NCBI GenBank assembly: GCA_022539475.1
Contig: VCMS01000052.1
Location: 168,321 to 232,320 of the forward strand
Length of the DNA: 64,000 nucleotides
Direction: 5' to 3'
From: Gracilaria domingensis
Lineage: Eukaryota; Rhodophyta; Florideophyceae; Gracilariales; Gracilariaceae
Shown here: piece after piece, positions 1 to 64,000 of the stretch
How the letters are laid out: every line of letters starts with the position of its first letter
Numbering within the stretch: position 1 is the stretch's first letter
Program-made: the position numbers and the translations under genes
Notes under the pieces: generated by a model
Told to the model about the DNA's origin: nothing
What the model saw: the letters and a program-made list of their open reading frames with translations, nothing else
The model's database searches: none

Positions 1-1
1 A

Positions 2-679
2 GGCGCGGGGGGAGCGGGTGGAGGTGGTGGGGCAATCGAAGAAGGTGGCGATGGAGGGGACGGCGGCGACGGAGGAGTTAATGGGAATGGCGGTGCCGGT
101 GGAGATGGAGGCGGTGATGGTGGTGATGGAGGGATGGGTGGAGCGAATGGCGATGGAGGTGACGGGGGGGAAGGTGGCGGCGGTGGTGGAATCGAGAAAG
201 GTGGGAGCGGCGGCGATGGCGGCGATGGAGGAGTTAACGGCGATGGTGGTGACGGTGGCAGCGGGGTGGGATCCTTCGGCGGGTCGGGTGGAAGCGGTGG
301 CGACGGCTCCGCAATGATGGACGGGGGAGATGGCGGTGACGGGGGTAGCGGTTCGCTCGGTGGCGGCGGCGGACCGGGCGGTATGGGCGGCGTGGACGGA
401 ATGGGTGGCATGGGGGGATCTGGCGGCGTTGGAGCTATTGAGGGGGGGAGCGGGGGTGATGGGGGCGACGGGGGCGCGAACGCGGACGGCGGGGATGGCG
501 GGGATGGAGGCGATGCTGGAACTAGCGGGGTTGGGGGGGATGGCGGGGATGGCGGGGATGGAGGTGACAGCGACATCGGAGAAGCTGGCGATGGGGGCGA
601 CGGCGGCGCCGGGGGCATGGGCGGGCTGCTGGACGGCGTTGGCGGGGACGGCGGTGCGGGCGGGAGTGACGTGCGTTGA
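2..679 (+). CDS. Gly/Asp-rich repeat protein, 3' part (gene enters from left edge)
   Basis: One reading frame is open from the first bases of the window to a TGA at 677-679, so the start lies outside. The roughly 225 visible residues are almost entirely Gly with Asp, arranged as irregular GGDGGDGG and GGSGGDGG units, with occasional Ala, Val, Met, Asn and Ser and almost no aromatic or charged residues other than Asp. There is no cysteine and no membrane segment in the visible part. Such low-complexity Gly/Asp repeats occur in extracellular matrix, cell-wall and Ca-binding repeat proteins, but composition alone does not give a function. The DNA is a G-rich imperfect repeat, so length variation between individuals is expected. 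Other frames over the same DNA are also open because of the repeat, but only this frame gives the regular Gly-Asp pattern. It could instead be non-coding minisatellite. Confidence 0.5.
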   Translation, partial: GAGGAGGGGGAIEEGGDGGDGGDGGVNGNGGAGGDGGGDGGDGGMGGANGDGGDGGEGGGGGGIEKGGSGGDGGDGGVNGDGGDGGSGVGSFGGSGGSGGDGSAMMDGGDGGDGGSGSLGGGGGPGGMGGVDGMGGMGGSGGVGAIEGGSGGDGGDGGANADGGDGGDGGDAGTSGVGGDGGDGGDGGDSDIGEAGDGGDGGAGGMGGLLDGVGGDGGAGGSDVR

Positions 680-849
680 GCACATGCGTTGGCACGGATC
701 TTGCTGATCTGTTCGTTCCGGCTCGACGGTGGGAAAGCCTCGCCACGTGTGCTACTCCTGCCGTGCATGACGTCATTGCACGCTGCCATTTGTATGAAAA
801 CACGTTGCCGCGTATTCGGTCCAACTATAACACGCAATGTTTGATGCTG

Positions 850-1087
850 ACATGTCCTGCTTGGGGGGTACGCGACGCCCCGCACGTCTTCCACACATCG
901 TCACCAACGCACCCGTGGTTTGCATAGTCCTTACTTGTGTCCTGTTTGCGGAGCTCGCTCCACCCGAGAGGACGATTCGCAAAGACATATGTGCGAAAAA
1001 CTGTCGAGTCAGAGGACAATCCTGAACTTAGAGCTATTCTGCATTGCAAAAGAGCATTGGTTGTCCTCAGCGCAACATATTAGTTGA
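850..1087 (+). pseudogene. Decayed C2H2 zinc-finger copy
   Basis: This stretch is a degenerate relative of the 3' end of the intact zinc-finger gene at 2459-3217. From 929 one frame reads PYLCPVCGARSTRED, against WPYVCPDCGARFTRED in the intact gene, with Cys codons at 938 and 947 and a His codon at 986. The nucleotide match is strong, including CGGAGCTCG and the block around CCCGAGAGGAC and AGACATATG. The first finger is only recognisable in a shifted frame, and the terminal Cys is displaced, so the zinc site of finger 2 is incomplete. The frame runs to a TGA at 1085-1087. No intact start or full-length ORF is present. It reads as a duplicated and decayed copy about 2 kb upstream of its source gene. 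Confidence 0.55.
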
Positions 1088-2458
1088 TGGTAGATCATAG
1101 TGAACGTGTTTTGGATCACACTCATTTTATTACCCTTTTTTTGCCACCCATGTCGCAAGCGACTCTCCACCGAAGAATCTTCAGAGAGCTCATTGCGATC
1201 TCAGTATCGAGAAATGAACACAAGGAAAGTGGGTTTCGTGGAGCTCTTCTAGGACAGTGTGGTACTCTGAGAGGTCCTCACCCAACAATTAACGGACCGG
1301 ACTGTTTTCAATATACACACTATAAACTCCATTCCCTCTCCTGATTCACAAGTCGTGATACACTTTTTCAGAATATCGCTCGAGTACAGCACATAAGCTA
1401 CGAAATCAAGGTCCTTTTGCACGAGAGGACCAAAGCCCACTAAAGCCCATCTTTCATGCAATCTCCATTTCATGTGCGACACAGCTCTTCATCTGAGCAG
1501 AAGGGCGAAGGCTGAGAGCAGAGTTCTCGTATTGGACTGCACTTGTTGCTACCGAGGAAGAAAAATCTGCAGATACTGAACATCCGAGACAAACACAGCA
1601 GAAAACAAAAGAATGTGCAAAACCAAGATTGGCAGAGAAACCCCAATAAAAAGAGCGATACCGTTGCTCAGATCTCAATTTTATACGTATATTTCACTTG
1701 CTGGCAATTTAAGCCGTACTGTATGTATTTGTCTTTAGTCTTTCTTTTAATAAATCATATTATCTCTCTATTTATTTCAAGGCAGTATTTGAGGCTACAT
1801 TTTGGACAAGGTCTAAAGTTCATAGTCTAGGAGACTTCTTCAAGAAAAATTGCTAGTTAGTCACATTTAGTCACGTTTTGTGGGGTTCAGAGGTTGGAAA
1901 AGGTTCCAAATATGCTTCAATATCACTTAACTGCGCTATAAAATCGCTTGCAACTTGCTCCAAAAATTTACCATTTGCTTCTCGACATTGCCAATTTTCA
2001 TTTCTTACTCCCAACAATTAAATATAGCTACAATTCGAGAACATGAAGGGTTTTCTTCTCCGTTGACTTCCGAGTATTTATATATGGAGTCTAAACTTTT
2101 TGGGGGAAAAGTTAGTGTAATTGATAGTTATTCCTACACATTCTTTTAGGAAAGATGAAAAATTCTTTACGGAGCTAAATTGAATTCATTTTCCCAACAG
2201 TTTCATAAAAATACGTATATATAAATATAATATACATGTGAGACCTTGGCAAATCAAATTTCATGGAAGAAATAATAGTATAACTTCTCATAATCTCTTT
2301 GATATCCTTAGAAGTAGAGTAAACTCAACCCTAGACCCGAAGATCAATCCTACAAATATATAGTCCTGCCCTGCTTTACGCCAGCGACCCAAAAACTCAC
2401 ATCACTACCTAAGCAGAAGCACAAAAACACACACAGGTAAAAGCTTTACTATTTCTTG
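1088..2458. other. Non-coding AT-rich stretch between zinc-finger pseudogene and gene
   Basis: No convincing ORF is present. At about 1852-1878 the sequence AGTCACATTTAGTCAC matches the subterminal region of the hAT-like repeats at 3685 and 22576, so a small fragment of that family may lie here. Otherwise nothing is recognised. Confidence 0.4.
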
Positions 2459-3217
2459 ATGGATCGCAACGAAAGAAATTCAAACCACCAGCATTTTCGT
2501 GGGAAGACCTCCCATCGAATTCGAAAGCAGAATCGAAACCAGCGTCAACGTCAGATACTTTCAAACCAATTCAGCCGGTCTGACCAACTTCGTTCATTTC
2601 CTGTGGTAGAAAGACATGCCGAACGCTTTAACGCGAATATACCATTCCATGCTCGTAATGAGACTGCATTGGGCTCGTTCTTTATCACGGCTGCTCCACT
2701 TCCGACACCTTCTGTAGTGCCTTTTACGAACGTTGGGAATCAAAGACAGTTCATTGATATGGATCGTGCCCAGTCCGCAGACTTGTCGGCGGCTTCACGC
2801 CTTCCGCATAATCAGGCTGGTTCCCGACCACCAAGGACACCAAGTGCATTGCACCATTCCAACCCGACGCGAGAGCCAGCAAATGATGCTCCATTAAATA
2901 TTGGAAGGAGTGAGGAGCCAGGAAATCGTCGCCGTCATACCGAAAGGCTTCGTGGCAGAGGTAGAGGTTTTGGTGCCAGCAATAAATGCCGCAGTTGCAG
3001 GTTGGCCATTCGAAGTGATTCCCACCGATGCAGAGAACTTCCATGCTCGGTTGAGAATTGTGGGTTCACAACTCTCCACAAGTCTTCGTTACGCCGTCAC
3101 GAACAGACACATGTTTTGCAGTGGCCATATGTGTGTCCAGATTGCGGAGCTCGGTTTACCCGAGAGGACAATCGGCGAAGACATATGCGCGACAGCTGTC
3201 GAAGAGAACAACGTTAA
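2459..3217 (+). CDS. C2H2 zinc-finger protein
   Basis: The 252-residue protein starts at ATG 2459; the TTG just before it is not a likely start. The first ~165 residues are basic and disordered, rich in Arg, Asn, Ser and Pro, with an RGRGRGF stretch near residue 165. The C-terminal ~75 residues carry the zinc-binding part. A CRSC/HRC cluster is followed by finger 1 (C-x4-C-x12-H-x4-H, starting CSVENCGF) and finger 2 (YVCPDCGARFTRED, C-x2-C-x12-H-x4-C), so the last ligand is Cys rather than His. Paired terminal C2H2 fingers with a basic tail (final residues RRRHMRDSCRREQR) are typical of sequence-specific DNA-binding proteins in the nucleus. Target and role are unknown. No intron is apparent. 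A decayed copy of the finger region lies upstream at 850-1087. Confidence 0.75.
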   Translation: MDRNERNSNHQHFRGKTSHRIRKQNRNQRQRQILSNQFSRSDQLRSFPVVERHAERFNANIPFHARNETALGSFFITAAPLPTPSVVPFTNVGNQRQFIDMDRAQSADLSAASRLPHNQAGSRPPRTPSALHHSNPTREPANDAPLNIGRSEEPGNRRRHTERLRGRGRGFGASNKCRSCRLAIRSDSHRCRELPCSVENCGFTTLHKSSLRRHEQTHVLQWPYVCPDCGARFTREDNRRRHMRDSCRREQR

Positions 3218-3684
3218 ATGAGCTTCTAGTCATGAAGCTGAAAGTTTTCCTCGGATGGAAACGACGCAGTTTTTCAACAATTTAGATGGTGATGTTTTAC
3301 ATGGGTTTTGGAGTGCGCATCAACAACTGCATCCCATCACCCGCAAGCTGCTTCTCAGAGAATAAATTCTTTCCAATGCAGACAAGCGAGGTGAAAAGAG
3401 GGAAACCATCCACTTAAGACTCTGCAAATCTGTGCTGGGCTCGCTTAGAGTAGACCGAATCGACAATTCGAACAATATTTTTCCTTTGTCGCAAGCCATC
3501 TAATGAGACCTACGAGCATTATTGTTCACCTTCTGGTGGATCTTTATTTTGGGAAACGGCCGTTTGGGAAGGGATTAAGGGATTAACGTGAAGTTTCAGC
3601 TTTACATTGGTGGACGTTTTGGGTGATTTAGGTGGAGCAGAGGACGATTCAGAAATACAGAACAGGCGATGGATTGGGATGCAC

Positions 3685-3960
3685 CAGGGCCGTTTTTGTG
3701 ACTAGATTTTTGACCAAGTCGAAAAGTCAAAGTCACTCAATACAATTCGTAGTCAGTCACATTTAGTCACTCTTTTCTTTGCCTTTTTCCTAAGCGTGTG
3801 TGCTTACAAATTAAACTGCACTGCTCTTGGTTTGAGATATTTACGTATACATGTCAACTTGCTTAATTATCTCAAACCAAGTATTGTTAGAACCAAAGTA
3901 TACATGTCAACTTGCTTAAGTTCTAACAATATATATTTGTTCTAAAAGGTCTTCCTCTGA
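3685..3960 (+). repeat. hAT-like MITE fragment (left end) with internal double hairpin
   Basis: From 3685 (CAGGGCCGTTTTTGTGACTA) the sequence matches the left end of the complete element at 22576-23126, including TTCGTAGTCAGTCACATT and the block with AAATTAAACTGCACTGCTCT. No matching right terminus or target duplication was found downstream, so this copy is truncated, or its right half was replaced by the transposase-bearing DNA that follows. Two hairpins sit inside: 3826-3839 pairs with 3868-3881, and 3882-3893 pairs with 3920-3931. They have the same 20-odd nt loop core (GTATACATGTCAACTTGCTT). Confidence 0.6.
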
Positions 3961-4133
3961 AACACGCACTACATGAGAAATGAGTCATATTATCTTTAAA
4001 AACATAAAACCGGCGCAAGCAAGAGCTAGATAAACAAAGAAAGTAATTTTATAGAAATTAAAATTGCCAGCAGAGAATCAAACTTTATAAAAGAAGACAG
4101 AGTTGTTGCAGCTAGATCATTATATAACGTAAA

Positions 4134-5355
4134 TCATATATTATTGCTTGGTTGAATTGTATTCTCATCAGACCCAATTTCGATATATTTGACTTCCATT
4201 CTGCGCCTGCGTTTTTCTCTATATTTCTTCTGAGTTAGCTTTCTTTTCCTACATATGTCCTCCCCGATAGCGTGCATGCGATTTTTATTTCTATTGTAAA
4301 AGTCCCCATCAGCGGCTCTCAAAGGATGCCATCCTACATGCGCATTTGTCATTGAAACACAAAAAGCAAATATATCGTCATAGAATTTTTCTCCCCAACG
4401 ATATTTGGACCCAATTACGTTCCACAACTGTGTCAGCCGTCCAAAATCATTTTCATCAATGATACGATCAGAACTAATTTTTCGATTAGTTCGCTGTTCT
4501 TCTTGTGTCAAATACTCTCTTATCGGCTTTTTCTTCAGCATGGCATCTCGGACATGTTCTGCAGCACCTTGATACCCTTTATCCATTAAAACACCGCACT
4601 GATTCGGATACTTTTTCTGCATATTTCCAACATCAATAATAAAATTACTGCCTTCATTCTCACGTTTTTCGAAAGCTGTTTTGTGATTCTGAATATAAGA
4701 ATAGAATATATTCACATCAGAAGTCGATCCTGGAGCATGTTCTGTTACATTAATTGCGAATCCAGTAGGCAAAACAGAAACCTGACTTTTCAAACCATAA
4801 AGCTTATGCTTACCACTGTAATATTTTTTAACCTTCGGCCAAGCTTCCACTTGGTCGATATGATTGCTGAAAAATTACATCGGTAGCATAACGGGAGTGG
4901 GGATAATTAGTAAATCCCAGGTTGTTCTGAAGAACCTTCTTCATCGGCCATCTACCATCAACGTTATCCACATAGCGATTATATAGTGGCAAAGAAACTG
5001 CCGAAATAAATTTCGTAATTAATCTCTCAAATGTTCCTCTGTTGATGTTGAAAACCTGAGCGAGAAAGTCCCATTTTTCGCCATGCTTTAAGGTTGTCAG
5101 AGTCATAAAGAATATATCTTTTTCAGAAAAAGAATATTTCCTTCCTCTTCCTTGATTCCAGCTCCCAGAAAAAATCTTCGACGAATTACTGTAGACCATA
5201 TCAAACTCCTTAGAAGAAAAATTTGTCATTTTCAGAATGGTTTCAGATTGATTCTGAAAATAAAATGAATCGTAAATAGGGGAAGTAGAATCATTTTCTT
5301 CGTCGGAATCCGCGTTTAAATTTTTTGAGGAGTACGCGGAGAATTTGGAGAACAT
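4134..5355 (-). pseudogene. DDE transposase (DDE_Tnp_4 / Harbinger-like), frameshifted
   Basis: Two overlapping minus-strand frames together make one transposase. The first (5355 to 4828, 175 aa, starting MFSKFSAYSS) has a helical DNA-binding region and ends in DVIFQQSYRPSGSLAEG, which supplies the first catalytic Asp. The second (about 4850 to 4134, 238 aa) continues with YYSGKHKLYGLK, a second Asp in LMDKGYQGA, and an acidic residue in DENDFGRLTQLW. It ends in a Lys/Arg-rich tail resembling a nuclear localisation signal. The join at about 4828-4840 needs a one-base frameshift, so the gene is probably dead. Combined length (~400 aa) and motif order fit the DDE_Tnp_4 group that includes PIF/Harbinger elements; similar proteins are common in oomycetes and algae. 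Element ends were not identified. Confidence 0.75.
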
Positions 5356-7729
5356 ATCTGATACTGAAATTACTCAATGGGCTGAATTCTTTCTGAGTGA
5401 AGGGACTCCATGTCTGTCGCACTGTACACTCGAAGGGTATGAAGCAACAATAAGAAAACTTATCAACCGGGGGTCGGGGTGGTTGGCGTACAGAATTATT
5501 CATTCGTGCCAAGAACAACGCTTTGGATACGGGTTGCCACCGGAATGTCAGGTACTTTAAACATTGTACATTGAGCACGAGATGCTGTAGGGCAGAGAAA
5601 GATCCGTTAACGTCTGTTGGTCCGCACTGTTCATCAACGTATACATGATTAGAAATTGTAAAGTGGTGCTGGACGTGCTTGAAAACAAGGAACACTCTGT
5701 CACACCCAATGCTTTGAGCACTTCAACGTCAATGTGGAAATATATCTACAATGATGCTACGTCCGACTTTCTTACTAACTTGGACACATAATGCGCCTTA
5801 AACAGAGGTGGGAGTGAAAAACTTCGACACAGCCGATGTTAGGAGTTATGGACATACGTAATAGTTAGAACATGGTGAGAAACTCAACATTTGACACAAT
5901 CAATCATTCTGCTACATCCACTGCGCCAGAGCGTAGAGAGCAGAGGTGCTCATGTTCAGAGCCGAGTTTTCCTTCACAGGTTTGGCGAAAGTGTGCACGA
6001 TAGACAGACCGTTCTTTCGTCTGTAATTGGAAGCCTCTGCCCCGTGAAAGGAAATTCAACGAAGGGCTTCTATCGCAGCTGCTCTGTGCTGCGAATGTGA
6101 CAACTTCTCGGCTCTTCAAACCATTGTTTCCATGGTCCTGACATCAACGAGCACTGTAGCTTGTGCAGAATGAAGGCAAGGATCACAATGACATCATATT
6201 CGCCTTGTCCTCCCTCAGGTTCCTTTTTATTCATCTGATCACCTTTATCGGGCGTGACTTGGCTTGCAGTTCAACGTCTAAATCACATATCATGGAGGTC
6301 GATTCCTTCTTCCAACCTCAAATTCTGGTCGCTTTGATACCAAGCATTAAGAGGGGCGAGGTCTATAGTGTGACTTGAATGGAGACTATTTGTAGAACAA
6401 ATGTGAAGTAGGCGGTTTGAATGTCAAGGCAGACTGATAGTGTAACAATATGATGGTGAATGAAGTCTGGCCTTCCGAGATGGAGGGGAAGGCCGGCTGA
6501 CGCCCCTTTAATACAGATGTTGTAGCAGGTCTAGAGAGATCTACGACTATGCTACAAGCTGCCTTCTGTCTCTACTGTCTCGTAGTGTCTCGTAACACGT
6601 GAGCTACAAGCCAAGCACGGGGATCAGACGTGACTTGGAGCTTGTAGGCTCTCATAGTGTTACAGATAGCATAGAAATAGGGGTACTATGAACATATTGC
6701 ATACAGCAATGGCACTTATCTCGGTGAACCAAGGCGGAACCACGCGAGAAGAAGTGAGGCCTCTCATGACCGAGGAAATAACGCCCACATTTACTAAATT
6801 CAGTTCTACATAACTGCCAACGATAGCATTAGGTACCTTCTTTGTTGCTCATCCCTCGTGAAAACCTTCAAAAGCGTTAGTTCGGTCGGCCGGACACAGC
6901 TATCATTGTAGATATAGCACGGTAGAAACAGGGAAAATGACTGAACCACCGTCGCTGGCAGCCTAACTCGGGCATTAGCCGTCACCGCTTCAGCAAGTTC
7001 GGCAGCTGCTCTGCGACTCTTCCCTTTCGGGAGAAGTGTGCACGCACGACGTTTCCAGTCTTCTCAGGGTTGCTCTTAGCGCCGCATATGTGTCACTAGT
7101 GTGCAACGTGTGTACTTGTGCGACACGTGGTTTTGATCTGGGTGTAGTTGTCAGTGACATTCTGACAAGTGCCACAAATTGACGTCAGAATGACACATTC
7201 GACAACACCTACCTCAAAAGCCATCCAAATCATTCCCCATTCCGTAGACTTCTCGACGCCAGCTCGCTACCGATTCATCAAAAGGTGACCGTTGGTGAGA
7301 CGAAGTCCACTGAAATGGATTGATATTGAACGGGCCCGGCTGTGCTGAAAAACCCGCTTGTCGAAGTGTACTTGCTTCCTCAGAGTGCGAACATTGTACG
7401 AGCGCCCAATAGATTTTCAATCATGATTTGCAATCGCGTCTTGCAGAGAAAACGAGTTTCAGAAATGAGAAGCTTTCTGGAGCTTCCCGAAGGGCTCTGT
7501 GAAGCGCTAACGCTCTGCTTATATAATCCAAAAGGATCTAATATAGTTTACGCATATGAAGCTGACCACAAAGACTGGTAAGAAGAGGAGCGCCGTCCAC
7601 AATAGTCGCCACTGGCTTGTAAATAATAACAGCTGCCTTCACTTGAGCTTCCGTTAACCTAGCAAATTCAAGTCCTTACTTCTACTCTACCAAGCAATGG
7701 CTTCACAACAGCGACGCATCGGCCGGTTT
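5356..7729. other. Intergenic, no recognised gene
   Basis: Short ORFs on both strands at 5274-5695 overlap each other and lack supporting motifs. The stretch 6518-6664 begins TGTTGTAGCA and ends GTGTTACA, which could be a solo LTR, but there is no second copy in the window. Nothing else is recognised. Confidence 0.35.
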
Positions 7730-8125
7730 TTAGCGGCTAAAAACGGGATAGTCGGTGGTCTCCCTGCATCGACGAGAACAACTGCAGCGTCGTGTACGAG
7801 CACACCTCGGTTTCGTAGTAGACCAAAAGTTGGAGTAGCGGCAGTCCCTCTGTGGTCCTCCGTAGTCCGCGTACACCGTACGGCAGCGGTATATTCTGCA
7901 TCGGTATGAGCGACGACACGATTGGCGCAACATGGTCTTGGTCATCGAGGAACCAGGCGCTTCATCAGTGTCAACAGTCAACTTTGAACCCTGATCAGCA
8001 TCCGCATCTTCCAACTTCATGCTGCCCAGGCGGTTCTCGCTTGGGTGAGAGCCGCTCATTCCGGCAGAGACGGAGCAAAGCATCCATAAGAAAAGAAAAG
8101 CACGAACGACGATGCGTGAGTTCAT
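7730..8125 (-). CDS. Small secreted Cys/Arg-rich protein
   Basis: The frame continues upstream of 8125, but the ATG at 8125 (MNSRIVVRAFLFLWMLC...) begins a textbook signal peptide: short basic n-region, hydrophobic core, and a likely cleavage site after SVSAG near residue 22. The 131-residue product then has a ~55-residue polar, acidic segment. Its C-terminal ~65 residues carry about nine Cys spaced among many Arg (CRRSYRCRIYRCR, then CARTRRCSCSRRCR). This prepro-like layout of signal, acidic spacer and cationic disulfide-rich core resembles secreted defence or signalling peptides in general. I do not recognise the family and no activity is claimed. The upstream 67 in-frame residues are probably 5' UTR. 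Neighbours are more than 1.5 kb away. Confidence 0.5.
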   Translation of the reverse strand: MNSRIVVRAFLFLWMLCSVSAGMSGSHPSENRLGSMKLEDADADQGSKLTVDTDEAPGSSMTKTMLRQSCRRSYRCRIYRCRTVYADYGGPQRDCRYSNFWSTTKPRCARTRRCSCSRRCRETTDYPVFSR

Positions 8126-8511
8126 GATGGAAACAGATAAGAAGATTGATGTACCGAAATGAAGAGGAAGAGTCGGGGTGCGCCGTAAGTGTGCTGAGTG
8201 GTGCCGAAAAGGAAGCAGGTTTCGCTCATAAGTAGTACCGACGGTACTCCAGAACCGGCGTTCAGAAAGAGTACGAGCATGTTTCTGCAATGCATGACAA
8301 CGGATCAAGAGCTCCAGCAGTGGCATACGGCAAGGACGGTGCCAACTGGATTAGATCACATATCCAGTTGGCAAGAGGGTGTACGTAAACTTACGCGGCA
8401 AACTTCACTCAGATTCTCAAGGGATTGGCTTTTGCATCGTTGGCTAACCTTGCCCTCAGCCTCCTCCTCCGTCATATGACGTCACCGTGGGTCTGTGCGA
8501 CAGGGTCCAGC

Positions 8512-8630
8512 CAAGAATTCGTAAAATTCTAAAAACTAACTGTTTTATTTCTCCTCATTGGTTGAGAAGAATACTTGTCTACTCCTAATTTGTTAGGAAA
8601 GTGCTGGTCTAGGATTTCAAGAATTCTTGG
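8512..8630. repeat. Short foldback element (about 119 bp)
   Basis: The ends are inverted repeats: CCAAGAATTCGTAAAATTCT at 8512-8531 and its complement at 8611-8630, matching at about 17 of 20 positions. The first 10 bp (CCAAGAATTC / GAATTCTTGG) are perfect. The interior has no ORF. It may be a small MITE, but no target duplication was identified. Confidence 0.4.
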
Positions 8631-9640
8631 CATGACATTGCCCTTAGATAATGCCCATGCGTATCAAAAGCGTGCATCATAGTATGAATAAGGGCCGCCT
8701 ATTCCTTTCCAAGGAAAAGGACCAAATTCCCTTCCTCTGAAAAATGTTCTGCGTCAACACACTGTGGCAATGCTGCTCTCCAACTCATGCCCAACAAGCT
8801 TTGGACTAACACAAGAAATAGCGCTGCGTGATGAGAGATACTCTTCGCTTACGACAACACAGCCAACACGATGGAGGTCATGGTTCGAGAACCTGCTTAC
8901 TGCTTCTGAAACCTGATAACCCCAAGTCTTTGTTAGTTACTCGAATTTAGTAGTGCCATGTTGCTGCTTTAGGGATGTAAGAGTCTGCGTCGAATCCGAT
9001 CCTCGGCTTCCTTTGCGTTGATTGCCAGTAAGCAATATAATGTTAACAGGAACACAACAGAAATTGTTCACAATATTGAAACGTTGCGCCTGTCAATAGG
9101 CGTGATCGGTTCATGTCCGTAACCGCTTTCGATACTCGTTACGAAACAGTTTCGAAACAGTTTCGTTTAATGAGTTACGTTGTCAGGGAAGCGTGCCGAC
9201 CTTCGAAAAGCAAACGGGAACCAGCAAGGCATCGACAGGCAAGGCGTTTTACGGCAGGGTCAAGAGAGAACTCATGCCTCCTAGGACGTTCTCCCCGAGC
9301 TACATCCTAGCATACAGTTTGCGGGTGATGCCATCAAGTGGGCGAGAGACGAAACGTTGAAGCGTGGCCGCCGATGCGGAACATAGCTGTCAACAACAGT
9401 ACGGCAAATTCTGCTCGTGTAAGCACCAAACGCTCAGCACGGGAATGTTAGAAGCCTTCCAGTTTCTGTACGACGGTAGCTCGAGATACGTGCTCTTCGT
9501 TTTGCCACCCTCTCGTGAAAAGGCCGCTCCGATAACTCAAACTGTACTTCGTTATCGGGCTGATTCCCACTTCGTTCCGAATACTTCGAAGCGTTCTCCT
9601 GCTTTGGAGCATTACACCCCGTCAACAACCCGAAACACCA
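8631..9640. other. Intergenic, no recognised gene
   Basis: Only short overlapping ORFs without motifs are present. This is the upstream region of the membrane protein gene starting at 9641. Confidence 0.35.
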
Positions 9641-11281
9641 ATGGAAGAAAACGGCTCCTTCGTTCTAGGCTCAAGCTCCGGTATTTCGCTCCACATCAAT
9701 ATCGGCCAGTTCTTGCTTATTCTTGTTCTTGTTAAAGAACTCGTGCTGCGTCCCATGGAAGAACTCTTCAAAGATCAAATGGTATTCTGTGCTGCTCGCA
9801 GTGTCGTAGCCGGTGGCAATCCGCTTCGAATCCGTTCTGCTCCTTTCATTTTCCGAGCGTTTGGAATTGAAAGGTTCTTATCCGGTGGTCGTTCTCGGCT
9901 TGTCATAGCACAGTTAATGCGCATAGCTCTGATGGTTTTGCTGATAGCCGCCGCATCCTTGTTTGAATCGTCCATCGATACGAAGAGGAATCTTACCGTC
10001 TCCAGATACACAACTGCAGCCGTTTCGAATGATGGCTTTGACCAACTGCGAGAGAGTGATACCATTCTCTTGTCTCCGTTTCCTGCGTTCAGTCTGAATG
10101 AGGAGGAAGCAGCAAACATTGCAGCTTTTGAACCCAGTGGCACGAACTCTAGCTCCAATTACGCTGTTCACGAAGACTCTAACATTGGTAGCCAGTTTAT
10201 CTCCTCATGTATCAGACAAACCAATGACTCCTTCACTGTTGTATACGTTGGAGCGTTGATACGAACTGGGGATGGGCTACGGGTAATGTGCCTGGACGGA
10301 AGTGGTAATTCCGCCAACCGCACAGCGGCCACATTTGTTTCAAACTCACCCAAAGAGAGAGGGCTTAGCATCCAAATGGTCACTTTGTCCAGTTTGCAAA
10401 ATGAAGACGGATTCAGTTCGGACTTCGTTACCGGTGTGTTTGCCGCTTCAGTGATTGATGAGAACGACGTCAGCTACGAAGGTTACGTGGCAGTGAGTAA
10501 GAAATCTCATTTCGACAGTAACGTCGTCTGGTCAATGTACGGTATGGTTCGTCGAGACGGTTCCTCAGTGGTATGGAGGCTCAATATTCGTTTGTACAAG
10601 TCTGGGGGCGAGGAGAACACCGAATTCGGGGGATTGCCTTGTTTTGACGAGAACCCATCCCTTCAATACATTGGCAACTGGACATTTGACGGATCGGAAT
10701 ATGTATGTCCGGATGGAGTCGGTCGTCCAATGAACCGTTTGCCTCATGAGGAGCTGCAAACGGCTTCATTGCAAATCTTCCCAGTTAGCGATCGCATGCG
10801 AACAGCAGACAACGCCAATGGAGATCTCCTTGCGTGGCTTATTGAAACCGATTATGCGCGCTTCGTAAGCTCTCAAACTTTTGCGCTAGAGCTCCGCCGA
10901 AGAATTCGTGCCGATCGTTTCTTCTACTCCTCACATAGCGGTGAAAATGTGACGATTGTGAACGGTGGGTTTGAGGACGTGGTGGTGCTGGGAGTGGTAG
11001 GAACGACTTTCTTTATCACTTCCATTGGCGGTTTACTTGCAATAAGTATTGCTTCAAGTGTGTGGAAATGGTGGCAGGCAGGGTCGCTGAAGATGGACTC
11101 CGAGGTTGCTAGCTTCGAGGCAGTTTCTGCAATGTACAGATCTGACATTGGGAAAACGTACTGTACCGACAACACAATCTTAGAAATTGCACTGAGTGAA
11201 ACAACGCACGACACTCAACGGTTGGGAATCTTGAAGGAGGGTAAGGCGAGTAAACGTATATCCAGCGTACCCCTGGAATGA
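9641..11281 (+). CDS. Three-helix membrane protein with large non-cytoplasmic domain
   Basis: The ATG at 9641 gives 546 residues. Hydrophobic segments lie at about residues 20-37 and 88-107. A ~350-residue hydrophilic domain with several N-x-S/T sites (NRT, NDS, NLT, NWT, NVT) and scattered Cys follows, then a third segment at about 455-483 (VVVLGVVGTTFFITSIGG), and then a ~60-residue tail. The N-glycosylation sites suggest that the central domain faces the lumen or outside. The same plan occurs in the minus-strand gene at 14157-15695, with weak resemblance such as SFTVVYVGALI versus DQVYILYAPVW, so the two look like divergent members of one family. I do not recognise a characterised homologue. 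The long uninterrupted frame with consistent topology supports a real single-exon gene. Confidence 0.7.
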   Translation: MEENGSFVLGSSSGISLHINIGQFLLILVLVKELVLRPMEELFKDQMVFCAARSVVAGGNPLRIRSAPFIFRAFGIERFLSGGRSRLVIAQLMRIALMVLLIAAASLFESSIDTKRNLTVSRYTTAAVSNDGFDQLRESDTILLSPFPAFSLNEEEAANIAAFEPSGTNSSSNYAVHEDSNIGSQFISSCIRQTNDSFTVVYVGALIRTGDGLRVMCLDGSGNSANRTAATFVSNSPKERGLSIQMVTLSSLQNEDGFSSDFVTGVFAASVIDENDVSYEGYVAVSKKSHFDSNVVWSMYGMVRRDGSSVVWRLNIRLYKSGGEENTEFGGLPCFDENPSLQYIGNWTFDGSEYVCPDGVGRPMNRLPHEELQTASLQIFPVSDRMRTADNANGDLLAWLIETDYARFVSSQTFALELRRRIRADRFFYSSHSGENVTIVNGGFEDVVVLGVVGTTFFITSIGGLLAISIASSVWKWWQAGSLKMDSEVASFEAVSAMYRSDIGKTYCTDNTILEIALSETTHDTQRLGILKEGKASKRISSVPLE

Positions 11282-11511
11282 GGGGAGTTAAGTGGAAAGG
11301 ACTGGTACAGTTTCACAGGGCACGCCGATACTTCTGGCCCATTAAGACCTGGTGGAAACCGATTGCGCGAGGCGTCGGCATTGGTACTGTGGTGGTTGCA
11401 GTTCGGAATTGGATTGGGTCGGGGACAGACATTGGAGGGTTGTTGAAGTATAACACCGCGGTGAAGGTGACGGCCGGTGGCAACTCTCGGGTGTGCGTTT
11501 GCGCACGGTAA
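11278..11511 (+). CDS. Possible 77-residue ORF overlapping the membrane protein stop (ATGA)
   Basis: An ATG at 11278 overlaps the TGA of the preceding gene. The frame encodes 77 residues with a basic aromatic N-terminus (RRYFWPIKTWWKPIA) and one weakly hydrophobic stretch (GVGIGTVVVAV). It may be a separate small ORF. It may also be the true C-terminus of the preceding protein reached through a frameshift, or chance. ATGA coupling is not a normal eukaryotic gene arrangement, so confidence is low. Confidence 0.25.
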   Translation: MRGVKWKGLVQFHRARRYFWPIKTWWKPIARGVGIGTVVVAVRNWIGSGTDIGGLLKYNTAVKVTAGGNSRVCVCAR

Positions 11512-13242
11512 TGAAGGATCGCCCCATTACGCGACGCCTTGATTGTTCAATTTGTGGCCTTGATGATCATGTCTAGACCTCGTAGCATGATCATAACCAC
11601 TCGTACTTTTACTTATTCTGATAAACCCACTCGACCTCAAAAAAGGTACGAAGTTAGACGCTGGGAAAGCAACACGTGGTCCAGCTGCGCAACTAACGCT
11701 ACGGCATAACGGTATCTCAACGCTCGTCGCCGCCACACTGCTTACAGTCCCCGATACAGAGAGTATTCCCGTTATAGTGCGCCCTTAGTAGAGTGCATTA
11801 GCGATATGATGCACCCCTCACCGACCCTCCACAAAACAGTATACGTGTACACGTACAACACACGGCCAGTGCAATTGTCCCCTAAATTGAAGGCCATATC
11901 CTCTCAAACAGTTGAGATCGTTCAAGATCTGCTCATCGATCTTAAGACATGCTATCCAAAACAGAGTGGCACTCTCTCGGAGTAAACGCATTCAAATTAT
12001 ACAGGACGTCTCAATGGAATAAACGTTCAACAGTGCATGTTGAAGTACGGGATAAGCAGGCGCACAGCCTACAATAGTGTAAGTGGTGTGATTGGGCCTC
12101 TGTTCAAAGATGTTGACATTTTCGCACAGCAATCAGGACGGAATACTGTCTGTAGTTTGTTGAAGCTCGCGAAGCGTGGTGTGCTAAACGTCCACCGCGA
12201 GGAAGTTTTCAAGCATCAGCGTCAGACGCTGTGTCGAAAACCTTCAATTAGACTTTGTTTTTCCTTTAGAATGCACTACCCTTATAGTGCACTTAGATCC
12301 TCTCTTACACGAGGGTGCACTGTATAGGGGGGTCCACTGTAATGCCAATCGCGATGCCCAGTGATGGACTCACTGTGTCACGCTCGGCTTCCGCGCGCCA
12401 TGCGCGTGTGTCCGCTCACGCCGCGCACTAAACACTCCAGGGAAAGCAGGAGTTTGTGCCACCGGAAAATGGGAGTTCACAACCCCGTCAGGGCGGCTTT
12501 TTGACCGCCTAATCATACGCGCAATTGGGACGTTCTTCAGTTCCGATCGGATGCTTGGGGCCGTGCTCTGTACTAAGACAGAATCGCCGACCGAGCTACT
12601 GCTCGTTTTCAAAAGTGTTTGTCGCAAACAGTTAGGTTTAATTCGAAGCGCTTAAGTAGAACCAAATTGTACTATAAACGCACCTGATCGCAGAGATTTG
12701 TGGTCAGAGCGAGTTCAGAGAACGACAAACAGTCTCCTGCCACACTCTTCTTTGGTACCGTATCGTTGTTCCGAGAATTTATTTGCCTTAGTGTGAGCCA
12801 TTGTCAGATTTCGAATCTGCCAAAATCCCTCAAGTCCATTTATCCACACATCACCAACCAGGGCTTTTCCATCCAGGGCTTTTTACACACAAGGCGGGAG
12901 CTGGCAAATTAATTACTTGAGCCGCATCACAATTTTAAATATTTTGGTAATGCGATCGACGATCGCGCTGTCTTGTAAAACAACGAATGGAACTGCACGA
13001 GCATGTCACAGCTCATATAGAATCAGTCAGTGTTTGTCCAAACTCAAAGCAGCACATGCCAAATTCAGATGCTGCTACGAGTACGGACGGGCCAAGATAT
13101 CCTGGAATTCATTCAGCTTCTCACAAAACTACATACGAACTGTAATAAAATTATTTGACAACCGTGAACCAATGTGCCCTTGGTCCCTTATTGAGAAATG
13201 TTAATGATTCAAGATTAGTACAACAAAAATATGATCTAAAAC
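11512..13242. other. Intergenic, no recognised gene
   Basis: Short ORFs only. One at 12037-12327 begins with a segment that vaguely resembles a helix-turn-helix (KYGISRRTAYNSV) but has no transposase continuation. Nothing is firmly supported. Confidence 0.3.
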
Positions 13243-13440
13243 ATTATACGTTCAATTTAGTCGCATCAATGCGTCTCCATAAACTTGAAGTAGAAAGTTT
13301 ATACGTTCAACTTAGGTGTGCCGTTCTGACGCCATATAAACTAAACGTAAAAAGTTTATACGTTCAATATTATTTGCACCGTCAAAACGCCATAACCTTA
13401 AAACAGAAAACATTTATAAGTTCAATTACTTTGTACTTAC
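13243..13440 (+). repeat. Diverged ~57-bp tandem repeat, about 3.5 copies
   Basis: The block TTATACGTTCAA recurs at 13244, 13299 and 13356, and as TTATAAGTTCAA at 13414, giving periods of 55, 57 and 58 bp. Units share the middle sequence GACGCCATA/ACGCCATAA and an A-rich end (AAAAAGT). The open frame across it is explained by the repeat and is not taken as a gene. Confidence 0.6.
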
Positions 13441-13672
13441 AAATTTTTTTATTGCAAGACACGCGTTTTAATGTTTGTCTAAGCAGTATATTTGCTGTTT
13501 CAATTTTTCTCAATCGAATACAAAAACTGTCCTTTTTTTGCTTATGCTGTGCACATGTAGGTACCCTCACGTACTCAGCAAATTTCGGTAGAAAGGTGAA
13601 TTGTTTTGGCATTTCCGGACAAGGAAGAATATTTATTGGAAATTTGGGAACTGCGACTTATGTCTTTGCTGG

Positions 13673-13738
13673 GACTGCTTCCCGCCAAAAGCGCTTGGTA
13701 TTTTGTATTTCAAGGCAAGGCAGTGGCGGGAAGCAGTC
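13673..13738. repeat. Perfect 15-bp inverted repeat
   Basis: GACTGCTTCCCGCCA at 13673-13687 and its exact complement TGGCGGGAAGCAGTC at 13724-13738 flank a 36-nt spacer. It could fold as a stem-loop or be the ends of a tiny foldback element. There is no ORF inside. Confidence 0.6.
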
Positions 13739-14156
13739 TTCTCTTCATCATCAATGCTCTGTCTCGTGTTATCCATGAGTCTAGGACACTAGGTGTGGTT
13801 GTCTTTTTTTCCCACCCATCCACACCCTTGGGACATTTTCGATCTTAAAGATCCTGATGGTACTAGATTATTTTGTAATCTAGTTGTGTTTGCAGTGTTT
13901 ACTGCCACAATTCTCCCTCTCCAAACAGTACGATCGCTCTTAGAGCTGTGAGAAACTTCGACAAGAATCTTGCATTATCAGATTTATGGCCATTTCGTAC
14001 TGAAGAATCTGCCAACGAACAGTAATTCGGCCGCGGCGCTTCGCGCCGCGTGCCGCCAAAGGCCGCCTTAGTCTTGCAATGAGCTTTAATGTTGAACTAA
14101 CCTCTGTAGCACACATGTGGACCGTCGCAAACTTAACGCAACACTCTCATACAGTG
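13739..14156. other. Intergenic with GC hairpin
   Basis: No gene is seen. CGCGGCGC at 14032-14039 and GCGCCGCG at 14043-14050 form a perfect 8-bp stem with a TTC loop, about 110 bp past the stop of the minus-strand gene that ends at 14157. Confidence 0.4.
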
Positions 14157-15695
14157 TTAAAAATCTACTGCCGCAAACGGTTTTTCCAAAGATCTTCGGA
14201 TATGCTTGGGACCGCGCGTTATCGTTACAAAATCTTCAGTTGCTCCCGAGTCAACCGATAGAAAGAGTTCTTCTGAGAACTTGCCCAAAATGCCCCTCCA
14301 TATACTGCAGCACCTGTGTTGCTCGTCAACCTGGGGCCCTTCTTCCTCTGCCAAACTTTTCCTTCTGCGCCTCATATCATTAAACCAGTGTTTGCCTACA
14401 TCGTTCTCTCCAAGCACATACTGCGGCATTTGTTGCCTTCTTAAGAAGCACCGCGACAAGCCCACTAGTAAACTCAAAAATAATGGCCAACACACAATAA
14501 GAATGATGGCCCATTCTTCTATTTGAACGCGAACGGTTGAAACCGCTTTGGCCTTTGGTACTAACCGCCTTTTCCACGCTGAGTTTGTACCCGGGATTTG
14601 GAGAAGTTTGCAGTTTTTGTAAACTACTGCGTATCTTTGAATGGATTGATGGTCTCGATTGAAGATTTCGCCCAAAAACGTCGCGTATGCGGTGTGCCTC
14701 AAAACGGTATCAGAAACTATTCCCTTCCCGAAATCTCTGATTTCACGGCCAACAGTAGAAGCGATCTTTACCTCCCAGTTTTCGGTGATGAACTCAGCGT
14801 CTTTCGGTATCCACGCAGATCCGGACAGATACAAAAAATCTGTCCTGTTGTCATATGGCAGCTCGCCATGCACACAAAATGTAAGGTCTACTTTCAACTG
14901 ACCTGCTCCGAATCGTCCAAAAACTTTTCCCATGCATGTTATCTTTGTGTTCGGAATTCTTGTCAGAAGCAGCCCCGTACTGAAGGTCTGGTTGTTAAAG
15001 GTTTGTTTCTTCACAACTGCAATGTCAGTGTTTCTTCCAACCACGGTAATGAAACTATCACTTTCGTCTACATTTGACCCATAAGAGTTTCCTTTACGCT
15101 CGGCAATGAAGGAAGATTCACGCACGTCCAGGTTTTGATTGGTGTAAATTGCGGGTTCCCGAACGAGTTCGTTGTCATCGGTTTGAATGCAATGTGGAAA
15201 AATGGCTCCTCCTTGTCTGATCCACACTGGAGCATATAAAATATACACCTGATCTTCTTTCTCGTTCGAATGCACAACACAGTTGTCCCCAATACGAGCC
15301 ATATGCTCAGGAGCTCCATTCTCAGATACTTCAGAAAATCCACAAGTTCCATGATTGTTCACCAGAATTTCCACAACGTCGGGCTCACTGATATCCCTCA
15401 CGAACGAATCTGTGGAGAATTCCAGCATTAATTCGATCGCATACGTACAAAAGGATATGATAAGTATCATCAGGGGAAGAAAGCTGAGCCTTGAGAAAGA
15501 GTGCGAGAAAAAACTGAAGCGGTCAATGGCCATACCACCCAAGGGCACTGAACGTCCTCTGGACATGCTAAACTTTCGAGAGAATATAGTCAACTGGTTG
15601 ATGCAAAATCTGACAACAACGTCGATGAAAGAGAAAACGATGATGTATTTGAGAACATTGAAGACCGGAAGTGAAATATTTGTTTCAAAGACCAT
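14157..15695 (-). CDS. Three-helix membrane protein, relative of the 9641-11281 product
   Basis: The frame is open from a stop at 15777-15779. The first ATG in frame is at 15695 (MVFETNISLPVF), giving 512 residues. Hydrophobic segments occur at about residues 11-30 and 70-90 (LSFLPLMILIISFCTYAIEL). A ~290-residue hydrophilic domain with Cys and N-x-S/T sites (NISL, NNQT, DNRT) follows, then a strong third segment (WAIILIVCWPLFLSLLVGLS) and a ~115-residue basic/acidic tail. The order and spacing match the plus-strand gene at 9641-11281, so both appear to belong to one lineage-specific family of surface or lumenal membrane proteins. Function is unknown. It is divergent with the secreted Cys-rich gene at 16610, leaving about 0.9 kb for two promoters. 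No intron is apparent. Confidence 0.7.
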   Translation of the reverse strand: MVFETNISLPVFNVLKYIIVFSFIDVVVRFCINQLTIFSRKFSMSRGRSVPLGGMAIDRFSFFSHSFSRLSFLPLMILIISFCTYAIELMLEFSTDSFVRDISEPDVVEILVNNHGTCGFSEVSENGAPEHMARIGDNCVVHSNEKEDQVYILYAPVWIRQGGAIFPHCIQTDDNELVREPAIYTNQNLDVRESSFIAERKGNSYGSNVDESDSFITVVGRNTDIAVVKKQTFNNQTFSTGLLLTRIPNTKITCMGKVFGRFGAGQLKVDLTFCVHGELPYDNRTDFLYLSGSAWIPKDAEFITENWEVKIASTVGREIRDFGKGIVSDTVLRHTAYATFLGEIFNRDHQSIQRYAVVYKNCKLLQIPGTNSAWKRRLVPKAKAVSTVRVQIEEWAIILIVCWPLFLSLLVGLSRCFLRRQQMPQYVLGENDVGKHWFNDMRRRRKSLAEEEGPQVDEQHRCCSIWRGILGKFSEELFLSVDSGATEDFVTITRGPKHIRRSLEKPFAAVDF

Positions 15696-16609
15696 TTCGA
15701 GGAGGTTGGAGTTTCTTTCGCTGAAAACGAGTAAAGTCAAAAGAGCAGATTCGCTGAAGGGTAGCGTTCGCTCGGGTCATGCTGCTTCTTTACCTCCCTG
15801 ACTGCCAGCGGAACAATACGCACAGCATGAAGGCGTGCTAGCCAGCATTCCAAACCAAAAGAAATCTTTCCGAGAGGTGCAACTAAACGAGAAACACACA
15901 TACATATACTTCATTGCTGAGATATGTTAGCAACGCTAAAAATCGGAAGACAAAGTGATTCTTTTTGGTGAGCTACAAACGGCTCTACGTTCACCGCAGA
16001 AACACGCTCATACTCCATTGACAAGACGTTTTGAAATCGAGGATAAAGTGTCACTTCTGGAGGCACCGAGCTATTGGCCTTTGACACTATGTTCAAAGTG
16101 GCGATGCTCTTCGCCAAAGTCTCGGGTGGAATTGCCCTTGATTAAACACACAAAAGACTTACATGGATACCGTATTTTTAGACCAAGACACCGACTTGAA
16201 TTTTTCTCTCGAATCTTCTTTCTGAAACGTTTCAAGAGCTTCAAGCGATCAGACGTGAAGGCAACACGTATCGCTCTCCTTCGTAGAGCGATGCGCAAGG
16301 AGGCAAACCCAACAAAGTGTAATTAAGGTATGTCGATTTCATAGTATGGTCCGTTAACGGCGATACTGCAATCAACATGATTTCTACCTTCGGTATAAGT
16401 CCCCTGTCTTTCGAGGCTTTCCACTGAAAAATCAGGAGGATGTTAGAAGCTGTTAACGTGTCCGGCGTTTAGCCAAGGATTGGTTGTCATCGAAGGCACC
16501 TGTTATAAGACCAGGAGTAGATCTATTCCCTTGAAATTGCTAGCCCTTCACGCGCAGTCTCGACCAGCGTCGGGTCTTCAAAACCAACAAGTTCCTTTGA
16601 AGACAAACC
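15696..16609. promoter_or_regulatory. Shared upstream region of two divergent genes
   Basis: About 0.9 kb separates the minus-strand membrane protein start (15695) from the plus-strand Cys-rich protein start (16610). No ORF here is convincing. A hairpin with arms ATCGCTCT/AGAGCGAT lies near 16269-16291. No core promoter motif could be assigned with confidence. Confidence 0.35.
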
Positions 16610-17730
16610 ATGCCAGCTAATGCGCTTGTAATTCTCGTACTACTTGTCAATTTGGTTCCTTCTTTCGCCGCCGGCGGAACTCTGGCCAGGTGTTTTGGAG
16701 ACAAAGACTGCATCAAGGGACACAAATGCCGTGGAAGCTCTCACATTCTTGGCAATTTGCCCTGCACCAAAGCGGAGAAGTATTGCGGATGCGCTCCAAC
16801 AGACTTATCAAACGTTTTTTGCACCGTTCAGGGTTCGTGCAACCGCTTCGAATTTTGCACTACCATTCCTCGCTCTCTTATAGAACAGGTGTTTCGGCAG
16901 GTTGTTTCGCTTGATATGAAAATGTGCATAGACAAGTCTCAGATACGTTTTATGGAATCGCTTAAAACCTGTGCAGGAGACTCGCAGTGTGCGGAAAGTG
17001 GTGCGGAATGCGTTAGCGTTCTACAAGTATCGTTTTGTGCTTCATCTTCAGTTCCTACACACGGGTCAAGCCAAAGCCAGAGCAACTCTTCAGAAGCGAC
17101 ACTTAAACCTTCTCCAGACTCGGCAGGGCCCTCTTCAGAAACGGAGACCAGTCCCGGCCAACCAAATGCCACAACACCGGAAAATACACCCGCCACAATC
17201 CAGTCTTCTGACTCAGAATCTGTTGCTCTAGACAATCCACGCGCAAATGTGTGCATTGCCTCCATGTTTCTGCTCCACATGACTCCGGAGCTTCTTCTCT
17301 ACAAAACCTCTTATGCGGCACACGTATTGTGCGACATCAATGGAAGCTGCGCAACCCCTGGCCATATTGTAGTTTACAGAGGTCAATCGATGATGATGAG
17401 TTCATACTGCTTGCAAGTCGAATGCCAGACAAGAGTGATGCATGTCAACAGTCCTCGTTACAAACGAAAACTAAGAATTGCGTCTGGTACAAAGGATTTG
17501 CAGTTTGCAGCGTTTTCTGCTCGATACGGCACAAAAGCAGAAGAGGCTGTTCTGAATATGGCTGTAAGAATGGGGCTTTAGCAAGTTTGGCGGAATGGGT
17601 GGTCAAGCCCGAGAAACTGGAAAGAACACGTAATGGTGTGTTGGCGCTGGTGTGCGCACTTTGGTTTGAGCGAACCTGGGAGCTGCAGGACGAACCCTTA
17701 GGAGGTTCTGTCTCAGCGCCCTTTATGTAG
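16610..17730 (+). CDS. Secreted Cys-rich protein, probable frameshift near 17420-17470
   Basis: The ATG at 16610 begins a clear signal peptide (MPANALVILVLLVNLVPSFA). The first domain (~residues 25-150) has about 17 Cys in motifs such as CFGDKDC, CGCAPTDLSNVFC and CAGDSQCAESGAEC. A Ser/Thr/Pro-rich linker with N-x-S/T sites (residues ~150-205) and a second domain with VLCDINGSC follow. The annotated frame stops at 17579-17581 after 323 residues. From about 17430, however, the neighbouring frame continues the Cys-rich style (KNCVWYKGFAVCSVFC, GCSEYGC) and runs to a TAG at 17728-17730, whereas the first frame loses all Cys after ~17430. This points to a frameshift, a sequencing error or a short intron. 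The product is probably extracellular and disulfide-bonded. I do not recognise the family. Confidence 0.6.
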
Positions 17731-18570
17731 TGTAATGTTTCTAGTTTGGGAAACACTCTACTAAGCTACGAAATTATCGAACTATTACGTAGCACTATAG
17801 ACTACATATTATTAGCCAAGTAATACCTTGAGCCTCTCTGAGATTATCTGACGTGATGCGAGGGTTTGTATTTCCAAGATGGGTACCTTTAGCGGCCATG
17901 TCTCATCATAACAATAGTAGCCAAGCTGGTACTAACAATAGGGCTAAGCTAATTTTGAGGAAATCAGGGTGTTTGATCAAGACAAAAGCTATTTTAAAGC
18001 AGGGAGAAGCAGGAACATTCTCAAAATACATTTTAGCAATGCAGTTATATATTTGCAGAACAAGTTTTTATTGAAGATATTCCTAACTGTAAAGGTCATT
18101 TTTGCCGACAATGGCGCGGGTGGTTATAAACCCCAGAAGTTCGAAAGTACCAGCCTAGAAAGGCAAAACAAACCGATAAATAGATGTAGCTCAGTGGTTT
18201 GCAGAAGAAACAAACAAACGAATGAGAACAGGTCCACTCTTGCAAGATTCAATAACAATAGAAAACAAACAACAAACAACGATCAACCAACGAATCGATG
18301 CTGGAGAACAGCAAACCCAATAGTACCAACGTATCAGCTGCATTGAACACTTCTAGATCGAACCACCAACAGTGAAACAAGAACAGGAGCTATAAACGGC
18401 CTATGATGCGTAAGCGCCCGAAGCGGCAATGAAAAGTTGGTGGGAGAAATGGGAAAGCGCGATCGGGACACGGGAGGCAAATTGAAAGCTCCTAGCAGAT
18501 GACGCATAAAAGCACGCATGCGTACGAGCAATAAAGCTTGGGGGGATGCCGGGTACGGATTAGGCAGCCT
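17731..18570. other. Intergenic, no recognised gene
   Basis: Non-coding appearance with short A-rich runs (for example AACAAACAACAAACAAC near 18260). Nothing functional is recognised. Confidence 0.35.
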
Positions 18571-18624
18571 GGGGTAATATAACGGCTAAATTCATCGGGG
18601 GGCATTTAGCCGTTTCATTACCCC
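18571..18624. repeat. Near-perfect 21-bp inverted repeat
   Basis: GGGGTAATATAACGGCTAAA at 18571 and its inverted counterpart ending TTTCATTACCCC at 18624 pair over 21 bp with two mismatches and a 12-nt loop. The GGGGTAAT/ATTACCCC ends resemble the ATTACCCCGGG flanking the tandem array at 22300-22435. Confidence 0.55.
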
Positions 18625-21600
18625 GGATGTAAGTCAGTTTTGCACATCTTAAGCGCCCGGGTGGATGTACACTTCTATATCCTTCTGCCACAACACGCCG
18701 ATGAAGCCACTTCAATCCAAATCTGTGGCCCTTTTGAGCTCATGGGATGCATGGTGAGCGCTACTGAAAGCGTAGCACTGTGCCCGGCTCGATGTGGTCA
18801 CAACGTTGTCGTTCGTTTTAAAATAGAAGGGGGATCAGAGATGGATCCAATACTGTTCTGTCTTTAGCGGTTGCAATGCGCTGGGCGTCTATGAGAATGT
18901 CGGGTTTTTATGCTTCCATTTATTGCGCGGGTCCGAAAACGGTACCTAAATGCACCAATGTTGCTCCCAATCGCGAAATAGACTAAATTAAAATGCTACC
19001 GAGAGAATTCTGTCATCCAGGCTCGGGTGACAGATGCGTAAGTGTCCGTGCCAGACGGAGTGGGTAATTGCATTAATTGCATCATCGCAGTGACTCTGGC
19101 AACCGGCCAGCAATATGCGTGAACAGACTGTTCTATGGCTGGGGAGGTTAGCGCTGTGACGGCAACGGGAGGAAACGGCTTGCGATGTGTCCATCTGCGA
19201 TGGGGTTGACAAAGTTTCAGGCCATGGCACATATTACTCACTGCCATTACAAAATGACTTTGACATCTACAATGGGTTGGTTATCGAAGACAAAAGATTT
19301 TTGGGGCAACGAAGAAGTGAATTTATAGAGCTAATTCTAGAGTGCCGTGGCGCAAGATGCTCTTCACCATTGCGAGCGATCTACTGCAGACTTCAAGTGG
19401 ATTAGAAAGCTATCGCTTTGGCATCTGTCTAGCATCTTGCGACTCGATCGCAGTTTTAGAAACCCACCCACACCACCTGGGAACAGTACATCTCCAGTGG
19501 AGTGTACTGAGTGCAGTAAGTTGTGCTTAACTGCACGGTGCTTTCGACATGGCCGTCGACACCACCCCGGTCCCAGACACTAAAGATCTATGCCGCAAAG
19601 TGATAGGCTTGCGATGAATAAAATGCCCCTTTCCACGATCGGCGGCTTCAAAGTACCGTGTTCAGGTGCAGTGCGGTGATTATATCAACGCGTGCGACTA
19701 AAAGCAGTCCATAAGCATTTCATGGCTAATATCGAGAGTGCCAAAGTCCCCCCCCTGGCATCATTTCTGGTCTTTGTGCCTCGTGCTTAGTGCATGGCAA
19801 CTCTTTTGTAGCGACCGTCTAGTACATGCTGCCAAACAGGTTTTGTTGGTAACAGTACTTTGTGTGCAACCTACAACAGGCTTCAGAGATCAAACACCCC
19901 TCGTTCAGTGCATTGCGCCGGTTTCAATCTAGTTCAGTGTCGAATACAGCGTCAACGTTCAATCGATCTTTGCGGCAGTGCTAGTGCTCCTAAACACTGC
20001 AACCGGCTCTGTTCCTTTTTGTTCAGTGCATGCTGTTGCATGACAAACGTATTTAGTAGCAGTGGAATTGTTCCGGACACTGATGATGAACGGTCAAATA
20101 TTAGAGAGCGGCTCAGTTTCCTTCTGTTTATCATGATTGAATTTGAATGGAGTTTGCCAATCAATACCTACTGTGAAGTGTAGTGCAAACCCGAGAAAGG
20201 GAGCGACACTCAAGGCGTTCGAGTCCTTGCTTCTTAGGAAAGGTAGATTCAGGGAATGAGCCCTCCGTGCACGGAAAATAGGGGGCATAAGACCAACCGT
20301 GCCTCGGGATATACCTCGAAGGTTGACGGGGAACAGGATAGGTAAAGATTCGGAATTGGAGGCCACAGTGATGGGCCACACTAGCCAGCAGTAGGAACCC
20401 TAAGCAAAAGGAAGAAAGAAAGAAAAACCAAAGTTAACTCCAAGCGGGGCGTGCGGAGAGCAGCAACAGACCCAGCGGTGGGTGATGGAGACGTGTATCC
20501 AGCTCATGCGGAAGCGATCTCTATATAGAGCCGGTAGTTCTACCATTTGTGGGTAAGCAGGTATCTTCACAATGTAAGGTGTCCGAAGATGGCCTTAGCC
20601 CGAGAGCAATGGCTACAAATGATCAGAAGTGCCTGAAAGATCCCGAGGGATGGAGCTAGAAAGTACCGTACGCATTGACTCTCTGGGAAGAGTGGTGCAC
20701 TTTGCGCAGGCAAAACTAATCCAGGGCCGAACCCGGTTACCGTTTACTGAAGATGGAAGTTGCCGCGAGGTGACCTCTTATACCGTAACAGCTAAATTAG
20801 TTAAACTAAATTATATAATCTAGTGCACACTTGTGCAAAGCCACACACGTGGTGTACGTGAACAGCCCGCGTCAGCGGCCAGTAAATAATTCGACTGTCG
20901 AAACAATTCCTCTGTGAATAGACCCAAATCAGACCACGTGTACCCACGACCACTCAATACCACGTGCCACACCGTGGCCAGTCCAGTGGACACTCCGACA
21001 TCCAATCACCTCAAAGTATCCCAGTTTTGGGCCAAGTTTCATACTTTCTTTTCTTAGGATCAAACCTCAGCGCACGAGTTATGAGCATCATCAGTGCTGA
21101 TACAGCGCTTCCGCGTTTGCTCTACATGAAGTGGGACTGTTGTGATCTGCATTGATGTCGCATTATGCATTATTCTACATTGTAATTATGCATTGGCTTT
21201 GCATACCTGTTCGTACAGCAGAGGGCCCGACGTAACTTGGCACACGTGGATTGCTCGAGTGCAACCACACGTGTGCTAAATCAGCCAATGGGCGCTCTCT
21301 GCACTCAGGTGGTGCCTACTATTCTCCATGTAGGAGTAGCACTGCGTTAATATAGTAACTATTATGTTAGTATGCATTTCTGAGCCCACTAGAAGGGTTC
21401 AGAACTCTATATAAAGGGTCGTCAAAGACGCATAGCGGTGTCCAGACCCAACACAACATTGTGGCCAACATTTTTCAAACCTACATTAACCTTCCCAAAC
21501 TACATTGGGCAGTGCATCTAAGTAGGTAATTGTTGCGTCAAGGCGCCCCCGCCTTGCTAACATCTTTTGTGCTTGCGCGTTTTGTGCGAGCACTGCTCTC

Positions 21601-22299
21601 CTCATCTAAATCCCAGTACCGGTCGAAACGCCCTAGGCGTGGACGGAAATCGGGTGGTGTGTACCAAAGGCTTCTTTGTCGTCAGTGAGCCCAACCGGAG
21701 CTTCGGCTCGGATACCGGTGTCGGTCGAGAGACCTGGTGTTACACGGACCTAGTTGCTAGACGGGAAGCTGTCCGTTAGGATTACAGTTGAGCGCCGCGT
21801 AACGTCTTCTGCGAGAGACTAGCTTGGGTATAGAGTGAAGACTTATCTTCAGTTAGTAACTCTCTTTGGGACGTCTCGTAAGAAGTCTATACGCTTGTCT
21901 TTACACGCGCAGAGATAAGTTTGGCTGCAGAATTCGCGTGCAGTTTGTTGTTGTCCGTTGTTCGTTTCCTTTTGACTGGTGGTCGTCCAACCCCTAGTTT
22001 GTCCTCTTTTCTTTTCTGCCCTGGGATCTCCCCCTGGGCATACTACGTTTATTTCTTTGGTAGATTCTGGGCCCACGTTGGTCTTTTTGAGTGGCTGTTT
22101 GTTCTACCCTTACTCTCTTTCTGCTACGAGAGGCAAGTGTAAGGGTCTGTAGACATCCGCGTCGTTTGCCACCAAACTGACGTCCAGACTTACGTACGGT
22201 ATTTGCTATTTGTCATGGCGAGCCTGGTCTTTCGACAGCACGTCTTCTCGATACTACTTTTGTTATGCTGAACGTCTCTCATAGTGGAGCCTATTATTG
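18625..22299. other. Intergenic, no recognised gene
   Basis: About 3.7 kb without a supported ORF. CACGTG-type motifs recur at about 20855, 20936, 20961, 21245 and 21268. A TATA-like CTATATAAAGG lies near 21409-21419 in sequence that could be an old LTR or promoter. A C/T-rich stretch at 21930-22100 resembles the leader of element A at 28000-28090 in style only. No firm call is made. Confidence 0.3.
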
Positions 22300-22435
22300 G
22301 TAATCTTAGGGTGTCCATAGGCCGTAATGGTACCTGAGTGTCCACAAGCCGTAACGGCACCCGGGTGACTGAAGCTGTTAACGCCCTCCGGGTGTCTATA
22401 GCTCGTAATGGCACCCGGGTGGATTTTGCTCATCA
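22300..22435 (-). repeat. 27-bp tandem array (9-codon periodicity)
   Basis: GTAAT/GTAAC blocks start at 22300, 22324, 22351, 22378 (degenerate) and 22405, so most units are exactly 27 bp, with a shared CACCCGGGTG-type core. Because 27 is a multiple of three every frame repeats. On the minus strand one frame reads repeats of the type VPLRLVDTQ / VPLRPMDTL. No longer gene contains it, so it is listed as a minisatellite. Confidence 0.6.
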
Positions 22436-22575
22436 AATTACCCCGGGCGATCATAACTGTACCCTGGGGGGATGCGCAAGCTTGTAGTGACCAACGACAA
22501 CGAGGCGAAAGCTGAAAAAGTTGTCAAAGCCTGTCATGGAGAAGCCTTGCTGGGAGAAAGCGATAATGGCTTTAT

Positions 22576-23126
22576 CAGGCTTGTATTTGTGACTAGATTT
22601 TTGAGCAAGTCCAAAATTCAAAGTCAATCAAAATAATTCGTAGTCAGTCACATTAAGTCACATTTTCCTTGGTTCTTCCTCTAAGCGCGTTTTATTAGAA
22701 ATTAAATTGCACTGCTCTTTGTCGGAGATTTATAAATATATATGTCAAATTGCTTAGGCTCTAACAAGGTATAATCGTTCTAAAGAATTTTATTATCAAA
22801 CTCCAAGTTTTACAAAAGTTTTTAAAAATGAGAAAAACATTGAAAAAAACAGCAAAGTTAATCAAACAAAGGGATATCTTAACAAATTGATAACTATGTT
22901 TAGTATTTATAGTCAGAAATAGACTTAAGACTTAATTTGAAAACCATTTAGGCTATTATATTACACACATGTAGGAAAATTAGTGGTTATGAATGTGACA
23001 CGTATGGTAGTTTCCACGTGTACTGTAAATGACTAAATGTGATTAGAAGTTTATTGCATTCGCTAGTGAGTCAGTCACTAGTCATTTATTTTTCTATCAA
23101 GTCAGTCAGTCACAAATACGTGCCTG
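22576..23126. mobile_element. hAT-type MITE, 551 bp, complete
   Basis: The ends are inverted repeats: CAGGCTTGTATTTGTGACTA at 22576 and CAGGCACGTATTTGTGACTG reading inward from 23126. The 8 bp on each side are identical (GGCTTTAT at 22568-22575 and 23127-23134), as expected for hAT-superfamily insertion. The interior is AT-rich with no transposase, so it is non-autonomous. A second, truncated member lies at 3685-3960. Confidence 0.85.
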
Positions 23127-23233
23127 GGCTTTATACGGACTGTCGGGCTCTGCGGACAGGGCTATGAAGCGCGAAAGAAGGGTGACTTCAGGCCACTGCG
23201 GCTCGTGATGGAAAAGAGGACGAAGGCCGGTGG

Positions 23234-24027
23234 TGTAATGTAGTGACGCACACCCAGTTAGCTATCACGACCGCTACCTGTGATTACATCACAACCGTAC
23301 GAGTAGTATAAGTAGACCTACGTCTAGAGGATGGGCTACACTCTAGTCTAGTCATTGGCAGTGATACTGCAGCTCTAAACTGTCGGTCAAAGGTAAACAT
23401 GTTGTACTAACCCCTTTTCCCTCTTTTCTCTTACACTTGGTAGCATCTACGGTCGATTTTCGCCGTCTTAATCGCCCAGAAACGAAAATGTAGTGTCGCA
23501 GAAGTCATGTTTACAGAGCAGAGTATTTCAAATCGGGCAAAACTGTTAAGGTTCACAGTAGGCCAGAGACGTAAGAACCCCGTAGTGGAAGGAGACGTCT
23601 TGATGAAACACGCTCTACGACACCTTTGATTTGGGATCTTTCGTGTGTAAGGAGAGCAGTCTATCGAGTTCGGCAAATCTGTTTTGAAATACAGTAGGCC
23701 AAGAGCGCAAGAAACCAGTAGCGGTCAGATGCGAAATGGTAGAAAACGCTCTACAACGAAGCTGGTCCAGGTTTGCAAAGGTTATTATGAACTTGCGAAG
23801 TTCAAGAACTGAATCACGAAGAACAATTTGCATTATGTGAGATGAAAGATGTTCTCATTCTTTATTGTTTGAAAAGTCAGAATACTAGTACAGAAGGTCT
23901 GTATTGGTGTATATTATTTTGAGAGCTATGGAAAAAGGGATACAAGAAGAAAGGCAGAGTCGTTGAATGTTTGAATCGATGCGGTCATCGATTTTGAAAA
24001 GGGGGTGAGTGTAATATAGTGACGCAC
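23234..24027 (+). mobile_element. Small LTR element (TRIM or deleted Copia-type), 3' LTR truncated
   Basis: The 5' LTR is 23234-23435 (TGTAATGTAGTG...TCTTACA; TGTAA/TTACA ends). It is followed two bases later by a candidate primer site TGGTAGCATCTACGG at 23438. The interior is only about 570 bp with no gag or pol. A polypurine tract GAAAAGGGGGTGAG (23996-24009) directly precedes TGTAATATAGTGACGCAC at 24010, which repeats the first ~18 bp of the 5' LTR before homology ends. The interior contains two ~115-bp units about 137 bp apart (near 23512 and 23650) sharing ACAGTAGGCC. No target duplication can be tested. Confidence 0.55.
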
Positions 24028-24049
24028 AAATGACTTTAAACGCCCTACA

Positions 24050-24708
24050 ATGTACGTTACGATGCACCGTGTACAGCGACGACGGGGCTATTCCTCAACG
24101 CGCGGCGCGGCACAGGTGGGGAGCACAAGTGTAGCCCGCTGTATCGCGCCGCCGGCCAGCGCGAGCGCCGGTCAAATCGCGCCGCCACCGACGTACCAGC
24201 ACCCACGCCGTCACCGATCAGAGCTTGCGGCGTTGTTCCTGGCTTGCCTCCCATTTTTCCTCGCTTGCCCTTTGGCAGCCACGCCGCAGTCGTTCATGAA
24301 TCGTACCGTTTTCAATCGCACTGCGCATTGCGCTGGCAACGTTTGCGGTCTCGATGCACACCCGCCGGCAACAATCGCGATGGGCATTGTGCCGAAAATG
24401 CTCTCAATCGTGCTGCGGACCTCCTGGCAACGCCCAGAAGTACATTGCATTGCTTCGGTCGTGGCCGCCCGTCAAATCTATCAGCGAGCAATTTTTGCGA
24501 TCGCACGGCGCCGCTCATGGCCGCTGATCAAATCGAACCGCCAGCAAATCCCGCGATCGCGCCACGCGGTGCCGGGGAGCGCACTTCACATTTCCTAGCG
24601 CATTTCAAACGCTTTCAGCCCCAGTCTATTTGCGATCAAGACAACGATGGCTTGCACACGTCAAAATGCCGTGATGTTGACGCTCGTTTGCACTATTACC
24701 AGCGTCGG
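24050..24708. other. GC-rich degenerate repeat tract, no supported gene
   Basis: Overlapping ORFs exist on both strands, but the DNA is built from loosely repeated elements (GTCAAATCGCGCC, GCCAGCAAATCCCGCGATCG, GCGATGGGCATTGTGCC). The same style resumes after the long-TIR insertion at 26153, so this tract was its target. It is not taken as coding. Confidence 0.35.
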
Positions 24709-24718
24709 CAGAAATCGG

Positions 24719-26142
24719 GGGTTTGCATACAGTACCCCGGGTTGAAATTAAAAAATATTTTGCAGCGCAAGCAAATGCGGCTTAAAGCAGGTGGCGGTAA
24801 AATAACGCTTATTTTACCTCTTCCAAAATTAGCAAAAAACAGCCATTTGGGCGTGTTGCTGACACAGTAAGCAGCGTGCAGTACAGCTGTGCTTGCTGTC
24901 TACCGTTACAAAGTAACGTCTACGTCGCTACCATGCCATACCAGTCTTTCCGGCTTCTAGTGAACACACTGCCTTCGTAGACGGACATTCCATAGCTGCA
25001 TCACTGCGCTTTGTCATCCGCACAGTGACGCCGATATGAGAGCTGCAGCTGGCACATAGATGTGCTTCTGGGAGCGGCATCTCTGTGCTTCGTAGTCAGG
25101 GCACTGATGTAGTTACATCTCTTAGCAACATTACTATGCTGATTACAAATCACAGTGACGCAGTTAAGAAATATGCATCAGTGTGCTTTTCACCCTTGCG
25201 CCGAGAAAAAGCTTTCGATGCTGCATCAATACGCAAAGTAATTGGCGAAGTAATGCAGCTAAGCGAAGTGAGTTTGCATTTAAAATGAATCATTGCACCA
25301 ACTGCTTTACGTAGCGATGCAGCTTTTGTTGTTGAATTAATACACACTGCATCTGGCGCAGTAATGCAGCAAAAATAGCTGCATCAAATCCAATACCAGT
25401 GAGTGCAATGATGCACAAAGCTCTTCAAGAGCCATGGGTGGGGAGCAGAATGGAGATGGGAAACACAGTAGGCTTTTACCAGACTCTTCCCGGTCTTCCA
25501 CTCTACTTGAATGTGTCTGTGCTCTTAAAGTAGGCTCGAGTCCGTCAGCCAATGAGCTACTACAAACAATAAGGCGATGCTACAGTTGCAGTCGCTAGTA
25601 TGATATTGCTTGCGCATGGTTTGTCACAGTAGATCAGCATTCTACCACTGCATAGGTGGTACTTATTGAGTTCATTACCAACTGTACTCCATTACCCGCT
25701 CACCTGCAGGTGTGGGAGAGTGCTCTGAACTACAAATAGTAGACCGCTCATATGCAACCTGTCGCTGCCGGAGGCAGCTAGGACGACAATGGGGATGATT
25801 TAGTTTCACGTTTTTCGCTCATCTCCTGCCAGGCAGCATTGTAATTTGTTTTGCAAGCACCATGCTGCAGTGACGCAGTTGCGATCCGCCTGCTGAGTGG
25901 CCTAAAGCGGGTTTTCGTCCAAAGCGCCTTCCAAAGCCACTTGATGCCTTTCTGGAAGAACCTTTGCATACATTACAAACTTTTGAAGGCCCTATGGTTA
26001 TTGTTGCGCTAAGAAAATAAACGTAAATTTTACTTTTCGGAGGGGTAAAATAAGGCTTAAAGTGCCGCCGTGCAGCCTAAGCTTTAAATCATTTCGGTGT
26101 ACTGTAAAGTTTATTCTACCCCGGGTTACTGTATGCATACCC
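24719..26142. mobile_element. Long-TIR DNA element (MULE-like), 1424 bp, non-autonomous
   Basis: Long inverted termini start GGGTTTGCATACAGTACCCC at 24719 and, reading inward from 26142, GGGTATGCATACAGTAACCC. Similarity extends ~120 bp inward (for example CTTATTTTACCTCTTCC versus CTTATTTTACCCCTCCG). The 10 bp on either side (CAGAAATCGG at 24709-24718, CAGCAATCGG at 26143-26152) match at 9 of 10 positions, as expected for Mutator-like elements. The interior has no transposase, but CTGCATC/GATGCAG-type motifs cluster between 24990 and 25390. A deleted copy is at 63440-63902. Confidence 0.75.
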
Positions 26143-26394
26143 CAGCAATCGGAGCCATTATCGTCGCTCTTGGTTTGCATCGCCCCGAATCGGAACCAGT
26201 GGCATCACTCGCCAGCGATTCTGGCTTGCGCGAACAAGCACACTGTCAACAAACAGCGCTCTAGACGTCGTTTCGCCTCGGGTTTCAAACAACCTTCACG
26301 TCGCGCCACTCCGATACCGACAGCAGTATAATGGCAACCACTGTATGATGGCAATTTTGAACTTTCGCGCTCTCGCGTCATCGACTAAGGAACA

Positions 26395-26574
26395 ATGGAA
26401 AAATTCATCTTCGTTCTGCCGGTTTATCTGCTAGCCATTGTTCTGCCGCTAGATGGGCCACCCCAGTTCGCCCAATTTACGACGATAGCGTACTCTACAC
26501 TCATCAAGTTTCCAATGCCAATCATGCTACCGTTCATAGACGGGCACTTGTGTCTCCACCATCCAATGAGCTAG
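26395..26574 (+). CDS. Possible 59-residue ORF with N-terminal hydrophobic segment
   Basis: ATG 26395 to TAG 26572-26574. The N-terminus (MEKFIFVLPVYLLAIVLP) looks like a signal peptide or membrane anchor; the remaining ~38 residues are unremarkable. It lies just outside the left end of element A. Length is close to chance and there is no further support. Confidence 0.25.
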   Translation: MEKFIFVLPVYLLAIVLPLDGPPQFAQFTTIAYSTLIKFPMPIMLPFIDGHLCLHHPMS

Positions 26575-26681
26575 CCGCCTCCTGTCTCGCTCGCCAATCG
26601 CCTTCTCATCCGAGCATCAGTGATTCGGCTTTCTAGAAACAGCCTACGCTTGAACGATAACATCACATCGCAGCTCTGTAC

Positions 26682-27252
26682 TGTGGTATAACCGATCGGT
26701 GCGAGCTGTGAGTGGGGAGCTCTGCGTGGGCTCGACCCTGCAGAGGAATGAAACGCGTGACACCTAATAGGTCGGCAGCACCCTCCGTTGCCTATAGTGC
26801 ACGGTGACCAAGTGGTAAATACGCCTGCACTGGTGTGCGGCAGGCACGTATCACCCTCGAGGTCAGCGAAACTAATAGACGACTACTAGACTTACCGATT
26901 GGTGACCATAAAACCGAACTGGTGTCGAATTAGCCTATTTGGTGCTTTATTTTACCATTTGATGTAAGCGGTTGGCGTCTTGGGGGTTTAGTACACCCGA
27001 GTGCCCCTCCGGCTCTCACGGGCCTAGTGCCACGTGAGCCACCGGGAGGTACATTTTTGGTACACCATCCCGGCCACATATCTACATTACCTAGTAAATA
27101 CTAATTCTAAATTAATGAAAATGAACTAATTAGTCCTTGCCAAGCCTGCGCTTAGCGTCCCACGTGGTACAGTAGACACACGTACCCGGGAGCCCGTGAC
27201 GTCACCACTTGGTCTTGTAGAACCCCCGTTGATCTGGCCGAGCTATACTACA
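26682..27252 (-). repeat. Element A 3' LTR (left copy)
   Basis: Plus-strand ends are TGTGGTATA...CTATACTACA. It pairs with 61590-62160 at the same length (571 bp) and roughly 91% identity by eye. On the right (27253 on) it is followed by a partly purine-rich minus-strand stretch (AGGAGATGGG), the expected polypurine tract position. Confidence 0.9.
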
Positions 27253-28207
27253 GACCCATCTCCTAACGACAGGCACGTTCGGTGGCTGCAGAGCCCTCAC
27301 GGCGTTTGCCGCCTTTTCAGCAAATGGTCGTCGGCGCACATCGCCTGGCACACGGCGCGTCTCGCGATGACGCGAAGAGGGCGTGGCGTACCGCGCGGTT
27401 CGCAACATGCACTGGCAGCATTACTCCCGCTGCAGTGCCCCCTCGTGTGGTATGTGCGATCGTACCTTACCTTCCTTGTGGTGTTGGAACGCGAAACCGC
27501 GAAACGCGACCATTCAGGCTGATCCTGTCGTTCGCCCGGCACCACGTGGTTGTCTTCGCCCCTTTGGCTCCTACCGGAGGAGCCCCTCGTCTCATCTCCG
27601 CCTATCCGTCCTCTCCCTGGGCGGGTTAGTCCCGGCTTACCATTGGGTCTCGTGCTTCCCGTCGGCGGGGTTCGCAGTTGTCAACCGATCGGCACGCCGC
27701 CCCCTCGTGGTATCGCTCCCATCATTCCTTACCCGCTTGGTCCTGTGCACCGTTGAGGTGATACCTCGATTTTCCTGACACGTACTGTTCCTAGGATTGG
27801 GTGAGGGCGCCAGTGGGGTGTCGCTGCCTTGGGTGGCTGCGTCGAGGGCGAGGAGACTCCTTCCCGTGGCTCTTCATACGCCGTGACCGTACCGGTGCTG
27901 ACGCCGTTTCTACCTGGTGGTTTGCCTCGTCGTGGTGTTCAGGGTTGCCCTGAGTCCAGCCGAGGGGTTTCCACGACTGCGCGGCGTTTTGCTTCGGCGT
28001 TTTGCCCCCCCCTCTTCTTCTCTTTCCTGGGGTCCTCCGCTTGGGCCCACTTGGTCTTCTTTCGTCCCTTAGGCTCCCTCTGGGGTGGTTGTGGCCTTTC
28101 TTGTTCCTGGAACCGGCCTAACCGGCGCACCAACCTGGTCATTCTCACTATGTGTCAGCTCGCTCGAGCGGCTTGTCCTTCTTCCGTGACCCTTCAGGTC
28201 TCGTTTG
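27253..28207 (+). other. Element A segment between 3' LTR and antisense ORF (leader), interrupted by B
   Basis: This 955-bp piece continues at 39936 once element B and one copy of GTTTG are removed. It is C/T-rich on the plus strand. Several plus-strand ORFs without motifs occur (27383-27778, 27829-28212). By position it is the 5' leader of A's antisense ORF, about 1.07 kb long in the uninterrupted element, compared with about 80-160 bp in C and B. It may hold an intron or upstream ORFs; none was proven. Confidence 0.5.
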
Positions 28208-29062
28208 TGTAGAGCAAAACGCCCTTTGTGGGGATGCACCGAGGTGTTTTTCATAGTTTGTTGATCCGTTACCGGCTTTGACACCTCAGGTTATGAGAGG
28301 TTACTGTATTGATGGCCCCATTTTGGGGTATGCCTAGGAAGGGTAGTATTTCTGCACACGTGTGCTAAGTTGGCCCGATAGCGGGTGCGCCGTGACAAAC
28401 CTGCCACGGTTGCACACCTGTAGTGTATTGGCCGGCATCGCCGGATAGTTAGATATTTTAATTGATATTTTCAAGTGCCGTATATAAGTGGCGGCACTTG
28501 CCGCCACTGTACGGGAAGTAAACCTCAAGGAGGCTTCTGGCTCTGACTCTCTTGCCGCTTGTGAACGGTCTTCGTCCCTAAATTGGGCAAGCCGCCACAA
28601 TTCCGGGCTAGTCATCCGACCTCTACCACTGAGGAGTTCTAGACCGTCGTTACGGCATCTTTTGTTGTTTCTTTGTTATTATTTACGTCATACGGCTCTC
28701 GTTTCTATGCCCTGTCGTACAGGTTTTTGCCCACTAGCCTCGGGACTTATTCCCGTTTACCACGAACCAGTGCTCCGCAGTGCGGCTCGTTTGCTGATCC
28801 CCTGTCACTCCCTACCGTTAGGCTGGATATCTCCACTGGCTGTGGCTCGCCGGAACAACCGGATACCTACGCCGATTCTTCCCCTTCATCTCTGACTGCA
28901 CGCTCAGATCGGGGCCACCCGGACTTACCACCGGCATCGCGTTGGCCCTATCAGAGGGTTCTACTGCTGCCTCTACTCCTATAGAGAGCAGGTTCCGAAC
29001 ACCCTGTCGGTGCGCTTTCCGCGACGCGGCTCTTGTTTTCCCACTCGTGGGATTGCACCGCA
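28208..29062 (+). repeat. Element B 5' LTR
   Basis: Begins TGTAGAGCAAAACGCC and ends CACCGCA. The right LTR ends CACCACG, so the ancestral end was probably CACCACA with one change in each copy. It contains a TATA box (TATATAAG at 28481) framed by a 9-bp palindrome (CAAGTGCCG 28472-28480, CGGCACTTG 28492-28500), which is also present in the right LTR. Confidence 0.9.
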
Positions 29063-29065
29063 AAC

Positions 29066-29085
29066 TGGTCTCCCGACTTAGAATC
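29066..29085 (+). other. Element B primer-binding site
   Basis: TGGTCTCCCGACTTAGAATC lies three bases after the LTR. The first 12 bases are identical in elements A and C. The complement GTCGGGAGACCA ends like the 3' end of eukaryotic tRNA-Tyr (CGGGAGACCA in yeast, from general knowledge). Confidence 0.75.
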
Positions 29086-29226
29086 AGCTTTGTTGGCCAA
29101 CAATCGTTGGAGTTGGTTCGTGTGCTTGGAGCCCAGATAGTTAGGAATATCTGTTCTTACGGTTCTTTCATTGTCCGTTTTCGGAAGTTTTTTTGGTTGC
29201 CAATTGGCCGACTGAGTTCGTGAACG

Positions 29227-31223
29227 ATGTCGTCCCGTCGCAGAAGTGGCGCGCCACGTGCCGCTTCTGTACCCGGTTCGTCCGGCTTGCCGGCAAGTTT
29301 TCCTCCGTTGCCGAGGAACGCACTGGATGTCTCAGGCAATGGCGACCAGAAACCGGCTTCCCGGGGCCTCCGTTCTGATACCGGAACCCCACCCACTCGT
29401 GGGCCAACTGAAACCGCACCTGCGGCTGATGCCGCCGCAGCGGTTGACGTTATGTCGTCGCGGTCCGACGAGTACACCCTCCGCGAATTAGAGGCTCAGG
29501 TTCGCATCCTGCAGAACTCCCAAGTGGGCCTCATCCGGGATATTACGAAACTCCGGCAACGGCTCGATGAAGCCGGTATCCGGGATGTTTCGAGCGACGT
29601 CCGTGTTTTACGGTCTGATGTCAACCAGATTATGGAACACCGACAGGTGTCAGCTGCCCTGCACGAGCAGGCTACCGCGCGCCTGGACCGCCTGGATACC
29701 CGTCTGGAGACGGTCGAGCAAATCATCGTATCTGATGCTGTCGCGCGGGGAGCCCCGGTTTCTGAGGGTTCTCAGCACTCGCGCCGTTCCCGGGATCGTC
29801 CGGCAAAGAAGAAGGTCAAGGTTGAGTCTGACTCGTCTTCTTCGTCCTCTTCGGATGAGGAGGGCCCTCAAAAGGGATCGTCTACCGACTCTTCGGACAG
29901 CGCGGAAGAGCGCTCTCACTATCGTGCATCCCGTTCGCGGGCTACTGAAGCCACCTCTGGTGTTGCACGAGGCCGTACGAAACGACGGAGACACCTTGGA
30001 TTGAATGAATTGAAGCCGACAAACTTACTGTATCGGAAGCTGCTATCGTACCTATATTATCGGCTTGATGAAACGACGCCACAGAGAACCCCACGTGGGA
30101 CTGGCAAGGTGCGAAACCATCTCCGACAAATGGAGCTCACGTTAAAGCCCCACAAGTTCTCTGGGGAAGATCCAATTCTTGTCTTGGATTTTCTTGGTCG
30201 CTTCGTGGCGGAAGCCGATGTACTTCGGATGAGTGAGGCACAGGCCTACATTGCTCTGCCGTACTTTTTGACGGGCGTAGCCGAAGATCAATTCAATTCG
30301 GTTCGTGGGTCCTCTCACGCCTCCGAAGGAGGAGTTACGTGCTGGCCGGAAGCGGTACAATATCTCCTGCGCTCTTACGCGACAGGCAATGTGATACAGG
30401 GTGCTATACTCACTCTGCGAGACACGAAGCAAGGAGCTGATGAGTCGGAAACCGTCTATTCTACACGCCTCAACAAGGCTTTCCACAGATTTCGCAACGT
30501 GTTCTCCGCAGCTGAGAGATGCACGATGTTTGTTGATGGCCTAGATCGTTAGATCAGGACGCTGGTTGCCCGTTATCGGGAGAACAAACGCCGGATTACT
30601 TATCTGGAACTCGTACAATTTGCCGAAGCTGAGGGAGATGCAGCCCGAGCACGCGCTGGGGCTAAGACGCGAACGCGCAGACTCCGTCATGTAGAAGGCC
30701 GGGACTCTTCTTTGCCTCTATCGCGAGGTTCGGTTCAAGGAGGTTACGATAACCTGCACCTAGTTCAATGCCAAGTTCGGAACTGCCGTCAACGACGGAG
30801 CCGTCTACTGTTGACGTAGACCCCGCTCTGTACACCGGTCAACACGTTCCGGCTTTGCACGTGCCACATTCTGATGGATATCGCAGCCAACGCCCTGGCT
30901 GGAGGGATCCCTATCCTCCACGACAGGAGCGCCGTCAACTGAATCCGGATCTCCTCCGGCACCTTATTTGCCACACCTGTTACAGGCATGGAAATATTGC
31001 TCCGAATTGTTTAATGCCCATACGGGATATGGCGAAGATCGTGCCTCAGTATGAGTCGTTGACGCCCGCCGAACGGGAACGTGTACCTAACAAATCGTAC
31101 CTTCGTGCGAAGGCGGAGACTCAGCCTGGAAGCCAGGAAACGGTGCCATCGAATGGTGGAACTGTAGCCGCTCCTGCGGAATCACAACCTCCGCGGATTG
31201 GCGGCGAAGCTCAGAAAAACTGA
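29227..31223 (+). pseudogene. gag: Element B gag
   Basis: ATG 29227 opens a frame homologous to element C gag. A disordered Arg/Ser-rich N-terminus leads to a coiled-coil-like segment (residues ~75-175), an acidic Ser/Asp run (~residues 200-225) and the capsid-like core with RRHLGLNELKPT and FSGEDPILVLDFLGRF. The core is interrupted by TAG at 30550-30552 and a frameshift near 30765, after which frame 3 carries the tail to TGA 31221-31223 (ending AQKN). The nucleocapsid zinc knuckle reads C-x2-C-x4-N-x4-C (CHTCYRHGNIAPNC), so the zinc-binding His is replaced by Asn; element C keeps the His. Gag would form the intracellular particle that packages element RNA. The CAGAAAAACTGA end is shared with element C. 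Confidence 0.85.
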
Positions 31224-34200
31224 GCATGGGAGCCTCCAGCAATAGAAAGGCGCCCCCAGCAACGGGGTCTAGCGCGCCTGAGGCTGAGAAGCCTCGCTCC
31301 GCGGTCACAATCCTTTCGAGGAAGATGGCCACTACAGACGTGGACTCTGAGCACCTTGGTGTCTTGCGTCGCCCGTGGATACGGTGTAAGAACAGCCGGT
31401 CCCCGGATGGAGTCCTGGTCATGGCGAAACGAAACTACAAAGTTTACGCCGACCTAGGGGTTCCCGACCAGTATGTGGTTCGGCAGTTGTCCGTGCTCGA
31501 TACGGGAGCTGGGCCAAGCGTTTTGGTAGAGTCTATGATTCCGCCGCACTTGCGGTTTGCGTTCGTGCGGCGCCGCATATTGGTATCGCGGATGCGAATA
31601 ACCGGCCACTCTCTACAGTGGGAGCGATAGACCTGCTTATCAGGCTTGGCCACTACGTGGTGAAGCTCGATTTCTTGGTTTGCAAGCAGCTCGCTGCGCC
31701 GGTTATACTCGGATGTGACTTCTGTGACCGCTTCGTCGAATCAATTCGACCGCGTCAAAGAACCATCGAAATGGAGGATGGGACCATTGTACCGATCGTT
31801 CGGCGTCCCCTTCGACGGGCTTTGAAGAAGCAAGTGCCCTTGCCTGCTGCGCAGGAGCCTGCCGCTGATGAACGGAAGTCCACAAAGATCCGAGTTGCTC
31901 GATCTATTTGCATCCCGCCCGAATCGCGGGTCTGGGTTACTGTAACATCTCCACAGTGTGGCTTACAAACGGTGCAACCGTTGCCTGCGTTTCAGGAGAA
32001 GCATCAGCTCGCCCTGGCTAATGGGATTGTTTTCGTCGAACCCGAGAAGCCTTTTCAGGTGCTGGTTGCGAACTTCAGCCGTTTTCCTCAACGGTTGGTT
32101 AGGAGCCAAGTTATTGGATCATTGCTCCCGCACCCTGCGGCTATAGTGCCTACTCAGGTTTCTATGGCCGAAGTTCTCGGTATCCTCGAATCTGAGGAGG
32201 GGGAGGCGGAACGGAACAATTCCGAACCGAATACTGGACCGGATAGTCCGTTGGTAAATGCTACGCCGACTTCGTCGGATGCGAATAACTGCAGCCTGTC
32301 GAAGGAGGCAATGCCGAACTCGTCGGACAGTAATGGTAAGGACCTGAGTGCTGCTGACACGAAGGATAAGGCAGTACAGGAACTGGAGTCTCTGGATCTT
32401 GAACATGTCCCAGAGACTCACCGCGATAAATTGCGGCACATGCTCAAAGAGTTCACGCCCATGTGGGACAGCACACTGGGTAAGATTGGTATTACCGAAC
32501 ATCGGATTGATTTGCTATCGGATACTCGGCCCATTTTACAGCACCCATACAGGGCAGGACCGACAGCTCGGCAGGAAAAGAAAGCTCAAGTTGAGAAGAT
32601 GCTCCGCGCTGGAGTTATCGAGCCGGCTCAGTCACCTTGGGCATCGCCGGTGGTGCTCGCGCCCAAAGCTGATGGGTCCTGGCGATTTTGCATCGACTAC
32701 CGCAAGCTAAACGCGGCTACAGTCAAGGATGTGTATCCTATCCCACGAATGGATGAATGCATCGATTCATTGGGCGATGCGAAAGTTTTCGCAACCCTAG
32801 ACGCGAATTGGGGCTATTGGCAAGTTCCCGTGAGGGCTGAAGATCGCGACAAGACAGCTTTCGTCTGTCATGAAGGATTATACCGATTCAATCGGATGCC
32901 GTTTGGGTTAACGAACGCGCCAGCCACTTTTCAACGTGCTGTGGACATTTTGCTTGCCCGCTTCAAGTGGAAGACTTGCCTGGTTTACCTGGACGACATC
33001 ATTGTCTACTCCGGTAACCTGGACGAGCACTTGACCCACGTACGGGATGTGATGCGAGTCCTACGAGATGCAGGCATTACACTCAAGCTGAAGAAGTGCG
33101 AGTTCTATACCAAAACCGTCAGGTATCTCGGCCACGTTATCCGTCCTGGACGGCTGTCGATAGACGAAGTTCGCGTGAAATCCCTCAAAGAGGCTCAGCA
33201 TCCGCGGACGCAGACTGAACTCCGATCTTTTCTCGGCTTGTGTAATGTCTACCGCCGCTCCATACCGAACTTCGCGGACATTGCGGCCCCGTTGAATGAG
33301 CTCCTCCGCAAAGGACAGCCAGTCAATCTGGAAGAATTCGACGACCGCGAGGCTGCGGCTTTCTCGTCGCTCGTGGACGCGGTGACATCACCACCTGCTT
33401 TATCCCTACCAAGGGCTGGTTTGCCGTATGCAATAGATACGGATGCGAGCGACTACCAAGTTGGCTGTGCACTGTTCCAGACCACCGAAGATGGCGAGCG
33501 ATTGCCAATTGGGTATTGGTCAAAAAGCCTCAACTTTCACGAGAGGAATTACTCGGTGTCGGAGAAGGAGTGCTTGGCAGTTGTCTGGGCATTACAGACA
33601 CTGCGGCCCTATCTTATGGGGACCAGCTTCATTGTTCATACCGATCATTCGGCCTTACGCTAGCTACTCTCTATAGCAGAGCCATCTGGCCGCTTGAAGC
33701 GGTGGAGACTTCGCTTGTCGGAATTCGACTTTGAAATCCGCTACAAGAAAGGACTCCTGAACACTCAGGCTGATGCACTATCCCGCTTGGAAACAGCGGC
33801 TGAAGCTGCGCCAGTCGATGACCTGGAGATACCGTGCTTCCTCGCGGAAGACGGCTCGAGCGACGCCGATGAAGAATCGGAAGGATGGGACATCTACGAT
33901 GCTGTTTTAGCCGTGTCAGACACCTGCCCAGAGTCGGGTTCTTTCGTACCGATCAAGCCGGAAGAACTCATCCCGGAACAACACACGGACCGTTTTTATA
34001 CGGAGATTCGTAGCCGTTTGAACGGCGGAGCACGGCTGCCCTTCGTCGAGAACGGCCAAGGATTCCTCATCCGAACTGTCGGGAACAGGCCACAGATTGT
34101 AGTTCCGCACTCGCTTCAGTCACGGGTACTGGAACTGTAGCACTATGCGAAGCTCTCAGCCCACCCTGGTGGCAGGAAGTTGTACTACACCTTGAGGAAG

Positions 34201-36723
34201 GACTTCTACTGGCCAGCGATGGCTTTTGATGCGTATGCCACGGTTCGTGGATGTTCTGATTGTGCAAAGAACCGCGTCAAACTGCGGAAGTATTCCAAGA
34301 AGTTGGTACTCTTCCCTGCTAGGGCTCCACTCGAGTTCGTGGCTATCGAATTGCTCGGCGAGTTTATTCGCACTCGCCATGGAAACCGGTTTCTACTTGT
34401 GATCACCGACCGCTTTTCAAAGCTGGTACGGACTGTGCCTTTGTAGAAGGTTACCGCCAGTGCGGTCGCCCAAGCTTTCGTTACACACTGATTTTTTGTC
34501 TACGGACCGCCGATTGATTTGTTATCGGATAATGGACCGCAGTTTGCAGCTAAGTTCTTTCAAGACGTCTGCCGCATCTTGCGGATCCAAAACTGGTTCA
34601 CGACAACATATCATCCCCGGAGTAATGGGCAGGTCGAACGCTTTAACCGCACAATGCTCAATGCATTACGGACGTTCGTTGCAGAGAATCCGTCGGAATG
34701 GGATCAATACACCGACGTATGCCTACAATACGCAGGTTCATCGTACTACTCAGATCTCGCCGTTCGAGCTTGTACTATCACGCGTTCCACCGTCGGTGGT
34801 CATCGAGCCACAGCCAGTACTGGACAAATTCCCCTCGCCCCGCCTCCATAGGGACGCGTGGAAGGGCTGGCCCACGAAGATTATTCCTACGGTTAGGCAG
34901 AAAATCGCTAAGGCCCAAGCTGCCTACAAGCGGAATTTCGATGCAAGAGTGCGCAAACATGCTCCTCAGATTAGGGAAGGTAGCTATGCCTTCTTACGGA
35001 AGGAATACTACAATCCCGAGAAGGAGAAGCGCCACAAGCTTTCTCCTATCGCGGGGGGTCCCTACCAGGTCATTTCAGTTACCGACATTACGGTTGTCCT
35101 TGACATCAAGGGAGAGCACGAGCGTTTTTCGCGGGATCGCGTAACGCCTGCACCAACGCCTGCTTCTCAGGAAACTCAACCGGAAACGCCGGACACCGCT
35201 ACGCCTACTGCGGAACCAGCCGCTGAAGCGGAAGTGCGCACTTCATTGTCCGTATTGCCGCATCCCAACCGCGGACTTGCTGATTTGCCGGCTAAGCCGG
35301 AATCTAACCAGTCAGTCTCTGCTGCCGCTCACGTACGCACGCGGATACTGGCCCCTCCGGGGATACTTACCACCGCCCCCGACGCTCCAACTGAGGAGGG
35401 GGAGGAAGAGGCGAATCGCTCGCTGTCATTGTCGCCGTCGTCGACGGAATTGTCGTTGCCGGCCTCAATGTCGCACGCGAGTCGTGGTGAACGTGCGAGG
35501 ACGCCCGACGCACAGCCGAACAATCGGAAAGACGCGAAAAACGCGCTGTTATCGCGGAAGCCTGAAAGGAACGCACCACTTCGGTGGAGCACAAAGCCGG
35601 AAACCCGGAAGAGTACCAGAGTGTAGCTGCTGCAGAAGTCGCCGCCTTGCCCGCGGATGGTACTGTACTGCCGTCACAGACGGAAGGACAGGAGTCTGCC
35701 CCAGATGTGCAGCGTGAGACCGGTACGCCGGAAAAGAGTGTAGTAAATACCGCAGCAGCCGCGTCGAATGCGGAGAATACACCCGTGCCGCAGTCGGAGC
35801 CTGCGAGCGGGAACGCAAATGCATCAAGGAAAGCCGGAAGTCCGGAAGAAAAGTTAGTCAAAAGAGACCGTGCTGTTACGGCAGACCCGACTGCGGGAGA
35901 TCTCAGTGAAGCATCGAGTGATGAAGCCGTTGAAAACACGGAGGAAACCGCCCATATGGCGAGCCGATACGCTACAGTAAGTGGAAAGCAGCACAACGCT
36001 GCACACGCACGCACATTGCGCCAAGTGTCTGGCTTCGCCGGCGATCCGCCTCCAGTGGAGGACAACAGCACACGAGCCGGGCACGTGCCTGCTGTAAGGC
36101 TCGCGGCCGCCGAAAACGGAAATCTCGAATTTGAATCGGCATCGCACAGCCGTGCAACGGCGCATACGCAGTTGAGTGGCGAAGCGCCCCCACGGCGCGC
36201 ACAGCAGCACCACTCGCTGGCGCACCGCAATGCGGACCGTTCGCCCTCACGACGGGAGACCCCGCCGGAGCGCCGGAAGCTCTCTGTTCGAGAAGACCAA
36301 AGTAAAGTCACAGCCCGACAACACGGGGAGGAAAGCCAGAAATCTGGAAGCCTGAATGTCAGGAACACGAAATCCTCACCGGGACCACCTGGCGTGCAGA
36401 ATGCACTGCCGTCAGGACGGAAGCCGTTTGGCAGCGACGCCCATGACGGGAAAGCAATCAACGACACTCCAGAAGAGGGCACAATAACCGAACCGCACAC
36501 CGAGCGGCGTGTCCTCGACAGGGAGTACGTTATGGACCGTCTGATTAGTCACGGCTTCGCCTCTGATGGAGAGCTATTGTATCGAGTCCGTTGGTACGGC
36601 TGTCCTTCTTCGAAGGATACACATGAGCCTATCGAGCATCTTCCTCGCTCTAAGGTCCTACAGTACCACCGTCGCACACGGACACCGATACTGGCTACGC
36701 TGGACAGAGCCCAAGTGGGTTGA
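31220..36723 (+). pseudogene. pol: Element B pol: protease, RT, RNase H, integrase, chromodomain
   Basis: The frame sits -1 relative to gag and opens at the gag stop. Domains in order are: aspartic protease (SVLDTGAGPSVL near 31495), RT with VYLDDIIVYS (near 32985), RNase H (AIDTDASDYQVGCALF near 33430), integrase with a zinc-binding HHCC-type region (near 34150-34290) and core residues in LLSDNGPQF and SNGQVERFNRT, a long disordered Glu/Ala/Pro region (35150-36470), and a C-terminal chromodomain (36484-36720, LLYRVRWYGC...). Breaks are frameshifts near 31570, 34715 and 35600, and stops at 33661 (TAG), 34138 (TAG), 34444 (TAG) and 34489 (TGA). Two of these stops fall where element C has Trp. 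Chromodomains guide integration to particular chromatin and define chromoviruses. Confidence 0.9.
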
Positions 36724-37203
36724 CTACCCACAACTTGTGAGGTATGCCGTCTCGGACGGAATATGCCGCTTCACGCGGATGCAACGATGTTGATACTAAC
36801 AGCCGCCCTAGGCGGACGCTACTGAAAAGCAGCAACATGCGGCTCTATGCGGACAGTCTCTGTCTGAACAGACAAGCCGCGAAACGCGGAAGCCACTTAC
36901 AGTGGAAGAAGAAGATGAAGAAGAAAGAAGCCTAAGAAGAAGGGGAAGAAGCCAGGACACTGGAAGGAAGACTACGAAGTTTTATCGCTACAGTCGCTTC
37001 TGCGGAAAGTTAGCCCTCTCTTGTGGGCCACTCGCAACAGCCTCGAACGAGGCATTGCCCCCTAAGGAGGGAGAGAACAAGAAGAAAAATTTGAGCCAAG
37101 CCAGCAAGGCTGGAGAAGTTTACCTCTAACTATTGAGTTTGCCCCTCATCATCAGGGTCTATTACGGACTACTACAGCCCGTCAGGGATCTCGAGCCGGA
37201 GAA
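36724..37203. other. Element B convergent gap with a run of small hairpins
   Basis: This 480-bp gap separates the end of pol from the end of the antisense ORF. It contains many perfect short stem-loops: CCGTCTCGGACGG (36747), CCGCCCTAGGCGG (36803), GTCTGAACAGAC (36862), CCGCGAAACGCGG (36877), CCACTTACAGTGG (36893), GCCTCGAACGAGGC (37040) and CCAGCAAGGCTGG (37101). A purine-rich run lies at 36905-36950. It is the expected 3' UTR and termination zone of both convergent transcripts. Confidence 0.6.
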
Positions 37204-38918
37204 TTACAGGCCGGAAGGCCCAGCACCTGGGGTGCCCCCACTACTGGGAGCCCCGGAGAAGCGCTGTGCCGCTATCGCTTGCAATTCCGACTCGTCGGTC
37301 ACCGTATCGGAACCGGCCACTCCCACGCCTCGAAGGAAGTCGCGAATGACCGCCGCTCACGGAGTGAGAGAGGAACTGCCGCCCCCGGCGGATGCTACAT
37401 CCTGAGCCAACGGACCGGTCGGAGCGGGAGCCGCTACAGCGGGTGTGACAACAACCACGACTTCGTCGTCATCTCCCGTAGCTTCGGGCTCCGATACAAC
37501 CCCTGCGCCCTCTGGGCTCCCCTCATCCATGGGACTCCCTCCCTCTGCAGGGTCATCACCGTCATCGTCGACGTATACGAACCCACGCGGGTGCCCTTCC
37601 GGGATATGACGCTCCTCTCGGCGGCGACCAGCCGCCTCAGCGGGACCAATTATCTCCCAAATCCATGGGTCAAAGTATACGAAGTCGCTGGCATTGACGT
37701 TCCGTCCCGGAGAACGGTCCGACTGCCAACGAAACCCGTCGGAAACCTGGCTAGCAGGCACCTCGTTCCAGTCAATCTGGTCGATGACGTCCACCAACGC
37801 AGTGGCTTCGCGCGCATTGCGGACCGAGCCGAGTACTTCGGAGAGATCCAGCGCTCGGATCGCTTGCCGGATGAGCTCCGGGATGAACCAAACCCGGTAC
37901 GAATCATATGCCTCGATGAGGAGGAAAGCCGCAACGCGGACGGTTCATTCTGTTGCAAGGATGCTCCACAGGCCACGAGGCGGATCGTTCATGAAATACG
38001 AGCCTATGTAAGTTAGGCAGGGCGGTAGCTCTACGTGACACCCTCGTGGGACTTCGACCGCAGGCCAGAATGACGGCAGCGGCAGGTATCGCCCAGTATG
38101 GAAGTGACGCGCGATGCGCTCAACCTCCGTGCACTGGTACGGCACCCGTACCCCGAAGCGGGAACGCCATTTCCTCTCGAATCGGAGGCCTTCATGAAAT
38201 TGAGACCGTGCAGGACGGCGAAGAAACCGGAACTCGGCACGAAGAATGGGCCGCGCCCACAGGATCAACTCCTGCTGCGGCTGAACGGTGTCCGAATATC
38301 GGTCGATTTCGTCCAACGCGTTGGCTAGATGGTCGCCGTAGCCGACCTCGCCGAAAGTTCTGTAACGTGCCACGTCGTACTGGTACTGTGCCGGCACCGG
38401 ATGTTCGTTCGGAGCTCGGAAGTGTCGCGCATACCCCATGCGGGCCATCTCGTTGCGAGCAAATTGTCTCGATTCATTCCTACCTACGAATAAGCCACTC
38501 GGGTTGACCGCGACGCGGGTTCTCCAATCCCACGAACGGGTAACATCTACCGGAAGCCCACCAGGGAGTAGCCGTCAACGGCGAATGAGTCAACGAGCTC
38601 AGTATCCGAGACGGCATCGGCGTCGAACCACGGAGCCTGAGCAAACAGGAAGCTATGCCGATGAGGATCCCGGATATGTAAGGCGCCTGCAGTAGGCCAA
38701 CCACCCAGAGATGCGGGCACTTCGGCATTGAACCAGTCCCATACAGGCGCGGAGCCAGCTTGAGCTGGAGCGTGATCTTGTCCGGAAGGACCCGGCTGAG
38801 AAGCAGCCGCCAGCTGCGGGAGGGATACGGACCGGAATGGCGGATTGGAGACTTGCATACGAGCTGTCGAAGACGGAGGGCCGCTAGGTGGAGCATTCGA
38901 GTTGTTCGCGCCAGACAT
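37204..38918 (-). pseudogene. Element B antisense ORF (convergent to pol)
   Basis: The minus-strand ORF starts at ATG 38918 (MSGANNSNAP), 158 bp inside the right LTR, and ends at TAA 37204-37206, about 571 codons in total. It is clearly homologous to the intact antisense protein of element C: shared start style MSG-N-S, AQAPWFDADAV versus SRAPWFHPVAV, RTFGEVGYGD versus RTFGEVRYGD, PILRAEFRFLRR, VEVPRGCHVELPPCLTYIGS and RVAAFLLIEAYD. Breaks are one frameshift near 38560, TGA at 37945-37947 where element C has Trp, and TGA at 37357-37359. The C-terminus is Gly/Ser/Pro-rich. No signal peptide, membrane helix or enzyme motif is recognised. Reading against pol, it could be transcribed from the 3' LTR or adjacent sequence. 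Confidence 0.8.
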
Positions 38919-39076
38919 ACCTGTTGGACTCTTAGGAGCAAGGGAGCTTGTTGCACTTGGTGTGCGTGGTTCCGAACATTTCTCGGCAGATCCCTCCGAA
39001 GAGGCGTCGTTATATATCCTCATCGCGAGGCGCATCGAGCCGACGGAGTCGGTGTCTCAGCCTGAGAAGCGGGAGA

Positions 39077-39930
39077 TGTAGCGCAAAACGCCCTTTGTGG
39101 GGATGCACCGAGGTGTTTTTCATAGTTTGTTGATCCGTTACCGGCTTTGACACCTCAGGTTATGAGAGGTTACTGTATTGATGGCCCCATTTTGGGGTAT
39201 GCCTAGGAAGGGTAGTATTTCTGCACACGTGTGCCAAGTTGGCCCGATAGCGGGTGCGCCGTGACAAACCTGCCACGGTTGCACACCTGTAGTGTATTGG
39301 CCGGCATCGCCGGATAGTTAGATATTTTAATTGATATTTTCAAGTGCCGTATATAAGTGGCGGCACTTACCGCCACTGTACGGGAAGTAAACCTCAAGGA
39401 GGCTTCTGGCTCTGACTCTCTTGCGGCTTGTGAACGGTCTTCGTCCCTAAATCGGGCAAGTCGCCACAATTCCGGGCTAGTCATCCGACCTCTACCACTG
39501 AGAAGTTCTAGACCGTCGTTACGGCATCTTTTGTTGTTTCTTTGTTATTATTTCCGTCATACGGCTCTCGTTTCTATGCCCTGTCATACAGGTTTTTGCC
39601 CACTAGCCTCGGGACTTATTCCCGTTTACCACGAACCAGTGCACCGCAGTGCGGCTCGTTTGCTGATCCCCTGTCACTCCCTACCGGTAGGCTGGATATC
39701 TCCACTGGCTGTGGCTCGCCGGAACAACCGGATACCTACGCCGATTCTTCCCCTTCATCTCTGACTGCACGCTCAGATCGGGCCACCCGGACTTACAACT
39801 GGCATCGCGTTGGCCCTATCAGAGGGTTCTACTGCTGCATCTACTCCTATAGAGAGCAGGTTCCGAACATCCTGTAGGTGCGCTTCCCGCGACGCGGCTC
39901 TTGTTTGCCCACTCGTGCGATTGCACCACG
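39077..39930 (+). repeat. Element B 3' LTR
   Basis: Begins TGTAGCGCAAAACGCC and ends CACCACG, directly before the GTTTG duplication. It is preceded by the purine tract GAGAAGCGGGAGA (39064-39076). About 24 differences from the 5' LTR by eye. Confidence 0.9.
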
Positions 39931-40055
39931 GTTTGGTCTTCCAATTGGTGGTGTTTTCTTTTTCTGCTGTCTGTCTTACCTCCGCTCCGGTTTCTCCCTT
40001 GCGGTTGGTATCCTCCGTGGCACGCTCTCGCTCCACCTCGCTCCTTTCATACCTC

Positions 40056-42825
40056 ATGGGTGATCGACCAGCTTCCCCGACGGGGTGGTCAATGACGTTC
40101 GAACGCCGTGAAGGCGGTGCTGAAGAGAGTATCGCTCCCGCCCTTCCCGATGTGGTAGACCACGGGGGTGGGACGGCGTCGTTTCAACCGAATTACCACG
40201 TGGTTGATTCTTCGCAGCCCTGTTTGCCGTCCCAGACCGGTACACCCGTGTCCTTTCCATCGGGCGCTGAGGCCTCCGTGGTGGCCAACCACTTTGTAAT
40301 GGAGGAGCCGCACGACTTTATAAAGGGATATTCCGCTTCTGAAGTTTCCCCTTCATCGGAGGCCAACCGCTCGGTCATCGAAACTGCTGTCGTCCCGTCG
40401 AGGATGTCCGGCAAGACCCCTGGGGTAGCGCGCGGCCGTGGCGGTGGCATCTTCAAGCCTAACACGCGGTCGAGTACAGGCTCTCGTCAAGACCCTTACG
40501 GTCGCGGTGGGGATGATTCTTATGCGGCCGTCGCCGGTCCGAGCAACATTAACCCTCTTGCGGTCGCAGGTACGGTGGAAGCTCAACAGCTGAATCCTCA
40601 TGACCCTAACAGGACGCACGGGCAGCCGCATGCCCACTATGGTGCACGCTTTGCCGATATCTCTTCCGAATTGGTCGCTCTGAGGAACTGGCCTTTCCAC
40701 ATCAGTTCCTCCTTCTGTCCCTTGCGGTTCCGCCAGATGGGTCTCACGCAGTATACTACGATTGCCCGTTGGGATTTTCGCCGGTTGGAAGCGGTTCCTA
40801 TGGCCCCTCCTCCACCACGCAAGGGCGAGAAGCAGAGCCGGTTCGGTCGACAACAGTGTTTCCACGCGCGGCAGTGGCACACGAAGTTTCTATACTACAT
40901 CCCCGTGGCCATCCCCGTGGCCATACCGTCGGATCTCTCCTTCATCCGCTGCGATGGGGAGGTCCACTACTTCCGCCGTTTGGTAGACATCCTTCACCGC
41001 TTGGACGAACCTGCTACACACATCGAGGTCGATCTGGAGTACGTCGCGTTCGAGCGCCCTTTAGATACCAATTACTGGACTGACCGTGGGAGGTGGGCGA
41101 CCGACGCGATGGCCGAGAGCCGTGTTCGTCACCGTAACAACCGTACGCGGACAATGTTCCGGTTCCACAACGTTGAGTATTGGTCACAGAGCGACCAGAA
41201 CCGCCGGGCATGGTATGTCAATCGACCTTCTTGGTGGGACCACTATGAAGTATGTCAGTGGCTGGAAGTGCCGACCCCTCCGGTACTTGCGTACTTTGGT
41301 AGTAGCATCTCCCTTGAGAGGAACAACGCATATGCCGTTTGGTCAGTCGCGCGCAGCGAGTGGGACGTTATGGTAGCTATCCTCGCCCTTCAGACGTCCG
41401 TGGAAGGTGTGACTTGGGACACGCGCTGCCCTGACAAGTCTGTCGGGATCAGCGGACGTCAACCAGTTGGTGGCATCTTCAACATTCCAAAAGATGTGGT
41501 TGGCGATATTTGTGCCATGGGGGCTCTCCAACATCGTGGAGGGCACCAAGTATACGGCGCAGCAGTTGGACGGCTACCTCACGGCGGTAAGTAACCACAG
41601 TTGGGGGCCTGAACAGGGTTGGGATGTCTACAACCCAGAGGTTCATAGCATCGTGCCTCTCAAACAGCAGCACATGGCTGGCGAAGACCCATTTGGTAAT
41701 GAAGATACCGTGATGGTGGGTGCCGAGAACTATGAGTCCCCCGCGTTGCCTCCGTCAGCACCTGTACAGGCCACTCCTCCCACCACCGTGGCTGCGCCTG
41801 TCCCAAGTGGTCCATCCAACCTTCAGGCGACTGCTCATCCTCCCGGACGGGCCGCCCAGAGGCCTCTTCGGGTTGGTTTTCAGTCGCTTCCGGTGAATCC
41901 GGTACCCCCTGGTGGTGATAGTGGCGTGATACGAAGCGCCCTGGCTCGTCTCAACCACGCCTCGATGGTGAACTTCAACCGTTCTGGTCCAAATGGCATC
42001 CTCACCGCTGTGGATACTCTCACCAACTTGCTCCTAGTGGTCGCTCACCACGAGCGGCGGACTAGTGAGCTGCGGCAGTTCCGCGACTACTTTCAGCGCA
42101 ATCTCTACCGTGAGGTGACAGCCTATGTTGGTCAGTTGAGCAACCTCGTGGAAGGCCACGCGCCGTTACATCGACCCCCTGTGGAAAGTTTCAACCGGTA
42201 CGCTCCTGCGTCGCAGCAGCCTGCGACCCCGATGGTAGGCTTTGGTGGCCTTGTTACGTATCAACCGCCTGGTGGACCTCCTGGTGCAAATCCTTCGGCA
42301 CCCTTCCATACACCGCTTGGTCCTCATAACGTTCCTCTTCTTCCAGCAAATACTGGGGCGGGAGCACCAAGTGGTTTCCAAACTGGTTTCCGTTCGGCTC
42401 CGCTTCCGTCGTCGTCCAGCACTCCGATGACACCTGCTGGTCCTGGACCTTCGGGAGTTGGAGCGCCTCCTGGTCTGACCCCTGGTGCAGGGCCGTCCAG
42501 CGGTCTTGCCCCTCCACCGACCTCTGGTAGTATCCCTCCGACTAGCTTGCCGCCTTCCTTCCATCCACCCACTGGTCCTGCGAACACCTTGCCGGTAGTT
42601 AGCAGCGGTACCCCCGCGGGGCCTACTGCTTCTGCTCCATTGCCAAGTGGTGGTGCGCCAGCGAGCTCGGCTAGCGGTGGGGGCGGAAGCTCCGCCGGAC
42701 CTATGTCGGTGTCCTCTGGTCGTGGAGGTTCTGCTTCGTCTCGCGGGACGTCCCGTGGACGTGGTCGTGGTCGTGGAACCGGTCGTGGACGCGGACGTGG
42801 CCGTGGGTCTTCCAAGGCCTCCTAG
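40056..42825 (+). pseudogene. Element A antisense ORF (convergent to pol), one frameshift
   Basis: ATG 40056 opens a plus-strand frame that runs to about 41515, where a single frameshift next to a G run (CATGGGGGCTC) moves it to the next frame, open to TAG 42823-42825. Total length is about 923 codons. The middle (WW near 41235, then PPVLAYFGSSI and VWSVARSEWDVMVAILAL) aligns with element C's WW, PPCLSYIGS and WWGLVAGEWAARVAAFLL, which indicates distant homology. The last ~230 residues are Pro/Gly/Ser-rich and end in an RGG-type tail (SRGRGRGRGTGRGRGRGRG), a feature often seen in RNA-binding proteins. No membrane segment is seen. It ends 153 bp before A's pol terminus, tail to tail. Only one lesion is present, although A's gag and pol are heavily broken. 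Confidence 0.75.
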
Positions 42826-42978
42826 GTTACCTCGTGGTTAGCGCTTGTGGGCCCGTCTTTGACTAATAAAGTGTCTTGTGTTGTGCGTTATGATCTCTTT
42901 CCATTTTCCTGTTAGGTTGGTTAGTTAGCATTCCATGTGTCGTTTGGCGTTCAACGGCGTAGACATCTTCCCCCGCCC

Positions 42979-45900
42979 TTAGCGACGCGTACCACGTGAA
43001 GCAGTACTAGTTGGTGCGGGCGTTCGCCCTTGTTTGCGCCAGAATCGGATGATGAAGTTGTTAGGGATATGAACAGGTGGTTCCATAGAGTCGTGCTCTG
43101 GCGACCATCCGTACCATCTTACCCTGCAGCGGATACCCTTTGTGGTGTGTTCGGGACCTACAATGGTGACAATAGCACACTCCTGAGTGTCTACTAGAGG
43201 GTGTGACTCTTCCGCTTGGTCGTGGGGTGCGCGGCTCTCCGTGGGTGGTGTGACTTGTTGGTCTCGCCGTGGCTCGACCTCCTGTGCCGCTTGGGTCGTG
43301 GGGTCAGCCGTTACGGCACTGATGGAAGGTTGACCGCTCGGCCGACTCGTCAGAGGAGGGGCTATGGGAGACGTTTCTTCCCTTTGCCCTTCCCTCTGAG
43401 TTGGCTCACCTATTGGTTGTGTATGCGGTGCCGTCGTTTGTGCGACTTTGGAAATCCTGTCGATGGAGACGGTGTTCTTCAAGCCATCCATTATGACCGT
43501 AGCGGTATGCTTATCGGAGCGAATCACCTTATATGGTCCCGTCGACTTGGGTAGTATTTTAGAGTTGATATCCTCCTCAATGCGGATGTCTTCTTCCAGC
43601 TCCGCTGGGGTCGGTCGCTTACCTTTTGGTGGTACGTCGAGGAAGACCATGTCTCCTGCTATCACTTTGGTTACTCTGCTCACCGTTCGGTCGTTATCTG
43701 CTTTATGCCGTTCTTGCGCTGCTGTCATTTTGACTTTGGCAGCGCCCAAAGCGGCGCGTAACTTCCGGAGTGTGTTTCGCTTGACCTTCGCAGGTGTGAG
43801 TGTCCCTGCCGCTTCCGAGAGGTCGGGTCCGGGCTGGACGATAATGCCATGTGGTGTTCGTGAAAGTACCAGGTCAAACGGGGTTGTTTGGGTGACCCTG
43901 TGGACCTGGAGGTTATACGCATATGTCAATGGTTGGACATATTCCGACCATGTGGTTGGGGTCTCTTCAACATAGTGCCGTAGCCGTGCCACTAGGGTCT
44001 TAGTGAACCGTTCCACTTGGCCGTTTGTTTGCGGATGATAGGCCGTGATAAAGTAGTGCTTCACCCCTAGCATGGTGCAAACCGCCTCAAAGAACTTAGA
44101 AGCTAAGTTCGAACCATTATCGGTCAGTAGGTACATAGGAGCACCGTATGGGTAGACCCAGTTCTCCAAGAAGGCTGTCGCCAGTGTCGTTGCCGTTTGG
44201 TTCTTCAGGGGTATGGCCCTGGTGAGCTTCGTGACCCTATCGGTTATGAATACTAAAGCGAAAGCCCTCCAAGGTCTTTGGCAGGGGCCCCAGTATGTCG
44301 ATCGCGACGAATTCCAGGGGCCCCGCCGCCGGGAATAGCTTCAGGTACTTCCTGTGCTTCGTCACACCACCTCGGGTCTTAATGCACGAATTGCACTGAG
44401 CCCCATAGGTATATACGTCGTTAGCCATGTGCGGTCAGTAGAATTGCCTCTGAAGGGTATAGTACAACCGCGTGGCTCCAGGGTGTCTCGAAAGCCGTGT
44501 GTTGTGTGACAGATACAACACCCTTTGTCTTAATGGCTCAGGTACGACCTTCTGGAGAGCTCCGTCCAAAGGTGAGCGTCTGATGAGGTACCCATTGTGG
44601 TCGACGCCGAACTGAGAATCCTTCTTTCCTAGTACGTCAGCGAGCGTTTTGCACAACCTATCGGCCGATTGTTCGCGTAGGAATTCCTCACGGGTGATTG
44701 GAGCGTGTTCCCCTTCTTCCACAGGGAGGAGAGTCTCCACTACCACTTGGTACGTACTGTCATCATGCCAGTATCCCTTCAGAACTTTCTTTACCTCGTG
44801 GTTCGCTGATTCTATTGTAAAACATGGAATGTCGTCGTCCACAGGGTCAGTGTCCAATCCTTCAGTATTCAACCGGGACATTGCATCCGCCACTCGGTGC
44901 TTGACCCCGGGGCGGTAATGCCCATCGTACTCAAACTACGAGAGTCTCAGACTCCATCGGGCCAGACGACCCGATGCCTCCGCCAAACCTAATATCCACC
45001 TCAAGGAGTCATGATCCGTTCGAAGCGTGAAGCGCACACCATATAGGTAAGGACGTAGCATGAGCATACTCCAAACAACCGCTAGGCATTCTTTCTCCGT
45101 TACGGTGTAGTTCTGCTCTGCTTGGTTCAGAGCTCTACTCCAGTACCCAATTGGTGCGAGCGTGCCGTCCTCCTGTTCCTGCATGAAGCAGCAACCTATT
45201 TGGGCGTCCGACGCGTCTGTGTTCAGCGTATACGGGAGTCCCGTTTTGGGCAGTGCCAGTACCGGTGGGGAGAGAAGCGCTGCTTTCAGTGTGTAGAAAG
45301 CCTCTACCTCGTCTTCTTCCAAGTGGTCAAAGTGTGTGGGTTGCCTCTTCTGCAACCTCCAGTTCAGGGGTGCAGCTATCTTTGCAAAACCCTTAATGAA
45401 CCGCCGGTAGACGTTACATAGACCTATAAAGGATCGTATGTCCGTCTGCGACGTAGGGAGCTTCGTTTCCTGTACCGCTCGGATATTCCGTTTGGTCACT
45501 TCGAGTTTCCCGGGGCTCATTGTACGCCCTAGGTACTCTACCTCTTGGTTGAAGAACATACACTTGCGTAGTTTGAGGGTCACGCCTGCCTCCTGTAGCA
45601 ACCGCAATACCACTTGGACGTGTGAGAAGTGTTCCTCAATGTATCGCGAGTAGATTACTACGTCATCTATATATACCAATGCGGTTGTCCACTTCACCTT
45701 AGACAGTATGATGTCTAATGCTCTTTGGAAGGTAGCTGGGGCGTTTCGCAAACCGAACGGCATACGTAAGAAGCGATACAGGCCTGCATGGCATGTAAAC
45801 GCAGTCTTATCACGATCACCCTCTGGTATTTCGATCTGCCAATAGCCGCAGTTCGCGTCCAGTGTGGTGAAGATGTTCGCATCTCCTAGGGAGTCGATGC

Positions 45901-47245
45901 ATTCATCCATCCTCGGGATGGGATATGAGTCCCTCACCGTTACGGCGTTAAGTTTTCTGTAGTCAATAAAAAACCTCATATGGGTCTCTCCTGGTTTTTG
46001 GACTAGCACTACAGGGCTAGCCCATTCCGAGTTTTCCGGCTCTATAACCCCCTCGCGGAGCATCCGCTCCACCTCCTCCAGCTCTACCTCACGGGCCTTA
46101 TGTCCCGCGCGGTATGGCTGTTGGTGGATGGGACGTGAGTCCGGTTTGAGGTCAATCCTATGCTGGGTGGCCTTAATGGCTCCCAGGTTACCAGACCACA
46201 TGGTACTGAATGGCTCCAAGAGTCCGAGGATCCGAGCTCTGAGCTCTTCTCCTTCAATTCCTATACTCTCTTCCCTTTTCCAATTGGTCACTGGGTCGAG
46301 CTCCAGTTTCGGGTCTTCTCGCTCAGCTAGTCGCTGCACCATATGGTCTGTTTGCGACGAACTGGCACTGCCTCCCTTCTCCTTAGCGTCCACGACCTCG
46401 TGTGACCATTGTGGTTTTATCGTAAAGATCGTACGAGGAGCCGGTAGGGCCAGACCAATTACGGTGTGCTTTGACAACTTAACCGGGCGGTTGCTGAAGT
46501 TACTCAGGTAGACCTGAAACGGTTTTGTCGGTATGTTATCGACTATACCATTTGCCATTAAGGTCATATGGCGTTCAGCCAACCGTCAGTGGTTCTGAAT
46601 AGATAGCAGGCCAGGTTGTTGGCATGTCACCTTCACTACTAAGTGGTTCATGGGCGGTATCGTTACCGCCTTTGCCAGTCACACCTTGCTGGAGAGTGTA
46701 TTTTCCGGAACGGGTTGGCGGCGAATGCTTTTCTCCGTGGGAGATGCACCCTTGTGGTTACCAACGATGGCGATACGGGGACCATTGTGGAACAGCACTA
46801 TTTTGGAGCGTGGGAAAATCGCCCTGACGTGCTGGTCTATAAAAGTCGTCCCGAGGATACAGTCTGTTGCCAGTTGGTTAACGACGATGAAACGGACTCG
46901 GACCTTCATGGTGTCAATCAATACCATTATGGTAAGCGCTCCCATGACGGTTAATGATCTGTTATTGGCGTCAACCAGTGGGTTAGTTAGTGTACATGGC
47001 TGAAGCTTATTAAGTTGTCTGTTAGTTAGTAGTTTGGCATTCACCAGATTAGGTCCTTCCCCGGTGTCCACGACAGTGACGCATGGTAACAAGTGGTTAG
47101 AAGTAAACCCGAGGGTGACGTTTACCTTATAGTTACTGTGCTTGAGGAAGCATATGGGTTCGGTGCCATCCATGAGGCTCTCCTCTCCTGTAACCAATGG
47201 GTAATTGCCCATACTTGCACCACTTGGTTCTGGAAGGCCCTCCAC
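42979..47245 (-). pseudogene. pol: Element A protease and pol remnants
   Basis: Minus-strand pieces in order are: protease (47245-46679, VVDTGEGPNLV), RT and RNase H (46582-44936, with VYIDDVVIYS and NTDASDAQIGCCFMQ), an inter-domain piece (44893-44435), integrase N-part (44428-44237, CNSCIKTRGG and FVAIDILGPL), and integrase core plus C-terminus (44169-42979, LLTDNGSNL, TNGQVERF). The end is a chromodomain-like segment (RCRVRWYGWSPEHDSMEPP). Breaks are stops at 46679, between 46679 and 46582, at 44936 and at 44435 (TGA replacing the Trp of the usual FYWP motif), plus a frameshift near 44240. Sequence is clearly diverged from B and C, so A is a separate subfamily. Confidence 0.88.
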
Positions 47246-47757
47246 CTTCGGACAGTTGGGGAAGGCCTCTATCCGAACTGTTCGGCGTTTTCCGCATGCG
47301 GGGCGGGATCCGTTTGGTCTTGCTCCGTAATGATGTGTACCGGATGTGGTGTGGCTCCATTGGGGCGCGCATTTGCGTGTCCCATGCCTGCGCTCCGCGC
47401 TGTGGGCTCAAATATATCCTGGTGGTTCTGCTGGCAAGCAGTCAGGAGAGCGTTCCTGTTCTGCGGAGCCACACTTGGGCACGCTGTTGCCAAGTGGTGA
47501 GGCGATAAACAGAATCAACAGAGGAGATTACCGGTTGTAGAGTCCTTCATCGCGAGCGACGACACGCGTGATGGGGGACGACCTCCAGTCGTTGCTACAC
47601 TCCGTTGCTGCGGGGGTGGTCCTCTATCACCATATTGGTTGAATGGCACCGCTAGAACCGGACTGACCGGCGTGGATGCCTAGGGTGATGGAGTTGGGGT
47701 TTGCTTCGAGGGGGGCTCGCTTGACACCGAGCTAGACCAAGAGGTGTTACTGCGCGA

Positions 47758-49413
47758 TCAGGTGTTTGTCGGTGCATGCACCAAGTGGACGGGATGAACC
47801 TCCGAGACATATTGTGAGGATGCCTCATCCGTAGTGGTCTCCTCTTCCTCTACGTCAAACACTGACCGCCTGGTTCTTCCTTTCTCCTTCGATGGTTTGC
47901 CAAGTGGTGCGGAGTCTTTCCTGGCGCCTGACCGAATGGTGTCGCGTAGTCCCTGTGCATGTCGGGCTAGTGCGTTGTAGTCGACCGTGCGGTTGGTGGC
48001 TAGGTAGTTACGAACCTGTGATGGGATAGATTTCGCCATGTTGTCGGCGTACATCGATTTCAACCTCTTGGTAGTAAAGAAACTTCCACAGCGGGAGGCT
48101 AATGCCCATAGAGAGCGAGCGAATTCCAATTTGGTTTGTCCCGCGCGCTGGCGGTACGCAAGCACCTCTGCGTACGCCTCCTGAATTACCTCATCGGTCG
48201 CGTAGGTTTCCAGTAGAACGTTAACCACCTGTGGGTATGTCGTCAACATTTCCGTTGGTATTCGTCCACCGCCATGGTGTTTCCTTGGAGGCGGCTACTG
48301 CGCAACGCTCTAGATTGACCAGTTAGGTAGAATTGAAACAACCATATGGCTGCTGCCTCTGAAAACCCATTTTGGTCACAAGCGATCTTGAACCTTTGAA
48401 GAAAATCAATGATCGCGATAGGGTCGTCCCCGCTAAAGCGAATCTCACCCAATTGGAAACGAAACTTCCTATGATGCTTCGTTATCTTCTGAGCTACCTC
48501 TTTGGTATACTCAGCATGTCTGTTCTCCAACCTATAGGTGCGGTAGTCAACCGCTCTGGTGAATAAATCATTCAGCGGTGTAAGTACCTCTAGATCAGTC
48601 TCCTCGTCGGAAGTTGAGTCCGAATCATTTTACCGTTTGGTTTTACCCTTGCGGGAGTTCTTCCCTCACTTCAGGCGAGAGTCCTTCCTCTTGCGTCTAG
48701 AACCTTTACGGTCGTCGTCTCCTGACGAATCCGAATCGGTGTCTGAGCACGAAGAATCCGAGTCCGACCGGCGACTCTTCCTCTTTCCCATTTTGGTCTT
48801 CTTCTTCTTACCAGTTGGTTTGCGTCGACGCTCGTCTCCTGAGCTTGATGAATCTCCACCAGGGTCTCCACCGCTTGGTCCTGACGGAGCTACACCAGTG
48901 GGTTGGGGGAGGTATACGTACCTCAGGCCCTCCATGCCAGCAGGCTTTGCCCCTTTCCCCATGCGGTCGATAAATCCTTCACCAATCTGTTGTGTAGGAA
49001 GGTTAGGATGGAGAATACGAAGTGGTTTCGTGGCCTCTACAGCAGGGTGAGGAGCATGCTTCATGAGAGAGGCCTGGGCCACCATCTCAGGTTGAAGCTT
49101 AGCTCCCTGCTGCTGCAAAGCCAGCATAACCAATCGGTCAATGTGGCCTCGTACCTCGTTCTCGAGGTACTGTAACACCACCACGGGTACCTTGTCGAGA
49201 ATCTCCTGAGAAGCTCGATCTCTACCACTCGGGTGATCTCGTTCAGGTCCAGCCGCGGCCCGACTGGGACCTTAATTTGGTCTACCACTGGGGTTGCTAC
49301 TGGAGCGGGCTCTTCCGTTGCGGAGCCTGCTCTTCCGTCCACTTAGTCAACCGGGGAAGGGTCGAGGGGCCCCCAGCCTCTCGGTCTACCTTCTTCCCTT
49401 TAGGTGGGCGTTC
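47758..49413 (-). pseudogene. gag: Element A gag, 3' portion (split by element C)
   Basis: Gag continues here from its 5' fragment at 61337-61456 across the C insertion. Pieces are: a frame carrying RLTKWTEEQAP up to 49297; 49342 down (VVDQIKVPVGPRLDLNEI); 49184-48666 (coiled-coil-like, then a Ser/Asp/Lys-rich run); 48530-48243 (FRFQLGEIRFSGDDPIAIID, the capsid-like core equivalent to FSGxDPILxLDFL in B and C); and 48249-47758. At least three frameshifts and a stop at 48666 separate them. The nucleocapsid region between 47758 and 47245 is too decayed for a zinc knuckle call. Confidence 0.75.
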
Positions 49414-50386
49414 TGTGGGGCAAACTCGGAAGAGTGAAACCCACCAGACTGTCCGAAGGTCCGCTCTCGTGAGAGATGGCAGACCAGTGACAGAGCCCTC
49501 TGTACCACCGTAACTCGGTTGTAAGGCCGAAGTGGCACTGGCTATACCTACAGAGGTGCTAGGCCACGTGGTGAGGAAACGATGAGAAACTCCAGAGATG
49601 GGGTGGTATCGGCAACGATGAAACACGACCAACGACAGGTGTAGTCCCGAGAGGGAAAGCAACAGAAAACAACAACCAAACAACACCCACACGCGACGGG
49701 TAGGGCCTCCTCGGCACTGTGCCCGGAGCGGGGCGAGATCCTCCAACGGTAATGCACGGGTTTCCGTAAACACGGCAAAACTCTATACAGAGTCGGATCA
49801 CTTCGTAATCTAGTCCTATGCCTCCTCGGTAGGACCCTCAGGTCCCGACATCAACGACAGATGTTCCTCAAAGGTACCGAGAGGGTAGGACCACCGTAAC
49901 CAGACGTGGCTATACTCGCGAGAGTGATAACCCACGTAGGCGGTTGGCGCCAGAGCCTCACTCGTGTAGAGTCCACTCAGGAGAGCGCTACTCGACAAAG
50001 AGTTCACTTAGAAGTGCTCGGGTTGACTTTACAAAGGTGCTCGCGACGACGAGGTCGAGCTCACCTAAGTAGGTCTAAACTAACTATGTACACGTGGTGC
50101 ACACCCGCAGGGGTCCGTACACGTGGCTAGCCCAGTTTCAGGCACCTCAGGTGCACTACCTATTGTCCCGTAATATGCACACACACGGTAGTGTAGTACA
50201 CGCGTCCACCTAGCGGTATTGGCCAGCAATGGCAACCCTGATTACAGGTAACTGTGGGAAAGCCATTCCAAAAGTAACCGCCAAAATTGGGTCCAACTCA
50301 TAACTCTTCGAGTGCATCCTCGTATCACTCCCCTGAGTATATGAGGCGCATCATCCTGATAACCACGCAAAATGCGTTGCTCTACA
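49414..50386 (-). repeat. Element C 3' LTR (left copy)
   Basis: Plus-strand ends are TGTGGGGCAAACTCGG and GTTGCTCTACA. Read on the minus strand it begins TGTAGAGCAA, the same ten bases as element B's LTR. GTATATGAGG near 50337 on the plus strand is a possible TATA-like site about 130 bp upstream of the antisense ORF start. Confidence 0.9.
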
Positions 50387-50399
50387 TCTCCCCCTCCTT
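50387..50399 (-). other. Element C polypurine tract
   Basis: The minus strand reads AAGGAGGGGGAGA directly before the 3' LTR. This is the standard plus-strand DNA primer site of an LTR element. It also lies in the leader of the plus-strand antisense ORF. Confidence 0.8.
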
Positions 50400-50465
50400 A
50401 GAGCCGAGAACGACTTCGAGGCTGAAGTTTTGTGCGAAACGCAAGTACGTAAATACGTCACAATC

Positions 50466-52319
50466 ATGAGCGGTACCAACTCCTCGGTTTCTATACCTCG
50501 CAAGCGCGATACACACTCAAGCGAACAGAGTATTCAAGTATCCGAACTCGATCACAGTACATCATCTGTCATTCCGATGAACCCGAATCAGTTTCCTCAT
50601 CACCCGACGGGTCAGGCGAGCGCGTCGAACTACCCTCAGCCGGGTTCTGCGACGGCTCCACTGCCTCAGTCTCAACCGATGGTCCCGGTGAACGTTCCGT
50701 TATGGAATTCAGCGCAAGCGATGCCGCTGATGGCGAACCAAGCTGGTTGGATATCGAAGGAATCTCTCGCAGTACGCGATCCACTCCGTGATGAGTTTGC
50801 GTTCAGCCGTGCACCGTGGTTTCATCCGGTAGCTGTTAACGATGACACTCTCCTGGAGTCGTATGCCGAAAACGGCTTCCTACCGGGCGGTCTGCCGTTA
50901 GCGGTAGTGCAATCCCCAGAATGGAAAGTTCGTATAGCGATCGACCCGATGCTCCTCCGGTACGATACCCGCGAGGGTGAGAACCTGAACACCGCGCGCG
51001 CTGAACACGCGAAGTTGGCGTACAAGAGACTCAGTCGAGTGCACCTCGAGCACCTGGTTCCACCGTCATATGGGTTCGATACTCCGTTCTACCGTACTTT
51101 CGGTGAAGTCCGATATGGAGACAACTTGGCGACGTTCGACCATGCGCGGTACGCTGGCGATGGCCCGACCACATCGAGGTTGATGTTGTGCTGGAATCGG
51201 CCCATACTCCGAGCGGAGTTTCGTTATCTTCGCAAGAACGCTTCCCAGGGTGGGTTCGTCAATTCCATTCGGTTTGAGCGGAAAGCTCGTTCCCGTCATG
51301 GGTATCTGATTCCGTACCCGAATATCGAGACCGAGAGGTACAGACCGCAGGCCTTTGTTGGACGGTTTCCTCCTCTACCAGATTGGTGGCGTGATGTGGA
51401 GGTACCCAAAGGGTGCTTTGCAGAACTGCCTCCGTGCTTGAGTTACATCGGCTCCCGATTGATCAACGATCCGCGTTCAGGATGGTGGGGTCTCGTAGCC
51501 GGCGAGTGGGCGGCACGCGTAGCAGCGTTTCTCCTCTGGGAGGCTTACGACAACTACCGTGTTTGGTATATTCCGCCGATGCTTCGCAGCATTATCCGCT
51601 CGCTGGATTTGCACACTCCCTTGGGGTCCGAAGAGAACGTGGATGAGATCCATTACATCTTGGATGTTATCGATGGAGTCGATTGGGAAACGGTGCCCCG
51701 TTCGCAACGCGGGAAAGGTCCTCGTCGTCACTACGACCGCTCACCCGGTAGGAGACATCCCACAGCAGGAGATTTCGTGTATTACGACCCATGGGAGGGT
51801 ACGATGACGACTAGCGCGTATGCCGAGTGGGCAGCGAACCAGCCACGGTCGATTCCAGACAGTCACCCCGTTGGGTTCATGTTCAGTGACAACTGGGTCG
51901 CCCCAGTAGATCTGGATGATCCGAACATGGATACTGGTGGAGAGGCGGCTGGAGCACTCGTCGAGATGAACCAGGAGTTGGTGAACGACCTACCGGCGGC
52001 GAATCAGGTGTTGCACGCCAGCGGCGGGGTACCCCAGGCTCCTGTGGGTTGGAATGTTCCGACTCAAGCGAGTGTTCCGGTGGTGGGTCCGGCCCCTGTA
52101 GCGGCTACCGTTCCTTCGGTCCTTCCAGCCCCGACAGCTCCGGTCGCTCCGGGAGATTCTCCGGCGAACATCGCGATGTTGCGCGCCAGTCTCCAGAACG
52201 CTGGAATTATCGTGCCCGATCATCTCACCACTATGGCAGGGATACTGGCTTACGCCGTTCCGCACCCTTCGCAGGGTCCCTCCGGTAGCGGCGGTGCCGG
52301 TCCCTCATCGGGGGTGTAA
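50466..52319 (+). CDS. Element C antisense ORF, intact (617 aa), unknown family
   Basis: The frame is open from 50430, but the ATG at 50466 (MSGTNSS) matches the start of the homologous ORF in element B and is preferred. The 617-residue protein has a disordered Ser/Gln/Pro-rich N-terminus (residues 1-95), a conserved globular region (about 105-480) and an Ala/Pro/Val-rich C-terminus ending GSGGAGPSSGV. The core contains SRAPWF (~115), RTFGEVRYGDN (~210), NRPILRAEFRYLR (~244), a WW pair (~307), LPPCLSYIGS (~321) and EWAARVAAFLLWEAYDNYRVW (~347). No signal peptide, transmembrane helix, zinc knuckle or nuclease motif is visible, so it is not an Env-like glycoprotein. It lies opposite pol, starts 80 bp from the 3' LTR edge and ends 370 bp from the pol terminus. 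Transcription from or through the LTR is inferred. Confidence 0.85.
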   Translation: MSGTNSSVSIPRKRDTHSSEQSIQVSELDHSTSSVIPMNPNQFPHHPTGQASASNYPQPGSATAPLPQSQPMVPVNVPLWNSAQAMPLMANQAGWISKESLAVRDPLRDEFAFSRAPWFHPVAVNDDTLLESYAENGFLPGGLPLAVVQSPEWKVRIAIDPMLLRYDTREGENLNTARAEHAKLAYKRLSRVHLEHLVPPSYGFDTPFYRTFGEVRYGDNLATFDHARYAGDGPTTSRLMLCWNRPILRAEFRYLRKNASQGGFVNSIRFERKARSRHGYLIPYPNIETERYRPQAFVGRFPPLPDWWRDVEVPKGCFAELPPCLSYIGSRLINDPRSGWWGLVAGEWAARVAAFLLWEAYDNYRVWYIPPMLRSIIRSLDLHTPLGSEENVDEIHYILDVIDGVDWETVPRSQRGKGPRRHYDRSPGRRHPTAGDFVYYDPWEGTMTTSAYAEWAANQPRSIPDSHPVGFMFSDNWVAPVDLDDPNMDTGGEAAGALVEMNQELVNDLPAANQVLHASGGVPQAPVGWNVPTQASVPVVGPAPVAATVPSVLPAPTAPVAPGDSPANIAMLRASLQNAGIIVPDHLTTMAGILAYAVPHPSQGPSGSGGAGPSSGV

Positions 52320-52688
52320 GATGACCAGCAGGGCTGGAGGACTTGGTCCTTAGTATAAGATAGAAACAGTAAAACCATCTAGTGGTAACTTTCCCTTCAC
52401 CCTTTTGCCTGTTCTCCACGAGCTTGATCGATCTTCGATTACTTCTTCACTCACACTGTGTTCAAGTGTACTTCACTTCTTTGGTGCTTCTTCTACTCTA
52501 ACCGTTTTAAATCGGTACAACCGGCATTTCGGTATGCTCTTCTTTCTTTCTTCTCACTTCCTCTAGTTCAGTCTTCACCGCTTCATTGGTCTTCTTCCTT
52601 CATTCATTCCCACACAGGAGGGGTCAACTCTCCATTCTGAGTCTTCCGCATCGCGGTATAGTTGAAAGCTCCTCACCGGGAAGGGTTC

Positions 52689-55600
52689 TTATCCCACCTG
52701 GGCTTGGTCCAGGTTGGACGGCAAGGCTGACCAAGTGCGACGGTGGTATGAAACGATCTTCGACCTAGGTAGGTGCTCGACCGGCTCCATGGTGTCCTCC
52801 TCGGCGGAGTAGCCATACCATCGCACTTGGTACAGTACCGTCCCATCGGGGTCTACAACATGACGTACGATACGTTCGATCACGTATTCCTGCGGGTACA
52901 CCTCGGTGTTTTACTGCTCTCCTTCACCCATTGTGGTTTCGTACCTTCGAGGGTGGCGAGGTGGTGGCCGGCTAACCTCTAGAGGGGTTCCTCTTGGACT
53001 TAACCAGTCACGACTCACTAGGAGTTCCTCGCTGCGCGACAACCACAACTTACGCCAGGAGCATCCAATCTTCAACCTGAAAGGTTCTTCTTGAAGTACT
53101 CTCCTTCTTGAGTCTGACGAGCTTCGACTCGTTTTGGTTGAGCTTCCGACCGTCCAACGGTAGCTTCGGGATTCTGAGCTCCCTCTTGCTATCCAGAAGG
53201 ATCGTCCGTGCGACGGAGAACGGGCAGGGTCTCGCTCGTGCGCCATGGAGGCGGATTGACCAATCACGCTCCATATCGCGGCCTTCTGGTTGGCCAGGCG
53301 GTGGCACGTGTGAGCCACGAGTTACCCTAACAGGTGTCCGTTCGCCTACGGTTGGCGACCGTACATCGTGCACCGTGCACGTGTGGTACTCGCGCACGCG
53401 ACTTACTGTCAGCAGTTCCCCGCGTCGGCGGTGCTTTCCATACGTCACCACGTCACACAACGTGTTACTCTCCACTTGGGTGTGTCATGAGTCCTCTGCC
53501 ACGCGGCGTGGGTGCACCATCGACGTTTTCCAAACTCGTACTTCGTACTTCACCTTTCCAAGGTTGTTTTCCCAAGTAATACGCGGGTAAGTACGACTTC
53601 TCGTTTCCTCATACCACGGCGTGGTTAACACCGGTCGGTAACATTGAGCTGATCTACCGCTTGCGGTTCTGCGTTCTCCGGAAAGCCCGGGTCTACAGAT
53701 ACTGTCTTCTCCGCTCTGCGGGTGATGACCTCACTCAGTTGTGGTGTTCCCGACGGGGTTACGTTATCCACAGCGGTGTGTACCCCCTGGGTGGGTCGTG
53801 TCGTTTCCAGCGCATTGCTCAACGAACTCGACGGAGTATCACCACGAGGTACAGCGCCTCGGCGCACCACAACGCTATCGGTAGAGACCGCGAGATTGGT
53901 TGCGGTACCTTGCGACACAGTGTGACCGTGCGACGCCGGTGTAACGGGTTCCGTACTTTCCTCCCCCTCCTTAGGCGGTGGCACGGGAGCCACGACGTCC
54001 GGTGGGGGGTCAACTCTAGTTGAGTTTTCCTCTTCGTCTCCCGCAACGGGTTGTGCTACCCGCGTGGGTGATTCTGACTTCGGTAGATCCGATAAGCCGC
54101 GATCAGGGCGGAGAGTCGCAGGGCGCGAAGATACGACCTGTTCGTCCCCTGTAGCTTCACCCAGTTGGGTGTTAACGTGAACGTAGGGTGGTGGGGCCAG
54201 CGCGACACGGTCTAACGATATCCGTTCGTGGAGATTATTGATATCCAATACTACGGTATCGTCCGTGACGGAAATAACCTTGTAGGGTCCTTCCGCGATA
54301 GGCGAGAGCTTGTGGCGGCGTTCCTTCTCCGGATTATAGTATTCTTGCGGAGAAATACCATATCGTCTGGTTTGACCTTTGGTAATGGGGTCTTAACCTT
54401 CGCATCGAAGTTGCGCTTATAAGCGGCCTGCGCCTTATCCATCGCTGTGCGAGCGACCGGTACCATTTTGGTTAACCAATCCTTCCAAGCGTTCCTGTAT
54501 AACCCAACAGACGGGTACGTAGAAAGCGTTTCTTGAGCCTCGATTGCAACCGGTGGCGGTACTCTTGACAATACCAACTCAAAAGGTGCTAGCTTCGTTA
54601 CCCGGTTGACTTGGGTGTTGTACGCATACGTAATAGCGTCCGTATACAAATCCCAAAATGCGTTCAGCATGGTACGGTTAAATCGTTCTACCTGACCATT
54701 TGTTTGGGGGTGGTAGGTGGTCGTAAATAGATTCTTGACACTCAAGATCCGACAGACGTCCTGGAAAAACTTCGACGTGAACTGTGAACCGTTATCTGAT
54801 AATAGATGAACCGGTGGACCGTACACAAAGACCCAGTGGGTGACAAAAGCTTGTGCAACCACGGTGGCCGTAATCCATTTCAGCGGGACTGTCCGTACCA
54901 ACTTAGAGAACCGATCGGTGATAACCAGAAGGTATCGATTACTTCTTGCGGTTCTGATCAATTCACCTAAGATATCGATAGCGATAAACTCCAAAGGAGA
55001 CCGTGCTGGGAACAGCGTTAACTTCCTCGAGTACTTACGAAGTTTCACGTTATATTTAGCGCACTCGGTGCAAGAGCGTCGTACTGCGTAGCAGTCCAAT
55101 GCCATTGACGGCCAGTAAAAATCCCTACGCAGGGTCAAGTATAGTTTTCGACCTCCTGGGTGGGCTCCTACCTTCACATAGTGTGTCCTGACCAACACAC
55201 GGTTTTGCAGCGAGTATGGGACCATAATTTGGATATACGCTTCAACCAACCTAACCAGGTACCCCTGATCGTTAACCTGAAAAGGTATACGATCTCCTCT
55301 ATTGAGACGAGCGCGAATTCGCGTACAAAACTCATCCGTTTGCTGTTCTCGGATCATCTCCTCGGGAGTGATGGGTACAAAAGATCCAGTCAAGGGATCC
55401 AACTTCTCAGAAGTGAGCAGGATGTCGTCACAGATGTCATCCGACAAAGATTCGACCCAACCTGCTTGTTCTTCCACCATAAGGCATGGTATGTCCAGAT
55501 CATCAACTGGTGCCGCTTCTGCATTTGTTCCCAAGCGGGAGAGTGCATCTGCCTGCAGATTCAACGTTCCTTTTTTGTACGTAACTGTGAAATCGAACTT

Positions 55601-58047
55601 CGATAACCTCAAGCGCCAACGCATCAAGCGTCCTGATGGTTCCGAGATTTCCATGAGCCATCGGAGAGATGAGTGGTCCGTATGTACCGTAAAATGGTTG
55701 CCCATAAGATATGGCCTCAGTGTAGTTAGAGCCCATACAACGGCTAAGCACTCTTTCTCCGAAACTGAGTAGTTACGTTCGTGTACGTTCAAGGATCGCG
55801 ACCAGTATCCAATTGGATGTCTCACGCCGTCTTCCGTGACCTGAAACAGGGCGCAACCAATCTGGTGTGCACTGGCGTCAGTGTCTACTTCGAATGGAAA
55901 TCCTAGCTTAGGCAAAGCCAAGATTGGCGGTGACGTTACTGCGTCAATTAATGCCGAAAAGGCAGACGCTTCCGCGTCGCCTAGGGGTTCCAGTTGAACT
56001 GGTTGACCTTTTCTCAAAAGGTGGTAAAGGGGGGTCGCAATATCTGCGAAGTTCGGGACAAAACGCCGATATACATTACAAAGACCCAGAAAACTGCGGA
56101 GTTCCGTTTGTGTCGTAGGGTGTTTCGCTTCCTTCAGCGACTTCACGCGAACTGCGTCAACTGAGAGCTGTCCAGGTCGAATGATATGCCCTAGGTATTT
56201 GACAGAATCTGTGAAGAACTCGCACTTCTTGAGTTTCAGCGTAATGCCCGCGTCCCTGAGGACTCTCATGACGTCCCGGACGTGTGTTAAGTGGTCATCA
56301 AGGTTATCGGAGAACACGATGATATCGTCAAGATACACCAAGCAGGTCTTCCACTTGAATCGAGCCAAGAGGATATCGATAGCACGTTGAAACGTAGCCG
56401 GTGCGTTGGTTAATCCGAACGGCATTCGTTTAAACCGGTACAAACCTTGGTGGCACACAAAAGCAGTTTTGTCCTTATCCTTTTCACGGATCGGAACTTG
56501 CCAGTATCCCCAATTGGCATCCAAGGCGGTGAGCACTGTAGCACTCCCAAGCGAGTCAATGTATTCGTCCATCCTGGGTATTGGATAAACGTCTTTGACG
56601 GTGACCGAATTTAGACGACGGTAATCAATACAGAATCGCCATGATCCGTCCGCTTTTGGAACTAGCACCACGGGTGAGGCCCAAGCGGATTGAGCCGCCT
56701 CTATGACGCCAGCGCGTAATATCTTCTCAACCTGAGATTGCTCTTCTTCCCTAGCTTTGGGACCAGCCCGGTATGGGTGTTGGGAAATGGGGCTAGTACC
56801 TGGAAGTAGGTCAATACGGTGTTCCGTGATTCCAATTGTCCCGAGGGATCCATCCCACATGGGTGTGAACTCCCTCAACATTTCTCTTAGCTTACCTCTA
56901 TGAGATTCAGGTACATGATCAAAATTCAACTGTTCCAGTTCCTTGACAGGGTCTGTATCTTCCGTTCCTGGTGGCAACGCTTTACCCTCGGTGGGTGCCA
57001 GCGATTAGGTAACTTCGCTCGCCGGGGTATCCGATGCGGTAAAAGCGGTTTCCGCTGATCCCTCCCCCTCCTTAGCATCGGTTATACCGAGAACATCCGC
57101 AACGGGTATCTTCGTCGGTACGATAGCAGCAGGGTGTGGGAGAGTGGTACCAAGGATTTGGTTTTTAGCTAACCACTGTCGGGTTGTGCCAAAGTTGGCG
57201 ACCAAAACTCTGAATGGTTTGTCGGATTCCACCGAGATTACTCCGTTCGCCAAAGCGAGTTGCTTCTGATCATACAATGATGGCAATGGTTGTACCACAC
57301 GTAGACCAGACTGCTTAGTAGTTATGGTTACCCAAACTTGGGATTGCGCAGGGATTGCGATGGCATGAGCCACATGGAGCTTAGATGATACCGGGTCGAC
57401 GGTTGGAACTTCCTGTGCAGCAGGGAGCGGGACGCGCTTGCGTGTAGCTCTCTTTAGCGGTTTCCTTATAATCGGTATTTCGGAACCATCATCCATGGTA
57501 ACAACTCCAGCTCGAGGTCGAATCGCTTCAACAAAACGATCACAAAAGTCACAACCGAGTATCACCGGTGCGGCAATGCTTTTGCAAACCATGAAATCCA
57601 CTTTAACCATACAGGTTCCTAATCGTACCATGAGAGGTATGTACCCAAGAGTACGCAACGGGTTATTGTTTGCATCCGCGATGTCCAAACCTGGACCATG
57701 ACGAATTTCATCCCGTAGCGCGGGTGGCACCAACTCAAGGTGAATCAGGTTCGGTGCAGCTCCTGTATCCAACACAGACAACTGTCGAACCATGAACTGG
57801 TTAGACAAGCCAAGATCGGCATAAACTTTGTAGTTTCTCTTGGCCATCACAAGAACTCTTTCCGGAATACGGAGATTACGGGACCGTATCCACGGACGAC
57901 GTAGAACCGAAAGGTGTTCTGAGCTCACGTCAGTTGTAGCCGCTATCCTTGAAAGGATTCTAACAGCTGGGGAGCGAAGCTGTGACGTCTCGGGCGCCTT
58001 TAACTTCGGCTCGGAAGGCGCCCCTCCCGTAGGAGAAACTCCCGAAG
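52689..58047 (-). pseudogene. pol: Element C protease-RT-RNase H-integrase-chromodomain
   Basis: The frame is -1 relative to gag and has no ATG before the protease domain. Protease spans 57928-57005 (LSVLDTGAAPNLI); TAA at 57005-57007 separates it from the in-frame RT-RNase H-integrase stretch 56977-54251. RT has VYLDDIIVFS (~218 residues in). RNase H begins near FEVDTDASAHQIGC. Integrase has CTECAKYNVKLRKYS, AIDILGEL, LLSDNGSQF and TNGQVERFNRT. Compared with element B, about 14 residues are missing after NRTMLNA (near 54660), an in-frame deletion inside integrase. A frameshift near 54335 leads to 54248-53625, then further broken frames, and finally the chromodomain (52901-52689, VLYQVRWYGYSAEEDTMEP). 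Two or more lesions make it non-functional as read. Confidence 0.9.
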
Positions 58048-60219
58048 TCAGTTTTTCTGAACGGGGCTCACCGAATTCCGTGCGTGAACTCCGTTCGGGG
58101 GGCCTAACTGAACCCCATGCGTGGGTACTTCGCCTTGAACCTGGTTCGAAGGTGCCTGTGCCGGAACGGAGGGCTGAGCATAGACCGGAACCGGTAATCC
58201 CAGTTCAGCTCTGGCCTTATCATATTCCTTTCGTGGAACAGATTCCTTTTTCTCGGGCGTGAGGGCGTCGTAATACGCAATGATTTTCGGCCTGTGCGAC
58301 GGCGGAAATACGCACTGCGTCGATACGTGATCTGGAAGGTAGCACTGGTAACATATGACCGAGGCCGGTTTGTCGCGAGGGCGATTGTCCACTCGACGTT
58401 GTGGTGCTGTGTCCTTCCACCCTGGACGGTTCAGACGCGACGAATTGTTAGCGTAAGGCAGCGGGGCTGCAGGCACCCGGACACCTTGGGCATACAATGC
58501 GGGGTCTTCTTCCGTGCTCGGAATCGAGGTTGACGGCAGGTCCGTATATCCGTAAGAATCGGGGTTACTTCCGATGAAGTGGACGTTATCAGCATCACCG
58601 ACAGCGGTTTCACGTCGCAAAACCGACATCGATGGTGACGAACTCTCCGCGAGTAGCGCTTTCGAGCGGCGCTGCCCCGGGTTGCGGGCTCGATACGTCT
58701 CTCCTTCCGCCTGGGCGTAATTAACCAACTCTAGGTACGTCATTCGGCGTTTTTCCTCGCGTCGGCGAGCGACCAACGACCGAATGGTGGGGTCCAAACC
58801 ATCAACAAACATGGTACACCGCTCCTGTGCGGAATACACATTACCACATCGGTGAAACGCTTTGTTCAACCGCGTTGAATAAACCGTTTCAGATTCTCCA
58901 CTCTTCTGTCTAGTGTCGCGAACAGCAAGAGTAGCACTGTAAATCGCGTTGGAAGTCGCGTACGACCTGAGAAGGTAGTTCACGGCTCCCGGCCAACACG
59001 TGACTCCTCCTTCCGAGGCTCTCGAGGTTCCTCGAACTGAGTTGTACTGATCTTCCGCAGTCCCTGTTAGGAAGTACGGCAGTGCCACATATGCCTGTGC
59101 TTCACTCATACCGAGTATATCGGCCTCCTGGACGAACCTGGCAAGGAAATCCAAGATAAGGATAGGATCTGTCCCCGAGAACTTCCTTGTTTCAAGGGTA
59201 ACATTCAACCTTCGAATGTAGTCCTTCACCTTACCGGTTCCTCGCGAGGAGCGATTGGAAGTAACATCTTCCAACCGATAATAGCGGTACGACAACAGCT
59301 TTGTGTAGAGCGGGTCCGTCGGCTTTAACTCTTTGAGTCCCAAGTGGCGCCGTCCTTTCACGTGTGATCTCATCACTGCCTGAGTAGACTGCGTCGCTTT
59401 CGACCGTGTCGAACGTGACCTATGACGGTTGTCATCACTATCAGATGAATCTGACGAACTGTCTTCAGTCATGCCGCTCGAGTCAGAGCGCGATGAATCC
59501 GAATCATAGTGAACTCGTTTTGGGTGTCGACGTTTCTGCTTCACCGAACGATGGTCTTCATCCGCAGATGGATTTCCTTGAGGAACCTGTGCGTCCACAG
59601 CTTCATCCATACGGATTGTATCCTCCAGCGTTTCCAAGCGCGAACGAATTCGACCGATATCGGTGCGCATTTCCTCGACAAATGCCCGGTACTCCGTGAC
59701 GAAGGCGTCTGGGGTACCCAGATTTTCCATAATGGAATTCACGTCCCTTCTCAGAAGACGTAAGTCTCCTGAGACATCCCTCACCTGGGTATTATCAACC
59801 TGCGTCCTCAACGAGGTAACATCCTGTAGGAGTTCCACGTGAGCAGCGTGATTAATATCCAAGCGGGATTCCAACCTAGCCAACTCGGCTACGGTAGCAG
59901 CGTTAGGGTTAACCATGGATGGTGTCTCAACGACGGGTTGAGCAGAACCCACGTTTTCCTTAGGTGCTTCCGTAGCTGAGCGCGTTCTCCGGGGGCGGGG
60001 TACGACCTCAAGAGGTTGCGCCTCATCTGGGATAGACCGGGACGTCGGTGGAACGGGTGGAACCCAGCTGACGACCGCGCTGAACCAGCTCGAGAACCTC
60101 GAGGCGGTTGCGGCATACTGGAAACCAGTAAGCAATCTGATCCAGATGATCCAGTTAAACTCGTACACGAGTCTCCAAAGAACAAGAAAACTCAATAAAC
60201 CTTCTCGGTAAACCACCAC
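58048..60219 (-). CDS. gag: Element C gag, open frame
   Basis: The frame is open over 723 codons from a GTG at 60219. The true start is uncertain because the first ~45 codons are hydrophobic and unlike element B. An ATG-started frame next to it (MPQPPRGSRAGSARSSAG) resembles B's N-terminus better, which suggests a small frameshift near 60050. Then follow a Pro/Arg-rich segment, a coiled-coil-like region (after MVNPNAATVAEL), a Ser/Asp/Arg-rich run and the capsid-like core (GRRHLGLKELKPT, FSGTDPILILDFLARF, CTMFVDGLDPTIR). An intact CCHC zinc knuckle (CYQCYLPDHVSTQC) precedes the tail ending VQKN. It would form the particle and bind element RNA. It is the best preserved gag of the three. Confidence 0.85.
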   Translation of the reverse strand: MVVYREGLLSFLVLWRLVYEFNWIIWIRLLTGFQYAATASRFSSWFSAVVSWVPPVPPTSRSIPDEAQPLEVVPRPRRTRSATEAPKENVGSAQPVVETPSMVNPNAATVAELARLESRLDINHAAHVELLQDVTSLRTQVDNTQVRDVSGDLRLLRRDVNSIMENLGTPDAFVTEYRAFVEEMRTDIGRIRSRLETLEDTIRMDEAVDAQVPQGNPSADEDHRSVKQKRRHPKRVHYDSDSSRSDSSGMTEDSSSDSSDSDDNRHRSRSTRSKATQSTQAVMRSHVKGRRHLGLKELKPTDPLYTKLLSYRYYRLEDVTSNRSSRGTGKVKDYIRRLNVTLETRKFSGTDPILILDFLARFVQEADILGMSEAQAYVALPYFLTGTAEDQYNSVRGTSRASEGGVTCWPGAVNYLLRSYATSNAIYSATLAVRDTRQKSGESETVYSTRLNKAFHRCGNVYSAQERCTMFVDGLDPTIRSLVARRREEKRRMTYLELVNYAQAEGETYRARNPGQRRSKALLAESSSPSMSVLRRETAVGDADNVHFIGSNPDSYGYTDLPSTSIPSTEEDPALYAQGVRVPAAPLPYANNSSRLNRPGWKDTAPQRRVDNRPRDKPASVICYQCYLPDHVSTQCVFPPSHRPKIIAYYDALTPEKKESVPRKEYDKARAELGLPVPVYAQPSVPAQAPSNQVQGEVPTHGVQLGPPNGVHARNSVSPVQKN

Positions 60220-60344
60220 GTTAGCGGTTCACGTTCAAAAGTTGTCAACCTCCAAAACTCTAAAGAGTCTCTGATCGTTGTCAGAAAACGGTGATCCGTC
60301 AACAATCAAGTCAGTTCCACGACAGTGACCTAAAACGGTTCTAG

Positions 60345-60356
60345 GTCGGGAGACCA
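60345..60356 (-). other. Element C primer-binding site
   Basis: The minus strand reads TGGTCTCCCGAC, three bases inside the 5' LTR, and continues CTAGAA. It is identical over 12 bases to the sites of A and B. Confidence 0.75.
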
Positions 60357-60359
60357 CTT

Positions 60360-61331
60360 TGTGGGGCAAACTCGGAAGAGTGAAACCCACCAGACTGTCC
60401 GAAGGTCGCTCTCGTGAGAGATGGCAGACCAGTGACAGAGCCCTCTGTACCACCGTAACTCGGTTTTAAGGCCGAAGTGGCACTGGCTATACCTACAGAG
60501 GTGCTAGGCCACGTGGTGAGGAAACGATGAGAAACTCCAGAGATGGGGTGGTATCGGCAACGATGAAACACGACCAACGACAGGTGTAGTCCCGAGAGGG
60601 AAAGCAACAGAAAACAACAACCAAACAACACCCACACGCGACGGGTAGGGCCTCCTCGGCACTGTGCCCGGAGCGGGGCGAGATCCTCCAACGGTAATGC
60701 ACGGGTTTCCGTAAACACGGCAAAACTCTATACAGAGTCGGATCACTTCGTAATCTAGTCCTATGCCTCCTCGGTAGGACCCTCAGGTCCCGACATCAAC
60801 GACAGATGTTCCTCAAAGGTACCGAGAGGGTAGGACCACCGTAACCAGACGTGGCTATACTCGCGAGAGTGATAACCCACGTAGGCGGTTGGCGCCAGAG
60901 CCTCACTCGTGTAGAGTCCACTCAGGAGAGCGCTACTCGACAAAGAGTTCACTTAGAAGTGCTCGGGTTGACTTTACAAAGGTGCTCGCGACGACGAGGT
61001 CGAGCTCACCTAAGTAGGTCTAAACTAACTATGTACACGTGGTGCACACCCGCAGGGGTCCGTACACGTGGCTAGCCCAGTGTCAGGCACCTCAGGTGCA
61101 CTACCTATTGTCCCGTAATATGCACACACACGGTGGTGTAGTACACGCGTCCGCCTAGCGGTATTGGCCAGCAATGGCAACCCTGATTACAGGTAACTGT
61201 GGGAAAGCCATTCCAAAAGTAACCGCCAAAATTGGGTCCAACTCAAAACTCTTCGAGTGCATCCTCGTATCACTCCCCTGAGTATATGAGGCGCATCATC
61301 CTGATAACCACGCAAAATGCGTTGCTCTACA
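60360..61331 (-). repeat. Element C 5' LTR (right copy)
   Basis: Same ends as the left copy. Differences by eye include one indel near 60406 and substitutions near 60468, 61082, 61134, 61152 and 61247. It is followed on the right by the CGTTC duplication. Confidence 0.9.
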
Positions 61332-61336
61332 CGTTC

Positions 61337-61456
61337 CTTCCGAATTAGGTCCTCCGGGTTATCCAACACCGGATGAGACACTGAACCTCGTACGGGGTGA
61401 GTATTTGGTGGAGCGTTCGGCGCTCTTTTCGGGTGACGCACGCCCCGTTTCTCCAT
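61337..61456 (-). pseudogene. gag: Element A gag, 5' fragment
   Basis: ATG at 61456 starts MEKRGVRHPKRAPNAPPNTH. About 40 codons remain before the element C target duplication. When C and one copy of CGTTC are removed, the frame continues into 49408 with a Lys/Arg/Pro-rich stretch. This shows that gag of A was the insertion target. Confidence 0.75.
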
Positions 61457-61572
61457 TTAGGCGACTGGTGTCGGAGCAAATTGCTTCGGCAACGGGAACC
61501 AAACTACTCGGCTATCTGGTGATTTCCAAATACTCCCTTTCCAAAACCACTTGGTTAATCCACAAATTCTAA

Positions 61573-61584
61573 GTCGGGAGACCA
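61573..61584 (-). other. Element A primer-binding site
   Basis: The minus strand reads TGGTCTCCCGAC followed by TTAGAAT, five bases from the 5' LTR. The same 12-mer occurs in elements B and C. Confidence 0.75.
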
Positions 61585-61589
61585 AAATA

Positions 61590-62160
61590 TGTGGTATTGG
61601 CGCTCGGTGCGAATTGTGAGTGGGAAGCCCTGCGTGGGCTCGACCCTGCAGAGGAAGGAAACGCGTGACACCTAATAGGTCGGCTGCACGCGCCGTTGGA
61701 TATAGTTCACGGTAACCAAGTGGTAAAATCGCCTGGACTGGTGTGCGGCAGGCACGTATCACCTTCGAGGTCAGCAAAATAAATAGAAAACTACTAGACT
61801 TACTGATTCGTGACTGTAGAACCGAACTGGTGTCGAATTAGCCTAGTTGGTGCTTTACTTTACCATTTGGTGTGAGAGGTTGGCGTCTCGGGGGTTTAGT
61901 ACACCCGAGCGCCCCTCCGGATCTCACGGGCCTACTGCCACGTGGGCCACCGGGAGGTGCATTTGTGGTGCACCACCCCGGCCACATATCCACACTACCT
62001 AGTAAATACTAATTCTGAATTAATGAAAATAAACTAATTAGTCCTTGCCAAGCCTGCGCTTAGCGTCCCACGTGGTACAGTAGACACACGTACCCGGGAG
62101 CCCGTGACGTCACCACTTGGTCTTGTAGAGCCCCCGTTGATCCGGCCGAGCTATACTACA
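61590..62160 (-). repeat. Element A 5' LTR (right copy)
   Basis: 571 bp, TGTGGTATTGG...CTATACTACA on the plus strand. It is followed by TGTAC at 62161-62165, which matches 26677-26681. Confidence 0.9.
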
Positions 62161-62296
62161 TGTACAGGTTACGTCAATCACCGGACATACTATTTAATCG
62201 TAAATATGCAGAAGAGATATCTGAAGTTTTTTTCCACCACCGATCTGACTGTGTACGTGATCTGCGCATTTTTGTATCGCAGAGCGTGAAAAGTAT

Positions 62297-62572
62297 CTAG
62301 GGTAAGTTGAGGGTGTTTTTGTTGTTCCAAGTCGTGGGTAACTGACGGGATCGCAAGTTCTTCTGCACGTCCGCACGGTATTGAAAGAGTCGATTAAGTA
62401 CATTACGCAAATGTTGGGTTTGTCTCGCAGAGGTTGATGTCGAACTGAGCTCTTGAACATGCTCCAAGGTCCAATTGAGAATACTTTCAATCTCTGCTAA
62501 AACTGTCGGATGGTTATCTACGACATTTTCGAAACTGTCGCCGAGAGCCAACAGTGAGGACAAACCCGGAGT
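62297..62572 (-). CDS. Possible exon, helical protein, no start codon
   Basis: The frame is open from a stop at 62573-62575 to TAA at 62297 with no ATG near its start. The ~90 residues (SFENVVDNHPTVLAEIESIL... LRNVLNRLFQYRADVQKN) look amphipathic-helical and non-repetitive. The lack of a start suggests a spliced downstream exon on the minus strand, possibly of the same gene as 63141-63383. A GTATAC donor-like site lies near 63153 and an ACAG acceptor-like site near 62530. It could also be chance. Confidence 0.3.
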   Translation of the reverse strand, partial: TPGLSSLLALGDSFENVVDNHPTVLAEIESILNWTLEHVQELSSTSTSARQTQHLRNVLNRLFQYRADVQKNLRSRQLPTTWNNKNTLNLP

Positions 62573-63140
62573 TCATGCTTCTGTGTTCACCACCGGTCGA
62601 TCATGAACAATTGGAGGACCAGCCCTAACTGAAGTGTTTTTGAAGCGGAGTTTAGTTTCAAGTCATAATAATTAGATTGGTCTTGCGTGAAGGTTGGCGT
62701 GTGCACTTTCTCAAGGCGACGGAAATGAAGAAACGGAGGGCGGCGGCTTCGGATTATATCGTGGTACATGGGCACTCCATGCCGCTCACCAAATGTTCGC
62801 AAAACATGAACCTACCCATATTGAAAGAAATGCAGGAACAGTGCCAGAGTTCCTTACTTGTGATGTAAACGTTATTGTGTGGGGCAACTGCGCATCTTCG
62901 CCATTTCTTAACAAATTCTTTCCACCATAAGGGTTTTTGTTTCCCTGCACGAGTAGCTTGAAAGTCAAGTTTGAACTTTGAAATAAAGATCTTGTCGATG
63001 ATATAAACTAGGAAGTCTATTCTAGGCCTGTTGTATTTTCTAATATATAATCATTTCAAAACCCTCCAATGGCTTTCTATCAGCATTGTTGTTTTAGCAA
63101 TGGAAATAAACTCGGATCTCCCGCGTCCTGATCTCGAGAA
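62573..63140. other. Non-coding or intronic stretch
   Basis: Short overlapping ORFs on both strands lack support. It could be an intron of a minus-strand gene joining the two flanking ORFs. Confidence 0.3.
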
Positions 63141-63383
63141 TCATTCCGCAGTATACCGATTGTCATAGAGATACTTCTGTAAAATTTGAACGTGCTCACA
63201 TACCAATTGCATTTCAGTGGTACATCTTTCGCGAACATTGTTCAAAGTCTGGTCCACAAAAAAGGGGCGCATGTGATAATGTTCGCTTATCATCTTTATA
63301 AGAAAGTGCTGAAATGTCTCATCATACAGAGTTCTTTCGGCTTTTTGTAGCTCAAGTATCTTCTTCGTAACGGCGCTTTTCAT
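63141..63383 (-). CDS. Possible gene or exon, helical protein (80 aa or more)
   Basis: ATG 63383 (MKSAVTKKILELQKAERTLY) to a stop at 63141. The frame stays open upstream to 63422 with a plausible coding sequence (FVQVEASVRLWN), so the true start may be in an upstream exon. The product is strongly helical with heptad-like spacing and no recognised motif. The stop lies 13 bases past a possible 5' splice site, so it may be joined to 62297-62572. Function is unknown. Confidence 0.35.
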   Translation of the reverse strand: MKSAVTKKILELQKAERTLYDETFQHFLIKMISEHYHMRPFFVDQTLNNVRERCTTEMQLVCEHVQILQKYLYDNRYTAE

Positions 63384-63439
63384 ATTCCATAGGCGCACAG
63401 AAGCCTCTACTTGTACAAATTTCTAATTGAAACCAATTG

Positions 63440-63902
63440 AGCCTTTTACAGACGCTTTCTGGTCCTCCACTCTACTTGAATGTGTCTGTGCTCTTAAAGT
63501 AGGCTCTAGTCCGTCAGCTAGTGAGCTACTACAAACAATAAGGCCATACTACAGTTGCAGTCGCTAGTATGATACTGCTTGCGCATGGCTTGTCACAGTA
63601 GATCAGCATTCGACGACTGCATAGGTGGGACTTATTGAGTTCATTACCAACTGTACCCCACTACCCGCTCACCTGCAAGTGTGGGAGGTGCAAAGCCACT
63701 TGATGCCTTTCTGGAAGAACCGTTGCATGCATTACAAACTTTTGGAGGCCCTATGGTTATTGTTGCCCTCAGAAAATAAACGTAAATTTTAGTTTTCGGA
63801 GGGGTAAAATAAGGCTTAAAAGTGCCGCCGTGCACCTTAAGCTTTAAATCACCTCGGTGTACTGTAAAGTTTATTTTACCCCGGGTTACTGTATGCGTAC
63901 CC
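63440..63902. mobile_element. Deleted copy of the 24719-26142 long-TIR element
   Basis: The sequence aligns with the earlier copy in direct orientation from about 25470. The internal part 25710-25932 is missing (joining at about 63689). It ends in the same terminus (CCCCGGGTTACTGTATGCGTACCC at about 63879-63902, one change). The left terminus is absent, so this copy is truncated and non-mobile. Confidence 0.7.
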
Positions 63903-64000
63903 GCACTGCGTCCATGATGACGTGATGCTCAGGCCGGGTTAATTTAGTGCTTGAGGGCTTAAAAGTGTACAGAGAGTCACCGTGCATATAGCTTCAAATG

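Follow-up and report, generated by a model that had tools for sequence, protein, structure and literature searches.

Why should a retrotransposon of a red alga carry a large gene that runs against its own gag-pol? The question is raised by three LTR elements, A, B and C, in a stretch of 64,000 nucleotides from Gracilaria domingensis (the window). An earlier note on this DNA had proposed that each of the three has, in the interval from the pol terminus to the 3' LTR, one large ORF on the opposite strand that is convergent with pol, and the coordinates and LTRs agree with this description. We conclude, with a probability of roughly 85%, that this antisense ORF (aORF) is a selected, protein-coding accessory gene of a chromodomain-containing Ty3/gypsy lineage.

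The arrangement is clearest in element C, which is oriented along the minus strand and is bounded by a 3' LTR at 49414..50386 (-, 973 bp) and a 5' LTR at 60360..61331 (-), both delimited by self-BLAST and by reading of the sequence. The LTR pair (973-bp) is 99.4% identical, and reading of the sequence also provides a 5-base target site duplication (CGTTC), a polypurine tract (50387..50399, -) that abuts the 3' LTR on the side of the aORF start codon, and a primer binding site (PBS) that abuts the 5' LTR. The gag frame (58048..60219, -) contains a CX2CX4HX4C knuckle recognized by eye and was without match when scanned against Pfam, which assigns reverse transcriptase (RT), RNase H and integrase to 54251..56977 (-). 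The RT frame has 917 codons in the window copy and 1536 in many other matches in the genome. The chromodomain (Pfam PF00385, E 5.7e-11) lies at 52692..52910 (-), convergent with the aORF. In 27 of 28 copies (L001-L030) it occupies a separate short frame of 73-117 codons behind a stop, the motif being undetected in the 28th, and because of this separation the chromodomain may be joined to pol by frameshifting or splicing, or may be a small ORF of its own. The aORF of C extends over 50466..52319 (+), starts with an ATG at 50466 and encodes 617 residues without interruption, exactly as had been claimed from the letters of the sequence. The open frame around it is found at 50430..52319 (+). Could such a frame be open by chance? 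When the internal region of C (9973 bases) was shuffled 300 times at order 1 and scanned in six frames, the longest open frame had 316 codons (mean 184), as compared to 660 codons for the C aORF frame, a length far outside chance, and a chance open frame was therefore rejected. Only 79 bases separate the edge of the 3' LTR from the ATG of the aORF, and 369 bases lie between the stop codons of aORF and chromodomain, so that aORF and pol run tail to tail without overlap. Within the C aORF of the window the minus strand contains no ORF longer than 91 residues.

The three elements are nested rather than adjacent, as A encloses both of the others. Element A (26682..62160, -) is split by B and C and has 571-bp LTRs (26682-27252 and 61590-62160) with 91.2% identity and, by eye, the target site duplication TGTAC. 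Element B (28208..39927, +, ends accurate to a few bases) has LTRs at 28208-29059 and 39077-39927 that are 97.7% identical. B sits between the 3' LTR and the aORF of A, and C sits in the 5' internal part of A. LTR identities of 91, 97.7 and 99.4% suggest that A inserted first, then B, then C. For the aORF of A (40056..42825, +) start codon and end are as given in the earlier note, to which one frame change has to be added; relatives of it with a single open frame are present in two other loci (L032 and L034). According to the coordinates, the leader between 3' LTR and ATG is some 1.0-1.1 kb long in A once the B insertion is subtracted, versus the 79 bases of C. Two lesions, a frame change and an in-frame stop, interrupt the aORF of B (37357..39035, -). 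Its first frame offers in-frame ATGs at 39035, 39023, 38918 and 38858, and of the earlier assignment, 38918-37204 on the minus strand, the strand and the ATG stand but the end does not, since the last frame stops at 37357. Pfam places RT, RNase H, integrase and a weak chromodomain of A at 42979..46582 (-). The chromodomains score 42.6 bits in C and 26.6 bits in B, above the Pfam cut-off of 25.1, and 14.8 bits in A, below it; the chromovirus order of RT, RNase H and integrase followed by a chromodomain is thus found with the reservation that the chromodomain of A stays under the cut-off. A PBS beginning with TGGTCTCCCGAC is common to A, B and C (61560-61590, 29060-29085 and 60300-60359, respectively), and despite this common PBS the similarity between A and C in RT and RNase H is only about 58%. 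Elsewhere in the window, positions 1-25000 contain ORFs of 546, 527 and 323 residues (9641-11281, 14157-15740 and 16610-17581) that Pfam left unmatched at E up to 0.1.

Are the three antisense proteins related to each other? Homology had been asserted for all of them, and for B and C it is clear, with 46% identity over 211 residues. The A protein is distant (22-30%), with 22-25% identity to C (25% in BLASTP), and its inclusion is carried by profile comparison. With hhalign, a profile of 12 C- and B-type proteins matches the A type at 98.3% probability (E 1.1e-14, 241 columns), a link that depends on an A profile built from a thin alignment of three sequences. Control profiles of gag and pol from the same elements reach probabilities of 0.2-0.3%, and this difference between match and controls argues that the proteins of A, B and C form one family. 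In the same comparison, descent of the aORF proteins from gag or pol of these elements was undetected.

The family extends well beyond the window. All copies discussed here come from one genome, searched as an assembly of 77.9 Mb, in which at least 71 matches to the C-type aORF (51 without in-frame stop), at least 150 to the B type and at least 75 to the A type were found, together with two more aORF groups, represented by the database relatives P0001 and P0007. For 50 of the 71 C-type matches listed an RT is found 4.5-6.6 kb away, in 46 of these 50 at 5.71-5.77 kb, and invariably on the opposite strand (50/50, same strand 0/50); the control on the upstream side yielded one RT, and 21 of the 71 are without a listed RT partner. 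An RT partner is likewise found for 9 of the 69 matches listed in the P0001-like group, at 5.48-5.66 kb and again always on the opposite strand. Among fetched loci, LTR sequence and aORF are collinear in 30 of 30 for C, with the chromodomain reached in 29, and LTR and pol end accompany the aORF in 27 of 30 for A, the remaining three being the window copy, which is interrupted by B, and two loci without detected pol end. The arrangement also has predictive value. An RT that is 91% identical to that of C was chosen and the site of the ORF predicted from this RT alone; in this one test the predicted site, in a C-like subfamily, contained an antisense ORF of 685 residues that is 46% identical to C. 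Of a noncoding anchor from the 3' end of C, adjoining the ORF, 40 occurrences were considered, and in all 29 anchors checked (23 with an aORF among the matches listed, 19 of them stop-free, and 6 that were fetched) the ORF is present, broken or not. The six copies read out of the 17 other anchors all contain small indels, which could reflect decay or assembly errors. Other elements of the genome thus have the ORF as well, and its proposed retention across diverged chromodomain elements holds for A, B and C and for further subfamilies.

Selection was assessed from the substitutions among copies. In the coding frame pN/pS is about 0.22-0.31 overall. For 30 C copies the ratio is 0.228, in a set ordered by protein score, a choice that favours conserved sequences and lowers pN; all 30 have kept the ATG, and 4 of the 30 contain in-frame stops. 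For 21 C copies taken from the noncoding anchors the ratio is 0.282, the set consisting, out of 40 anchors, of 15 copies and the six indel-bearing ones, which alone give 0.43. The value for 26 A copies is 0.305, and the window copy of A compared to these 26 gives a dN/dS of 0.257 at a pS of 0.18. A dN/dS near 1 was looked for among copies, and ratios well below 1 were found for C and A. Divergence among 28 C copies is 0.018 at synonymous sites, 0.012 in the noncoding spacer, 0.009 in part of the LTR and 0.004 at replacement sites. As synonymous sites diverge more than the spacer and replacement sites less, selection acts on the protein and not on RNA alone. For the chromodomain of C (70 codons) the same 28 copies give a pN/pS of 0.47. 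The antisense frame that has the wobble position in common gives 0.20 in the 30 C copies, similar to the aORF, and polymorphism alone leaves the coding strand unnamed.

Constraint is combined with fast divergence. Between C and C2 the aORF proteins are 46% identical, gag 51%, integrase 78% and RT 91%; between C and B the values are 46% for the aORF, 54% for gag and 85% for the RT domain. The aORF therefore evolves at about the pace of Gag and far faster than RT and the other enzymes. In the C-like subfamily (L067, L068, L069) the contrast between genes of a single element is steep, with 91% for RT and 46% for the aORF. The Gag-like pace suggests that the protein may have a quickly changing partner, for example Gag or a host silencing factor.

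What kind of protein is encoded? A Pfam scan of 13 family members at E up to 10 gave no credible match (HMMER filters drop most hits above about 0.1), TRP28 (PF04195) being unmatched as well; two weak matches, at E 0.14 and 0.15, were considered chance, and one piece of the A protein matches at E 0.079. PHROGs gave no match for five of five proteins. A structure model based on 16 sequences predicts a core of 387 residues with a pLDDT of 89 and a pTM of 0.89, flanked by disordered tails and a short helical end, and Foldseek found no credible match for it in the PDB or among viral structures. The product is probably soluble, with a folded core of some 390 residues. A PRKR motif in C, C2 and P0006 is a possible candidate for a nuclear signal, no more. 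The A type has a long tail rich in proline, serine and glycine that ends in RG repeats (41413-42825; L032 1567-4323), which C and C2 do not have.

How might such a protein act? A promoter in or beside the U3 end of the 3' LTR would drive transcription inward, against gag-pol, and the 3' LTR of C likely carries such an antisense promoter. Given an inward promoter of its own, the aORF product would be supplied independently of genomic RNA. Tentatively, and at not quite an even chance, we envisage a protein that works in trans, on the cycle of its own element, as a regulatory or host-interaction factor, a role modelled on what has been proposed for GENE23 of Grande, the TRP28 proteins of Retand and retroviral HBZ.

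The two main alternatives for its role correspond to suggestions of the earlier note, a particle or transport protein and a silencing antagonist. The protein could be a particle component or a partner of Gag that participates in assembly, choice of RNA or nuclear import of the particle. RG-rich tails are of a type seen in RNA-binding proteins, so that the tail of the A type would fit such a function, as would the Gag-like divergence (46% vs 51-54%). However, the proteins have no similarity to gag, 13 of the 16 examined have a pI below 7, and the antisense position decouples the aORF from gag expression, all of which leaves a role in the particle somewhat unlikely. It could also be imagined that the protein counters the host silencing that convergent transcription would invite, since convergent genes could yield double-stranded RNA. 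High copy number and rapid divergence with constraint kept would fit a silencing antagonist, but there is no link in sequence or fold to known suppressors and the pooled pN/pS ratios stay below 1, and we regard this function as unlikely. A more far-reaching proposal, which we consider distinctly unlikely, is that a new family with an unsolved fold had a single origin in an ancestor of algal chromoviruses and diversified with them into many subfamilies, its members being dedicated silencing antagonists or controllers of element expression; encoded antisense, they would let the element test and disarm the host before gag-pol is expressed.

The earlier note had also considered regulation of gag-pol through antisense RNA. 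In its strict form the transcript would be the working product, pairing with gag-pol RNA and tuning the element, and the ORF would be incidental. Transcripts could overlap in a convergent layout, and micropia yields noncoding antisense RNAs (PMC7264820). Nevertheless, pN/pS of 0.22-0.31 in the aORF frame, long open frames across several subfamilies and an identity of 22-46% across the protein core make this very unlikely; regulation by RNA alone is unsupported, as the constraint falls on the reading frame. A role of RNA and protein together would be compatible with this constraint. Capture of a host gene by the elements, perhaps repeatedly, is most improbable. LTR elements are documented to take up host genes, but captured genes are usually sense-oriented (PMC7264820), and the aORF occupies the same place and strand in all subfamilies tested. 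Furthermore, no host source, which would have spoken against a gene of the elements themselves, was found among the relatives listed from 5.77 billion database proteins. There are at least 13 such relatives, of which two are named, each with no annotation beyond that of a hypothetical protein of Gracilariopsis chorda (BWQ96_10156 and BWQ96_03215). These are probably element genes themselves; the main part of B-type copies is 69-72% identical to one of them, and both observations suggest a gracilarian red alga as host. The chance of an env-like gene is negligible, since in spite of the position between pol and 3' LTR and of fairly hydrophobic 19-residue stretches in two of the 13 database relatives (P0004, 1.86; P0011, 1.63) the aORF lies on the opposite strand, where env would be expected in sense, and C, C2 and A are devoid of a transmembrane-grade segment, their maximal 19-residue Kyte-Doolittle means of 1.15-1.49 being below the usual threshold of 1.6.

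How does a protein-coding accessory gene of this kind compare to known antisense genes? HBZ of HTLV-1 is likewise a protein encoded by the antisense strand of an LTR element, but it differs from the aORF family in position and domains, and the likeness is drawn without a claim of homology. Its antisense promoter lies within the 3' LTR (PMC7264820; PMC11963269). Closer in layout are Grande, RIRE2, Retand, PvRetro13 and Boty, for all of which an antisense ORF has been described in the interval from pol to the 3' LTR (PMC7264820). The family found here falls into the same positional class, aORF-3R, which is defined by this interval and by the strand opposite to gag-pol. With the Retand lineage (TRP28 of Retand, RIRE2) it has in common a large antisense ORF in this region, which in Retand is retained in most copies and described as of unknown function (PMC11963269; PMC7264820). 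However, Retand elements are non-chromoviruses of flowering plants (PMC11963269), whereas B and C have a chromodomain, so that membership in the Retand lineage, which would call for a non-chromovirus pol without chromodomain, was rejected. TRP28 (PF04195), a Retand trait present in 97% of Retand clusters, is unmatched in the 13 family members scanned here; the region between pol and LTR measures 2.9-6.6 kb in Retand, with tandem repeats in about half (PMC11963269). Gene23 of Grande is another accessory gene on the antisense strand at this place, and its product is reported as nuclear and made from its own promoter (PMC7264820), whereas the present family is known from sequence and is set beside GENE23 by description. 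The brtn gene of Boty-like elements has a fungus as host and is likened here by layout. Zhao et al. 2011 is the work reportedly associated with brtn. As an antisense gene of a Ty3/gypsy element of Botrytis cinerea whose gag-pol has a chromodomain, it shares the combination seen here (PMC4227169). The idea of an unfamiliar antisense family in chromoviruses is therefore upheld in one half only: the protein family seems new, but the layout does not, given brtn and its chromodomain gag-pol (PMC7264820; PMC4227169). Chromoviruses have been reported from red algae (PMC3605345), and among the literature matches listed, which lie largely outside subscription papers, there is no report of red-algal LTR elements with antisense genes or of this protein family. 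Judged by the descriptions of known systems, the protein family seems new and so does its host lineage, and novelty is confined to these two because the layout had already been described, even together with a chromodomain in Boty.

The function of antisense genes in LTR retrotransposons was still called unknown in a review of 2020 (PMC7264820) and a study of 2025 (PMC11963269). The family described here adds an independent-looking case from a red alga beside those from flowering plants and a fungus. Within a single genome it offers hundreds of matches, of which many have open frames, several subfamilies, a confident model of the core and protein-level selection that can be measured, features that make the role of antisense genes testable by work on expression, structure and interactions. 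The family can also serve as a marker in annotation, for example for hypothetical proteins of Gracilariopsis chorda.
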